DNA of 42,542 bases from Bacteroidota bacterium. GTDB lineage: Bacteria > Bacteroidota > Bacteroidia > Chitinophagales > Chitinophagaceae. A program made the position numbers and the translations under genes. Below the pieces are notes generated by a model. It was not told the origin of the DNA and did not search any database. It saw nothing but the letters and a program-made list of their open reading frames with translations. Positions within the stretch are counted from its first letter, which is position 1. Each line of letters starts with the position of its first letter. Location of the stretch: NCBI GenBank assembly GCA_018267545.1, contig JAFDYG010000501.1:1-42542 (forward strand), read 5' to 3'. Shown piece by piece: positions 1-42,542 of this stretch.

Positions 1-381
1 AGACGCGATAAAGCCGGGACCGTGCATTCGGAACCGATACGCCAACTGGCTCACGCTCAGGTCCCAGATCTTTACAAGATTATCCCCGCCCCCGGAGATC
101 AGGAACCGAGAGTCCGCACTAAAGGAAAGACAACTGACCTTACTGGTATGCCCCTCAAAGACAAACTCCTGCAAGCCCGTCTGCAAGTCCCAGACGACGA
201 TCTTATTTTCCTCCCCGGCCGCCGCCAGATACTTACCATTGGGACTGATCAACAAAGACGTAATATTCCCATTCAAACGAGTCTGAGACACGTGGACTAG
301 GTTCTTGAGCTCATCGGGCTGGGCTGGTAACGGACCCGCAATAGCAAGAGCCAGGACTAGGACGATAAGTCGTTGTATCAT
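1..381 (-). CDS. WD40-repeat protein, exported, 3' part outside window
   Basis: Reading the minus strand from an ATG at 381 gives a signal peptide (MIQRLIVLVLALAIAGPLPAQ) followed by at least two WD40-type blades. One holds the segment SPNGKYLAAAGEENKIVVWD and the next ends in NLVKIWDLS; each has the typical GH-to-WD layout. The frame is open to the window edge, so the C-terminal part is missing. WD40 propellers are protein-interaction platforms; with a signal peptide this one probably acts in the envelope or outside the cell. Its ATG overlaps the stop of the gene upstream (ATGA, 378-381), which implies translational coupling with the secreted protein at 378-1187. The plus-strand frame at 22-300 is only a shadow of this gene. 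Confidence 0.8.
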   Translation of the reverse strand, partial: MIQRLIVLVLALAIAGPLPAQPDELKNLVHVSQTRLNGNITSLLISPNGKYLAAAGEENKIVVWDLQTGLQEFVFEGHTSKVSCLSFSADSRFLISGGGDNLVKIWDLSVSQLAYRFRMHGPGFIAS

Positions 382-1187
382 AATAAGCTTAGGCTATACA
401 TTCGGGCGCTATCATCCTTGAATAGCAAGGCAAAAGCGCTTGATGCGATCGAGAAAGTAATATGGTCAATTCTGGGATCGTCGATACCCTTGAATACAAA
501 AGCCTTGTACCCATCCCTACTCCCATATTCGACGTGCTGATAGTGTAAGACAAGATTCGAAGACGGATCCGTCTTCGAATCGATCTTGATGACCTGCGCC
601 TGCCGGTCGATGGAAACGATCGCGTCCTCCTTCCTTGTCTTCGACGTATCCACCCTGGAAGCGTCCTTCTTCGCATACGCCGTTTGAATTTCGTCAAGCT
701 TATACTCCATCCGAAGATCGGCCTTATACAACGACCTTGATTTTTTGATAAAAAAGACGAGGGGGTTGTCCGCTTTTGCCGTCGTGAGTGTGCCGTAGAT
801 TTTTTGGTCTTTTGAAAACGTTTCCAAACTGATCAATTTCGTCTCACCACCTATATAATGTAACGCTTTAAAATCATCGCTCCCAATGACTTGAAAGTCG
901 AACCCGCTCTCATCTTCCGAGGGTCTATTGGATAGACGCAGCGTCAGATTCTTCGACATCGAATCCAGATATTCCACATAAACCATATAGTTATCCAACT
1001 GTAACGTAATGACAACCAGGTCACGCGTCCGGGTCAACGTAGAAGGATCCACCTTGACATTCATGTTTTTTGCAGGGACAAACAACTGTCCTTCGCTGAT
1101 GAAATGAAAGACACGCTCTTGAGTGCGCCCCTTTACAGCCAGCTGTAAAAGAAAAGAAAGGATAAAAGCCTTCAGACATAGATTCAT
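378..1187 (-). CDS. Secreted protein of unknown function, coupled to WD40 gene
   Basis: The product has 269 residues and starts with a clear signal peptide (about residues 1-22, ending near GRTQ). The remainder is a soluble, charged, beta-rich sequence without cysteines and without a motif I recognise. The stop codon overlaps the ATG of the WD40 gene in the ATGA arrangement, so the two are almost certainly one transcript and probably work together in the periplasm or on the surface. The gene is divergent from the srf-like run; the 140-bp gap between them holds a strong inverted repeat, so shared control is possible. Function unknown. Confidence 0.75.
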   Translation of the reverse strand: MNLCLKAFILSFLLQLAVKGRTQERVFHFISEGQLFVPAKNMNVKVDPSTLTRTRDLVVITLQLDNYMVYVEYLDSMSKNLTLRLSNRPSEDESGFDFQVIGSDDFKALHYIGGETKLISLETFSKDQKIYGTLTTAKADNPLVFFIKKSRSLYKADLRMEYKLDEIQTAYAKKDASRVDTSKTRKEDAIVSIDRQAQVIKIDSKTDPSSNLVLHYQHVEYGSRDGYKAFVFKGIDDPRIDHITFSIASSAFALLFKDDSARMYSLSLL

Positions 1188-1242
1188 TTCGAACCTCGTT
1201 TACTTGTCAAGGTAAATTACGCAGCACATCCTAACGAAAATA

Positions 1243-1293
1243 CCGTGAAAACACCCAATCCATTCCACACGAAAAAAAAGGGTGTTTTCACGG
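1243..1293. promoter_or_regulatory. 14-bp perfect inverted repeat in divergent promoter region
   Basis: The arms CCGTGAAAACACCC (1243-1256) and GGGTGTTTTCACGG (1280-1293) are perfectly complementary and separated by 23 nt that include an A8 run. They sit between the minus-strand secreted gene (start 1187) and the srf-like run (start 1330). Neither strand has a T-run directly after the outer arm, so this is not a standard terminator. A repressor/activator site or a 5'-UTR structure fits better. The same core GGGTGTTTTCAC recurs at 21088 and, reversed, at 25280. On the minus strand TATTTTCG (1242-1235) resembles a Bacteroidota -7 box, which would put one arm in the promoter. Confidence 0.6.
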
Positions 1294-1329
1294 TTGCCCG
1301 TCATTGTGAATAAGGATACCTTAACGCGC

Positions 1330-4300
1330 ATGAACCTATCTCTTATTGCCAACTCGGGTATTCAATTTCACAAGTTTACTATTCGAATAGACCCCAGCCA
1401 AGAGAACATCAGAACCCTAGGGTTCTATGAATTGTTGGACCAGACTAACGATACCATCACACTGCAGTATGCCTACTTTCTGCCCGACGCGGACATCTGG
1501 GTCCCAAAAAAGATTCTAAAAGTCCACGACTACCTCGACGAGAACGATCGCCTCAAAGAAGACATTAACTATAAGGACCTCAAACGATTCCAACTAAAGG
1601 AAGACAAGGAATACTATACCGTCAACGACATCACCAGCTGCATCCAGCTCTTTACTTCGACCGATACCGAAAACAAGTGGATGCCCATTCCCTTCTTCAA
1701 ACAGAACAGCAACAAAAAGAACAACTTCGGTCCCATCGCCTGGGCCCGGATGATGATAAAGGAGCAGACGGACAAGCCCGCAACCCGACCCGACAAGTAC
1801 AATAAAGGCCGCGAATACAAGATCATTCTGGCCTTCGATACAAAGGTCGACGACAAGAGTTCCATCTACTACACGCCCCGGCAACAGGATACGAACGACG
1901 AAGACAATTTCTTCTCATTCAACGACAACGAAGACCTGAACCTGAATTTCTGCGACAACGACTACGAATGTGGATGGGTGGACCGCGCCGTGAAGAATAT
2001 CGTACAAGGCGGCAAGGACGTGGACGAGTTCCCCCGCCTCAAATACCTTGCCTATTATCTGTACCTCCTCAAGTTCCTGGGCAGGACAGGGGGATTCCCT
2101 GAAGTGAGCTTTCACTCGGACCTTGGAACGGCCATCGACGTCGACCTCGTCCTGGACATCGGAAACTCCAATACCTGCGGCATCCTGCTTGAGAGCCCCG
2201 ATTCGAAAAAGCCCTTTCACTTTAATAACGTAAAGAAACTTAAACTCAACGACCTCTCTGCACCAGACAAGGACTACGACGAGTCGTTCTCGATGTTCCT
2301 GGCCTTTGCAGAGGCGAAGTTTGGTGACATAGACTTTCCCCAACATCGCAACTTCCGATGGCCCAGCCTACTACGTCTCGGAAAAGAAGCCGGCCGCCTC
2401 ATCAACAACCATCAACTCGATATCGACAAGGGGATGGAGACCGCCAGCAGCCATTCGAGCCCAAAACGATACTTGTGGGACTCCCAAAAGACGGAAGTCC
2501 CCTGGGAGTTTACCAACTATAGCGGTAAGAACCTCCACGACGCCATCTATTGCGAAGGTATCTCCGAACAGTTTAAGGAAGACGGCGAGTACGCCTTCGA
2601 CGGCGACTTTTCATTCTCTCCCTATTATTCCCGTAAGTCATTGATGACCTTCGTCTTTATAGAGATCATCCTCCACGCAATCGCGCAGACGAATTCACAC
2701 GAGTTCCGTAGCGCACACGGCTTCCCCAACAGACCCCGCAAGCTGAGAAGGCTCACGATCACCTGCCCCACGTCCATCATCCAACGCGAACAGGTAATCC
2801 TTCGCGACTGCGCCGCCGTTGCAGTCCGCGCCCTCAACAGGTTCTTTTCGTCCTCCTTCCTCGGTAAATATGAAGAGGACGCCGAGTCGCCCGAGTTTAT
2901 GGAGATCATCCCCAAACCCAAAGACCTGTCCAAAGGTCTCGATCAACTCGACACAAAAAAGGACTGGATCTACGACGAGGCTACCTGCGGACAGCTAATG
3001 TTCCTCTATTCCGAGATCGCCGTTCGCTACCTCGGCAACGCACAGCTGTTCTTCAACCTCTTTGGCAAGAAACGCGACGACGTCACCAACCGAGATAAAA
3101 AGTCACTGACCATCGGCTCCATCGATATCGGCGGTGGAACGACCGACCTGATGATCTGTGCCTACCAGTATACCGAAGAACAGAAGACCGCCGTACTAAA
3201 ACCACACCCCCTGTTCTGGGAAAGCTTCAATCTCGCCGGCGACGACTTCCTCAAGGAGGTGGTCCAACAGGTAATCCTCGAAGGCGACCTCGACCCCGAG
3301 ACACCCGCATTCCAGGGTTGCACCGGCGTGATCGCCAACGAGGCGCGTAAGAAAGGCGTTACGGGCGTCACCGAAAAGATGCAGCACCTCTTTGGTACCG
3401 ACAGCATGAGCCAGGGACATATGGCGCGGATATACCGGAAGAATTTCATCGTCCAGGTCGCCATCCCCATTGCCCTCCGTTATTTACAACACACGATTGG
3501 CGACGAGGCCGACAAGGAAATAGGGTACGACGAGCTATTTACCGACTCCAAACCCAACCCCGGCCTCATCAATTGGTTCAATACCCAATTCAGCCCCCTG
3601 AAGTTTCAGGACATCCGCTGGAAGCTGTCCAAAAGCAAGATTTCCTATATCGTAGAGACGACCTTCGACGCCCTGCTAAAACAGCTGTCCGCCATCCTGG
3701 CCGCCTATGGCTGTGACTTCATCCTGCTAGCGGGCAAGCCAACCACGATCCCAAAGATCCGCGAGATGCTCATCAAGTATTACCCGGTCTCCCCCGAAAG
3801 GATCATCACCCTGACCAATTACCGCTCCGGCAGGTGGTACCCCTTCGTAGACGAGATCGGCTATATCTCCGACCCCAAGACGATCGTGTCCGTTGGCGCC
3901 CTCGTGTCACTGATGGGCGACAAGTTCAAAAAGCTGGAGAATTTCAAGCTGGACACTTCGCTCCTCCGGAAGGAACTGGTCTCAACCGCCGATTATATTG
4001 GCAACATCGACAAGCATACCCAGCAACTCGAAGAGATCTACCTGGACGGCGAGAACAATATCCACGAGTTACATATTTATTCCCTACCGATACGAATGGG
4101 GTACAAACAGTTACCCAACCAGTCTTACCGCGGTAAACCCATCTATAAGATCCAATTCAACGACGCCGAGATAAAGAAGAAGGTCATGGAACAAGACCCC
4201 TTCCTCGCAGATGTCAACGCCATTGCCCGTGCCGTCGAAAGCTACAAGACCATGCTAAAGTCCAACATGCCCTTCCACGTCCAAATCCAACGAACGCCAT

Positions 4301-4452
4301 CCCAAAGCAAGGAGAATGTTTCCATCGTCAGGGTGCTCGACGCCAATAAGTCTGAGCGGTCGAGGCATCTCCTATCCCTAAATATCATGACCCTCCCCGA
4401 CGAGTACGGCTACTGGCTCGACACGGGTGAGTTCGTACTGAATATCAAATAA
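1330..4452 (+). CDS. srfB: SrfB-like Hsp70/actin-fold ATPase
   Basis: The 1040-residue protein begins MNLSLIANSGIQFHKF, close to what I remember of the N-terminus of SrfB-family (PF07520) proteins. The actin/Hsp70 nucleotide-binding signatures are present in order: phosphate-1 LDIGNSNTCG near residue 276, phosphate-2 SIDIGGGTTDLM near 599, and an adenosine-type LLAGKP near 801. Length is close to known SrfB proteins (about 1000). No signal peptide or membrane helix is seen, so it should act in the cytoplasm as an ATP-dependent remodeller or scaffold. An in-frame GTG at 1282 would add 16 residues but lies inside the inverted-repeat arm, so I prefer the ATG at 1330. It is first in the run, 15 nt before the SrfC-like gene. 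The biochemical role of SrfB is not well established. Confidence 0.8.
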   Translation: MNLSLIANSGIQFHKFTIRIDPSQENIRTLGFYELLDQTNDTITLQYAYFLPDADIWVPKKILKVHDYLDENDRLKEDINYKDLKRFQLKEDKEYYTVNDITSCIQLFTSTDTENKWMPIPFFKQNSNKKNNFGPIAWARMMIKEQTDKPATRPDKYNKGREYKIILAFDTKVDDKSSIYYTPRQQDTNDEDNFFSFNDNEDLNLNFCDNDYECGWVDRAVKNIVQGGKDVDEFPRLKYLAYYLYLLKFLGRTGGFPEVSFHSDLGTAIDVDLVLDIGNSNTCGILLESPDSKKPFHFNNVKKLKLNDLSAPDKDYDESFSMFLAFAEAKFGDIDFPQHRNFRWPSLLRLGKEAGRLINNHQLDIDKGMETASSHSSPKRYLWDSQKTEVPWEFTNYSGKNLHDAIYCEGISEQFKEDGEYAFDGDFSFSPYYSRKSLMTFVFIEIILHAIAQTNSHEFRSAHGFPNRPRKLRRLTITCPTSIIQREQVILRDCAAVAVRALNRFFSSSFLGKYEEDAESPEFMEIIPKPKDLSKGLDQLDTKKDWIYDEATCGQLMFLYSEIAVRYLGNAQLFFNLFGKKRDDVTNRDKKSLTIGSIDIGGGTTDLMICAYQYTEEQKTAVLKPHPLFWESFNLAGDDFLKEVVQQVILEGDLDPETPAFQGCTGVIANEARKKGVTGVTEKMQHLFGTDSMSQGHMARIYRKNFIVQVAIPIALRYLQHTIGDEADKEIGYDELFTDSKPNPGLINWFNTQFSPLKFQDIRWKLSKSKISYIVETTFDALLKQLSAILAAYGCDFILLAGKPTTIPKIREMLIKYYPVSPERIITLTNYRSGRWYPFVDEIGYISDPKTIVSVGALVSLMGDKFKKLENFKLDTSLLRKELVSTADYIGNIDKHTQQLEEIYLDGENNIHELHIYSLPIRMGYKQLPNQSYRGKPIYKIQFNDAEIKKKVMEQDPFLADVNAIARAVESYKTMLKSNMPFHVQIQRTPSQSKENVSIVRVLDANKSERSRHLLSLNIMTLPDEYGYWLDTGEFVLNIK

Positions 4453-4467
4453 ACTTTTTAATCATCT

Positions 4468-7332
4468 ATGGGTAACATAGCGACAGAGATATTAGAAGAT
4501 ATTTCGGGCAGGACCGGTAACCTTGTCAACGAAATAAACGAAGGCGTCAAGTGGGTAGAGAGTTATCTGCAGGAAGACCACGCCGACTCCACCGCGTACG
4601 AACTAAAAAAGTACCGCCGGTACCTCCGCAATATCCAACGGATCATCACCAAAAAGACCGTGATTTCTTTGTTTGGGAAAAGCCAGGTCGGAAAGTCCTA
4701 CCTCGTCGACGGTATCCTTTCCACGACCAAACAAAAAGAGCTAAAGATCCCCGATCCGGTAAAAGGTTCCGACCACTATTTTATCGGTGAACTCAACCCA
4801 CCCGGCGGCAAGGAGTCGACCGGCGTCGTATCCCGATTCTCCATCGAGCGCCACTCCCACTACAACTCGATGCCCATAGAGATCAAACTCCTCTCCCCCA
4901 AGGATATCATCCTCATCCTCTGCGATACCTATTATTCGGACATCAAATACTATAAGGACCCTCTCGAAACAACTCAGATCAAAGACTTTCTGGCGGACCT
5001 ACCGCAAAAGTCCTCGGGCGCAAGACAATACTTCCTCACCGAAGACGACGTGTATGACATCAAGGACTACCTGGAGAAGTATTTCGCCGATAAACCCGTC
5101 ATCCGCAACTTCGAAGACGCCGGGTTCTGGAAGAACGTCTCCAAACTAGTCGACCAGTTCGCCCCCGACCGCTGGGTCTCGGTTTTCGATCTGCTCTGGG
5201 GCGGCAACGAGCGCATCTCCAAACTCTTCACCCTGCTCATCAACGAGCTACAACTACTGGAATTTAGCAATACCGTCCACACCCCCTTCGACGCGCTGCT
5301 GATCAAAGAAGGCAGCATCCTGGACGTCCAGCGGATCTTTGAGCTGGAATCGGACCCCTTCAAACCCATCTCCGTCCGCAAAGCCAATGGCAGGGAACAG
5401 GCGATCAGACGCAGCACACTAGCAGCCCTGACCTATGAAGTCACCATCCCCGTAAAGGAAGAGCTGGCAGAGGAGAAGAAATTCCTAAAAGACGTAGATA
5501 TTCTCGACTTCCCCGGCGCCCGCGGCCGCGAAATGTATCACGAAGGCGATATCCCCTCCCTAAAGACCGAAGATTTCTACAACTTCTACCGGAGGGGTAA
5601 AGTGGCCTATCTCTTTAACCGCTACACCGAGAACTACGAGATAAGCAGCCTGCTATTCTGTATCGACAACGAACAGCTAGAGGTGAAGAACATCCCAGTC
5701 CTTCTCAACAATTGGATCAATTATTATATTGGAGAAAACCCCGAAGAAAGGGCCAGGACGCTCCAGCCCAACATGAACGGAGGCCCGCTGCTGATCGTCT
5801 TTACAAAGGCCAACCTGATGCTGCAGTACAAGCCCGTAGACGCAGACAAACAGTTTGACTACAAATGGGAGACCCGCTTCAAGTCCATCTTTATCAACGA
5901 ATATTGCCAGGTCAACGACTGGCCCTATAATTGGATCAAGACCGACAACCGGGTGGAGAAATTCAAGAATCTATTCCTGCTGAGATCTTTCAACTACCCC
6001 GAGTACATCTACGAAGGCTTCAAGGAAGGTCAGCGCGAGATCGGCATCGCCCCAGGTCGCCAGGAATACATGAACGACCTCCACAAGTCCTTTGTCAACT
6101 ACCCCTTTAATAAGGACCATTTCTACAACCCCGAGGAGTCCTGGTCCGAATTTACCGGCCTCAATAAGGACGGCAGCGAATACATCATCCGAAACCTGAC
6201 CCCGATCGCCAACAATACGATCAGGTCGTTCCGGTACGTCAATCTCCTGGATAAGTTCAAACAAAACGCGATAAAGGCACTTGGCAAGTATTATCACAAC
6301 GACCAAGCCGACGGTCAGATCAGACGAGCCTCCCGCGAAGGCGCCGAGATCCACGCGGTGATGAACATCATCTTTGGAAAGGACGCCTATCACTTCGGTA
6401 GTTTTATCGAACACCTGACGATCGCCGAGACCGAGATCTTCGACTATTATCACCGGGAGCTCAAGGATATCGCGCTGGTCAAGGCTCCAGCGGCCAAACA
6501 ATACCAACTCATCCGCGAAGGCAGTCCCCGTATGCGGAGCGACAAGACCTACGCGGAAAACCTCGAGATCCTCCGCCAGGACTACCACCGCGACACTACG
6601 CAAGAAGCCGAAGAGTTCTTTACGAATATGGGCATCGACCTCATGGAATTGTTCTACGGCGGACTGTATAACCTCAAAAATAACTCCGAAGTCCTGGCCG
6701 AAGGCGCCCGGGACCACTGGTTCAATACCCGTCTGACCCTGGAGAACTTCCAGGAGTTTATCGACCTGGGATTTGAAAAGTCCCTGCTCCTCAAGTTACT
6801 GGATAACCTAAAGGCCAATTTCAACAAGCTCAACCTAGTCAAGATCATCGCCAGCAGCATCCGCGCGCACGTCGACACCCTAAAGCGGGTGGACCTGACC
6901 GAAGATATGATCGCCCACATCACCACCAGCATCATCAACGAGTTTGTAACCTCGGTAGGTTGGTCCTTCTTCTCCGACTCGGACAAGAAGAAGATCGCCG
7001 AAACCAATGCCGCCAACGATCTCCACCTGATCATCCCCGAAGAAGTAGACAGCTTCCATTCCCTGTCCCGAACCGTAGAAGAAGGTGGCGACCAATCCGT
7101 GGAGAAATTGATCGACTTTATGGACCACTTGAGCGAGAACCTCAACCGGATCCCGCTCGACATCGACACCATCAAAAACATTCCGATGATACGGCACTAT
7201 CGCAGGTGGCGCGAGCTGATGAAGATTTCTTTTATCGCCAATTGCGATATCCCGACCTATAACGTGGAAGCCAACCGCCTGCTCGGAGGTCTCCTCGAAA
7301 AGATGAAATTATACGAATTCAACCTGGCTTAA
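4468..7332 (+). CDS. srfC: SrfC-like large GTPase (dynamin-type)
   Basis: This 954-residue protein has a P-loop GKSQVGKS at residues 70-77, a G3-like ILDFPGARGRE around 347-354 and a G4-like VFTKAN at 444-449 (TKxN rather than TKxD). The rest, roughly 560-954, is long and alpha-helical. This matches the putative SrfC effector family (PF10139), whose GTPase domain resembles dynamin-like or septin-like enzymes that act at membranes. No signal peptide or membrane helix is seen. About 250 residues separate the P-loop from the G3 motif, an unusually large insertion. It sits 15 nt after srfB and 13 nt before the SrfA-like gene, so the order is B-C-A. Assignment rests on motifs and synteny. Confidence 0.77.
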   Translation: MGNIATEILEDISGRTGNLVNEINEGVKWVESYLQEDHADSTAYELKKYRRYLRNIQRIITKKTVISLFGKSQVGKSYLVDGILSTTKQKELKIPDPVKGSDHYFIGELNPPGGKESTGVVSRFSIERHSHYNSMPIEIKLLSPKDIILILCDTYYSDIKYYKDPLETTQIKDFLADLPQKSSGARQYFLTEDDVYDIKDYLEKYFADKPVIRNFEDAGFWKNVSKLVDQFAPDRWVSVFDLLWGGNERISKLFTLLINELQLLEFSNTVHTPFDALLIKEGSILDVQRIFELESDPFKPISVRKANGREQAIRRSTLAALTYEVTIPVKEELAEEKKFLKDVDILDFPGARGREMYHEGDIPSLKTEDFYNFYRRGKVAYLFNRYTENYEISSLLFCIDNEQLEVKNIPVLLNNWINYYIGENPEERARTLQPNMNGGPLLIVFTKANLMLQYKPVDADKQFDYKWETRFKSIFINEYCQVNDWPYNWIKTDNRVEKFKNLFLLRSFNYPEYIYEGFKEGQREIGIAPGRQEYMNDLHKSFVNYPFNKDHFYNPEESWSEFTGLNKDGSEYIIRNLTPIANNTIRSFRYVNLLDKFKQNAIKALGKYYHNDQADGQIRRASREGAEIHAVMNIIFGKDAYHFGSFIEHLTIAETEIFDYYHRELKDIALVKAPAAKQYQLIREGSPRMRSDKTYAENLEILRQDYHRDTTQEAEEFFTNMGIDLMELFYGGLYNLKNNSEVLAEGARDHWFNTRLTLENFQEFIDLGFEKSLLLKLLDNLKANFNKLNLVKIIASSIRAHVDTLKRVDLTEDMIAHITTSIINEFVTSVGWSFFSDSDKKKIAETNAANDLHLIIPEEVDSFHSLSRTVEEGGDQSVEKLIDFMDHLSENLNRIPLDIDTIKNIPMIRHYRRWRELMKISFIANCDIPTYNVEANRLLGGLLEKMKLYEFNLA

Positions 7333-7345
7333 AACGATACAGCGT

Positions 7346-9883
7346 TTGGACAACACGATCATATATTCGGCTAAGATCCAAAACTACACCCCCATCGTCT
7401 GGAAGGGCCAGCCCGTATATAGACACTATACCAAGCTCAGGAATCACCTCAAACAACACCTGGGACCCGAGTTCGCTTCCTTCTTCGCCGAGCCGCACAT
7501 CTCGGACACAGATACGGCGAAGTCCCCCGGCGCTTCCTGGAGTTCGGATGCGCTAAGCAATAAGCCGGTTCCCTATAACGAGCTACCCAGGGAGCAACAA
7601 GACCGGGCCAACCGGATCATACAAGAACGCCTCCACACACTCCGCGAGCATTCGCAGCGATTGCTGGAGTCGGAGAACGCCGAGGATAATGCATGGGGGC
7701 AGCTGATTACGCGGTCGCTCGAACTGCCCGACGACTCGCACATCTTAGTGGATGGGGATAATATCGTCCTCGTCGGCTGGGGTTTCCAACTAGCCAAAGA
7801 GAAGCAAGGAGGGTACAATTTTAAAAAGCACTTTCCGTGGAAGCCACCCGTGCAGGAGGCGCAAGCGCCAGCTGCGCCAGAACCACCCGTGCCACCAACT
7901 CCTCTCCCCCCGCCCACCCAACTGGTAGAGCCACCAACTCCACCCACCCCATCCGTACCACCACCACCAGTCCGGCCCCAAAACCATCCGCCCGCCCCAC
8001 CAAGCCCACCTCCCCCACCCCGTATCACACCCACCGTGGAGAAACGTCCCTGGTGGCGCAGATGGTGGTGGATACTTCTATTACTATTATTACTCCTACT
8101 CCTCCTGCTCTTCCTCCGTCAGTGCAAAACCGAAACGCACATCCTCCCCGCCCAGCCGGGAAGAATCATCCCGATCGACACGGCCAAAATCATCCAGGAC
8201 CCAGATACCGTCCGCTCCATCGTTTCCGACCGCCTAAACGTCGCCCTCGTCGGCCAAAACACCGACATCAACGCATTCGCCCAGGCATTCAAACAAGCCT
8301 ACCCCAGCGCCGACTACCAGATCATCTATTATGATACCATCACCAAACGGCTCCAGCTCCAGGTCCCCGTTGCAGAACGCGAGAAGCTAAAAACAGAGTT
8401 GCCATCGAAAATCCCCGCCTTCGAAATGCTCATCTGGGACGAAAGCATCTTCCACCATAGCTATGTCCCAAACGACCCCGGCTTTAAAGACCTCAACGAG
8501 TCCTGGTACCACCAGGAAGTAAAAGCAATCCAAGCCTGGGATAAAACCCGCGGCAACCCCGACCTCGTCGTGGCCATCGTCGACGACGGCTTCGACCTCA
8601 GCCACCCCGAGTTTCAAGGCAAAGTGGTCCGCCCCTGGAACGTCCCCGCCTATTCCTCCCAGGTAAACACCGCGCACAACGCCTTTCACGGCACACACGT
8701 AGCCGGTATCGCACTGGCACTCGCCGACAACGGCATCGGCGTCGCCGGCATCGCCCCCAACTGCAAGTTCATGCCAGTCCAGGTAAGCGACCGCAACGGC
8801 GTGATGAGCAGCACATCCATCATCGACGGACTATTATACGCCATCAACCACGGCGCCAACGTGATCAATATGTCACTCGGCATGTCCTCCCCTCCCGGCA
8901 TCAGCACCATGCCCATCAGCAGACAGGCCGACATCGTCGCACACGCCTTTAAAAGCGAAGAGAAATTCTGGGACCAACTCTTCCAGGCCGCCTATAAAAA
9001 AAACATCATTACCGTCGTGGCAGCAGGTAACGACAACGTCATGATCGGACTCGACCCAATGCAAAGAAGCCGCTACGCCATCAAAGTCTCCGCCGTAGAC
9101 CCCAGAGAAACAAAAGCCTCCTTTAGCAACTATGGCGCCTACTCCACGATCAGCGCCCCCGGCGTACAAATCTATAGCAGCGTACCCGGTAACCAGTTCA
9201 AATACCTGAACGGCACCAGCATGGCCTCCCCCATCGTCGCCGGCGGCATCGCCCTGATCAAAAGCGCCAATCCCGCACTAAACTACGACCAGATAGTAGA
9301 CCTCATACAGTCCACCGGCATCCCGGTGAACAGCGGCACCCAGCACCTCGGCCCCATCATCCAACTGGACCGCGCCGTTGGCGTAGCCAATACCAACCGT
9401 CAAAAGATGCCCCGAGCCGGCTGCCCCAACAATCAGCGGCAGATAGACAGCCTGTTACAAGAGATCGAAAAACTCAAACGCGAGTGTCCCGACAGCACGA
9501 CCAAAGATACCCTGCACATCCCTCCGCATGCCAAAGACTATACGTTTGCGGTAGGCCGCTGGAAGAGCTCCAGCTATATATATAGTACGATCGACGGCAA
9601 GCAAGTCGCCCTTTACTTCGACTTCTTCGCCAACGGCACCGGTAAGATCACCCTGATCAAACCGGACAATACTGAGTGCGGAGCCCCACTTTCGCTCGCC
9701 CTCAAACCCGACCAATTCCTGGTCGACCAGACAACATCAGCAGCCTGCTCACCTCCCCCGGAAAAATACTATCCCTACCGCTTCGCCTGCAGCCCCGACT
9801 CCACCGGCTGCGCCGAATGCGTAGCCCAGGGCAAGCAGACAGGCGGGAATCGATTCAAGTTCAAGCTGATAAAAATTCAATAA
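7346..9883 (+). CDS. SrfA-like membrane protein with built-in subtilisin (S8) protease
   Basis: The start is TTG at 7346; no ATG or GTG lies in frame nearer the previous stop and the next in-frame Met is far inside. Order of parts in 845 residues: cytoplasmic domain 1-165 with DSHILVDGDNIVLVGWGF (cf. a SrfA N-terminal motif I recall); Pro-rich linker 167-230; a Leu-rich membrane helix about 241-257 preceded by KRPWWRR, so N-in/C-out; a pro-region-like segment 285-370; S8 domain about 395-660 with D413 (IVDDG), H448 (HGTHVAG), oxyanion N562 (AAGNDN) and S625 (GTSMASP); a coiled coil near 690; and a cysteine-containing beta domain 715-845 (VGRWKSSS..., end FKFKLIKI) like the SrfA C-terminal domain as I remember it. 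The catalytic set is complete, so an active periplasmic protease is likely. The SrfA link is from memory; the S8 call is firm. Confidence 0.82.
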   Translation: MDNTIIYSAKIQNYTPIVWKGQPVYRHYTKLRNHLKQHLGPEFASFFAEPHISDTDTAKSPGASWSSDALSNKPVPYNELPREQQDRANRIIQERLHTLREHSQRLLESENAEDNAWGQLITRSLELPDDSHILVDGDNIVLVGWGFQLAKEKQGGYNFKKHFPWKPPVQEAQAPAAPEPPVPPTPLPPPTQLVEPPTPPTPSVPPPPVRPQNHPPAPPSPPPPPRITPTVEKRPWWRRWWWILLLLLLLLLLLLFLRQCKTETHILPAQPGRIIPIDTAKIIQDPDTVRSIVSDRLNVALVGQNTDINAFAQAFKQAYPSADYQIIYYDTITKRLQLQVPVAEREKLKTELPSKIPAFEMLIWDESIFHHSYVPNDPGFKDLNESWYHQEVKAIQAWDKTRGNPDLVVAIVDDGFDLSHPEFQGKVVRPWNVPAYSSQVNTAHNAFHGTHVAGIALALADNGIGVAGIAPNCKFMPVQVSDRNGVMSSTSIIDGLLYAINHGANVINMSLGMSSPPGISTMPISRQADIVAHAFKSEEKFWDQLFQAAYKKNIITVVAAGNDNVMIGLDPMQRSRYAIKVSAVDPRETKASFSNYGAYSTISAPGVQIYSSVPGNQFKYLNGTSMASPIVAGGIALIKSANPALNYDQIVDLIQSTGIPVNSGTQHLGPIIQLDRAVGVANTNRQKMPRAGCPNNQRQIDSLLQEIEKLKRECPDSTTKDTLHIPPHAKDYTFAVGRWKSSSYIYSTIDGKQVALYFDFFANGTGKITLIKPDNTECGAPLSLALKPDQFLVDQTTSAACSPPPEKYYPYRFACSPDSTGCAECVAQGKQTGGNRFKFKLIKIQ

Positions 9884-9907
9884 CAAACAACAACTAAAAA
9901 CTAACAT

Positions 9908-10879
9908 ATGGCAACCAACAATAAGAAGCTCACTTTCTCCGACTTCCTCAGCTATCTGGGGATGGCCGCTTGTGTGCTCTTTCTCTTCAAAGGAATGATA
10001 TATGTTCTCCACGGAAACGTCGTACTCTGTAGCTTTATATGCGCAGCCGTCTTGCTCGTCTTGCTGTTCTTTCCGACTCAACTTGTCAAATTCAAGCAGA
10101 AAAGTCAAAAAGAACCCAATCATGCACCAGAGATCTCGCTTAGCATTGTTTACGCTGTATTGGCCTTCGCCATGTTCCCGTTCATCTTTCATTCGGTAGA
10201 CGTGGAGTACACCCGGAAAGATGAAATCAAAAAGGCCGGCCTCGATAAGGTAGCCGCGATTCAGGAACTCCGAACCAATTATACCCTCGCGGTACGGAAT
10301 GAAGCCAATAAAAACAAAGTTGCCGCCCTGACGGAAATGAATAATTACCTGACAGCCTTTCAACCCGCCAAAGAAGGCTATAAAAGACAAATTGAGAGAC
10401 GATTCCCTGGAGCGGTTAATTTCACCGCAAACGATATGTACATCGCGAGCCGGATCAAGGTGCTGGCTTCCCGCGATAGCGCGACTATATCGGATAAGCT
10501 AACCCTCGATTCCCTCGACAAGGAATTCGACGAATATCAGCAAAAAGCGACTTCGACTTTCGAAAATTGGAGGCTGCTAACCATCGGCTATTACTACGAC
10601 GGTTGCGATAGTATGTATAAGAAATACTATGCCGTTGCCCTGACGAAGCTCCCTTCTTTCTCTTTCACGAAATCCTATGACAAAGGCAGGAGATTCGATA
10701 ACCCATTCGAATCATTGAGAGACGCGTCTATGATGATCCTTTTATTGGTGATATTCCTCAATCTCCTAGTGCACGCGTGTATCCTGGCTCCATATTTAAT
10801 CGCAGGCAGATACCACCAAAGGCTAAAAAGGAATACATCCGATTATGCACCACCGCCCGGCGCGGTAAAAAACCTGTAA
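9908..10879 (+). CDS. Polytopic membrane protein, unknown
   Basis: The 323-residue product has two membrane helices near the N-terminus (about 15-33 and 38-57), a third at about 77-96, and a fourth near the C-terminus (about 275-297). A mainly helical, charged soluble domain of about 175 residues lies between the third and fourth helices. I recognise no family. It starts 24 nt after the protease gene and 30 nt before the GTPase gene, inside the same run. Two things suggest it could be the membrane partner of that GTPase: the neighbouring position, and the lack of any membrane helix in the GTPase. That pairing is inference. Confidence 0.7.
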   Translation: MATNNKKLTFSDFLSYLGMAACVLFLFKGMIYVLHGNVVLCSFICAAVLLVLLFFPTQLVKFKQKSQKEPNHAPEISLSIVYAVLAFAMFPFIFHSVDVEYTRKDEIKKAGLDKVAAIQELRTNYTLAVRNEANKNKVAALTEMNNYLTAFQPAKEGYKRQIERRFPGAVNFTANDMYIASRIKVLASRDSATISDKLTLDSLDKEFDEYQQKATSTFENWRLLTIGYYYDGCDSMYKKYYAVALTKLPSFSFTKSYDKGRRFDNPFESLRDASMMILLLVIFLNLLVHACILAPYLIAGRYHQRLKRNTSDYAPPPGAVKNL

Positions 10880-10909
10880 ATTCTATAATCTCATCATTCA
10901 ATTCACTAT

Positions 10910-12070
10910 ATGGGCATAAAATTATCAGCAGCAGACCATATCGATTTCATCCGTAAGGGTGCCTATCCCGATGCGAAGATCAAACAACTCATGGACGATG
11001 GTACACTCAGTGGTAGCGAACTGGTTAAACTAGGCGTATTTACCCAGGAAAGACTGGACCAACTCCTATATGTATCTCCTCAGCAGCATATGGATCATAT
11101 TAAGGCAGGAAACTATAGTCAGGACAAAATACGGGCCTTATTGGAGGAAGGGATAATTCAGGAGCACGACCTCATCGGCCAAAGGATACTGTCTCCCGAA
11201 GCACTGAACGAGATCATGAAGAGACCCGTAAATGCCATGATGCTCGACTTCGACTGGAAAGACGTCCCCAAATTAATGGAGGATAGAGTTGACGTGTTCG
11301 TCTTAGGAGTAGCAGGATCTGGAAAGTCCACGTTCATGTCTGGCCTCATCTATTATGCCGAAAAAGCCGGCAGAATGAAGGCACTCATAGAAAACACAAC
11401 CGGATACAAATATTCTCAGGATTTAATAACGGCTGTAGAAAACAGATTACTCCTCCCGGCTACACCAGTGGAATATATTCAATATATGGCCTGTGATTTT
11501 AAAGACGACAGCAGTAAAATTCATCCACTGACCTTTATCGAAATGAGTGGCGAAGTCTTTCAAAAATGTTTTAGCGTTTCGAAAGAGCAATTGCCGGAAA
11601 AATTTAAGCAGTATTTTTTCGAAAGTCCCAATAATAAGATCATTTTTCTTACGATCGATTATAATATCCACGAAGAAAAAAGACGTATGGCTTACTCCCA
11701 GCGCTCACGCTTCGACTTTATTCTTCAATTCTTTGCAAAACATGGGACACTGGCAAGCACCGAAGCTATTTGCATTCTAATTACAAAATGGGACGAAAAC
11801 AAAGACCAGTCCGAAGACGCCGCAGCCAGATTCTTAAAACAGGAATACCTGGGCTTATATAATCTATGCAGAGAATATGAGCGGACTTATGGTTTAAAGT
11901 TCATCGTATTCCCTTTTAGTTTAGGAAAATTTGACGAAAGAAAGCGATACGAGTACAACGATCGGGACTCCGCAAGATTGTTCAATTGGCTATGCTCCTT
12001 TTCCTCTATCCGAATTCCGCCCAAAAAAGCCGGCTGGTTCTCTCGGATGTTTGGAAGCAATGAAAAATAA
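10910..12070 (+). CDS. P-loop GTPase with duplicated N-terminal helical module
   Basis: The 386-residue protein has a P-loop GVAGSGKST at 133-141 and a G4 motif ITKWDEN around 291-297 (T292, K293, D295), so it is a TRAFAC-type GTPase. I see no clear canonical DxxG; the segment FIEMSGE around 208-214 may take that place. The N-terminal 105 residues are an internal duplication: about 10-54 (starting HIDFIRKG) and 60-104 (starting HMDHIKAG) align closely, each a helical unit of about 45 residues. It resembles the single GTPases of bacterial conflict-type operons (DO-GTPase-like), but the exact family is uncertain. No membrane helix. It lies 30 nt after a membrane-protein gene and 23 nt before a single-pass protein gene. 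Confidence 0.72.
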   Translation: MGIKLSAADHIDFIRKGAYPDAKIKQLMDDGTLSGSELVKLGVFTQERLDQLLYVSPQQHMDHIKAGNYSQDKIRALLEEGIIQEHDLIGQRILSPEALNEIMKRPVNAMMLDFDWKDVPKLMEDRVDVFVLGVAGSGKSTFMSGLIYYAEKAGRMKALIENTTGYKYSQDLITAVENRLLLPATPVEYIQYMACDFKDDSSKIHPLTFIEMSGEVFQKCFSVSKEQLPEKFKQYFFESPNNKIIFLTIDYNIHEEKRRMAYSQRSRFDFILQFFAKHGTLASTEAICILITKWDENKDQSEDAAARFLKQEYLGLYNLCREYERTYGLKFIVFPFSLGKFDERKRYEYNDRDSARLFNWLCSFSSIRIPPKKAGWFSRMFGSNEK

Positions 12071-12093
12071 AATCAGAACAATACCCATCTTCG

Positions 12094-13794
12094 ATGAAAC
12101 TTAGAGATAATACAACCTGCGGATTGATAGCCTGGGGAACCAAACAAGGAGTAGAGGAGTTTTTTGCCTGTAACTTCCTCGAGAAAGAAACAAGGAGAGA
12201 CTATGGCTTGTACGATATCCGTCTCAGTTTTCAATTTTCGGGCCCAAAGTTTTCGTTTTATTGCATAGAACACTTCCCAGACTACAGCCGCATCACCATC
12301 TACCGGACCATCATCGACTGGGTGGGACGCGCGGGCTTCTACGCAATGACGATAGTCATTCCCGCCGGGCTGACTTTTAGGGAAAATAATAATATAGGAG
12401 AACTACTGAGCGTCCTTTCCGACAATTACTGGAGCAGATATATTGCCTCCGGGCCACGGCCCAATATGATTGACCACGAGGTTATCGAGGATAGTCAGCT
12501 CTTCGCAGCAATCATCGACGACAATAAGTATCGACTAATAGCAAATGAAGAAGATCCCCGTTCATCGGACGGAGAGGAGGTTTGTATTGTTCGATATAAG
12601 GATGAAACAGCCCTATCTGCTATATTCGAGAATTATGAAGGAGAAGAGTTTTTCAAGTATAAAAGGGTTTTCTTACTACCGACTGAAACGCCAACAATCA
12701 CTAGCAAACTTAGCGAGGTCAGTCTCACACCCTCTCCAAAATATTATTTCAAAATAGTAGCCCTGGAAGAGAGTTCGGGGGACTATCTCTTTAATATTTA
12801 CTATTCCTGTATAAGAAATGGGCAACAGGTGCTGAAGAATGAATGTTCCTACGAAGGAGATTATAATATAAAAACCGGGATTACCAGGCGCGATCAGCTA
12901 AAGATCACCCTGGAAAAAACGGGGTATCACCAAAAGGACATTGACCAGGACTATCTGTTTAATAAATTACACTCCGGCATAACTTCCAGGGAACATCCTG
13001 AAAAGGTACCCGTCCTTCTTAAAAAAAAACAGACGGACCAGGAACAGCAGCAATCATCTGGCGGCAATTCTAGCGAAAAGAAGACCGGGGGAATAATGGC
13101 TTGGTTTCGTGGGCTGAATACCGCTCCCAAAGCGGCCATTTGCACTCTACTCTTTTTTGGCACCATCGCCCTGGCCTCCCTTATCATAACCAATACTTCG
13201 GGTTCTGGCAAAAACAAAGAGGATAAAAAAGATACTACACATAATGGTCAACAACAAGGCAAAAAAAATCAGCAAGAGATAAAGCCGATAGCTCCTCAAG
13301 ATCTTGAGTTCATCGAAGATAGCACAGCTATGGCAAGAGTCCTTAATGATTATAAAAACCGTTTAATCCATTACGACGATGCCACCGAGCTATTAGTAAA
13401 AATAAAGAATCAATGGGGCGATGAAGGAGATAAAGAAAAGTATCAGGCGTACATAAAACAATTCAACTTTTTTAAATCTCAAATAGAAAACATTTACCAA
13501 CAACGACTCGCCGAGATAGCCAAATCCAACAAGGATAATAAAGACAATAATAAAGGCAATCAAAATTCTGGCTCCAATCACAACACTACATCACCCGGCA
13601 ACGCGACTACCGAACAAGGTAGGCTAAACGAAATAAACGCATTGTTCAATCTCGTAAAAAATTCTCAAAAAAAGGACGAAGTAAGAAAAGCACTAACGGT
13701 TATAAAAAGTTTAAAAACCCAACTCAAAAAACCCCACAGAGAAGTTGATGACGAAATACAAATTTTAAACGTCAAACTTGAAGCATTGCCATAA
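12094..13794 (+). CDS. Single-pass membrane protein with GTPase-associated-like N domain
   Basis: The 566-residue product has a globular N-terminal part (1-about 310), a membrane helix at about 346-366, and a C-terminal part that is Lys/Asn/Gln-rich and largely helical or disordered. A low-complexity linker rich in N, K, D and G runs about 479-505. The N-terminal segment with ITIYRTIIDWVGRAGFYAMT and an N-I-G-E-L-L helix looks like a domain seen beside GTPases in Bacteroidota conflict operons; I hold this only weakly. There is no signal peptide, so the N domain should be cytoplasmic, next to the GTPase encoded 23 nt upstream. The gene is visibly more A+T-rich than the srf genes before it, so it may have a different history. 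Confidence 0.68.
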   Translation: MKLRDNTTCGLIAWGTKQGVEEFFACNFLEKETRRDYGLYDIRLSFQFSGPKFSFYCIEHFPDYSRITIYRTIIDWVGRAGFYAMTIVIPAGLTFRENNNIGELLSVLSDNYWSRYIASGPRPNMIDHEVIEDSQLFAAIIDDNKYRLIANEEDPRSSDGEEVCIVRYKDETALSAIFENYEGEEFFKYKRVFLLPTETPTITSKLSEVSLTPSPKYYFKIVALEESSGDYLFNIYYSCIRNGQQVLKNECSYEGDYNIKTGITRRDQLKITLEKTGYHQKDIDQDYLFNKLHSGITSREHPEKVPVLLKKKQTDQEQQQSSGGNSSEKKTGGIMAWFRGLNTAPKAAICTLLFFGTIALASLIITNTSGSGKNKEDKKDTTHNGQQQGKKNQQEIKPIAPQDLEFIEDSTAMARVLNDYKNRLIHYDDATELLVKIKNQWGDEGDKEKYQAYIKQFNFFKSQIENIYQQRLAEIAKSNKDNKDNNKGNQNSGSNHNTTSPGNATTEQGRLNEINALFNLVKNSQKKDEVRKALTVIKSLKTQLKKPHREVDDEIQILNVKLEALP

Positions 13795-13811
13795 CCTTAA
13801 TACCCCCAAGT

Positions 13812-14561
13812 ATGAATCAAAAACTACTCATATTCCTCATTATAATGGCCGTAGCAGCCACCGCCATTGGCCTCTCTCAAGTCGACTGGTCCCAAAAAAC
13901 CAAAACACAACCAACGGTAGTCCAAACGAAATACTACAATCGGCTCGAAACCGAGATCGTGGCCCTTGGCAACGCGCCCTGGAACAAATTCGAATACAAC
14001 TCCTTGAAAAATCGCATCCAACAGAATGCCGAAGCCACGCCAGTCCCCCTAATCACCAAAGAACAACAAGAAAACCTAACCTCTCATCTCAATTCGGTCT
14101 ATTTCGGTCTACTGGAAAAAGAAATCATATCCGTCTGCAAGACGGCCGACCCTTCGGATGCCAAAGCAAAAACGCTAAACCAGGAACTCGGCGTCTTCCC
14201 CTCCGGCTTCCAGACACAAACCATCAAGACCCTCTCCGGATACCTCCGCACCTTCATGTCCGTCCCCTCCATACACTACAACGTCAGCAACTATACCGAA
14301 AACAGCATCTACGAATCCGCCACCAGTAACAGCTATACCAGCCGAATCCAGTCGGTTTTCGTCACCGATAACGTAAAGGATAATTCCAAGATAAAATCCC
14401 TGCTAAGGGACGACGAGAGTAAGATCAATATGCAACGAAAACACGACGACGTCTTTCGAAAACTCTGCCGCGACAGCCTACTCCGCAGATTCCCCTGTAG
14501 CGACTTCCGCCCCAACAACTTTTATTATAACAAATGTAAGCTCCAGGAATGCAACCTATAA
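13812..14561 (+). CDS. Exported/anchored cysteine-containing protein, unknown
   Basis: The 249-residue product starts with a hydrophobic segment (about 5-22) that is either a signal peptide or an N-terminal anchor. The remainder is soluble and helical. Cysteines sit in ISVCKTAD near residue 110 and in a C-terminal cluster (KLCRDS, FPCSDF, YNKCKLQEC), which suggests disulphides in the periplasm. It begins 17 nt after the previous stop and its last 13 nt overlap the next gene. I recognise no family. Its cysteine use and position suggest that it works with the two coiled-coil proteins that follow. Confidence 0.65.
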   Translation: MNQKLLIFLIIMAVAATAIGLSQVDWSQKTKTQPTVVQTKYYNRLETEIVALGNAPWNKFEYNSLKNRIQQNAEATPVPLITKEQQENLTSHLNSVYFGLLEKEIISVCKTADPSDAKAKTLNQELGVFPSGFQTQTIKTLSGYLRTFMSVPSIHYNVSNYTENSIYESATSNSYTSRIQSVFVTDNVKDNSKIKSLLRDDESKINMQRKHDDVFRKLCRDSLLRRFPCSDFRPNNFYYNKCKLQECNL

Positions 14562-15736
14562 GAATAATCATCTTATCTCTGTTCGCAATGTCAGTCCTGG
14601 TCCATGTAGCCCCAGCACAATCTATTACATTGAAAAAGACCGAGTTTGACAACATGAACGAGAAAATGGCAAAACTGCTGCAACAGCATGCCGACCAGAA
14701 AAACGACAGCCTCGACAAAGAGAAGAGTTATAAAAAACTTCAAGAACAGTGGACCGCAGACTCCATCCAATCGACGAAAGCCTTAGCCCCGGTCAACGCC
14801 GAACTGGCCCGGAAGAACGCCGCCCAGACACTACTCGAACAACAAGCCCAACAAGTCACAACCCAGCTACAACAAGACCAAAAGGAGATAGCCCGCATCA
14901 GAATGGATTCCAACGCGCGCGCAAAAGAGATAGAAGAAAAAGATAAAACCCTCGCTTCTGCCAATAAACAGCTCCTCGACAAAGGGCCCATCCAGCAACA
15001 AAAGAAAGAGCTGGAACAAAAAATCACCCTCCATCGACAGAAGAACGAAGAGTTGGCCGGACTGAAAAAGCAAAAAGAAGCGCAGCTGCCCGACCTGACG
15101 GCCAAAAGTCAGAAAATAGCCACTAGCCTTGCCACTCTCAACGCATCCCTCGCTGACGCTGCAAGGGCCAAAAGCAATAGCGACCAACTAAGCAATAGCT
15201 TACTGACAGACTTCAATAAAGACGTCACAGCCGTCACTTCAGAAACCTCGTTTTCGACAAAGTCGGTCGGCGACCTAAAAACCCGGGGAGAAAGGCTAGC
15301 CACCTATTTTAGAGATAACGAAACCTTCAAAAAGGCAATGGGTAGGCTCGACCAATATGCCTCCCTTTCCGCTGCCATTCAAAAAAGCCAGACCATCCTC
15401 CAACAACCGTATACGACCGAAACCTGTAACGCCGCATTGGACCAATTGAAAAAAGAGACACCCCTGACCCCCGAACAAAAAGTCATTACCGACAAATACA
15501 GGATTGCGCTGGAAGGTTATTGCAAGGTGAACACCGACTGCTATAATAAGGCCACTAAGGCAAAGGAATATATTCCTGACGCAAGGGTTGTCGCGGCCGG
15601 CTTATTTTCTGACCTATTACAACGCGTAGACCGCTCCAACTACCCTTTCCTGTACAACGAAGTCCAGCGACTGCTGGATAACAACGAAAAGAAACTCCCA
15701 TTCGACAGCAAAATACCAAAAACGACCTGTCAATGA
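14549..15736 (+). CDS. Secreted long coiled-coil protein, paralogue A
   Basis: The 395-residue product has a signal peptide (1-about 24, VHVAPAQ) and then a long coiled coil, about 30-235, full of Gln, Lys, Glu and Leu. A helical C-terminal domain follows, with the segments ETPLTPEQKVITDKY, EGYCKVNTDC (C-x5-C), NYPFLYNEV and a final TTCQ. The next gene has the same layout and the same landmark residues, so the two are tandem paralogues. The start overlaps the preceding gene by 13 nt and the stop overlaps the next ATG (ATGA). Such proteins could form periplasmic rods or spacers. That role is inferred only from shape. Confidence 0.72.
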   Translation: MQPIRIIILSLFAMSVLVHVAPAQSITLKKTEFDNMNEKMAKLLQQHADQKNDSLDKEKSYKKLQEQWTADSIQSTKALAPVNAELARKNAAQTLLEQQAQQVTTQLQQDQKEIARIRMDSNARAKEIEEKDKTLASANKQLLDKGPIQQQKKELEQKITLHRQKNEELAGLKKQKEAQLPDLTAKSQKIATSLATLNASLADAARAKSNSDQLSNSLLTDFNKDVTAVTSETSFSTKSVGDLKTRGERLATYFRDNETFKKAMGRLDQYASLSAAIQKSQTILQQPYTTETCNAALDQLKKETPLTPEQKVITDKYRIALEGYCKVNTDCYNKATKAKEYIPDARVVAAGLFSDLLQRVDRSNYPFLYNEVQRLLDNNEKKLPFDSKIPKTTCQ

Positions 15737-16932
15737 AAACTAGTTTACTCATACTCCTGATCATAGCCGGCGCCTTACAAACTGCAGTCGGGCAGGCTAC
15801 ATTACCCATACCAAGATACAATGAGATACAAGATAGTATTAACACAATCCTTCCACGCCAAAACCAAACCCTCAAAGACGCCAATAGCCGCCTAAAAAAG
15901 TCGATTGCTGAACTACAAAAAAAGATCGAGTCCCAATCCTCTCAGTCCACAAAGACGCTCCAAAGCAAAAACGAACAAATCGGCAAGGCCGACACACGCA
16001 TAACACAATTGACAGCCGACGTCCAGCAAAAGAAAACCTCATCCGCCGACCTCCGCGCAAGAATCAAACGATTTACAGACGTCGACTCCCCCAACCTTGT
16101 CAGAGAGATCCAATCCAGACAGGCTAGCATCGACAAACTGACAAAGGACGCCACCGACCATGACAAAGACGCCGGCATCCTCAAATCATTGACAGATTCC
16201 CTCAACAACGTATCAAAAGACTCCTCAGCCCTGATCACCCAGATCGCTGAGTTAGACAAGAATATCAACGCCACCATCGCCCAACAAAAGAAAGACGTGC
16301 AGGATACCCTGGCAAAATCCGTACAACTGGATATCAACCCAGACCGAAAAAATTACGATCGCCTGGTCCAACTCACAATCGAAGACCTTTCGGAAAGATC
16401 AAAATCCATCCTTTCCGATACCTCCTTTAACGAAGAAAGAGCCGCAAGCCTAAAAGCATACGTCACTACCATCTCCCCCTTCCTACCCAAAAAACCCGAG
16501 ATCGACCTGGACGGATACCTATCCCTATGCAAAGCCGTCCAAAGCGCCAAACACGCGGTGCAACACCCCTACGACTCGGTAGCCTGCCCCAATATCCTCG
16601 AATCGCTCAGACAACAACTTTCCGTCAGCACCACCCTAACCGCCCCACAAAAAGAGACGGTAAACAAATGGGCCAGACTGATCTCCAATTACTGTTCGGC
16701 AACCGCCACCTGCCGCTCGACGCTCGAAGACGCCCGTACCGACATCAACATCAACCAGCAGGAGGAAGCATATAAAAACCTGTTGACGGCAAGCAAGAAT
16801 GCAACCCTTAATGAATATCCCTTCCTCAAAACAGAAATGGAAAAAATGGCCCTTAAAGCCAGGGCTTTCAAAGGCAAAGGGAAGGAATTCGTCGACGAAA
16901 GCGCTATAAAAGAGGTGCAGTGTAAACAATAG
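15733..16932 (+). CDS. Secreted long coiled-coil protein, paralogue B
   Basis: The 399-residue product has a signal peptide (1-about 21, LQTAVGQ), a long coiled coil over about 40-190, and a C-terminal helical domain. Landmarks shared with paralogue A are: a cysteine before a helical segment (VACPNILESL), a T-L-T-x-x-Q-K motif, a C-x5-C pair (NYCSATATC), YPFLKTEM and a final VQCKQ. Identity is low outside these points, so the duplication is old and both copies have been kept. It is coupled to paralogue A by ATGA. It could assemble with A through the coiled coil; the shared cysteines suggest disulphides in the periplasm. Confidence 0.72.
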   Translation: MKTSLLILLIIAGALQTAVGQATLPIPRYNEIQDSINTILPRQNQTLKDANSRLKKSIAELQKKIESQSSQSTKTLQSKNEQIGKADTRITQLTADVQQKKTSSADLRARIKRFTDVDSPNLVREIQSRQASIDKLTKDATDHDKDAGILKSLTDSLNNVSKDSSALITQIAELDKNINATIAQQKKDVQDTLAKSVQLDINPDRKNYDRLVQLTIEDLSERSKSILSDTSFNEERAASLKAYVTTISPFLPKKPEIDLDGYLSLCKAVQSAKHAVQHPYDSVACPNILESLRQQLSVSTTLTAPQKETVNKWARLISNYCSATATCRSTLEDARTDININQQEEAYKNLLTASKNATLNEYPFLKTEMEKMALKARAFKGKGKEFVDESAIKEVQCKQ

Positions 16933-16935
16933 CAT

Positions 16936-18144
16936 ATGCTAAAACTCGTAGAAACACAAAACAAGTTTGTAACCTTTGTATTGCATCCACGCAATTACAC
17001 GCTCCTATATAATAAATTAAAGGCAGACATCGGCCTGATGGCCCTCCAACTCTTTGCCCGGCCAGACGTAAATGCAGTCTATACCTACTGGAGCACCGAG
17101 CTACCGGAGATACCCGAAGACACCCCGGCCAGAAACTTCCACCAACTGACCGAACAGGAGAAAGACGTCGTCGCAGACGAAATAGAGTCCGCCAAAGCCT
17201 CTATCCTTGCTCGTCTGGAAAACAACCCCGACCTCAAGACCATTGCAAAGGAATTACTCCTCATCCCTTCCGAAAAAGACGTCCTGGTCGTATCCAGGGG
17301 TTCCCGACTCTACCCCGTACTGACTCAATGGGGCTGCCGCCTCAACGACGATTCGAGCAACATCGACCCCCTGGCCAAGATCATCGATCGGCCAAGGTTA
17401 ACCTCAGCCGGAGTACTCATCGAACTCGCCTATACCGACGGCACAAAAGCCAGCCAAAAAGAATTCTATATCGGTTACATGGGCAAGGATAGTCTGCAAA
17501 CGACCAACGACGAAGGGCTCTACGACCGGGGTAGGTGCAAGCTGGAGACCAACTTCACGGTCTTCGACGTGGTCAAAGGACAGCAAGCTTATGTCCACAC
17601 CTTCACCGTCGTCCCCAACGGATCGTACAAGGCCGTGTTTCCCTATTTCACCACCGGTTCCATAAAAGTGGTGGACCAGGACGGTCAGCCATACGAAGAC
17701 GTAGAAGTTTCCATCTCCTATGACGGCGCCGAGGTGCTAATGCTCTCCGGCCCAGGAGGACAGATCCCACTTGAAGACCTCGAATCGGGCAAAACCATCT
17801 CCTTCGGCCCCGCCGCGATCCCCACCACAAAAAAGACCCAACTCATCCGGCAGCAAGGCAACGACTTCTTGCTCCAGCTGGACAGACCACCCGAAGTCGT
17901 CGAGCCGCCCCCACCCCCACCACCCGAACCAAAGTTTGTAAAAATAAGACTGGTAGGACACCGGAAACAACCGCTACCCGGTGTGCACGTCGAACTGAAG
18001 TACAACGGCAAGACCCGTGAAGAAGTCACGGACGCAGAAGGCTACTGCACCCTGCCCCACGAATCATTTGTCGACAAGGAGAAGGTTACGGTCTTCATTG
18101 ACCCCAAAAAGAATAAGGAAGCCCTAAAAAATAGCCGTAAATGA
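16936..18144 (+). CDS. Protein with Ig-like/carboxypeptidase-regulatory-like domain
   Basis: The 402-residue product lacks a signal peptide. An N-terminal helical part (1-about 110) is followed by mainly beta segments. One unit around 235-275 contains GSIKVVDQDGQPYEDVEV. A Pro-rich linker (about 317-330, EPPPPPPPEP) precedes a second unit, about 332-385, containing KQPLPGVHVELKYNGKTREE. Both carry the turn (x-P-L/Y-x-G/D-V-x-V) typical of carboxypeptidase-regulatory-like or Ig-like domains. These usually bind or extend and are not enzymes. It is coupled to the next gene by ATGA; that gene encodes a membrane protein with similar domains. Without an export signal it may be cytoplasmic or exported by an unseen route. 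Confidence 0.66.
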   Translation: MLKLVETQNKFVTFVLHPRNYTLLYNKLKADIGLMALQLFARPDVNAVYTYWSTELPEIPEDTPARNFHQLTEQEKDVVADEIESAKASILARLENNPDLKTIAKELLLIPSEKDVLVVSRGSRLYPVLTQWGCRLNDDSSNIDPLAKIIDRPRLTSAGVLIELAYTDGTKASQKEFYIGYMGKDSLQTTNDEGLYDRGRCKLETNFTVFDVVKGQQAYVHTFTVVPNGSYKAVFPYFTTGSIKVVDQDGQPYEDVEVSISYDGAEVLMLSGPGGQIPLEDLESGKTISFGPAAIPTTKKTQLIRQQGNDFLLQLDRPPEVVEPPPPPPPEPKFVKIRLVGHRKQPLPGVHVELKYNGKTREEVTDAEGYCTLPHESFVDKEKVTVFIDPKKNKEALKNSRK

Positions 18145-19475
18145 AGAAGAACTTTACCTTTGAAAAAGAGCAACTGAACTACGAGATCCAACTACGGCGG
18201 AAGCGGAGATGGTGGTGGCTCTTACTGCTGTTATTACCGCTCTTGCTGCTCATCCGGCTAAACAAAGACGTCTATGTCAAGACCGTAGACGCCGGCTCGC
18301 ACACGCCCATTCCCGGCACAGCCGTGACATTTCAATACAACAAACGATTCCTTTATGATCGGGGTCGGTTCTTTACCAATGAAGCCGTCCGTCTGGACAA
18401 GATCGCCGATTCAACCGGTACCGCTTCTTTCATCCATCTGCAATACAGCGTCTATTCGCTGATCTTCGGAGGCGGGTCGAATGCCATCGTCTATGCCGCG
18501 TCCAACAAATGCTATACCTCCGACACGATCATCACAAGATTTCATGGACTCCGGGACGGCGACACCCTAACACTGCCGATGCACGCGCTGTTCACCGAAC
18601 TGGATTTTAAGGTGATCGACAAGGACGATCTGCAGCCCCTCCCCGACGCCTCGGTAAGACTAATCACCGAAGTCTCGGGTATGCAGTATTTCGATTCGGC
18701 CGTGACAGACCCGAACGGCAAGGTGATCTTCACCCACTTCCCAAGGTGCGGACGCCTGGTGAAGCTGGTCGCCTCCCTGGACGGCTATTACCCGGACAGC
18801 ATCATGAATCATACTACAGAAGAGCTGTTTAATAACGTAGGCAACATAAGACTCCTTCCCCTCAAGCCGATCAAAAAACCCATCGAATTTTTTGTCGTCG
18901 ACTGCAAAACCGGAGCGCCCGTCGCCGGTGCCTCCGCGACGATCAACTTTGACTACAACGGGCGCAAGATCCCCGTGAAACGAACGACCAATCTCAATGG
19001 GGTAGGTAAGGGCTACTACGAAGACGCCTACGCCATTTCAAAACTCCACATCTCCGCCTCAAAACCCGGCTACAAGGATGGCGAGCTCGCCGGATGGCAT
19101 CCCGTACCCGACTTCATCAACTATCCCCGCGAGCGACGCACCTTCTGTCTCATGCCGGAAGAACACCCCGCCCCCTGCACCGCACCACCGCACCAGGCCG
19201 GCTCCACCGACGACGTAGCCTCCTTCGATATGAAGAATCCCGAACTAAAATTCTTTATAGACTATGAAATGTACACCGAGCCAGACGGCATAGTCATCTA
19301 TTGCGGAAAAGATACCACCGGAGCCATCCTGTACGAAACCTCTTCACGAGTCAGTGGCCAGCACAGGGCCGATATCGACATGAAGAAATGCGGAGGCTCA
19401 ACCTGGATCACGGTTAAGATAATATCGAATAAGACATTCACGGATGCGTGGAAGTATTGGTTTGTATGCCCCTAA
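18141..19475 (+). CDS. Single-pass membrane protein with Ig-like repeats
   Basis: The 444-residue product has a short basic N-terminus (QLRRKRRWWW) and one Leu-rich membrane helix (about 24-41), so N-in/C-out. The helix design is close to that of the SrfA-like protease in the same run. The exterior has three Ig-like/carboxypeptidase-regulatory-like units starting near residues 45, 150 and 245 (TVDAGSHTPIPGTAV, KDDLQPLPDASVRL, DCKTGAPVAGASATI). The last 80 residues, with DYEMYTEPDGIVIYC and SSRVSGQH, resemble a beta-sandwich domain I associate with vWA-type conflict proteins. It ends the run and faces the metallopeptidase gene, 8 nt away on the other strand. It probably presents binding domains in the periplasm. 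Confidence 0.7.
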   Translation: MKKNFTFEKEQLNYEIQLRRKRRWWWLLLLLLPLLLLIRLNKDVYVKTVDAGSHTPIPGTAVTFQYNKRFLYDRGRFFTNEAVRLDKIADSTGTASFIHLQYSVYSLIFGGGSNAIVYAASNKCYTSDTIITRFHGLRDGDTLTLPMHALFTELDFKVIDKDDLQPLPDASVRLITEVSGMQYFDSAVTDPNGKVIFTHFPRCGRLVKLVASLDGYYPDSIMNHTTEELFNNVGNIRLLPLKPIKKPIEFFVVDCKTGAPVAGASATINFDYNGRKIPVKRTTNLNGVGKGYYEDAYAISKLHISASKPGYKDGELAGWHPVPDFINYPRERRTFCLMPEEHPAPCTAPPHQAGSTDDVASFDMKNPELKFFIDYEMYTEPDGIVIYCGKDTTGAILYETSSRVSGQHRADIDMKKCGGSTWITVKIISNKTFTDAWKYWFVCP

Positions 19476-19483
19476 CCCAAAGC

Positions 19484-20224
19484 TCATAGAGGGTCCTTGG
19501 AATTATCCGTCGTTTTAACGTTTTCCATGACATATTTCTTCCCCTCGTTGATGGCCATATCCAGGTTCATCAATATTCCCCTGGCGGCATAAGCCTGGGC
19601 GGTCTTGAATCCGCTATTCAACGCTTTGTACCTTTCTTCGGGGGTTCCATGAGTACTCGGTTTACCAAAATCGGTGTCACCCATCGAACGGAATGACTCA
19701 TAACACTTTGCTATGTCTGTCGTTTCGTTCTTCAAAACCCGGAGATACATATAAAGACCGGCGAAGTAGTCCGCGAATAATTCGGCCCGCTTGACCCCAG
19801 CATTTTCCAATACCCCAAATTTATAATCCACAATATGCGCGTACTCATGCGCCATAATGACGGGAATCGTGGTCCCCCCTATTGTTTTTATAAACTCACG
19901 GTTAAAAAAACGCCTTCCAAAGATCACCGTACCATCGGGGCCATTTGCCTGAACCACTTCATCGGTAGCCATAGCGTTGTTATGGTCCTTGTCATCATAG
20001 AAGAAAAAAACCGGGTATACTAAGAACGCATTCTGGATCTCCACGATCACCTGTACCGTAGGATTATAAAGAGGATCAGTAGCCGGGATACTAAAAAGGG
20101 CAAACTTATCCTTGACAGAACCCTCCATAGCATTGTTTCTCTTGAGGAGGCAATTGGTGGAGTGTACCTGTTTGGTCTCTGAAACCTGACAGGACAACAG
20201 GAATGCCAGTAGAATACATCGCAT
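19484..20224 (-). CDS. HExxH zinc metallopeptidase lipoprotein
   Basis: The 246-residue product has a short signal with the lipobox LLSC (Cys12), so it should be lipid-anchored. The zincin motif HEYAH lies at 126-130 (H126, E127, H130), followed by an ELFADYFAG helix with E148, a likely third ligand as in gluzincins. The pattern resembles M48-like or neutral zinc metallopeptidases, with a C-terminal helical part containing STHGTPEERY, typical of the region after the active site. A hydrophobic stretch near 66-75 may be buried. It is last of three minus-strand genes and convergent with the srf-like run. The substrate is unknown; envelope proteins encoded nearby are possible targets. Confidence 0.78.
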   Translation of the reverse strand: MRCILLAFLLSCQVSETKQVHSTNCLLKRNNAMEGSVKDKFALFSIPATDPLYNPTVQVIVEIQNAFLVYPVFFFYDDKDHNNAMATDEVVQANGPDGTVIFGRRFFNREFIKTIGGTTIPVIMAHEYAHIVDYKFGVLENAGVKRAELFADYFAGLYMYLRVLKNETTDIAKCYESFRSMGDTDFGKPSTHGTPEERYKALNSGFKTAQAYAARGILMNLDMAINEGKKYVMENVKTTDNSKDPL

Positions 20225-20242
20225 AAAAAATATTTAGGTCCG

Positions 20243-20614
20243 TTATTGAGGATCTCTTGCATACCTGACGACGTACTTGTCACCTTCATCGCTGAGCGTT
20301 ATCGAATACCTCCGAGCCGGCTTAAGCCGAAAAGTATCGCAGCTCGAAACCCCATCCGTATTCCTCTGACACAACTCTACGAAACAAAACTCGCTGAGCC
20401 TTGGCAAGGTGAACGAAAGCTGTTTGTTTACCGCCAGCGTATGCCTCGTCCATATACTCTTGTTAAACGAGGAACGGAAGACGACGCTCTCACTGGAAAA
20501 GTTCATAATCTCCAGTTCGTTAGTCGCCAAAGCGTTGGAGGACTTCTGTGCCCTTACCGAAAACAGGGAAAGGGTCAGTGGAATCACTAAGAAGGTTCTT
20601 AAATATCGAATCAT
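20243..20614 (-). CDS. Small secreted beta-rich protein, unknown
   Basis: The 123-residue product has a signal peptide (1-about 22, SVRAQ) and a short beta-rich body with three cysteines (FCFVELCQ and SSCDTF) and a repeated strand-turn pattern. Its ATG immediately follows the TAA of the gene upstream (TAAATG at 20617-20612), so translation is coupled. The 18-nt gap to the metallopeptidase gene supports one operon of three. No family recognised. Confidence 0.62.
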   Translation of the reverse strand: MIRYLRTFLVIPLTLSLFSVRAQKSSNALATNELEIMNFSSESVVFRSSFNKSIWTRHTLAVNKQLSFTLPRLSEFCFVELCQRNTDGVSSCDTFRLKPARRYSITLSDEGDKYVVRYARDPQ

Positions 20615-21052
20615 TTATTCGCTTTTACTGCTACTTGCTGATTTCCCAAATAGGTACCCTACGATAGTACCAAACAATCCAAACACCGGCGCTACTATCC
20701 GATCGTCAAAACCCACCATTACTATAAACAGCGTCCCCATCAAAACGACCGTAATCACAATCAGCTTTACCGCATTGTCATCATGGATCTTCATCTTGTA
20801 GATCAACCATACCTCGATAAAAATGATCACAAACAAGGAAATCAAAACGGAGAAAGACAATACCGCCTCTTTACTCGTCAGAAGATAGCGTCCCGTACCA
20901 TCCGACGGTAAAGCATCCTTTATCTCCCCCTTTTTTGCTATGACGTTAAAGACCCTTCCAGCACTGTCGCTGGCCGGTTGCGCAGGCTCACTTTGTCCAA
21001 ACCCAACCGTCTGAACTAATAAGAATACCAGTACAAGAATATATTTACCCAT
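20615..21052 (-). CDS. Small inner-membrane protein with signal peptide
   Basis: The 145-residue product has a signal peptide (1-about 19, VGFGQ), a periplasmic segment of about 40 residues, and then three hydrophobic helices (about 65-85, 93-115, 118-136) ending in a short Ser/Lys tail. The glycine pattern in the last helix (FGLFGTIVGYLFGK) is common in small channel-like or assembly proteins, which is suggestive only. It is the first gene of the minus-strand trio and is divergent from the AMOP-like gene at 21172; the gap contains a hairpin with the shared GGGTGTTTTCAC motif. Confidence 0.65.
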   Translation of the reverse strand: MGKYILVLVFLLVQTVGFGQSEPAQPASDSAGRVFNVIAKKGEIKDALPSDGTGRYLLTSKEAVLSFSVLISLFVIIFIEVWLIYKMKIHDDNAVKLIVITVVLMGTLFIVMVGFDDRIVAPVFGLFGTIVGYLFGKSASSSKSE

Positions 21053-21081
21053 CCACTCAAAATAATTTTAATAAACAATGT

Positions 21082-21107
21082 AAAAAAGGGTGTTTTCACC
21101 CCTTTTC
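21082..21107. terminator. Terminator-like hairpin carrying the shared motif, in a divergent gap
   Basis: The stem GGGTG (21088-21092) and CACCC (21097-21101) closes a TTTT loop, with A6 before it and CCTTTT after it, so it looks like a weak two-way intrinsic terminator. Its place is odd: it lies between two divergent genes, 35 nt upstream of one start (21052) and about 70 nt upstream of the other (21172). It may be an attenuator in a 5' UTR, a barrier to read-through, or a protein-binding site. The same core occurs at 1243, 1280 and 25280. Confidence 0.5.
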
Positions 21108-21171
21108 ATTCTACGCATACTTTTCGATCGAATTGCTACTACATTTAGGTTCTTAGAAAAAAAGGGGTTAT

Positions 21172-21675
21172 ATGATCCGCCGTCGCTATTTGTCTATACT
21201 TCTATTATTTTCACTTTTTTGTAAAATCGTCCATGCCCAAGCCCCACAGGAAGACACCGCCTGGGTCCACCAACTCCCCGACTGCCCCTGCAGGGACATC
21301 GACTACAATGGCGTACACCTCAACGACGGCTGGGCCAAAGACAAAGGCGACCTAAAAAAATACCACCAGGGCGCCTACACCTCTTACCGCTCCTATCCCG
21401 CAGTCAAGACAAAATGGGGCTACTCTTGTCAGCAGTGTTGCTATGACAGCAGCGGCAACCTCATCCGAAGCGGTCGCGGCGCCGGAACACCAGATAAGAT
21501 AAGCGCCTGCCGCGGCGAGAATGATAAAGGAATAATGAAAATCAGGCTGGGCGGACTGATCGGACACTATTTTAAAGACGTCAAACCCTGGAAGAAGTAT
21601 ATGCGATCCGACCCCAACGGCTGGGCGCTTTACAACAAACAATGGCCCCCAAACCCTGGAAAAAATTGTAATTAA
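21172..21675 (+). CDS. Secreted cysteine-rich AMOP-like protein
   Basis: The 167-residue product has a signal peptide (1-about 23, KIVHAQ). The mature part carries marks I associate with the AMOP domain of MUC4, SUSD2 and isthmin: LPDCPC (35-40), CQQCCYDSSGNLI (86-98), GAGTPD (103-108), a GHYFKDVKPW stretch (131-140), and a C-terminal YxxxWPP...C segment (Y154 to C166). Nine cysteines in all (counting Cys17 in the signal region) suggest a disulphide-bonded extracellular domain. AMOP domains are known mainly from animals and their role is not settled, probably adhesion. The stop is 2 nt before the GTG of the NACHT gene, so the two are co-translated. The assignment is by motif memory. Confidence 0.62.
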   Translation: MIRRRYLSILLLFSLFCKIVHAQAPQEDTAWVHQLPDCPCRDIDYNGVHLNDGWAKDKGDLKKYHQGAYTSYRSYPAVKTKWGYSCQQCCYDSSGNLIRSGRGAGTPDKISACRGENDKGIMKIRLGGLIGHYFKDVKPWKKYMRSDPNGWALYNKQWPPNPGKNCN

Positions 21676-21677
21676 CC

Positions 21678-24539
21678 GTGAAAAAATACAAAACCCCATC
21701 CCTTCTCCTATTAGCCGGGGCTCTTTTATTTGGCTACGGCAAAGCGTTTGGCGGCTCATTAAAAAGTTTTAGTGAGATCGTCGGCGGCCTCCTCATATTT
21801 TACCCCCTCTGGAGACAGTTCGGCCCCCCACCCCTGGTCGAGTTCGTAGACCGGCAATTGCGGCGAATCCCCGGACTGGACAAACACCTTCCCTCAGCCT
21901 CATCCGTATACGGAGAAGCAAAAGGCCCGTTCAATACACAGTCATTACGGAAAAAGGTCCTTACCTACACCAAAAACAAGATCAACAAGAAAGAAGAACA
22001 GATCAGGAACCCGGAAATTTTTTTGATGGATTTTATGGTCGTCTCCCTGTCGACCCAAACAAAAAAGGACCTTAAAATCATCATTGGTGAAAGAGGCAGC
22101 GGCAAATCTTTCCAACTCATCAAGATGGCAGGAGAAGCCTGTGATAAGCTAGACGACCTTTTATCGGACCCCGAAAAGCTGGAAAAAAAGGCCATTCCGC
22201 TGTATATCGAGCTAAAGGATTTGAATGAAGGCTTTGATTCTTCCTGCATCGCAGAATATGTCGAAAAGAGCAATGGGCAGATAGACAAGAAACTCCTGCA
22301 GAATCTGATCGATACATTTTTTGTCGTCTTTTACTTCGATGGCCTGGACGAAATAAAGCCGCAGTCCTGGGAGAAGTGTCTCGCGGCCATTCGGGAATAC
22401 AATAAGATGATCGAAATCTATATTACTTGCAGGACGGAAATCTATAAAGAAATCGTAAATGCAAATCTCTTACCAGACGCTTCCCTTATCGAGGAGATTC
22501 CCATAGAGGCGCTGACACCCGATCAAATTTTAGACATTATCGACCGGTCCAAATACAGCACGAAGGAAAAGAAAGAGATCCACCAGTTCTTAAGCAGCGT
22601 GAACAATGTAATGACGCACCTTTCCAAAAGCATTATCCTAAACCTCTTCCTTATCAGCTATGCAAGTCTAACAACCGCGGAGAAACAGCAGATGAAGACC
22701 GCCGATGAGAATAAATGGCTGGAAATACTCTGGCGCAAGTGCGAGAATAAGCTATTTAAAAAGGAATTACAAAACGAAGCCGACATCATAGAGACCCGGA
22801 CCTACATGGTATGGGTCGCCAAGATCATGGGCGAAAGCTCGTTTTTTATCGAGTCCATCCAACCCAACTGGCTCCGCTGTATAGACAAAGAAGGGAATAC
22901 ACCTGAATACAGAACACTGCAAAATCTCTACTATCTCGTCACCCGGATCACCACCGCGATGGCGATTGGCGTCGCCATCGCATGTATCGTCTCGTTCCCC
23001 ATCGCCTTCATCCCCAACAGCATCCTGGGAGGAATAACCCTCTGGACGATCGCCGGGATTTACAAGTCGAAAAGATTCAATTTCGGACGCAATCTTTCAA
23101 AACGAAAAAGGGCGATCTTCGAAGTCCTGTTCTCCATGACCCTTGTGGCATTGTTGATTTTCGTCTGTGGAGTCTTTCAGGGATTTTCCGTCCCCAGGAT
23201 CGACATGACCACTCCAACCTTCTCCATGTCCGAAACATGGCCGGGTATCGTCCTGGGATTCGTCCTGAGTACAATGCTTAGCTACCGGATCATCCTCGAA
23301 AAAAGAACGGGGCAATACATCCTTCCCGTCAAGCTCTTCCGCTTCAACTGGAAACACGCCCTTAGCTACGCCGTTTCCTGGGGTATCGTGAGCGGGGTTA
23401 TCACCGGAACAGTGGCGCTGACGGTAAAACACCGGTATGGCGGGAACCTGTTTATCAACAACTGGCTAATCCCATTCTTGAATGACTTTTCAAAAACGCC
23501 GATCCAAAATATCGATAAGGCCATCTTCCTTTATGCCTTTTTCGTGACCCTGGCGATCGCCGGTACACTCATTTATATTTTTGCCGGAAGGTACGAAGAC
23601 CCGGCCCAGGAGATAGTCGCAATCAAAGAGAAAGAGACGTCCAGACGGCTCTACGGCATTCTTCAGACCCTTGCCCAAGCGTCGAAACACGCCTTCCGAT
23701 CTACTTTCGTCGCCGTACTCATCTATTTTCTCATCCTTCATTTTCTACACCTGACGAGCTGGTACCATCTCATCACCACCGGCATAGGCATCTACCTGCT
23801 CTCCTTTCTGTGGTATGGAGGGATGGAAGCCCTTAATCACTTCATCCTCCGGCTCACCCTTCACCAACGAGGAATCGCGCCACGCCGCTTCTCCGACTGG
23901 GTCCAAAAAAGTCTAAAAGTGGGGCTGATCAACCACTCCAGCTATCAGCTTTCCTTCTATCACGCCAGCCTGGCCAGCTATTTTGCACAGTTTCCGCTGC
24001 ACGATAACCCCGCGATTAAAGTAAAGACGAAATCCAGAGACGTATTCTACTATAGCCTTGCCATCCTCGGCTTCGTCTTCCTCCTTTCTACGCCTTTTAT
24101 AATCAGGTATGGAGCCCGGGCCTATTGGACAAGCCCCTACGCCGGTATCAAAGTCGCCCCGGAATGGACCAAAAAAGTAAACGACAGCGTATATACTATT
24201 GAAAAAAGCGGCCGACTAAGACTCGGCACAAGCGGAATCATCGACGTGGGGACATTCGTCGGTGTTGTCTGTCCCGAGGGCACCCGTGACGGTTTTATGG
24301 GTATGCACACAAAGAATGCCTATAACCTTCCCTATATCGATACCTTCCGGCATGCAGCACTTTTGTACCGCATCAATACGGCCCATCAGGGGTGGAGCCG
24401 CTATCAATACGTCAAGGAAGATTCTTTGTTCACCGTCCACGAGAAAGACAGCATCGAGGTAATCGTCAACGACAGGGAATATCAAAACAATCTATTCCAT
24501 TACAAGTTATATTTAAACTTCTGTGATACATGCAAGTAA
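21678..24539 (+). CDS. NACHT-type STAND NTPase with multi-helix membrane region
   Basis: The GTG start at 21678 gives 953 residues. After two short hydrophobic N-terminal segments (about 7-20 and 33-43) comes a NACHT-like module: Walker A GERGSGKS (137-144), Walker B VVFYFDGLDE (about 216-225) and a sensor YITCRTE (248-254). Residues about 415-830 hold seven or more membrane helices, interrupted near 730-770 by IAPRRFSDWVQKSLK and SFYHASLASYFAQF. That motif is familiar from bacterial NACHT-TM proteins, which often have a FIH-LLLxYFA segment there. A soluble C-terminal domain of about 130 residues follows. STAND NTPases are signal-activated switches in immunity and cell death; membrane damage or channel formation is a plausible output here, by inference. 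Confidence 0.8.
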   Translation: MKKYKTPSLLLLAGALLFGYGKAFGGSLKSFSEIVGGLLIFYPLWRQFGPPPLVEFVDRQLRRIPGLDKHLPSASSVYGEAKGPFNTQSLRKKVLTYTKNKINKKEEQIRNPEIFLMDFMVVSLSTQTKKDLKIIIGERGSGKSFQLIKMAGEACDKLDDLLSDPEKLEKKAIPLYIELKDLNEGFDSSCIAEYVEKSNGQIDKKLLQNLIDTFFVVFYFDGLDEIKPQSWEKCLAAIREYNKMIEIYITCRTEIYKEIVNANLLPDASLIEEIPIEALTPDQILDIIDRSKYSTKEKKEIHQFLSSVNNVMTHLSKSIILNLFLISYASLTTAEKQQMKTADENKWLEILWRKCENKLFKKELQNEADIIETRTYMVWVAKIMGESSFFIESIQPNWLRCIDKEGNTPEYRTLQNLYYLVTRITTAMAIGVAIACIVSFPIAFIPNSILGGITLWTIAGIYKSKRFNFGRNLSKRKRAIFEVLFSMTLVALLIFVCGVFQGFSVPRIDMTTPTFSMSETWPGIVLGFVLSTMLSYRIILEKRTGQYILPVKLFRFNWKHALSYAVSWGIVSGVITGTVALTVKHRYGGNLFINNWLIPFLNDFSKTPIQNIDKAIFLYAFFVTLAIAGTLIYIFAGRYEDPAQEIVAIKEKETSRRLYGILQTLAQASKHAFRSTFVAVLIYFLILHFLHLTSWYHLITTGIGIYLLSFLWYGGMEALNHFILRLTLHQRGIAPRRFSDWVQKSLKVGLINHSSYQLSFYHASLASYFAQFPLHDNPAIKVKTKSRDVFYYSLAILGFVFLLSTPFIIRYGARAYWTSPYAGIKVAPEWTKKVNDSVYTIEKSGRLRLGTSGIIDVGTFVGVVCPEGTRDGFMGMHTKNAYNLPYIDTFRHAALLYRINTAHQGWSRYQYVKEDSLFTVHEKDSIEVIVNDREYQNNLFHYKLYLNFCDTCK

Positions 24540-25273
24540 ATCTCGATTTTCTTCTGTCCCGCCCCATCGCCCACCGGGGATTGCATAGTCCAACCGTACC
24601 CGAAAACTCCCTGGCTGCCTTCAAAGCGGCAATGGATAACCAATACGCAATCGAACTGGACGTCCAGGTCATTGCCGATCATGAAGTCGTTGTCTTTCAC
24701 GACGATAACATCCAAAGGATGTGTGGCACGTCCAAACCCGTCGACACCCTGGTTCGCCAGGATCTGGGCTTTTGCGTACTTAAGTCCGGCGCCCAAAATC
24801 GCCAGGAGACAATCCCGCTCCTAACAGAGGTATTCAGGCTGATAGATGGCCGGGTACCGATCCTCATCGAGATCAAACGACAACCGCAGGTCAAACAGGC
24901 CAATTCATATATATTAAATGAGCTAAAAAAATACCAGGGCGCATTTGCCATTCAATCCTTTGACCCGATGATCCTGGGATGGTTCGCCAAACATGCGCCA
25001 CATATCATCCGGGGACAACTCTCCTCCAACTTCAAAAGTGAGCCGCTAAACCCAATCACCAAATACCTGCTCAGGAACTTCAAGCTCAACTTTGTCAGCA
25101 AGCCGGCTTTTATTGCCTATGACGTAAAAGACCTGCCCCGGGCAGACCTGGAAAGAAGAAGGAAGAAGGGAGAACCAGTGATCGGATGGACAGTAGATAG
25201 CCAGACCGTATACGAAAAGGTCAAGAGCTATTGCGACAATATTATTTTTGAGGGTTTCCAACCCCTGTCCTGA
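24530..25273 (+). CDS. Glycerophosphodiester phosphodiesterase (GDPD) family protein
   Basis: The 247-residue protein has the GDPD signature: H15-R16 in IAHRGLHS, PENS at 24-27, E42 and D44 in IELDVQV, and H57-D58 in VVFHDDN, followed by LIEIKRQP. These are the catalytic acid/base and metal-binding positions of the family, which cleaves glycerophosphodiesters to glycerol-3-phosphate and an alcohol. No signal peptide is seen, so it should act in the cytoplasm. It overlaps the NACHT gene by 10 nt, so the two are coupled. A lipid-metabolism enzyme tied so closely to a membrane NACHT protein could process or sense membrane lipid products. A hairpin follows directly. Confidence 0.86.
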   Translation: MQVNLDFLLSRPIAHRGLHSPTVPENSLAAFKAAMDNQYAIELDVQVIADHEVVVFHDDNIQRMCGTSKPVDTLVRQDLGFCVLKSGAQNRQETIPLLTEVFRLIDGRVPILIEIKRQPQVKQANSYILNELKKYQGAFAIQSFDPMILGWFAKHAPHIIRGQLSSNFKSEPLNPITKYLLRNFKLNFVSKPAFIAYDVKDLPRADLERRRKKGEPVIGWTVDSQTVYEKVKSYCDNIIFEGFQPLS

Positions 25274-25279
25274 CACATT

Positions 25280-25298
25280 GGGTGAAAACACCCTTTTT
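25280..25298 (+). terminator. Intrinsic terminator with the shared motif
   Basis: GGGTG (25280-25284), an AAAA loop and CACCC (25289-25293) are followed by TTTTT. It lies 6 nt after the GDPD stop and should end the AMOP-NACHT-GDPD transcript. The stem is short (5 bp). Read on the minus strand it is the GGGTGTTTTCAC core of the other three copies. A 12-bp palindrome, CCAAAATTTTGG (25304-25315), follows. Confidence 0.6.
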
Positions 25299-25369
25299 AC
25301 TCCCCAAAATTTTGGTTATCATTATGCTATCTCCGGCCGGCCAATTCCCAACACCAAATACTATTTATC

Positions 25370-25471
25370 ATGACAAAGAAGTCCTTCCAGTCGCTCTCCC
25401 TGATCGACCTGCTCGACGCCCCAATACCCAAAAAGCACGCGTTTAATTTCACATCTATACTTCACCACTAA
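25370..25471 (+). CDS. Candidate 33-residue small protein
   Basis: The ATG at 25370 opens a short frame encoding a 33-residue peptide (begins MTKKSFQSLSLIDLLDA, ends FTSILHH) with a TAA at 25469-25471. It has a basic start, an amphipathic LSLIDLLDA helix-like patch and no cysteines. It lies 13 nt before the next gene, which suggests coupling. The pattern is vaguely like Bacteroidota peptide leaders, but there is no double-Gly and no modification enzyme nearby, so I claim no function. It fills most of the gap between the terminator and the gene at 25485. Confidence 0.35.
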   Translation: MTKKSFQSLSLIDLLDAPIPKKHAFNFTSILHH

Positions 25472-25484
25472 AACTCATCCAATC

Positions 25485-26084
25485 ATGAAGAAAATCCTCA
25501 TGTTCGGTTCAGTCCTGTTCGTAGCAGTTGTTTATCTATCCTGGCGCAATCCCGGCGGTCCCGGCCCTAAGCCCCCAACCGCAAGCACATCGGCCACGGC
25601 GGCCGCTGGCGCCACCTCCGCCCCCGACGCCCCTACCGGCAATGGTCAACCCGTCACCCGTGCCCAGTACCAGCCCTGTCTCGACTCGTTCGTATCCGTT
25701 ATGGCCCGCTACGGCATCACCTCCAACATCCCGCCCGTCAAAAACACGGCCTGCCCTGCCATGACCTACCCCATCACCACCTCCGAAAGCTTCCAAGCTT
25801 CCGGTCTGATGGCCTGGATGCAAGGCGTCATCGACACCTATGACCCCGACGGCAAAGGAGCAAATCTCGATTTTCAGATGAAATTTGGGATTTGTACCCC
25901 TAACTTTGTCAAAAGCACGAGTCAGGCAGCCTCACTCGTCGGCCGCATCGCAGTGTTCATCGTCCCGGCTTATCGTACGACCGATGCCGCCAAGGCAGCA
26001 AAGGCGAAAGTAAGCAAGACCAGGGGCGTAACCGGAACCGACCCCGGCGGCGGCGGATACGAGCTCGGCGGTCTGCAACCCTAA
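25485..26084 (+). CDS. Small exported Pro/Ala-rich protein, unknown
   Basis: The 199-residue product has a hydrophobic N-terminal segment (about 3-19) that serves as an anchor or signal. It is followed by an Ala/Pro/Thr/Ser-rich stretch (about 23-58) and then a globular part with three cysteines (PCLDSF, TACPAM, GICTPN). The C-terminus is Gly-rich (TDPGGGGYELGG). The low-complexity part gives long shadow frames on both strands. No family recognised. It stands alone on the plus strand before a short GC-rich repeat and a membrane-protein gene. Confidence 0.6.
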   Translation: MKKILMFGSVLFVAVVYLSWRNPGGPGPKPPTASTSATAAAGATSAPDAPTGNGQPVTRAQYQPCLDSFVSVMARYGITSNIPPVKNTACPAMTYPITTSESFQASGLMAWMQGVIDTYDPDGKGANLDFQMKFGICTPNFVKSTSQAASLVGRIAVFIVPAYRTTDAAKAAKAKVSKTRGVTGTDPGGGGYELGGLQP

Positions 26085-26088
26085 AAAG

Positions 26089-26125
26089 GCTGACGCCGGC
26101 ATCAATCTCTGGCGCTGACGCCGGC
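26089..26125. repeat. Short direct repeat GCTGACGCCGGC
   Basis: Two copies of GCTGACGCCGGC (26089-26100 and 26114-26125) lie between the stop at 26084 and the next start at 26138. The flanks AACCCTAAA also occur twice (once overlapping the stop at 26082-26084, once near 26128), so the segment looks like a small local duplication. Each copy contains GCCGGC, which can pair with the other as a hairpin. Confidence 0.45.
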
Positions 26126-26137
26126 CAACCCTAAATA

Positions 26138-26803
26138 ATGCATTTACTCTGGTATCAATATTTTCAGCTGTTCAGCCTCCTGTGCGCGATCTTCTGCCGC
26201 AGGGGGCTGAACTATTATGGTCTTGCCATCATGATCCCTCTCCTCGTCCTGGACAACCTCACGGAGATCGTCGCCGGCAATTTCCGCCTCTTCCACTGGC
26301 AGAGCAACTACACTATCTACAACCTCTACCTCCTCCTGTCCACCCCCTTCTTCCTCTACCTCTTCTCGATCCTGCTCAACCTCCGCCCCCGGCACAGAGC
26401 CGGCTACCTCATCTTCGCCATTCTCCTCGAGATACTAATCCTGCTGAACTTCTTCTTCTACCAGGGACCGGTCGAATTCAACACTTACTCCAACCTCGTG
26501 CTCCAGGCCACCAACATCGTCCTCTCCTCCCTGACCCTCGCCAGTCTCACCGTCGGCCGCGACGACGAGTCCGCCATCCTCCAGGATCCCCGCTTTACCA
26601 TCGGCGCCATGATCCTGCTCTTCAGCATGGTGACGCTGATCATCCTCGGTACCCAGAAATATATCCGGGAGCATAATATCGAGCTGCGGCACAAGATCCT
26701 CTATTTGGAAGTCATGCCGATCGCCAACGCGGTCTTGTACATGGGCTATAGCTTGGCGTTTGTCCTGTGCAGGATGCAGACGGCTAATAAAACAACCATT
26801 TAA
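26138..26803 (+). CDS. Polytopic membrane protein, unknown
   Basis: The 221-residue product is very hydrophobic, with about six to seven predicted helices and short loops. Acidic and basic residues cluster between helices (GRDDESAILQDPRF, EHNIELRHK). Genes of this type are often found near NarL-type sensor kinases in Chitinophagaceae, as here (kinase at 27362). The stop shares bases with the stop of the minus-strand gene at 26800 (TTAA), so the two converge with no gap. No function known. Confidence 0.66.
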   Translation: MHLLWYQYFQLFSLLCAIFCRRGLNYYGLAIMIPLLVLDNLTEIVAGNFRLFHWQSNYTIYNLYLLLSTPFFLYLFSILLNLRPRHRAGYLIFAILLEILILLNFFFYQGPVEFNTYSNLVLQATNIVLSSLTLASLTVGRDDESAILQDPRFTIGAMILLFSMVTLIILGTQKYIREHNIELRHKILYLEVMPIANAVLYMGYSLAFVLCRMQTANKTTI

Positions 26804-27213
26804 TTGCAACTGGGAAGCTCTTTCCAACCTGCGGAGGGAGCAAAGACTCTTTCGATACAAGCAGGAACAGTATCATTCTCCAACAACAAAGGCGTCTCGG
26901 GCTTGTCCGGCAGCACCTTGATAAGATATTGCCGGCCGATCGATTTCCGGCTTAGCCCGCCCTTGACCTCCTCCTCATATGCCTCTCCCCCGAAGGTATA
27001 CCGGATAGTGAGCCATCTCCCCCTTCGTGGCTTATCCTCCACATCGACCAGCTCACATTTGGTGTAAACACCCCTCCTCGCCATATCCGCCATCAGTATC
27101 GCTCTTTTTTCATGGGTATACCACTCATAGATCAAGACGCCCACCAACACGAATACCAGGGTTAGCATTGTCTTCACCTTCTTATAAGGAGTTTCCTCAA
27201 CCAGGGGTTTCAT
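26800..27213 (-). CDS. Small single-pass protein of a three-member local family
   Basis: I start at the ATG at 27213 (137 residues), which gives a basic N-terminus before a membrane helix (about 15-31). In-frame alternatives are the ATG at 27228 and a TTG at 27237. The exterior has a compact beta domain with ELVDVEDKPRRGR and a YTFGGEAYEEE strand pair, a conserved L-P-D stretch, and the ending SAGWKELPSCN. The genes at 28161 and 29375 share the layout (helix, short charged turn, F-G/H-G hairpin, then GW-x-x-LP), so these are related proteins. The role is unknown. Confidence 0.6.
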   Translation of the reverse strand: MKPLVEETPYKKVKTMLTLVFVLVGVLIYEWYTHEKRAILMADMARRGVYTKCELVDVEDKPRRGRWLTIRYTFGGEAYEEEVKGGLSRKSIGRQYLIKVLPDKPETPLLLENDTVPACIERVFAPSAGWKELPSCN

Positions 27214-27270
27214 ATTGCAATAAAGCATAAAAAACAATAGAAAACTTCACACGGCAATAAAGGAAAACAT

Positions 27271-27301
27271 AATATAGAATTTCATCATAAAATCCTATAT
27301 T
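27271..27301. promoter_or_regulatory. Inverted repeat upstream of the sensor kinase
   Basis: AATATAGAATTT (27271-27282) and AAATCCTATATT (27290-27301) pair with one mismatch around a 7-nt loop. The sequence is in the gap between divergent genes, 61 nt upstream of the kinase ATG at 27362. TATATTTT here resembles the -7 box of Bacteroidota promoters. It may be an operator. Confidence 0.4.
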
Positions 27302-27361
27302 TTAGCGTCGTAACGAGCCGTCCCCCGGCCCCACGCCGGGTCACAGCTGACCCTTAACTAT

Positions 27362-28144
27362 ATGCCGGATGCAAATCAGCAAATAACGTCGACCATACTC
27401 GCAGTGATCTTCATCCTGCTTTTCTTTGGCGTGCTCTTCCTCGTGATGCTGGTGTACTACAATTACCGTCGTCGCCTGACCGCCCAGGAGAAAAAGGCCA
27501 TGAAGGCCCTATTCGACGAGCAGCTCATGCAAGCCCGCCTAGAAGTACAGGAGCAAGCCTTTACCTATATCAGCGAAGAAATTCACGACAACGTCGGCCA
27601 GCTCCTCAGCCTGGCCAAAATGCAGCTCGGTAGTATCGGCGATGGAGAGCTCGACGAGCAGCTCCTTCTGGGAGCCCGGGAAAACCTCGCCCGCGCCATC
27701 CGGGACCTGCGCAATCTCTCCAAGAGCCTCCACGCCGCGCACATCATGAACGTCGGCATCCGCAAAGCCGCCGAAGAAGAAGGCCTCCGCATCACCAAGG
27801 CAGGCGTTCTCGAAGTCAGCGTCACCTCCGAAGGAACCGAGCATACGATTCCCGAAGACAAACAGCTGATCCTGTTCCGCATCATCCAGGAATGCCTCCA
27901 AAATTGCGTCAAACACGCCGAAGCCACCTTTGTCAATATCGGCTTCACCTGGTATCCCGACCAGCTCCGCGTCCGGGTCCGCGACGACGGAAAAGGCTTC
28001 GACCCCGAATCGACACTGAAGGGCCCTGCCAACGGCCTAGGGTTACATAATATCCGCAACCGCGCACGGCTCACCGGCGGCTCAGGAATTATTTCTTCCG
28101 CACCAGGGGAAGGAACAACGGTGACGGTGCTGATGCCGTATTAA
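27362..28144 (+). CDS. NarL-family sensor histidine kinase, short, no sensor domain
   Basis: The 260-residue protein has one membrane helix (about 10-32) and no recognisable sensor domain. It has a HisKA_3-type dimerisation helix with H75 in SEEIHDNVGQ and an HATPase domain with the N-box QECLQNCVKHAEA, a G1 box DDGKGFD and a G2 box GLGLHNIRNRA. Such kinases phosphorylate LuxR/NarL-type response regulators. No cognate regulator is adjacent; the truncated receiver at the end of the window is 14 kb away. The membrane protein at 26138 could serve as its sensor. Confidence 0.86.
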   Translation: MPDANQQITSTILAVIFILLFFGVLFLVMLVYYNYRRRLTAQEKKAMKALFDEQLMQARLEVQEQAFTYISEEIHDNVGQLLSLAKMQLGSIGDGELDEQLLLGARENLARAIRDLRNLSKSLHAAHIMNVGIRKAAEEEGLRITKAGVLEVSVTSEGTEHTIPEDKQLILFRIIQECLQNCVKHAEATFVNIGFTWYPDQLRVRVRDDGKGFDPESTLKGPANGLGLHNIRNRARLTGGSGIISSAPGEGTTVTVLMPY

Positions 28145-28160
28145 TAGACGTCCGCCCCTC

Positions 28161-28883
28161 CTACTTCTTTTCATCCGACTTTAGCAAAAAGAAAATATTT
28201 CCCGTCATTCGGTTTTGAAGAACTATCGAATCCTCACTAAAAAATAGTATTCTTCTATCAATCCCCTCTATCTGAAAAGTTGAGTCATTTAGAGCCTCCC
28301 ACGCAAGGTCATCCATAGCATAAGCCGTTCTTACGCCCTTATTATAATTAAAAAACCGGCACTTTCCATCTGCAGAAAAAAGATAGCTGCCTTTGACATA
28401 TGCAGCCCCGGAATCACGAATATTCCAATAAAACCGGTGATTCAATTGAATAATATGTGCAATGGTTCTGCTCGTATCGCAAGCAGCCACAGGCAATTCA
28501 GTCCATCCATCCTTCGGAACATCATCCTGCGTCAGGCAAATCGGCACGGTTACGTCCCGCACGGCAGTGCATACGGCGGGGTCGGTCTTGAGAATCTGAA
28601 CAAACACAAACGATTTGACACGAAACGGCAGCCCAATACCGGAGAATTTAGAAGAATAAGTGCCGCCATGATAATTGAAGGAATATCTATAAATCCGTGA
28701 GCTCTTGCTTTTTTCCACTTCGGCAACCCGTCCGATGACATAAGTCGGGTCCGCATCCATCTTTCTTTGCTTCAACGTCTCTTTCACATATATTACTAAC
28801 CACACACAAAATAGAATGCCAGCCAAGACGATAAGCGGCGTATAATCCTTTTTTTCCGGCTCTTGCTGAGGTGTTTGTTCCAT
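28161..28883 (-). CDS. Single-pass protein of the GWxxLP local family, long form
   Basis: The 240-residue product has a charged cytoplasmic tail (1-about 12), a membrane helix (about 15-32), then YVIGRVAEVEKSKSSRIYRY and FNYHGGTY, the same hairpin layout as the genes at 26800 and 29375. The segment GWTELPVAAC matches their GW-x-x-LP. A C-terminal part (about 160-240) with NYNKGVRTAYAMDD follows. It is the last gene of a minus-strand run from 32825 down, with 3 nt to the gene upstream. Exterior side likely periplasmic. Function unknown. Confidence 0.62.
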   Translation of the reverse strand: MEQTPQQEPEKKDYTPLIVLAGILFCVWLVIYVKETLKQRKMDADPTYVIGRVAEVEKSKSSRIYRYSFNYHGGTYSSKFSGIGLPFRVKSFVFVQILKTDPAVCTAVRDVTVPICLTQDDVPKDGWTELPVAACDTSRTIAHIIQLNHRFYWNIRDSGAAYVKGSYLFSADGKCRFFNYNKGVRTAYAMDDLAWEALNDSTFQIEGIDRRILFFSEDSIVLQNRMTGNIFFLLKSDEKK

Positions 28884-28886
28884 CGG

Positions 28887-29357
28887 CTAATATTGCGCAT
28901 TATTTGCCCCACCCGCCTTCTTCCAGGCATTCGCCCACTTTTTATTCAACCTGCTCAGCCAGATCAAATAGGGAATCAAAAGGAGAATCTCGAACTGAAA
29001 CGAAGCCAACAAAACCGTTGAAACCGCGCAAAGCGCGAGCCCTACAATCGCATCGACAATCCCCATCCAGATCGCAGCATCCCACTCAAACCACAGTGCA
29101 TAAGCCACGATCCCCTTGTAAACAACCAACAGCAACAGCTCGATTCCTATCGGAGTAAGAGGGGCATCAGCAGCCAGTCCATAAACATGCATCTGAAAAT
29201 CGCCGCCAACCAAGCCCAAAATGAAGACAGGAACGGCCAAAGCCCCAAAGACCAGAAAGATCCAGGTAAAAATTTTGATCGACAGTGGAAGAAGGCTCCT
29301 TCTTCGGGTATATTTCAATCCATGAATGACGCTTTCGTCTAAGATATCTTCGGCCAT
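28887..29357 (-). CDS. Membrane protein with four predicted helices
   Basis: The 156-residue product has a short cytoplasmic start (MAEDILDES) and hydrophobic helices at about 26-50, 67-85, 90-110 and 114-133, ending in a basic tail (LNKKWANAWKK). The gap to the next gene downstream is 3 nt and the gap to the gene upstream is 17 nt. No family recognised. Confidence 0.62.
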   Translation of the reverse strand: MAEDILDESVIHGLKYTRRRSLLPLSIKIFTWIFLVFGALAVPVFILGLVGGDFQMHVYGLAADAPLTPIGIELLLLVVYKGIVAYALWFEWDAAIWMGIVDAIVGLALCAVSTVLLASFQFEILLLIPYLIWLSRLNKKWANAWKKAGGANNAQY

Positions 29358-29374
29358 AGGTCTTACAATGTTTA

Positions 29375-30325
29375 TTAAATAGGCATCGGAAAAACTCTCT
29401 TACTCCTCGGCAACAAGGCATCCCTGTAAAAATGCAGCAGCGCCGTATCCCCAGGAACCTCATCGCCAGGCATATAAACACTCTTTATCTCCTTAAAAAA
29501 TCCCCCCCGGACTTCGTCCACGGAAGCCGACACGATGAACGGCCCGCTCGTGTCAATCCAGTGTGGCTTATGTACCGTGAAAACCTTCTTCCCATCGGCT
29601 TCCATTACAAAGACACCAGCCGAGCTACGCAGATGGTTCCATCCAAACGCCGTATCCATGACAAATGACTTTTTAACCCTGTCGATGGCGAACAAATTCC
29701 CCCGGTACCCCGTCCCTACATCCTCATAGATCGTTAAGAAAACAAAGTTGGCAGTAATTAAATAGTTGTGTTTCTCCAGAGACCCGTTTTTGACAAGATA
29801 GATACCGTTGAAGAGATTGGTCGGACGGATGTCGATAGAGTCCGGGACTAGAAACTTCATCGTGTCGACCAAAACATATTTGACCTTGCCGGCCATATGG
29901 ACACTTATCGAGGAGTCGGAAAGCACCGATCGGGCTTCGACTGTATCCAGGGAGACCGTATCATCCGGCGATACATGCTTAGGTAGCGAGTCCCATCCAT
30001 TATACGGCGCTTCTTTTATCGAATCGGGAACGGTAAAAGTGAAAATAGCGTGAAAATTAATGGGCTGAGCGGTGTCGATTCGAAAGAAATACCGCTTCAG
30101 CGTGTCCTCCGGTGAAAAGACGGCGCTCATCTTTATATCGCGATGGATGACCTCTCCCCGAAACTTATAGCTGACGTAAACCTTTTGGTCGTCGTCATCT
30201 TCTTCTATCCGGTCTATTTTACCGATGACGTATACGCCATGATTCTTTTGCCATATATAGCTATAGATGGTGGAAACCAGAATCAGACAAAAAAACGTCC
30301 CTATAACCAGAATTGTCTTTCCCAA
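29375..30325 (-). CDS. Single-pass protein of the GWxxLP local family, TTG start
   Basis: The 316-residue frame starts with TTG at 30325, one nucleotide after the TGA of the gene upstream; no other usable start lies close, so re-initiation is likely. A membrane helix (about 4-20) is followed by YVIGKIDRIEEDDDDQK and a SYKFRGEVIHRD hairpin, then PDSIKEAPYNGWDSLPK, which matches the GW-x-x-LP landmark of the genes at 26800 and 28161. The longer C-terminal part (about 150-316) is beta-rich with no motif I know. The protein should face the periplasm. Confidence 0.6.
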   Translation of the reverse strand: MGKTILVIGTFFCLILVSTIYSYIWQKNHGVYVIGKIDRIEEDDDDQKVYVSYKFRGEVIHRDIKMSAVFSPEDTLKRYFFRIDTAQPINFHAIFTFTVPDSIKEAPYNGWDSLPKHVSPDDTVSLDTVEARSVLSDSSISVHMAGKVKYVLVDTMKFLVPDSIDIRPTNLFNGIYLVKNGSLEKHNYLITANFVFLTIYEDVGTGYRGNLFAIDRVKKSFVMDTAFGWNHLRSSAGVFVMEADGKKVFTVHKPHWIDTSGPFIVSASVDEVRGGFFKEIKSVYMPGDEVPGDTALLHFYRDALLPRSKRVFPMPI

Positions 30326-30326
30326 T

Positions 30327-30830
30327 TCATTTAGATTTAAAGCTCCAATGCCCCAGCCCTATCGAGGTGATGACATCCGGCCAGTTTTCATAGCTGGACA
30401 GCCCCGGCTCCACCGGCAATACATCCGTCTTTGCCCATTTCTTCTGCCGCATAAGATAAATCATCGCCCCATAAAAAAGCCGCTGCTTGAACGGGTTGAC
30501 GACCTTTAGCATCATCGACTCGTGCTTTTTTCCGCTAGTCTCCTGGGAGAAGCTGAGGATAAGCGTCTTTGAGGGGTTTTGATTTTCCTTAACGGCCGTC
30601 ATGCTGGTAATATTGCTGTCCGCCATCTCCACTTCGATAAAGACCGTTTCGCCGGGATACAGCTGGATGGTATTGTTGGGCAGCACGTAGGGGCTTTCCT
30701 TGATCTCTTGCTCGTAGACAGTGGATTTGTCGACAGGCATGGTTAGCTTGTAAGCCCCTCGTTGAAGCTGGGCGAAGGCGCCGCAGGAGGTCCCAAGCGC
30801 GAGGAGAAGGAGGATAGGTAGTTTTTTCAT
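30327..30830 (-). CDS. Secreted protein, unknown
   Basis: The ATG at 30830 gives a good signal peptide (MKKLPILLLLALGTSCGAFAQ) and a 167-residue product; a longer frame to 30851 adds only seven residues. The body is beta-rich, with GETVFIEVEMAD and SKTLILSFSQETSGKK, and ends in a W-rich tail (SYENWPDV, LGHWSFKSK). Cys17 lies within the signal region, so lipidation is possible but not clear. It is part of the minus-strand run. Confidence 0.6.
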   Translation of the reverse strand: MKKLPILLLLALGTSCGAFAQLQRGAYKLTMPVDKSTVYEQEIKESPYVLPNNTIQLYPGETVFIEVEMADSNITSMTAVKENQNPSKTLILSFSQETSGKKHESMMLKVVNPFKQRLFYGAMIYLMRQKKWAKTDVLPVEPGLSSYENWPDVITSIGLGHWSFKSK

Positions 30831-30847
30831 GTTATAAGGCTGTTCGG

Positions 30848-31177
30848 TCACTTGAATCTATAATAAACATTCGGCTCGCCCTCCATCAAAACCAGCGTAT
30901 CCTTACCCCGCATTTTCACCAAATAATCCCCATCATAGTCATCGAACTGGATATGCATGCTATCATGCGAAAGCACGTACTTATAAGTCTTATTATGGTC
31001 GGGATAAAAGATCGAATCCTTGGTGATGACAAACGTAGCGTTCGGCTCGCCGATAGCCGCCCAGGTGCCGAGCATTCTGACCTCTATGGGCGCGGCAACG
31101 GCCTCTTTCCCCGAACCACCGCTTTTACAAGCAGCCCCGGCAAGCAGCAAAACGGCAAACAATAAAGAATGTCTCAT
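30848..31177 (-). CDS. Small lipoprotein, unknown
   Basis: The ATG at 31177 gives MRHSLLFAVLLLAGAACKSG, a signal with a lipoprotein-type cysteine (Cys17). The mature part, about 90 residues, begins with a Gly/Ser-rich linker. It then has a LGTWAAIGEPNATFVI...DSIFYPD motif like lipocalin-type small beta barrels, ending GEPNVYYRFK. It lies between the TPR gene and the secreted protein in the minus-strand run. Confidence 0.62.
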   Translation of the reverse strand: MRHSLLFAVLLLAGAACKSGGSGKEAVAAPIEVRMLGTWAAIGEPNATFVITKDSIFYPDHNKTYKYVLSHDSMHIQFDDYDGDYLVKMRGKDTLVLMEGEPNVYYRFK

Positions 31178-31179
31178 GC

Positions 31180-32370
31180 TTAGTTTTTCTTCCCCCACCG
31201 CTTCCTCACATAGGCATACGCCTTCTTCTCCTGCTCCGTCTTCGGCTGGGCTACTGCAAGATAACGCCTATAATACTGCTTTGCAAGCGCCAGATTGTGC
31301 AATTCAGATTCGCAGATCCGGCCGCAGTTGTAGAGCGTAACCGGGCTTTTAAACAAATAATAGCTGGTGTCCGAATTGGCGAGTGCCGACTTGTAATCCT
31401 TTAGGGCTTCGTAGTTGTCCGCCCTGGCGTCGAAATACCATTCCGCCGTATTGCCGATCGCCTTTGAAAGGGCCTTTGCCAGCAGCTCGTTGCTCCGCGT
31501 ATAGTCCTTCAGCTTCGTATAGGCCCGCGCCTGGTAATAATAAACCGACTCCAGCTCCAGCCCCATATCCAGCATGTGGTCGCAGACACGGATACAATCC
31601 GGATACTGCTGCAAATTATAATACGACAGAGCCAGCCACGTCAGTGAAACGACCGACGGGTCCTCCAGCCGGACCAGCCGCTCACCCGACAGCAGAACCG
31701 CCGAATAATCCTGGACCTGGTAAGCGCTGCGCACCCGCAGCTTTAGCAGAGAGACGTTATTCGAATCCTGAAGAAGCGCATAGTCGACGATGGTATCGGC
31801 CCGGGCATTTTGTCGCTTATCGATGTAGATATCGGCCAGCCCCGCGACCGTCTTCACATCCTTCGGTGCCAGCTCATAGGCCTTTTCGAAATACGGTAGA
31901 GCGCTGTCCGGCTTATTCTTCCGTCTCCAGCATTCTCCCACGGTCCGCCACCACACGGCGCGGGATGGTTGCAGCGAAAGAAGTCGTTGCGAATACTCCA
32001 GCGCTTCCCCCCCACCGGCTTCGCCAATCTCCAGCAATACCAGGTAATGAAGAGCGGAGACATTGTTCGAGTCCAGCGAGACTACCTTGCGGAAGCAGTT
32101 CCCGGATTCGGTCATACGCTCCGTCATATAATAGGCATAACCGGCCCAGCTTAGTACCTGTACATTACCCGAATCCGCCCTAACAGCGGGCGATAGATAC
32201 TCGATCGCCTCCGAAAATTCCTGGTTTTGAAAGAAGTCCATAACGCGGGCCTTATCGACCGAAGGCTGAGCGGCATCCCGCGCGCTCCCCTCACGTGCAG
32301 CGCCGCCTTCGGGCTGGGCAGAGGCTACCAGCCCTGCAAACAAAAAGAAGAGTGTAAACGATTTTCTCAT
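31180..32370 (-). CDS. Exported TPR-repeat protein
   Basis: The ATG at 32370 gives a signal peptide (MRKSFTLFFLFAGLVASAQ) and a 396-residue product; the open frame to 32415 adds 15 residues without initiation support. The rest is a string of TPR-like helix pairs, visible in SEAIEYLSPAVRADSGNVQV, ALPYFEKAYELAPKDVKTV and ARAYTKLKDYTRSNELLAKA. TPR arrays bind peptides or proteins; with the signal peptide it acts in the periplasm. A perfect 12-bp palindrome precedes the ATG. Confidence 0.75.
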   Translation of the reverse strand: MRKSFTLFFLFAGLVASAQPEGGAAREGSARDAAQPSVDKARVMDFFQNQEFSEAIEYLSPAVRADSGNVQVLSWAGYAYYMTERMTESGNCFRKVVSLDSNNVSALHYLVLLEIGEAGGGEALEYSQRLLSLQPSRAVWWRTVGECWRRKNKPDSALPYFEKAYELAPKDVKTVAGLADIYIDKRQNARADTIVDYALLQDSNNVSLLKLRVRSAYQVQDYSAVLLSGERLVRLEDPSVVSLTWLALSYYNLQQYPDCIRVCDHMLDMGLELESVYYYQARAYTKLKDYTRSNELLAKALSKAIGNTAEWYFDARADNYEALKDYKSALANSDTSYYLFKSPVTLYNCGRICESELHNLALAKQYYRRYLAVAQPKTEQEKKAYAYVRKRWGKKN

Positions 32371-32374
32371 AAAA

Positions 32375-32386
32375 CGGTTTAAACCG
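32375..32386. promoter_or_regulatory. Palindrome CGGTTTAAACCG before TPR gene
   Basis: A perfect 12-bp palindrome with a GTTTAAAC core lies 4 nt upstream of the TPR gene's ATG on the minus strand. Its position fits an operator or a structure that blocks ribosome access. No second copy was seen. Confidence 0.3.
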
Positions 32387-32420
32387 CTTATGATGCCAAC
32401 TATAAGAAAATCCATAAAAG

Positions 32421-32825
32421 CTAAAACTCAAAACTAGCCGCAATCAGCTTCCCCTTTTCCTCCTGCGATATCTCGAACCCCAGGCTCGACGTTCCGAACG
32501 GCAGCGCATTTTCATATACTCCGAAAGAGCCCGCCCCAACATAATACTTTTCTCCCCCGCTAACCACCTCGAAAAGCCTATTCCCATCAGGGGCAAATCT
32601 GTTTCTGATAGACTCATACCCTTTGAAATCCCCTTCGTCGGCCCAACGTATCGTTACTCCCCATAGCATCGTACACAGCTGGATAAAGTAGGTTCCTTGA
32701 AAAATGATATCGATGGTAGTCGAATGCGCTGCCCCCATCTGCGACCGCAGCAACAGCTGTCCATGACTGCATACCGCGTCCTGTAAATTGAAATAACGGT
32801 CAGATTGGAATAGAATATCGCCCAT
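32421..32825 (-). CDS. Small protein, unknown
   Basis: The ATG at 32825 gives 134 residues (MGDILFQSDRYFNLQD...). The long frame to 32900 adds an unlikely Gly-rich stretch. The protein is beta-rich without a signal peptide or membrane helix, and ends GKLIAASFEF. It is the first gene of the minus-strand run down to 28161, 50 nt before the TPR gene. No family recognised. Confidence 0.55.
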   Translation of the reverse strand: MGDILFQSDRYFNLQDAVCSHGQLLLRSQMGAAHSTTIDIIFQGTYFIQLCTMLWGVTIRWADEGDFKGYESIRNRFAPDGNRLFEVVSGGEKYYVGAGSFGVYENALPFGTSSLGFEISQEEKGKLIAASFEF

Positions 32826-33142
32826 GTTTAAATTTAACAAAAGCACCTCTATCCCCCAAAATCGGGACCCGATACCCGCTCCGGGGACAAAAAACCCCAC
32901 TATAACCTCCTTTATTCAAAAAAATCCACACAATAAATCCAACGGCAAAAACTCCCACCCCATCCATCGGCAAAGAAGCTATCAATGAAAAAAAGCAGTC
33001 CCCACAATTCGATCCGTGTCGCACGAAACCCTCACCAATAAATGGTTTCAGACGATCGCAACAACAACACAGCAAGTGAAACGAAGACAACGATAACATC
33101 ATCACCCGCAATAAATTAATCGACACAACGAAACCATCTCAC

Positions 33143-33168
33143 CATTATCGGTGGAATTTCCGATAATG
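33143..33168. promoter_or_regulatory. Inverted repeat CATTATCGG / CCGATAATG upstream of histone-like gene
   Basis: Two 9-bp arms (33143-33151 and 33160-33168) are perfectly complementary with an 8-nt spacer. The spacer region holds GGAATTTCC, itself symmetric. The repeat ends 25 nt upstream of the -33 box of the promoter and 110 nt before the gene, so it could bind a regulator of the nucleoid protein. Confidence 0.5.
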
Positions 33169-33192
33169 ATTGCGATAAACATGGCCAAATAC

Positions 33193-33223
33193 TTTGTATA
33201 ATATTTTTATTGCATTATTTTTG
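33193..33223 (+). promoter_or_regulatory. Bacteroidota-type promoter for histone-like gene
   Basis: TTTG (33193-33196) and TATTTTTG (33216-33223) match the -33/-7 consensus (TTTG, 19-nt spacing, TAnnTTTG) exactly. The start of transcription would be near 33230, leaving a leader of about 48 nt that is A+T-rich and lacks a Shine-Dalgarno sequence. Confidence 0.7.
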
Positions 33224-33277
33224 CTTATGCATTTTTCGAAGAATGCAGTTTTTTACTAACTATTAAATTCAAACAAA

Positions 33278-33484
33278 ATGGCAAAAGCAAAGAAAGCCGC
33301 AAAGAAGGCAGCTCCTAAGAAGGCTGCTAAGAAAGCCGCTCCCAAGAAAGCAGCAAAGAAAGCAGTAAAGAAAGCCGCTAAGAAAGCAGCTCCTAAAAAA
33401 GCAGCTAAGAAAGCAGCTCCTAAGAAGAAGGCAGCCCCTAAGAAGAAAGCTGCTCCTGCTAAGAAGAGCCCCATGATGCCGTAG
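33278..33484 (+). CDS. Histone H1-like / Hc1-type DNA-binding protein
   Basis: The 68-residue product is built from repeats of AAKKAAPKKAAKKA and is almost only Lys, Ala and Pro, ending AKKSPMMP. It resembles eukaryotic H1 tails and the short histone-like proteins common in Chitinophagaceae. It should bind DNA non-specifically and help to compact the nucleoid. Length and composition are typical. The gene has its own promoter and terminator. The antisense frames over it are shadows of the repeats. Confidence 0.82.
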   Translation: MAKAKKAAKKAAPKKAAKKAAPKKAAKKAVKKAAKKAAPKKAAKKAAPKKKAAPKKKAAPAKKSPMMP

Positions 33485-33503
33485 TAGATTTTCACTACCA
33501 TAT

Positions 33504-33535
33504 AAAAAAGCCTCCACTCAACCGGAGGCTTTTTT
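33504..33535 (+). terminator. Intrinsic terminator of histone-like gene
   Basis: AAAAAAGCCTCC (33504-33515) and GGAGGCTTTTTT (33524-33535) pair perfectly over 12 bp with an 8-nt loop and end in a T6 run. The symmetric A/T flanks let it work on both strands. Confidence 0.85.
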
Positions 33536-33540
33536 AATTT

Positions 33541-33660
33541 ACATCCACGAGCGCACCGCGCGCAACCCAACGCACCCGCACGCCACGAACGCCGCGAACC
33601 CATCGCGCGAACCGCGCCCAACCCTCGCAGCCGCGCGCAGCCCCACACACCCCACTAGCG
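33541..33660. other. T-poor, C/G/A-rich non-coding stretch
   Basis: This 120-nt segment has only four T residues on the plus strand and is very rich in CGC, CCG and ACC. It lies after the terminator and before the DUF1800 promoter. The minus frame covering it is not a credible protein. It may be a structured RNA, a protein-binding region or a drifted repeat. Confidence 0.4.
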
Positions 33661-33696
33661 GAAATGGGGTATTTTATCCCGCGGCCTTTTAAACCG

Positions 33697-33727
33697 TTTT
33701 TAATTCCATTTTAATCTCCTATTTTAG
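33697..33727 (+). promoter_or_regulatory. Possible promoter of DUF1800 gene
   Basis: TTTT (33697-33700) and TATTTTAG (33720-33727) are each one mismatch from the -33 and -7 consensus boxes with a 19-nt spacing. The predicted start of transcription lies about 12 nt before the ATG at 33746. Confidence 0.4.
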
Positions 33728-33745
33728 ATTGAATAAATAAAACAT

Positions 33746-35401
33746 ATGGGAATCTTCAAGGCTCAAGACTCCCAAACCCCTGTAAAACACCCAATCCGAC
33801 CCGATTTTAGTAGCATAAACCCCTATTCCGGCCCCTGGACAGAAAAAGAAATGATCCACCTGCTGCGCAGAATAACCTTCGGCGCGACCAAAGCAAGCGT
33901 CGATCTCCTCCGGAAAATGTCCATAACCGACGCCGTCGACTTCCTCATCGACAACCCAATCCTGCCCACAACCACTCCGGTCAATAACTATACGACCGGC
34001 ACCGACACCGGCGGCGTCCCATTCGGCAGCAGCTGGATAGACGCAGGCCTCCCCGATCCTTCCGACGCCAACACCCGCACCACCCTCAACAACAACCGGA
34101 TCAACGCCTCCTTCAAACCCTGGTGGATGGGACAGATGATCAACCAACGTACACATATCCTCGAAAAAATGACCCTCTTCTGGTCCAATCATTTCGGGGT
34201 CAGCACCTCCCCCACCTATCCAAAATCCGTTTTTCAATATCACCAGCTCCTGCGAACATATGGGCTCACGAACTTTAAAACCCTCCTGAAACAGGTCACC
34301 ATCAACCCCCAGATGCTCTTCTTCCTCAGCGGCTACACCAACGCTAAAACCGCTCCCAACGAGAATTACGGTAGAGAGCTCCAGGAATTATTCGCCATCG
34401 GAAAAGGACCCGACTCCCACTATACCGAAGACGACGTAAAAGCCGCGGCCAAAACCCTCACCGGCTGGCAGGCGCTCCAAAACACGTCCGACGGGACTTA
34501 CTATAGCGTCTTTACACCCGCAAGACACGATACCACGGCCAAAACATTCTCGTCCTTCTACGCCAACAAGCAGATCGTCTCCAACGGCGCCTCCGAAACC
34601 GACGCGCTGATCGACATGCTGCTCCAAACGACCGAATGCGCCAAGTTCCTCGTCCGCAAGCTCTACACCTGGTTCGTCTATTACGACATCACCCCCGAGA
34701 TCGAAACCAGCGTCATCACACCCCTGGCCAACACTTTCAGAAACGCGAACTACGATATACCCACAGTCTTAAAAGCCCTCTTCAAAAGCGAGCACTTCTT
34801 CGACCCGGCCAATTTCGGCACGATCATCAAGAGTCCCATCGACCTCTACGTGTCCATGGTCCGCGAGCTCAACCTGACCCTCGCCGCCTCTCCCGTAGAC
34901 GTCCAGTACCTGCACTGGAAAAACTTCTGTGATAAATGTTCCGCCGAAGCCCAGAATATCGGCGACACACCCAACGTAGCCGGCTGGCCCGCCTACTACG
35001 TAACCGAGACAAAATTTTACCAGACCTGGATGTCCAACGCCACCATCCAGGTAAAAGCAAAGAACCTGAACGCCTTCACCAGCACCGGCGTCACCGTCAG
35101 CGGCGTAAAGCTAAAAGTAGACGCCGTCGCCTTTACAAAGCAGTTCGTTAACGCAGCCGACCCCAACGCACTCATCGCATACTTCAACTTATACCTTCTT
35201 CCCATGGATCTCAATCCTACCCAGCTTGCCTACCTTAAGTCCAGATTGGTCCCGCCCGGCGAGAACGACGCCTACTGGACCAACGCCTGGTACGCTTACA
35301 TCAACAAGCCAACAGACATGACCGCCCTGACCAATGTACAGACACCTCTCAATGCCGTGATCAACTACATCACGAGCCTCGCGGAGTATTTCTTGTATTA
35401 G
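33746..35401 (+). CDS. DUF1800 family protein
   Basis: The 551-residue product has the DUF1800 layout: LLRRITFGATKASV near residue 32, LFWSNHFGVS near 150, FFLSGYTNAKTAPNENYGRE around 192-212, then ELQELFAIG and YTEDDVKAAAKTLTGW. These match the family's conserved blocks. No signal peptide is seen. DUF1800 proteins are nearly always paired with a DUF1501 gene, as here, and the pair is thought to act at the envelope; the biochemical role is unknown. Confidence 0.85.
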   Translation: MGIFKAQDSQTPVKHPIRPDFSSINPYSGPWTEKEMIHLLRRITFGATKASVDLLRKMSITDAVDFLIDNPILPTTTPVNNYTTGTDTGGVPFGSSWIDAGLPDPSDANTRTTLNNNRINASFKPWWMGQMINQRTHILEKMTLFWSNHFGVSTSPTYPKSVFQYHQLLRTYGLTNFKTLLKQVTINPQMLFFLSGYTNAKTAPNENYGRELQELFAIGKGPDSHYTEDDVKAAAKTLTGWQALQNTSDGTYYSVFTPARHDTTAKTFSSFYANKQIVSNGASETDALIDMLLQTTECAKFLVRKLYTWFVYYDITPEIETSVITPLANTFRNANYDIPTVLKALFKSEHFFDPANFGTIIKSPIDLYVSMVRELNLTLAASPVDVQYLHWKNFCDKCSAEAQNIGDTPNVAGWPAYYVTETKFYQTWMSNATIQVKAKNLNAFTSTGVTVSGVKLKVDAVAFTKQFVNAADPNALIAYFNLYLLPMDLNPTQLAYLKSRLVPPGENDAYWTNAWYAYINKPTDMTALTNVQTPLNAVINYITSLAEYFLY

Positions 35402-35473
35402 GCCAGGCGAAGAATCGACCGCCGCGGCCCAAGCCACCGCGACGGTCCCGCTAAAACATCCAAATTAAAAGCC

Positions 35474-37282
35474 ATGCGCCGTAGAGACTTCCTACGGCAG
35501 GGAGCCCTTCTATCCCTGCCATTCCTCATCAACCGCTTCCCCGTCGAAGCCATGTCGACCAATCCACTCCTGCATCTCCTCGCCGCCAAGTCCCTCGACT
35601 CCGGCCGCGTCCTCGTCCTGCTCCAGCTCAACGGCGGCAACGACGGTCTCAACACCGTCATCTCCCTGGACCGCTACTCCGAGCTCACCAATGCAAGAGC
35701 AAACATCCTCATCCCGCAAAACAAGGTCCTCACCCTCAACGGAACCTCCGCCACCGGCCTCCACCCCGCCATGACCGAGCTCCAGACCATGTACAACAAC
35801 GGCCTCGTCAACATCGTCCAGGGCGTGAGCTACCCCAACCCCAACTTCTCCCACTTCCGCGCCACCGATATCTGGCTCACCGGCGCCGCCTCCGACCAAT
35901 ATCTAACGACAGGATGGCTCGGCCGCACCATCGACGCCGAATACCCCCCCTACCCCAACACCCTGCCTCCCAACGACCCGCTCGCCATCCAGATCGGCTC
36001 ACAGGCTTCCGTCATGACGCAAACCAGTACAACAAACGCCGCATTCACCGTCACAGACCCAAGCTCTTTCTACAACTTCGTAAACAACTCCACCGACCCG
36101 CTTCCCTCAACACCCTACGGAAACGAGCTCAGCTTCTTACGACTAAAGCAACAACAGACCAATCAATATGCCAATACCATCAAGACCGCCAACGCCGCCG
36201 TCAATCCCTCCAGCCAGTCGACCCTCTATCCCTCGAACAACTCTTTAGCACAACAGCTAAAAATCGTCGCCCGCCTCATCAAGGGCGGCCTCACCACGCC
36301 CCTCTATATCGTCAATCACCCCAATTCATTCGACACCCACACCGGACAAACCGACACGACCGATCACACCATCGGCACACACGCCAACGCGCTCGGCGTC
36401 CTCTCCAAGGCCATCAACGCCTTCCAGGACGACTTGAAAATACTCGGCATCGAAGACCGCGTCACCGGCTTTACCTTTACAGAATTCGGCCGCAGAATCA
36501 AATCCAACGGAAGCACCGGCACCGACCACGGCACCGCCATACCCATGTTCTTCTTCGGCACAAAGCTAAACCCCGGTCTCACCGGCTCGAGCCCCGTCCT
36601 CCCCGTCAACGCCGCAGTAAACGACCAAATCCCGATGCAGTTCGACTTCCGCAGCGTCTACTATACCGTGCTCAAAGACTGGTTCCAGCTCTCCGACACA
36701 GACCTCAGCAGCGTTCTCATGGCGACCTATAGCCCCCTGCCGATTTTCAACGAGGCGCTGATCCCACCCGTCATCACATCATTCACCGGCGACTGGAAAT
36801 ACTCCCAGGTCAGCCTCCAATGGACCGTCGACCAGGGCGCGAACATCACCAATTACGAAGTCCAGCGCTCCGAAGTCGGAACCAATTTCACCACGATTGC
36901 AACGGTAAAAACACAGTCGTTCCAGGATACCAACCTGAAAAAGTACTACTACTATTACCGGATCAAAATAAACGAGAAGAAATACTCGACCATCCTGCTG
37001 CTAAAGGATTCCAGACAGATAGACGGCGTGCGGATGAAGATCCTCCCCAACCCGATCGACAGCTGGTTCGTCGCCTCCTTCCAGGACCGGGTCACCGGAA
37101 CGCTCAGCGTACGAATGTTCGACCTCTCGGGGCACGAAGTCTGGAAGTCGGAGCAACAGGTGACCGACGCCTACAACGTTCACTTCGACCTAAACAAAAA
37201 CATTATGCCGGGCGTATATGCCCTAAAAGTGAGAGACAGTCTTGGAAACGAAACAACGACAAAAGTGCTGCTGAGACCCTAG
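35474..37282 (+). CDS. DUF1501 protein with Tat-like signal and T9SS type A sorting tail
   Basis: The 602-residue product starts MRRRDFLRQGALLSLPFLI, a twin-arginine signal. The DUF1501 core includes VLLQLNGGNDGLNTV, FSHFRATDIW, FTEFGRRIKSNGS and STGTDHGTAIPMFF. A fibronectin type III-like unit (about 435-515) follows, and the last 85 residues form a type A T9SS sorting domain (ILPNPIDSWFVASF, then MPGVYALKVRD and TTKVLLRP). This implies export to the periplasm and then release or anchoring outside by the type IX system. The gene is 72 nt after its DUF1800 partner. Confidence 0.87.
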   Translation: MRRRDFLRQGALLSLPFLINRFPVEAMSTNPLLHLLAAKSLDSGRVLVLLQLNGGNDGLNTVISLDRYSELTNARANILIPQNKVLTLNGTSATGLHPAMTELQTMYNNGLVNIVQGVSYPNPNFSHFRATDIWLTGAASDQYLTTGWLGRTIDAEYPPYPNTLPPNDPLAIQIGSQASVMTQTSTTNAAFTVTDPSSFYNFVNNSTDPLPSTPYGNELSFLRLKQQQTNQYANTIKTANAAVNPSSQSTLYPSNNSLAQQLKIVARLIKGGLTTPLYIVNHPNSFDTHTGQTDTTDHTIGTHANALGVLSKAINAFQDDLKILGIEDRVTGFTFTEFGRRIKSNGSTGTDHGTAIPMFFFGTKLNPGLTGSSPVLPVNAAVNDQIPMQFDFRSVYYTVLKDWFQLSDTDLSSVLMATYSPLPIFNEALIPPVITSFTGDWKYSQVSLQWTVDQGANITNYEVQRSEVGTNFTTIATVKTQSFQDTNLKKYYYYYRIKINEKKYSTILLLKDSRQIDGVRMKILPNPIDSWFVASFQDRVTGTLSVRMFDLSGHEVWKSEQQVTDAYNVHFDLNKNIMPGVYALKVRDSLGNETTTKVLLRP

Positions 37283-37299
37283 CCCCGCACGCTCCGCAC

Positions 37300-40200
37300 C
37301 TAGCGCACCAATACCACCGTCCCCCTACGACCAAAGATCCCGCCCGACGGACATTCCATTTCGACATAATAAGCATAGGTACCCGTCGCCGCCGGCTGCC
37401 CATTGATCGTCCCATCCCAGCAGGACTCCGCATCCGCCGGGAAAAAGTCGTGGCGCTCGAATACCTTCACCCCCCATCGGTTGAAGATCATGATATGCTT
37501 CACCTGCCCGATACCCAGAATAGTAAACCGGTCATTCCGACCATCCCCATTCGGCGAGAACGCATCCGGGATCCTCACCCTCGACTCCTCGCAGAGAATC
37601 CTCGCAATCACCGTGTCCTTCGCATTACAGCCCACCTCGTTAAAGACCTTCACTACATAGTTCTCCGGCTTCCGCGGAGAAGCCACCGGCTGCGCACAAT
37701 CCGTACAGCTCAGATAGTCCTTCGGCGTCCACTCCCACCTAATCACGTCCGCGCTCCCCGTCGCCTGCAGCACCACCGGTGAACCCGCGATGACTTCCAC
37801 GTCCGGCCCGCCATCGACGCTCGGCACCGGCAGCACCGTCACGGTCACGTGCGCCGTATCGCCAAAACAAGAATGGATATCCTGACCGATGACCGTATAA
37901 ACGATAGATGCCGAAGGCCGCGCGATCACCGTACCCGGCGAGCTTCCCCCCTGCACATCGCCCAGCCAGCTGTATACGTCCGTCCCCTTGGCCATCAGCG
38001 TCACCGTATCGCCATAACAGACCGAAGTCGAATCCGGCGTCACGACCAGCTTCTGCGGTAACACCACGTGTACCGTCACGTCGCCGGTACTATGACAGCC
38101 GATGGCGTCGGTCACGAGGACCTGGTATTTTGTGTCGGTGCTGGGCTTAGCAATCACCGTTCCGCCCGTGGTCTGGTTCAGCCCATACGCCGGACTCCAG
38201 GCATAGGTGCTGCCGCCCGTGGCCACCAACGTCAGATCGGCGTCTTTACACAAATAAGCCGGAGAAGGCGAGATGCTCACCACCGGATTCGGATGCACGG
38301 ACAGCTTTACCGCAGTATTCGCCGCCGCCGGACAGCCAAACGTATCGGTCACCACCAGCCGCGCCGTATAATCCCCCACCTTGTAAGTATGCGAGATGAC
38401 CGAATCGGGGTACGAAGCCGAACCCACGCTCCCATCCCCAAAATCGAAGGTATAGTTCTTCGCGCCCGTCGCATTCGCCTCATAGATCGCCACCTGCCCA
38501 TCACAGACCAGCGGAGTCTTGCTTTGGAGGTCCGCCACCGGCTCACGGACAAAGATCGAGTCGATATAAGAAGCCGTCAGCCCATTGTACCCCTGCACGT
38601 TCAACGTCACGATGTACCGCCCCGGCTGCTGATAGACATGGCTCGGCGCATAGACATTCCCAGCCGTCCAGCCGTCGCCAAAGTCCCAGCTAACGCTCAT
38701 ATAGCCAGTAGAAGTATTGGTAAACTGCGCCAACAGCGGCGGACACTTCGAAGTGCCCACATAGGATTCAGTCGTACTAAAATGACTGTTGAAATTCCGG
38801 ACGTTGATAACCGTTCGCTGCTCGGTCACACAGGTATTGGTCTGCGAAGGGTTCGACGCGCGAAGAACCACCTCATACTTCCCGGGAACGGTAAAAGTAT
38901 ACGAAGGACTATAATCCAACGACGTATTCCCATCCCCAAAAGCCCAGCTCCAAACAGTCCCATTGCTGCCATAGTTGGCCGAAGTATTGCTAAAAAACAT
39001 GGTCGTATTCAAATTGACATCGGTACCAGGATAAGGAGTAAAGCTCGCCTTCGGCCCGTTCACCGACACATAGTTTACCGCGCTCGTCGTCGTACATCCC
39101 CCCGCATCCGACGCAGTCAGCCGCACGGCGTAAGAACCCGGACTCGCATAGGTATGCGTAATCGTCCCGCCGATCTGGTTCGACGAAGTACCATCCCCAA
39201 AATCCCAGGTCTCCGACACGATCGAATTATTCGCGCCCGCCGTGGTATTGTCCTGCAGGACCACCGGCGACTGATAACAACGATCGTCCGTAACGACCGT
39301 GTACGCAGCGTTCGAAGCGCCCTTGATCGTGAGTGGAATCGTATTGCTCTCGTCCGTGCAATTAAAATAATAAGAAGAGGTCACGAGCTTTAAGCCCGTC
39401 TTCCCCGGGGTAAAACCGGACAGCGTCCACTGAAACGTCCCATTCACATTCGGACTGCCAGTCAGCGTAACCGACCCGCCAAACGGCGTCCCGTCCCCAT
39501 AATAAAACTGCGGCGTATAGTCATAGATCCCCCCATAAAACTGACTCGCCGGATTCCGCTCCGCCTTCATCGTCACGTCCAGCGAGCTCCCCACACAGAC
39601 CGTAGACGCCGCCGAGATTTGTAACGTCTGTTTCTTCAGCAAAAACACCCGGTCCGAAAACTGCCGCGTACAGGTTCCATCCGCAGCCGTTATGTCCACG
39701 TTATACGTCCCTGTAGCCGGGTATTTATGCGTGATCTGCGTCGCAGACGCATCGGACGCCCCTGAACTTCCATCTCCAAACTGCCAGGTCAGGCTGGTGC
39801 CCGCCGCCGCCGTATAGTTGAAGGTCACCACATCCCGATCGGTACAGGTATAAGCATGCCCACTAAACGTGCTGATCGCCGCCTTCACCGTGATATAGTT
39901 CGTCTTGGTGATCGAACCCGTACAACCGCCCGCATTGGCCACATTGACAGTAACCGCATAGACGCCGGGCGAATAATAGGAATGCGAAGGATTGGTATTA
40001 CCAGCCGTCACCCCATCCCCAAAGTTCCAGTTGACAAAAACACCCCCGGCAGTAGCCCCGTTCCCCGTAATCGCCGGCCCGGTAAAATTAACCGGCGTAC
40101 CCGCACACACTGTCGTCACGTCCGAGGAAAAGTCGACCGACATCGCGCCGCCGATCACTGTACTGAGCATATTCGTCGTCCCGGTACATCCATTCAGATC

Positions 40201-41703
40201 GGTCCATCGTAACACCGTCCCATACGCCCCCGGCGCAGAAAAAGTATGCGTCGGCTGCGGGTCCGTAGACGTTGTCCCATCCCCAAAGTCCCAGACCCAG
40301 CTCTGCAGGCCAGCGATATTTTGAAACGCATAGGTCTTCGTCAGCGGGTTCACACAGCTATTGGCAGCCGGACCCGGATTGATCTCATAAATCGAATAGG
40401 TCGGCTTGTTGATCCCGACCGTTTGCGAAAGACTACTTGAACAGCCGTTGGCATCCGTCACCTTCAATCGAACCGACTGCAACAGGTTATACGGAAAGTC
40501 ATGACTGATAGCCGGCCCCGGCGAGACCTCGTCGTTTTGCGTGCCGAAGTTCCAAGACCAGGAAGTAGCAGTAGGCGTATGATCGGTAAAGGCCACGGTG
40601 AAGTGATCACAGGCCTGTGTATTCACCATGTCGAAAGGCGGTATCGAAGGCAGCGGATTCACCGTAACTGTTTTGGTCGCCGTCTGCGGACAATTTCCAT
40701 ACGTATTCATCAGCTGCACCGTATGGGTTCCCGGCGTATTGAAGGCCGTTTGATAATAGCCATAATAGTAGGTCGGATTCCCATCGACCAGCCACTGCGT
40801 AGCATTCGGCGAAGGCGTACTCTTGTCGGTAAACGTCACGCTCGTGCTCTGACAAAAAGCCCCCGTCGGTCCATCGAAGTCCGTATTGTAATTCGCAACG
40901 TTCAAAAAATTGGACATCGAAGACGTCGCCGTACACCCATTCGAAGCGGTCGTTTTCAAGGTGATCGTATAGGTGCCCTTCTGCCCATACGAATGCCCCG
41001 GATTGGGCTGTGTCGACGTAGTCCCATCCCCAAAGTCCCACTCGAAAGCCAATGGCCCCGGCCCCGTACTATTGTTGGTAAACTGAACCGGGTCGGTAAC
41101 CAAACAAAGGACCCGCTTATCCGCCTGAAAGCTGGACGTAGCTGGCGTCAGCACCGTTACCTGCACCGGCATCTTCACCGTGTCCGTACACCCAAAGCTA
41201 TTGGTCGCCGTAAGACTGACCGGCAGCGATACCGACTGCGGATAGACGTGCTGCGCCGTCGGGCTGCTCGTCTGCAAAGTGGTCCCATCCCCAAAATCCC
41301 ACAGCCAGCTCACGATAGAAGCTCCACTACCCGTAAATGTCACCGGCTGTGGACCACAAACAGACCCGGGACCATAAGTAAAGTTAAATACAGGTTTCGC
41401 ATAGACACTCACCATATGCGTTACGGTGGCGCTTGCGCCACCATCACTAACCGTCAACGTAACCGGATAATCTCCCAGATCCGTATACACCGCCTGCGGG
41501 TCACTCACCGTAGCAGTATTCCCATTTCCAAAATCCCATAAATAGGTAGCAGAAGCAGAGCCCGTACTGCGATTGGTGAAGTGGATAATCAATGGAGAAC
41601 AGCCCCCCGTTTTGTCGGGTGTGAAGTCCGCACGTAACTGCGCAAACACTGGCAGGCAAACGATCAGGGACAAGAAGAAAGTTATAGATAAGGGGCGGGA
41701 CAT
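37300..41703 (-). CDS. Giant PKD-repeat surface protein with gliding-motility type B tail
   Basis: The 1467-residue product has a signal peptide (MSRPLSITFFLSLIVCLPVFAQ) and roughly eleven PKD or PKD-like domains. Each is marked by W-x-F-G-D-G followed by a H/Y-x-Y/F strand and a G-x-Y-x-V-x-L block. Two or three less regular Ig-like units follow (for example ATGGSTYAWSPAYGLNQ). The C-terminus has DAFSPNGDGRNDRFTI, IFNRWGVKVFER and ATGTYAYYVE, which are the CHU_C type B sorting domain. It should be secreted by T9SS and sit on the surface as an adhesin or gliding accessory. It stands alone on the minus strand. Long plus-strand frames over it (for example 38068-39393) are shadows of the repeated codons. 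Confidence 0.88.
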   Translation of the reverse strand: MSRPLSITFFLSLIVCLPVFAQLRADFTPDKTGGCSPLIIHFTNRSTGSASATYLWDFGNGNTATVSDPQAVYTDLGDYPVTLTVSDGGASATVTHMVSVYAKPVFNFTYGPGSVCGPQPVTFTGSGASIVSWLWDFGDGTTLQTSSPTAQHVYPQSVSLPVSLTATNSFGCTDTVKMPVQVTVLTPATSSFQADKRVLCLVTDPVQFTNNSTGPGPLAFEWDFGDGTTSTQPNPGHSYGQKGTYTITLKTTASNGCTATSSMSNFLNVANYNTDFDGPTGAFCQSTSVTFTDKSTPSPNATQWLVDGNPTYYYGYYQTAFNTPGTHTVQLMNTYGNCPQTATKTVTVNPLPSIPPFDMVNTQACDHFTVAFTDHTPTATSWSWNFGTQNDEVSPGPAISHDFPYNLLQSVRLKVTDANGCSSSLSQTVGINKPTYSIYEINPGPAANSCVNPLTKTYAFQNIAGLQSWVWDFGDGTTSTDPQPTHTFSAPGAYGTVLRWTDLNGCTGTTNMLSTVIGGAMSVDFSSDVTTVCAGTPVNFTGPAITGNGATAGGVFVNWNFGDGVTAGNTNPSHSYYSPGVYAVTVNVANAGGCTGSITKTNYITVKAAISTFSGHAYTCTDRDVVTFNYTAAAGTSLTWQFGDGSSGASDASATQITHKYPATGTYNVDITAADGTCTRQFSDRVFLLKKQTLQISAASTVCVGSSLDVTMKAERNPASQFYGGIYDYTPQFYYGDGTPFGGSVTLTGSPNVNGTFQWTLSGFTPGKTGLKLVTSSYYFNCTDESNTIPLTIKGASNAAYTVVTDDRCYQSPVVLQDNTTAGANNSIVSETWDFGDGTSSNQIGGTITHTYASPGSYAVRLTASDAGGCTTTSAVNYVSVNGPKASFTPYPGTDVNLNTTMFFSNTSANYGSNGTVWSWAFGDGNTSLDYSPSYTFTVPGKYEVVLRASNPSQTNTCVTEQRTVINVRNFNSHFSTTESYVGTSKCPPLLAQFTNTSTGYMSVSWDFGDGWTAGNVYAPSHVYQQPGRYIVTLNVQGYNGLTASYIDSIFVREPVADLQSKTPLVCDGQVAIYEANATGAKNYTFDFGDGSVGSASYPDSVISHTYKVGDYTARLVVTDTFGCPAAANTAVKLSVHPNPVVSISPSPAYLCKDADLTLVATGGSTYAWSPAYGLNQTTGGTVIAKPSTDTKYQVLVTDAIGCHSTGDVTVHVVLPQKLVVTPDSTSVCYGDTVTLMAKGTDVYSWLGDVQGGSSPGTVIARPSASIVYTVIGQDIHSCFGDTAHVTVTVLPVPSVDGGPDVEVIAGSPVVLQATGSADVIRWEWTPKDYLSCTDCAQPVASPRKPENYVVKVFNEVGCNAKDTVIARILCEESRVRIPDAFSPNGDGRNDRFTILGIGQVKHIMIFNRWGVKVFERHDFFPADAESCWDGTINGQPAATGTYAYYVEMECPSGGIFGRRGTVVLVR

Positions 41704-41752
41704 TGGCCCCTCAAAATACTAATTTTGGCCGATTTTTTGCCCCCGTTCGTCC

Positions 41753-42211
41753 ATGACCAGCAAGCAAAGCGCAGGTATACTTTTATATCGGCGTATACAC
41801 AATGTATTAGAGGTTTTTCTCGTTCATCCAGGTGGACCCTTCTGGAAGAAGAAGGAGGCCGGCGTCTGGACGATCCCCAAGGGTGAGTTCACGAGCGAGG
41901 AGCCCGCGCTGGACGCCGCCGTCCGCGAATTCCGCGAGGAGACGGGAACGACGCTCAAAGGCCCGTTCCAGCCCCTCAGCCCCATCCGGCAGAAGGGGGG
42001 CAAACGCGTCTATGCATGGGCCTGCCCGGGAGACCTCGACCCCGAAAAAATTGTCAGTAATACATTTGAATTGGAATGGCCCCGCAATTCGGGCCGAATG
42101 GTTGCTTTCCCTGAAGTAGATAAGGCGGGCTGGTTCTTGTTAGACCAGGCCCGCCTTATGATAAATCCCGCACAAATTGCGTTTTTGGATGAACTGGCAG
42201 AGACTGCCTAG
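41753..42211 (+). CDS. Nudix hydrolase
   Basis: The 152-residue protein has the Nudix box with G44, E50, REFREETG at 58-65 and a following T, matching G-x5-E-x7-REUxEExGU. A KEAGVWTIPKG segment lies before it. Nudix enzymes hydrolyse nucleoside diphosphate derivatives; substrate cannot be told from the sequence. The stop codon overlaps the stop of the minus-strand receiver gene (CTAG, 42208-42211). Confidence 0.88.
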   Translation: MTSKQSAGILLYRRIHNVLEVFLVHPGGPFWKKKEAGVWTIPKGEFTSEEPALDAAVREFREETGTTLKGPFQPLSPIRQKGGKRVYAWACPGDLDPEKIVSNTFELEWPRNSGRMVAFPEVDKAGWFLLDQARLMINPAQIAFLDELAETA

Positions 42212-42542
42212 TTCTTTACCGACTTATGTACCGCGTCGCATAATAAATCATATGCGTTCTTATTCGCGTATTCCACCACCACACCGAGCATCCCCTGCAA
42301 TGAACGAAACGCATCCGGCTTCGTAATAAAACATAGAGCGCCCAGCTCGAACGCCGTCTTCTTATCGCGAGCATTCGAGGAGGTAGAATACATAATCACT
42401 GGAATATGGTCCAGTCCCTTCTGCGTCTTTAGCTTCGTCAGGAACTGCCAACCATTCATCACCGGCAGGTTGATGTCCAGAAAAATCAAATCAGGAGGCG
42501 CCCCGTCGCTCTTCTGCAACCGGGCATACCCTTCCTCGGCAT
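42208..42542 (-). CDS. Response regulator receiver domain, 5' end outside window
   Basis: The minus frame is open to the window edge and upstream codons (AEEGYAR) continue the domain, so the first residues are missing. Visible are the phosphoacceptor Asp in LIFLDINLPVMNGW, the YSTSSN segment and the TKPD lysine, the core of a CheY-like receiver. The domain ends the protein, so no DNA-binding output is present in this window. It is a single-domain regulator of the CheY type. Confidence 0.82.
   Translation of the reverse strand, partial: AEEGYARLQKSDGAPPDLIFLDINLPVMNGWQFLTKLKTQKGLDHIPVIMYSTSSNARDKKTAFELGALCFITKPDAFRSLQGMLGVVVEYANKNAYDLLCDAVHKSVKN

What the first reader, a model, noticed from the sequence alone, without database searches (positions are those of the whole stretch)
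7346..9883. SrfA-like protein with a complete subtilisin domain between its membrane helix and C-terminal domain
The N-terminal part (about 1-165), the poly-Leu helix and the last 130 residues look like SrfA, but a full S8 domain (D413, H448, N562, S625) lies between. In the usual SrfA as I remember it no protease is present. The topology (KRPWWRR before the helix) puts the protease in the periplasm and the SrfA N-domain in the cytoplasm, beside SrfB and SrfC. This would turn a poorly understood srf module into a cytoplasm-gated periplasmic protease.
Basis: partly seen in the sequence, partly recalled or inferred. Interest (0 to 1): 0.85.

Follow-up and report, generated by a model that had tools for sequence, protein, structure and literature searches.

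The report
Subtilisin fused into SrfA membrane protein
A poorly understood bacterial protein trio (SrfA, SrfB, SrfC) has, in this bacterium and its relatives, a complete protein-cutting enzyme built into its membrane part, and some other bacteria have attached a different cutting enzyme in a similar place, which suggests that the trio may control proteases outside the inner membrane.

Summary
Observation confirmed. ORF 7346-9883 (845 aa) is SrfA-like at both ends (residues 1-165 E=1.4e-15, 715-845 E=1.9e-12; whole protein 121.7 bits, under the family's 150 cut-off), with a full Peptidase_S8 domain between (E=8.8e-48), directly after srfB and srfC. D413, H448, N562, S625 are invariant in 9 of 9 aligned proteins. 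It is no one-off: all 9 readable SrfB loci of this lineage encode SrfA-N plus S8, on one fully supported SrfB branch. The three enterobacterial loci opened have no protease, but three of seven alphaproteobacterial loci carry an S1 (MarP-like) protease on an SrfA-N/helix protein, and one a vWA-like domain. SrfA thus looks like a bitopic adaptor with exchangeable outer payloads. Best model: SrfB (actin/Hsp70-type motif) and SrfC (P-loop) dock on SrfA-N and control a membrane-tethered pro-subtilisin. Gating, autoprocessing, substrate and trigger are untested; the prodomain rests on a model. My paper searches (open-licence PMC, capped listings) showed no account of the fusion; the Srf/Tag gene association is already printed (PMC3608642).

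The parts
1282..4452 (+). srfB, 1056 aa; actin/Hsp70-type motifs (LVLDIGNSN at 289, DIGGGTTD at 615)
   Evidence: PF07520 E=1.2e-193; motifs
4468..7332 (+). srfC, 954 aa; P-loop GKSQVGKS at 70, DFPG at 347, GTPase-like
   Evidence: PF10139 E=1.4e-123; motifs
7346..9883 (+). SrfA::S8 fusion protein, 845 aa (TTG start)
7346..7840 (+). SrfA N-terminal domain (residues 1-165), predicted cytoplasmic
   Evidence: NF040486 profile 3-147, E=1.4e-15
7841..8050 (+). Pro-rich linker (residues about 166-235), probably disordered
   Evidence: pLDDT 31-51 per block
8057..8122 (+). single transmembrane helix (residues 238-259) after KRPWWRR
   Evidence: helix in model; hydropathy
8189..8449 (+). putative I9-like prodomain (residues 282-368), beta-alpha-beta-beta-alpha-beta; block pLDDT 83-92 over 291-360, 61 and 72 at its ends
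   Evidence: model m0a465f572c22; Foldseek match of the whole model to unautoprocessed pro-subtilisin E 3whi; no sequence match to a known prodomain
8564..9319 (+). Peptidase_S8 catalytic domain (residues 407-658): D413, H448, N562, S625
   Evidence: PF00082 E=8.8e-48; invariant 9 of 9; thermitase residue 1 aligns to residue 373
9548..9880 (+). SrfA C-terminal domain (residues 735-845), beta-barrel, perhaps lipocalin-like
   Evidence: NF040486 profile 312-427 E=1.9e-12; model pLDDT 85; only weak Foldseek hits, best E=0.011, none at 0.001
9908..10879 (+). membrane protein, 323 aa (about 3-4 hydrophobic helices); homologues in 6 of 8 other S8 loci
10910..12070 (+). GTPase-like protein, 386 aa, weakly related to DO-GTPase1/2; homologues in 8 of 8 other S8 loci (one only at E=0.001)
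   Evidence: PF19975 E=1.1e-4 and PF19993 E=4.6e-4, both below cut-off
12094..13794 (+). 566-aa protein with one TM helix; matches in 5 of 8 other S8 loci
13812..14561 (+). 249-aa protein with N-terminal hydrophobic segment
14549..15736 (+). 395-aa protein with N-terminal hydrophobic segment, coiled-coil-like, paralogue of the next gene
15733..16932 (+). 399-aa protein with N-terminal hydrophobic segment, coiled-coil-like
16936..18144 (+). second SrfA-N domain protein (402 aa) followed by Ig-like domains
   Evidence: local SrfA-N profile E=9.6e-8, no NCBIfam hit; MG4 just over cut-off, CarboxypepD_reg and Big_1 below it
18141..19475 (+). RRKRRWWW-TM helix plus possibly Ig-like domains, 444 aa; fused to the preceding gene in Runella
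   Evidence: Pfam hits all below cut-off

Best explanation
SrfA is a bitopic inner-membrane adaptor of the SrfABC module. Its N-domain sits in the cytoplasm and docks on the complex of SrfB (actin/Hsp70-type ATPase) and SrfC (P-loop, GTPase-like); a linker and one helix carry a lineage-specific payload across the membrane. In this lineage the payload is a membrane-tethered pro-subtilisin (I9-like prodomain, then S8), in 5 of 9 proteins followed by the SrfA C-domain. A change in the SrfB/SrfC complex (assembly, clustering or an NTP-driven shift) lets the zymogen mature at about residue 373, which would free the active protease from its membrane tether into the periplasm. Shown here: the architecture, intact and conserved catalytic residues, operon conservation, co-occurrence with SrfB, and joining of S1 proteases to SrfA-N elsewhere. 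Inferred: topology, prodomain function, NTPase activity of SrfB and SrfC, and docking (SrfA-SrfB-SrfC binding is published only for a Xenorhabdus trio, as far as I saw). Not shown: gating, autoprocessing, trigger, substrate.
For: S8 with D/H/N/S invariant in 9 of 9. SrfA at both ends. All 9 readable SrfB loci of the lineage encode SrfA-N plus S8 and their SrfB proteins are one side of a 100/100 branch. In the phylum sample SrfA-N was found in 2 of 395 genomes, the two that hold SrfB in the SrfB search of 395 phylum genomes (one search scored at most 9 candidates per genome). SrfA-N/helix/S1 proteins in three alphaproteobacterial lineages, a MarP-like S1 as a separate neighbour in two more. K+R in the 20 residues before the helix exceed those after it in 8 of 9, one tie. 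SrfB D[IV]GGGT[TS]D in 17 of 18 and SrfC GxSQxGKS in 18 of 18. Residues 282-368 have prodomain topology, and the whole model matches pro-subtilisin E 3whi (E=1.5e-11, 410 columns with gaps, rmsd 8.3). Xenorhabdus SrfA, SrfB and SrfC form a heteromeric complex (PMC6950479, passages seen).
Against: No experiment links NTP turnover to proteolysis. The prodomain has no sequence hit and rests on a six-row AlphaFold model of mean pLDDT 66 with a poorly modelled catalytic core. Enterobacterial SrfABC, the kind studied at the bench, showed no protease in the three loci opened, so proteolysis is not a universal output. Four of nine S8 proteins lack the C-domain. None of the nine passes the SrfA_fam cut-off, and one (L042) has no SrfA_fam hit at all, only a local-profile hit. 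The Runella helix is weakly hydrophobic (missed, mean 1.65). My pattern for the first actin/Hsp70 motif matched 3 of 18 SrfB, and SrfC shows no consistent NKxD-type motif. Rhizobium and Gluconobacter loci show no annotated protease.
Confidence: 0.5

Rival explanations
1. Maturase reading: SrfABC plus the 8 downstream genes is an envelope machine and SrfA::S8 is its constitutive, membrane-anchored processing protease (as mycosin is for ESX), cutting the operon's own exported proteins; the fusion serves only to localise it.
For: Best NCBIfam relative of the S8 part is T7SS mycosin (E=1e-37, below its cut-off), recalled as a membrane-anchored protease of that apparatus. The operon carries several exported-looking or anchored proteins and a second SrfA-N protein.
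Against: Mycosin's own anchor is C-terminal (recalled), here it is N-terminal. The three exported-looking partners (13812, 14549, 15733) find matches in only one or two of the other loci, while S8 is strongly conserved. A prodomain-like element points to controlled activation.
Confidence: 0.25
2. Conflict or anti-phage reading: the cluster is a mobile abortive-type or envelope-defence system in which SrfB, SrfC and the GTPase sense invasion and the protease is the effector.
For: Patchy spread: 0 of 32 other genomes of the genus searched hold SrfB, 2 of 395 in the phylum sample. The Runella copy lies on a plasmid next after a BREX system. The window GTPase and a protein beside the G582 locus resemble DO-GTPases below cut-off, a class placed in conflict systems (PMC7159879, section 27 read). 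G582 also has a CHAT-like (below cut-off) and an AAA protein next door.
Against: PADLOC finds nothing in SrfB or SrfC and, in SrfA::S8, a generic subtilase (2.4e-19) and a marginal IetS row (0.0091). Ten neighbours in other loci gave hits for 2 of 10, none better than E=3.7e-7. One BREX neighbour in nine loci may be chance. No GAP1 row appeared.
Confidence: 0.15
3. Degenerate or decorative domain: the S8 domain is kept but not used as an enzyme, for example as a binding module.
For: Inactive peptidase domains are described in effector positions of other conflict systems (PMC7159879 passages).
Against: Triad and oxyanion Asn invariant in 9 of 9, the eight others being 33-51% identical to the window's; S1 His, Asp and Ser also present by eye in 5 of 5 alphaproteobacterial proteins.
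Confidence: 0.05

Closest known systems
SrfABC of Enterobacterales (SrfA family NF040486; SrfB PF07520; SrfC PF10139)
   Same: SrfA N-domain and C-domain (full-length SrfA_fam match of the Rahnella protein), a TM helix (detected in both Rahnella proteins, not in Ewingella's); adjacent srfB and srfC
   Different: No protease in the three loci opened (SrfA 449-456 aa); gene order A-B-C there, B-C-A here; eight further genes here
Alphaproteobacterial SrfA-N/helix/S1 proteins (Cereibacter, Mesorhizobium, Methylobacterium plasmids)
   Same: SrfA-N, one helix, outer serine protease with its triad, beside SrfB/SrfC
   Different: Trypsin/MarP-like instead of subtilisin; a protease-less SrfA is also present; in Cereibacter a separate gene carries the C-domain; SrfA_fam hits are weak in Mesorhizobium (7e-4) and Methylobacterium (1.9e-5)
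Mycosin (TIGR03921), membrane-anchored subtilase of type VII secretion
   Same: Best NCBIfam model of the S8 domain (E=1e-37); membrane tether
   Different: 130 bits against a 279 cut-off; N-terminal anchor with a cytoplasmic SrfA domain; ESX genes were not searched for
TagQRST-PpkA threonine phosphorylation pathway
   Same: Genes of this kind neighbour srfBC in host-associated Deltaproteobacteria (PMC3608642, section 16 read); a homologous vWA/ABC/permease/FGE quartet follows srfC in Cereibacter, Gluconobacter and UR115
   Different: No such hit in any of the 11 operon proteins; assigning the alphaproteobacterial quartet to PpkA/TagTSR rests on recalled domain content
DO-GTPase conflict systems (Kaur et al. 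2020, PMC7159879)
   Same: A GTPase-like gene of weak DO-GTPase similarity is in the operon
   Different: No GAP1 row; no occurrence of 'Srf' in that paper's main text

Membership tests
SrfA family (NF040486) | Score above the curated cut-off of 150 bits | tested here: not met
   121.7 bits, two stretches; so a relative, not a named member
SrfA family (NF040486) | N-domain and C-domain homology | tested here: met
   E=1.4e-15 and 1.9e-12 for the separate ends
SrfA family (NF040486) | Next to srfB and srfC | tested here: met
   PF07520 and PF10139 directly upstream
SrfA family (NF040486) | Complex with SrfB and SrfC | not testable with these tools
   Published for Xenorhabdus (PMC6950479, passages)
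Peptidase S8 (subtilase) | Domain above gathering score | tested here: met
   163.5 bits against 21.8
Peptidase S8 (subtilase) | Catalytic Asp, His, Ser and oxyanion Asn | tested here: met
   D413, H448, S625, N562 invariant 9 of 9
Peptidase S8 (subtilase) | I9-type prodomain before the catalytic domain | tested here: inconclusive
   Right topology and position in the model, no sequence hit
T7SS mycosin | Score above TIGR03921 cut-off | tested here: not met
   130.1 against 278.75 bits
DO-GTPase conflict system | DO-GTPase above cut-off plus GAP1 | tested here: not met
   22.0 and 20.4 bits against 27; no GAP1 row in the Pfam scans of the 11 operon proteins (that Pfam holds GAP1 models is recalled)

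The most novel reading that the evidence does not exclude
SrfABC is a general NTPase-driven transmembrane switch whose SrfA-N/helix adaptors carry interchangeable outer payloads (S8, S1, vWA-like, Ig-like, lipocalin-like), used to fire proteases in the periplasm on envelope damage or attack, sometimes wired to a TagQRST/PpkA-like damage sensor without a type VI secretion system.
Probability: 0.25. Interest if true: 0.85.

Novelty: new variant of a known kind. Interest (0 to 1): 0.62.

Why it matters
PMC3608642 (2013, section 16 read) says that the function of srfB and srfC is still unclear; passages I saw in later papers speak of swarming (PMC4219756) or a toxin (PMC6950479). A catalytic payload in one branch, and an unrelated one joined to the same N-domain in another, gives the module a measurable biochemical output (proteolysis, S625A as control) and a modular logic: constant NTPase core, constant adaptor, exchangeable outer domain. 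That makes the old question 'what do SrfB and SrfC do' testable by asking what switches the protease on.

Tried and rejected
Rejected: chance or misassembly (same arrangement in nine genomes or plasmids). Rejected: a lone oddity of this genome (9 of 9). Rejected: S8 in SrfA generally (none in three of three opened enterobacterial loci or in the plain alphaproteobacterial copies scanned). Not pursued as a claim: anti-phage system, since PADLOC and neighbours are too weak. Led nowhere: SrfB in IMG/VR by single-protein patterns, none; SrfA::S8 alignment in IMG/VR gave 137 relatives, 80 kept, none matching before residue 366 (a few run on past S8 to residues 748-774), but both patterns used lay in S8, so the scan could find little else, and those loci were not read further; PDB sequence search gave none for SrfB and only E>=0.49 rows for SrfC; prodomain sequence search, nothing of note; VIA-align not available. 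L003, a Caenarcanales contig, matched only through S8 (27% identity) and its genome has no SrfA_fam hit. G451 (17 bits, 27 positions) was dropped as chance. G833 was dropped from the fusion count because its contig ends just after srfB. Klebsiella (114 records in each SrfB plasmid search) and Salmonella records were listed but not opened; 12 plasmid records were opened, out of 142 counted in each of two overlapping searches.

Full report
What was checked. The ORF at 7346-9883 is real and opens 13 nt after srfC. Pfam places SrfB at 1282-4452, SrfC at 4468-7332 and Peptidase_S8 at residues 407-658 of the third protein. Scanned apart, its first 165 and last 131 residues each match NCBIfam SrfA_fam (E=1.4e-15 and 1.9e-12), at profile positions 3-147 and 312-427; the protease sits in the gap between them. 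The whole protein reaches 121.7 bits against a 150-bit cut-off, so 'SrfA-like' is the right word.

Anatomy. Residues 1-165 form the SrfA N-domain; then a Pro-rich linker; KRPWWRR and a helix at about 238-259; a beta-alpha-beta-beta-alpha-beta domain at 282-368; S8; and a C-terminal beta-barrel. The AlphaFold model from six sequences has mean pLDDT 66: mostly fair to good for the N-domain, the 282-368 domain (83-92 per block over 291-360, 61 and 72 at its ends) and the barrel, poor for the linker and parts of the catalytic core. Foldseek matches it to subtilisins, among them unautoprocessed pro-subtilisin E 3whi (E=1.5e-11, 410 columns with gaps, rmsd 8.3). The mature start of thermitase aligns to residue 373. 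So a zymogen with its prodomain between helix and enzyme is likely; the prodomain has no sequence match to known ones. A separate model of the C-domain (four sequences, pLDDT 85) resembles lipocalin-like proteins and designed barrels only weakly (best E=0.011, none at 0.001).

How common it is. SrfB is rare and patchy here. Counting the window's own genome each time: 1 of 58 relatives, so none of the 32 other genomes of the genus; 2 of 395 of the phylum sample; 5 of 396 of the order sample over the cut-off; 4 of 395 of the class sample. Around a Cytophagales MAG it is 2 of 59. The samples overlap. With a Runella plasmid they give ten distinct SrfB loci. One (G833) ends with its contig just after srfB. 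In 9 of the 9 others an SrfA-like protein carries S8. Of these nine proteins eight hit SrfA_fam at E below 0.01, none over its cut-off, and one (L042) not at all; L042 and L043 hit my local SrfA-N profile, which did not contain them, at 2.8e-17 and 1.9e-18. Five keep the C-domain; L026, L027, L042 and L043 end with S8. Genome names are withheld; I take the phylum to be Bacteroidota from the Runella and Cytophagales relatives and the type IX sorting domains in the window. D413, H448, N562 and S625 are invariant in all nine. In the phylum sample SrfA-N was found in 2 of 395 genomes, G000 and G214, the two with SrfB (one search scored at most nine candidates per genome). Of 18 SrfB proteins put in a tree, the nine S8 rows are one side of a 100/100 branch; the S1 rows need two changes and the protease-less rows three; ten rows have a deviant composition. 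Left out of that tree: the second Mesorhizobium record, two further Cereibacter records, G833 and the cut Jannaschia copy.

Other lineages. In three opened enterobacterial loci (two Rahnella, one Ewingella) SrfA is 449-456 aa and no protease is annotated nearby. Among seven distinct alphaproteobacterial plasmid loci, three have SrfA-N/helix/S1 fusions (Cereibacter, SrfA_fam 9.8e-17; Mesorhizobium, 7e-4; Methylobacterium, 1.9e-5); two have a MarP-like S1 protease as an unfused neighbour (UR115, divergent; Jannaschia, upstream of its SrfA); two have no annotated protease (Rhizobium, Gluconobacter). By eye the S1 His, Asp and Ser are present in all five aligned. UR115 has SrfA-N (1.3e-33) joined to a region that hits vWA-bearing families only weakly (best 1.9e-4; that those families hold vWA is recalled), and Jannaschia has a separate annotated vWA gene beside its protease. 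A Cereibacter gene encodes the SrfA C-domain apart, behind an N-terminal hydrophobic segment. So the N-domain plus helix looks constant and what lies outside exchangeable. Rhizobium, sister to the S1-bearing Mesorhizobium in the tree, keeps a 309-aa SrfA-N/helix protein without S1, which reads as a loss.

The rest of the operon. Genes from 1282 to 19475 run in one direction almost without gaps. Homologues of the GTPase-like gene (10910-12070) lie in all eight other S8 loci, in G582 only at E=0.001 and on the opposite strand; homologues of the membrane protein (9908-10879) in six of eight; of 12094-13794 in five of eight. The 402-aa product of 16936-18144 has a second SrfA-N domain (E=9.6e-8 with a 22-row profile that did not contain it; no NCBIfam hit) followed by Ig-like domains; in Runella one 1101-aa protein covers it and the next gene.

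How it most likely works. SrfB has the actin/Hsp70 phosphate-2 motif in 17 of 18 sequences (my phosphate-1 pattern in 3 of 18); SrfC has GxSQxGKS in 18 of 18 and D[FL]PG in 16 of 18, but no consistent NKxD-type motif by my pattern. That these motifs mean ATPase and GTPase is established knowledge of those folds, not a result here. In Xenorhabdus the three proteins co-precipitate and run as one complex (PMC6950479, passages). Lysines and arginines before the helix outnumber those after it in 8 of 9 S8 proteins, with one tie; the Runella helix is weak (1.65; missed). So the N-domain should be cytoplasmic, beside SrfB/SrfC, and the protease periplasmic. The simplest mechanism is that the NTPase complex controls clustering or strain of the tethered zymogen, which then matures and leaves the membrane. 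Every step after 'architecture' is inference.

Trigger. PMC3608642 (section 16 read) reports srfBC in host-associated Deltaproteobacteria beside tagQ, ppkA and, in most, tagR/S/T, all but one of these genomes lacking type VI secretion genes, plus a 'Hap-like' and a 'LigA' gene. The Xenorhabdus paper also places type VI control genes near srfABC. TagQRST-PpkA senses outer-membrane damage in Pseudomonas (PMC10482370 and PMC11881912, passages). Cereibacter, Gluconobacter and UR115 have a homologous vWA-ABC-permease-FGE set after srfC, which by recalled domain content resembles this sensor. The 'Hap-like' gene may be an SrfA-N/S1 relative and the 'LigA' gene an Ig-like relative of 16936-18144; I did not see those sequences. 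None of the 11 operon proteins here hits such a family, so the link is a lead.

Prior print. Searches (open-licence PMC only; listings capped, for instance 20 of 26, 15 of 28 and 8 of 1,740) showed no account of a protease fused to SrfA. In one search four papers hold SrfB, SrfC, protease and 'virulence factor' together; I opened two (section 16 of PMC3608642; passages of PMC4219756) and saw no fusion there; the other two I saw only in the listing. Runella's protein is annotated merely 'S8 family serine peptidase' and the Cereibacter one 'serine protease'.

Noticed in passing
window 21678-24539 (+): 953-aa protein with P-loop and NACHT-like motifs by eye, then about seven hydrophobic helices; Pfam and PADLOC gave no hit at E=0.01.
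   Followed up: partly
window 19484-20224 (-): 246-aa protein with an HEYAH (HExxH-type) motif by eye, possibly a metallopeptidase, convergent with the Srf operon.
   Followed up: no
window 33746-37282 (+): DUF1800 and DUF1501 genes side by side, the second with a below-cut-off match to the Por secretion tail.
   Followed up: no
window 37300-41703 (-): 1467-aa protein with 11 PKD stretches and a CHU_C type IX sorting domain.
   Followed up: no
L034 7822-11727: Gluconobacter plasmid with four consecutive SrfA-N proteins before srfB and no annotated protease (three of the four were in the profile's seed).
   Followed up: partly
L024 5200-10547: Convergent genes next to the G582 SrfABC locus: CHAT-like and DO-GTPase2-like (both below cut-off) and AAA; a further SrfA-N ORF of 905 aa lies about 15 kb from SrfA::S8.
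   Followed up: partly
L006 2185-16739: BREX genes (brxC, pglZ, brxL) next before srfB on the Runella plasmid.
   Followed up: partly
window 8123-8125 (C260 of SrfA::S8) and several homologues: A Cys follows the TM helix closely in several SrfA-N proteins (RQC, TKC, NQC, PAC); possible lipidation or disulfide, not counted, unexplained.
   Followed up: no
L026 13173-16863 and L042 9793-13884: Two loci carry extra small TM proteins and a protease-less SrfA-N/helix protein just before SrfA::S8.
   Followed up: partly
L033 6655-7836: A second gene annotated 'serine protease' lies two genes upstream of the SrfA-N/S1 gene in Methylobacterium; it matches the separate S1 proteases of UR115 and Jannaschia.
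   Followed up: partly
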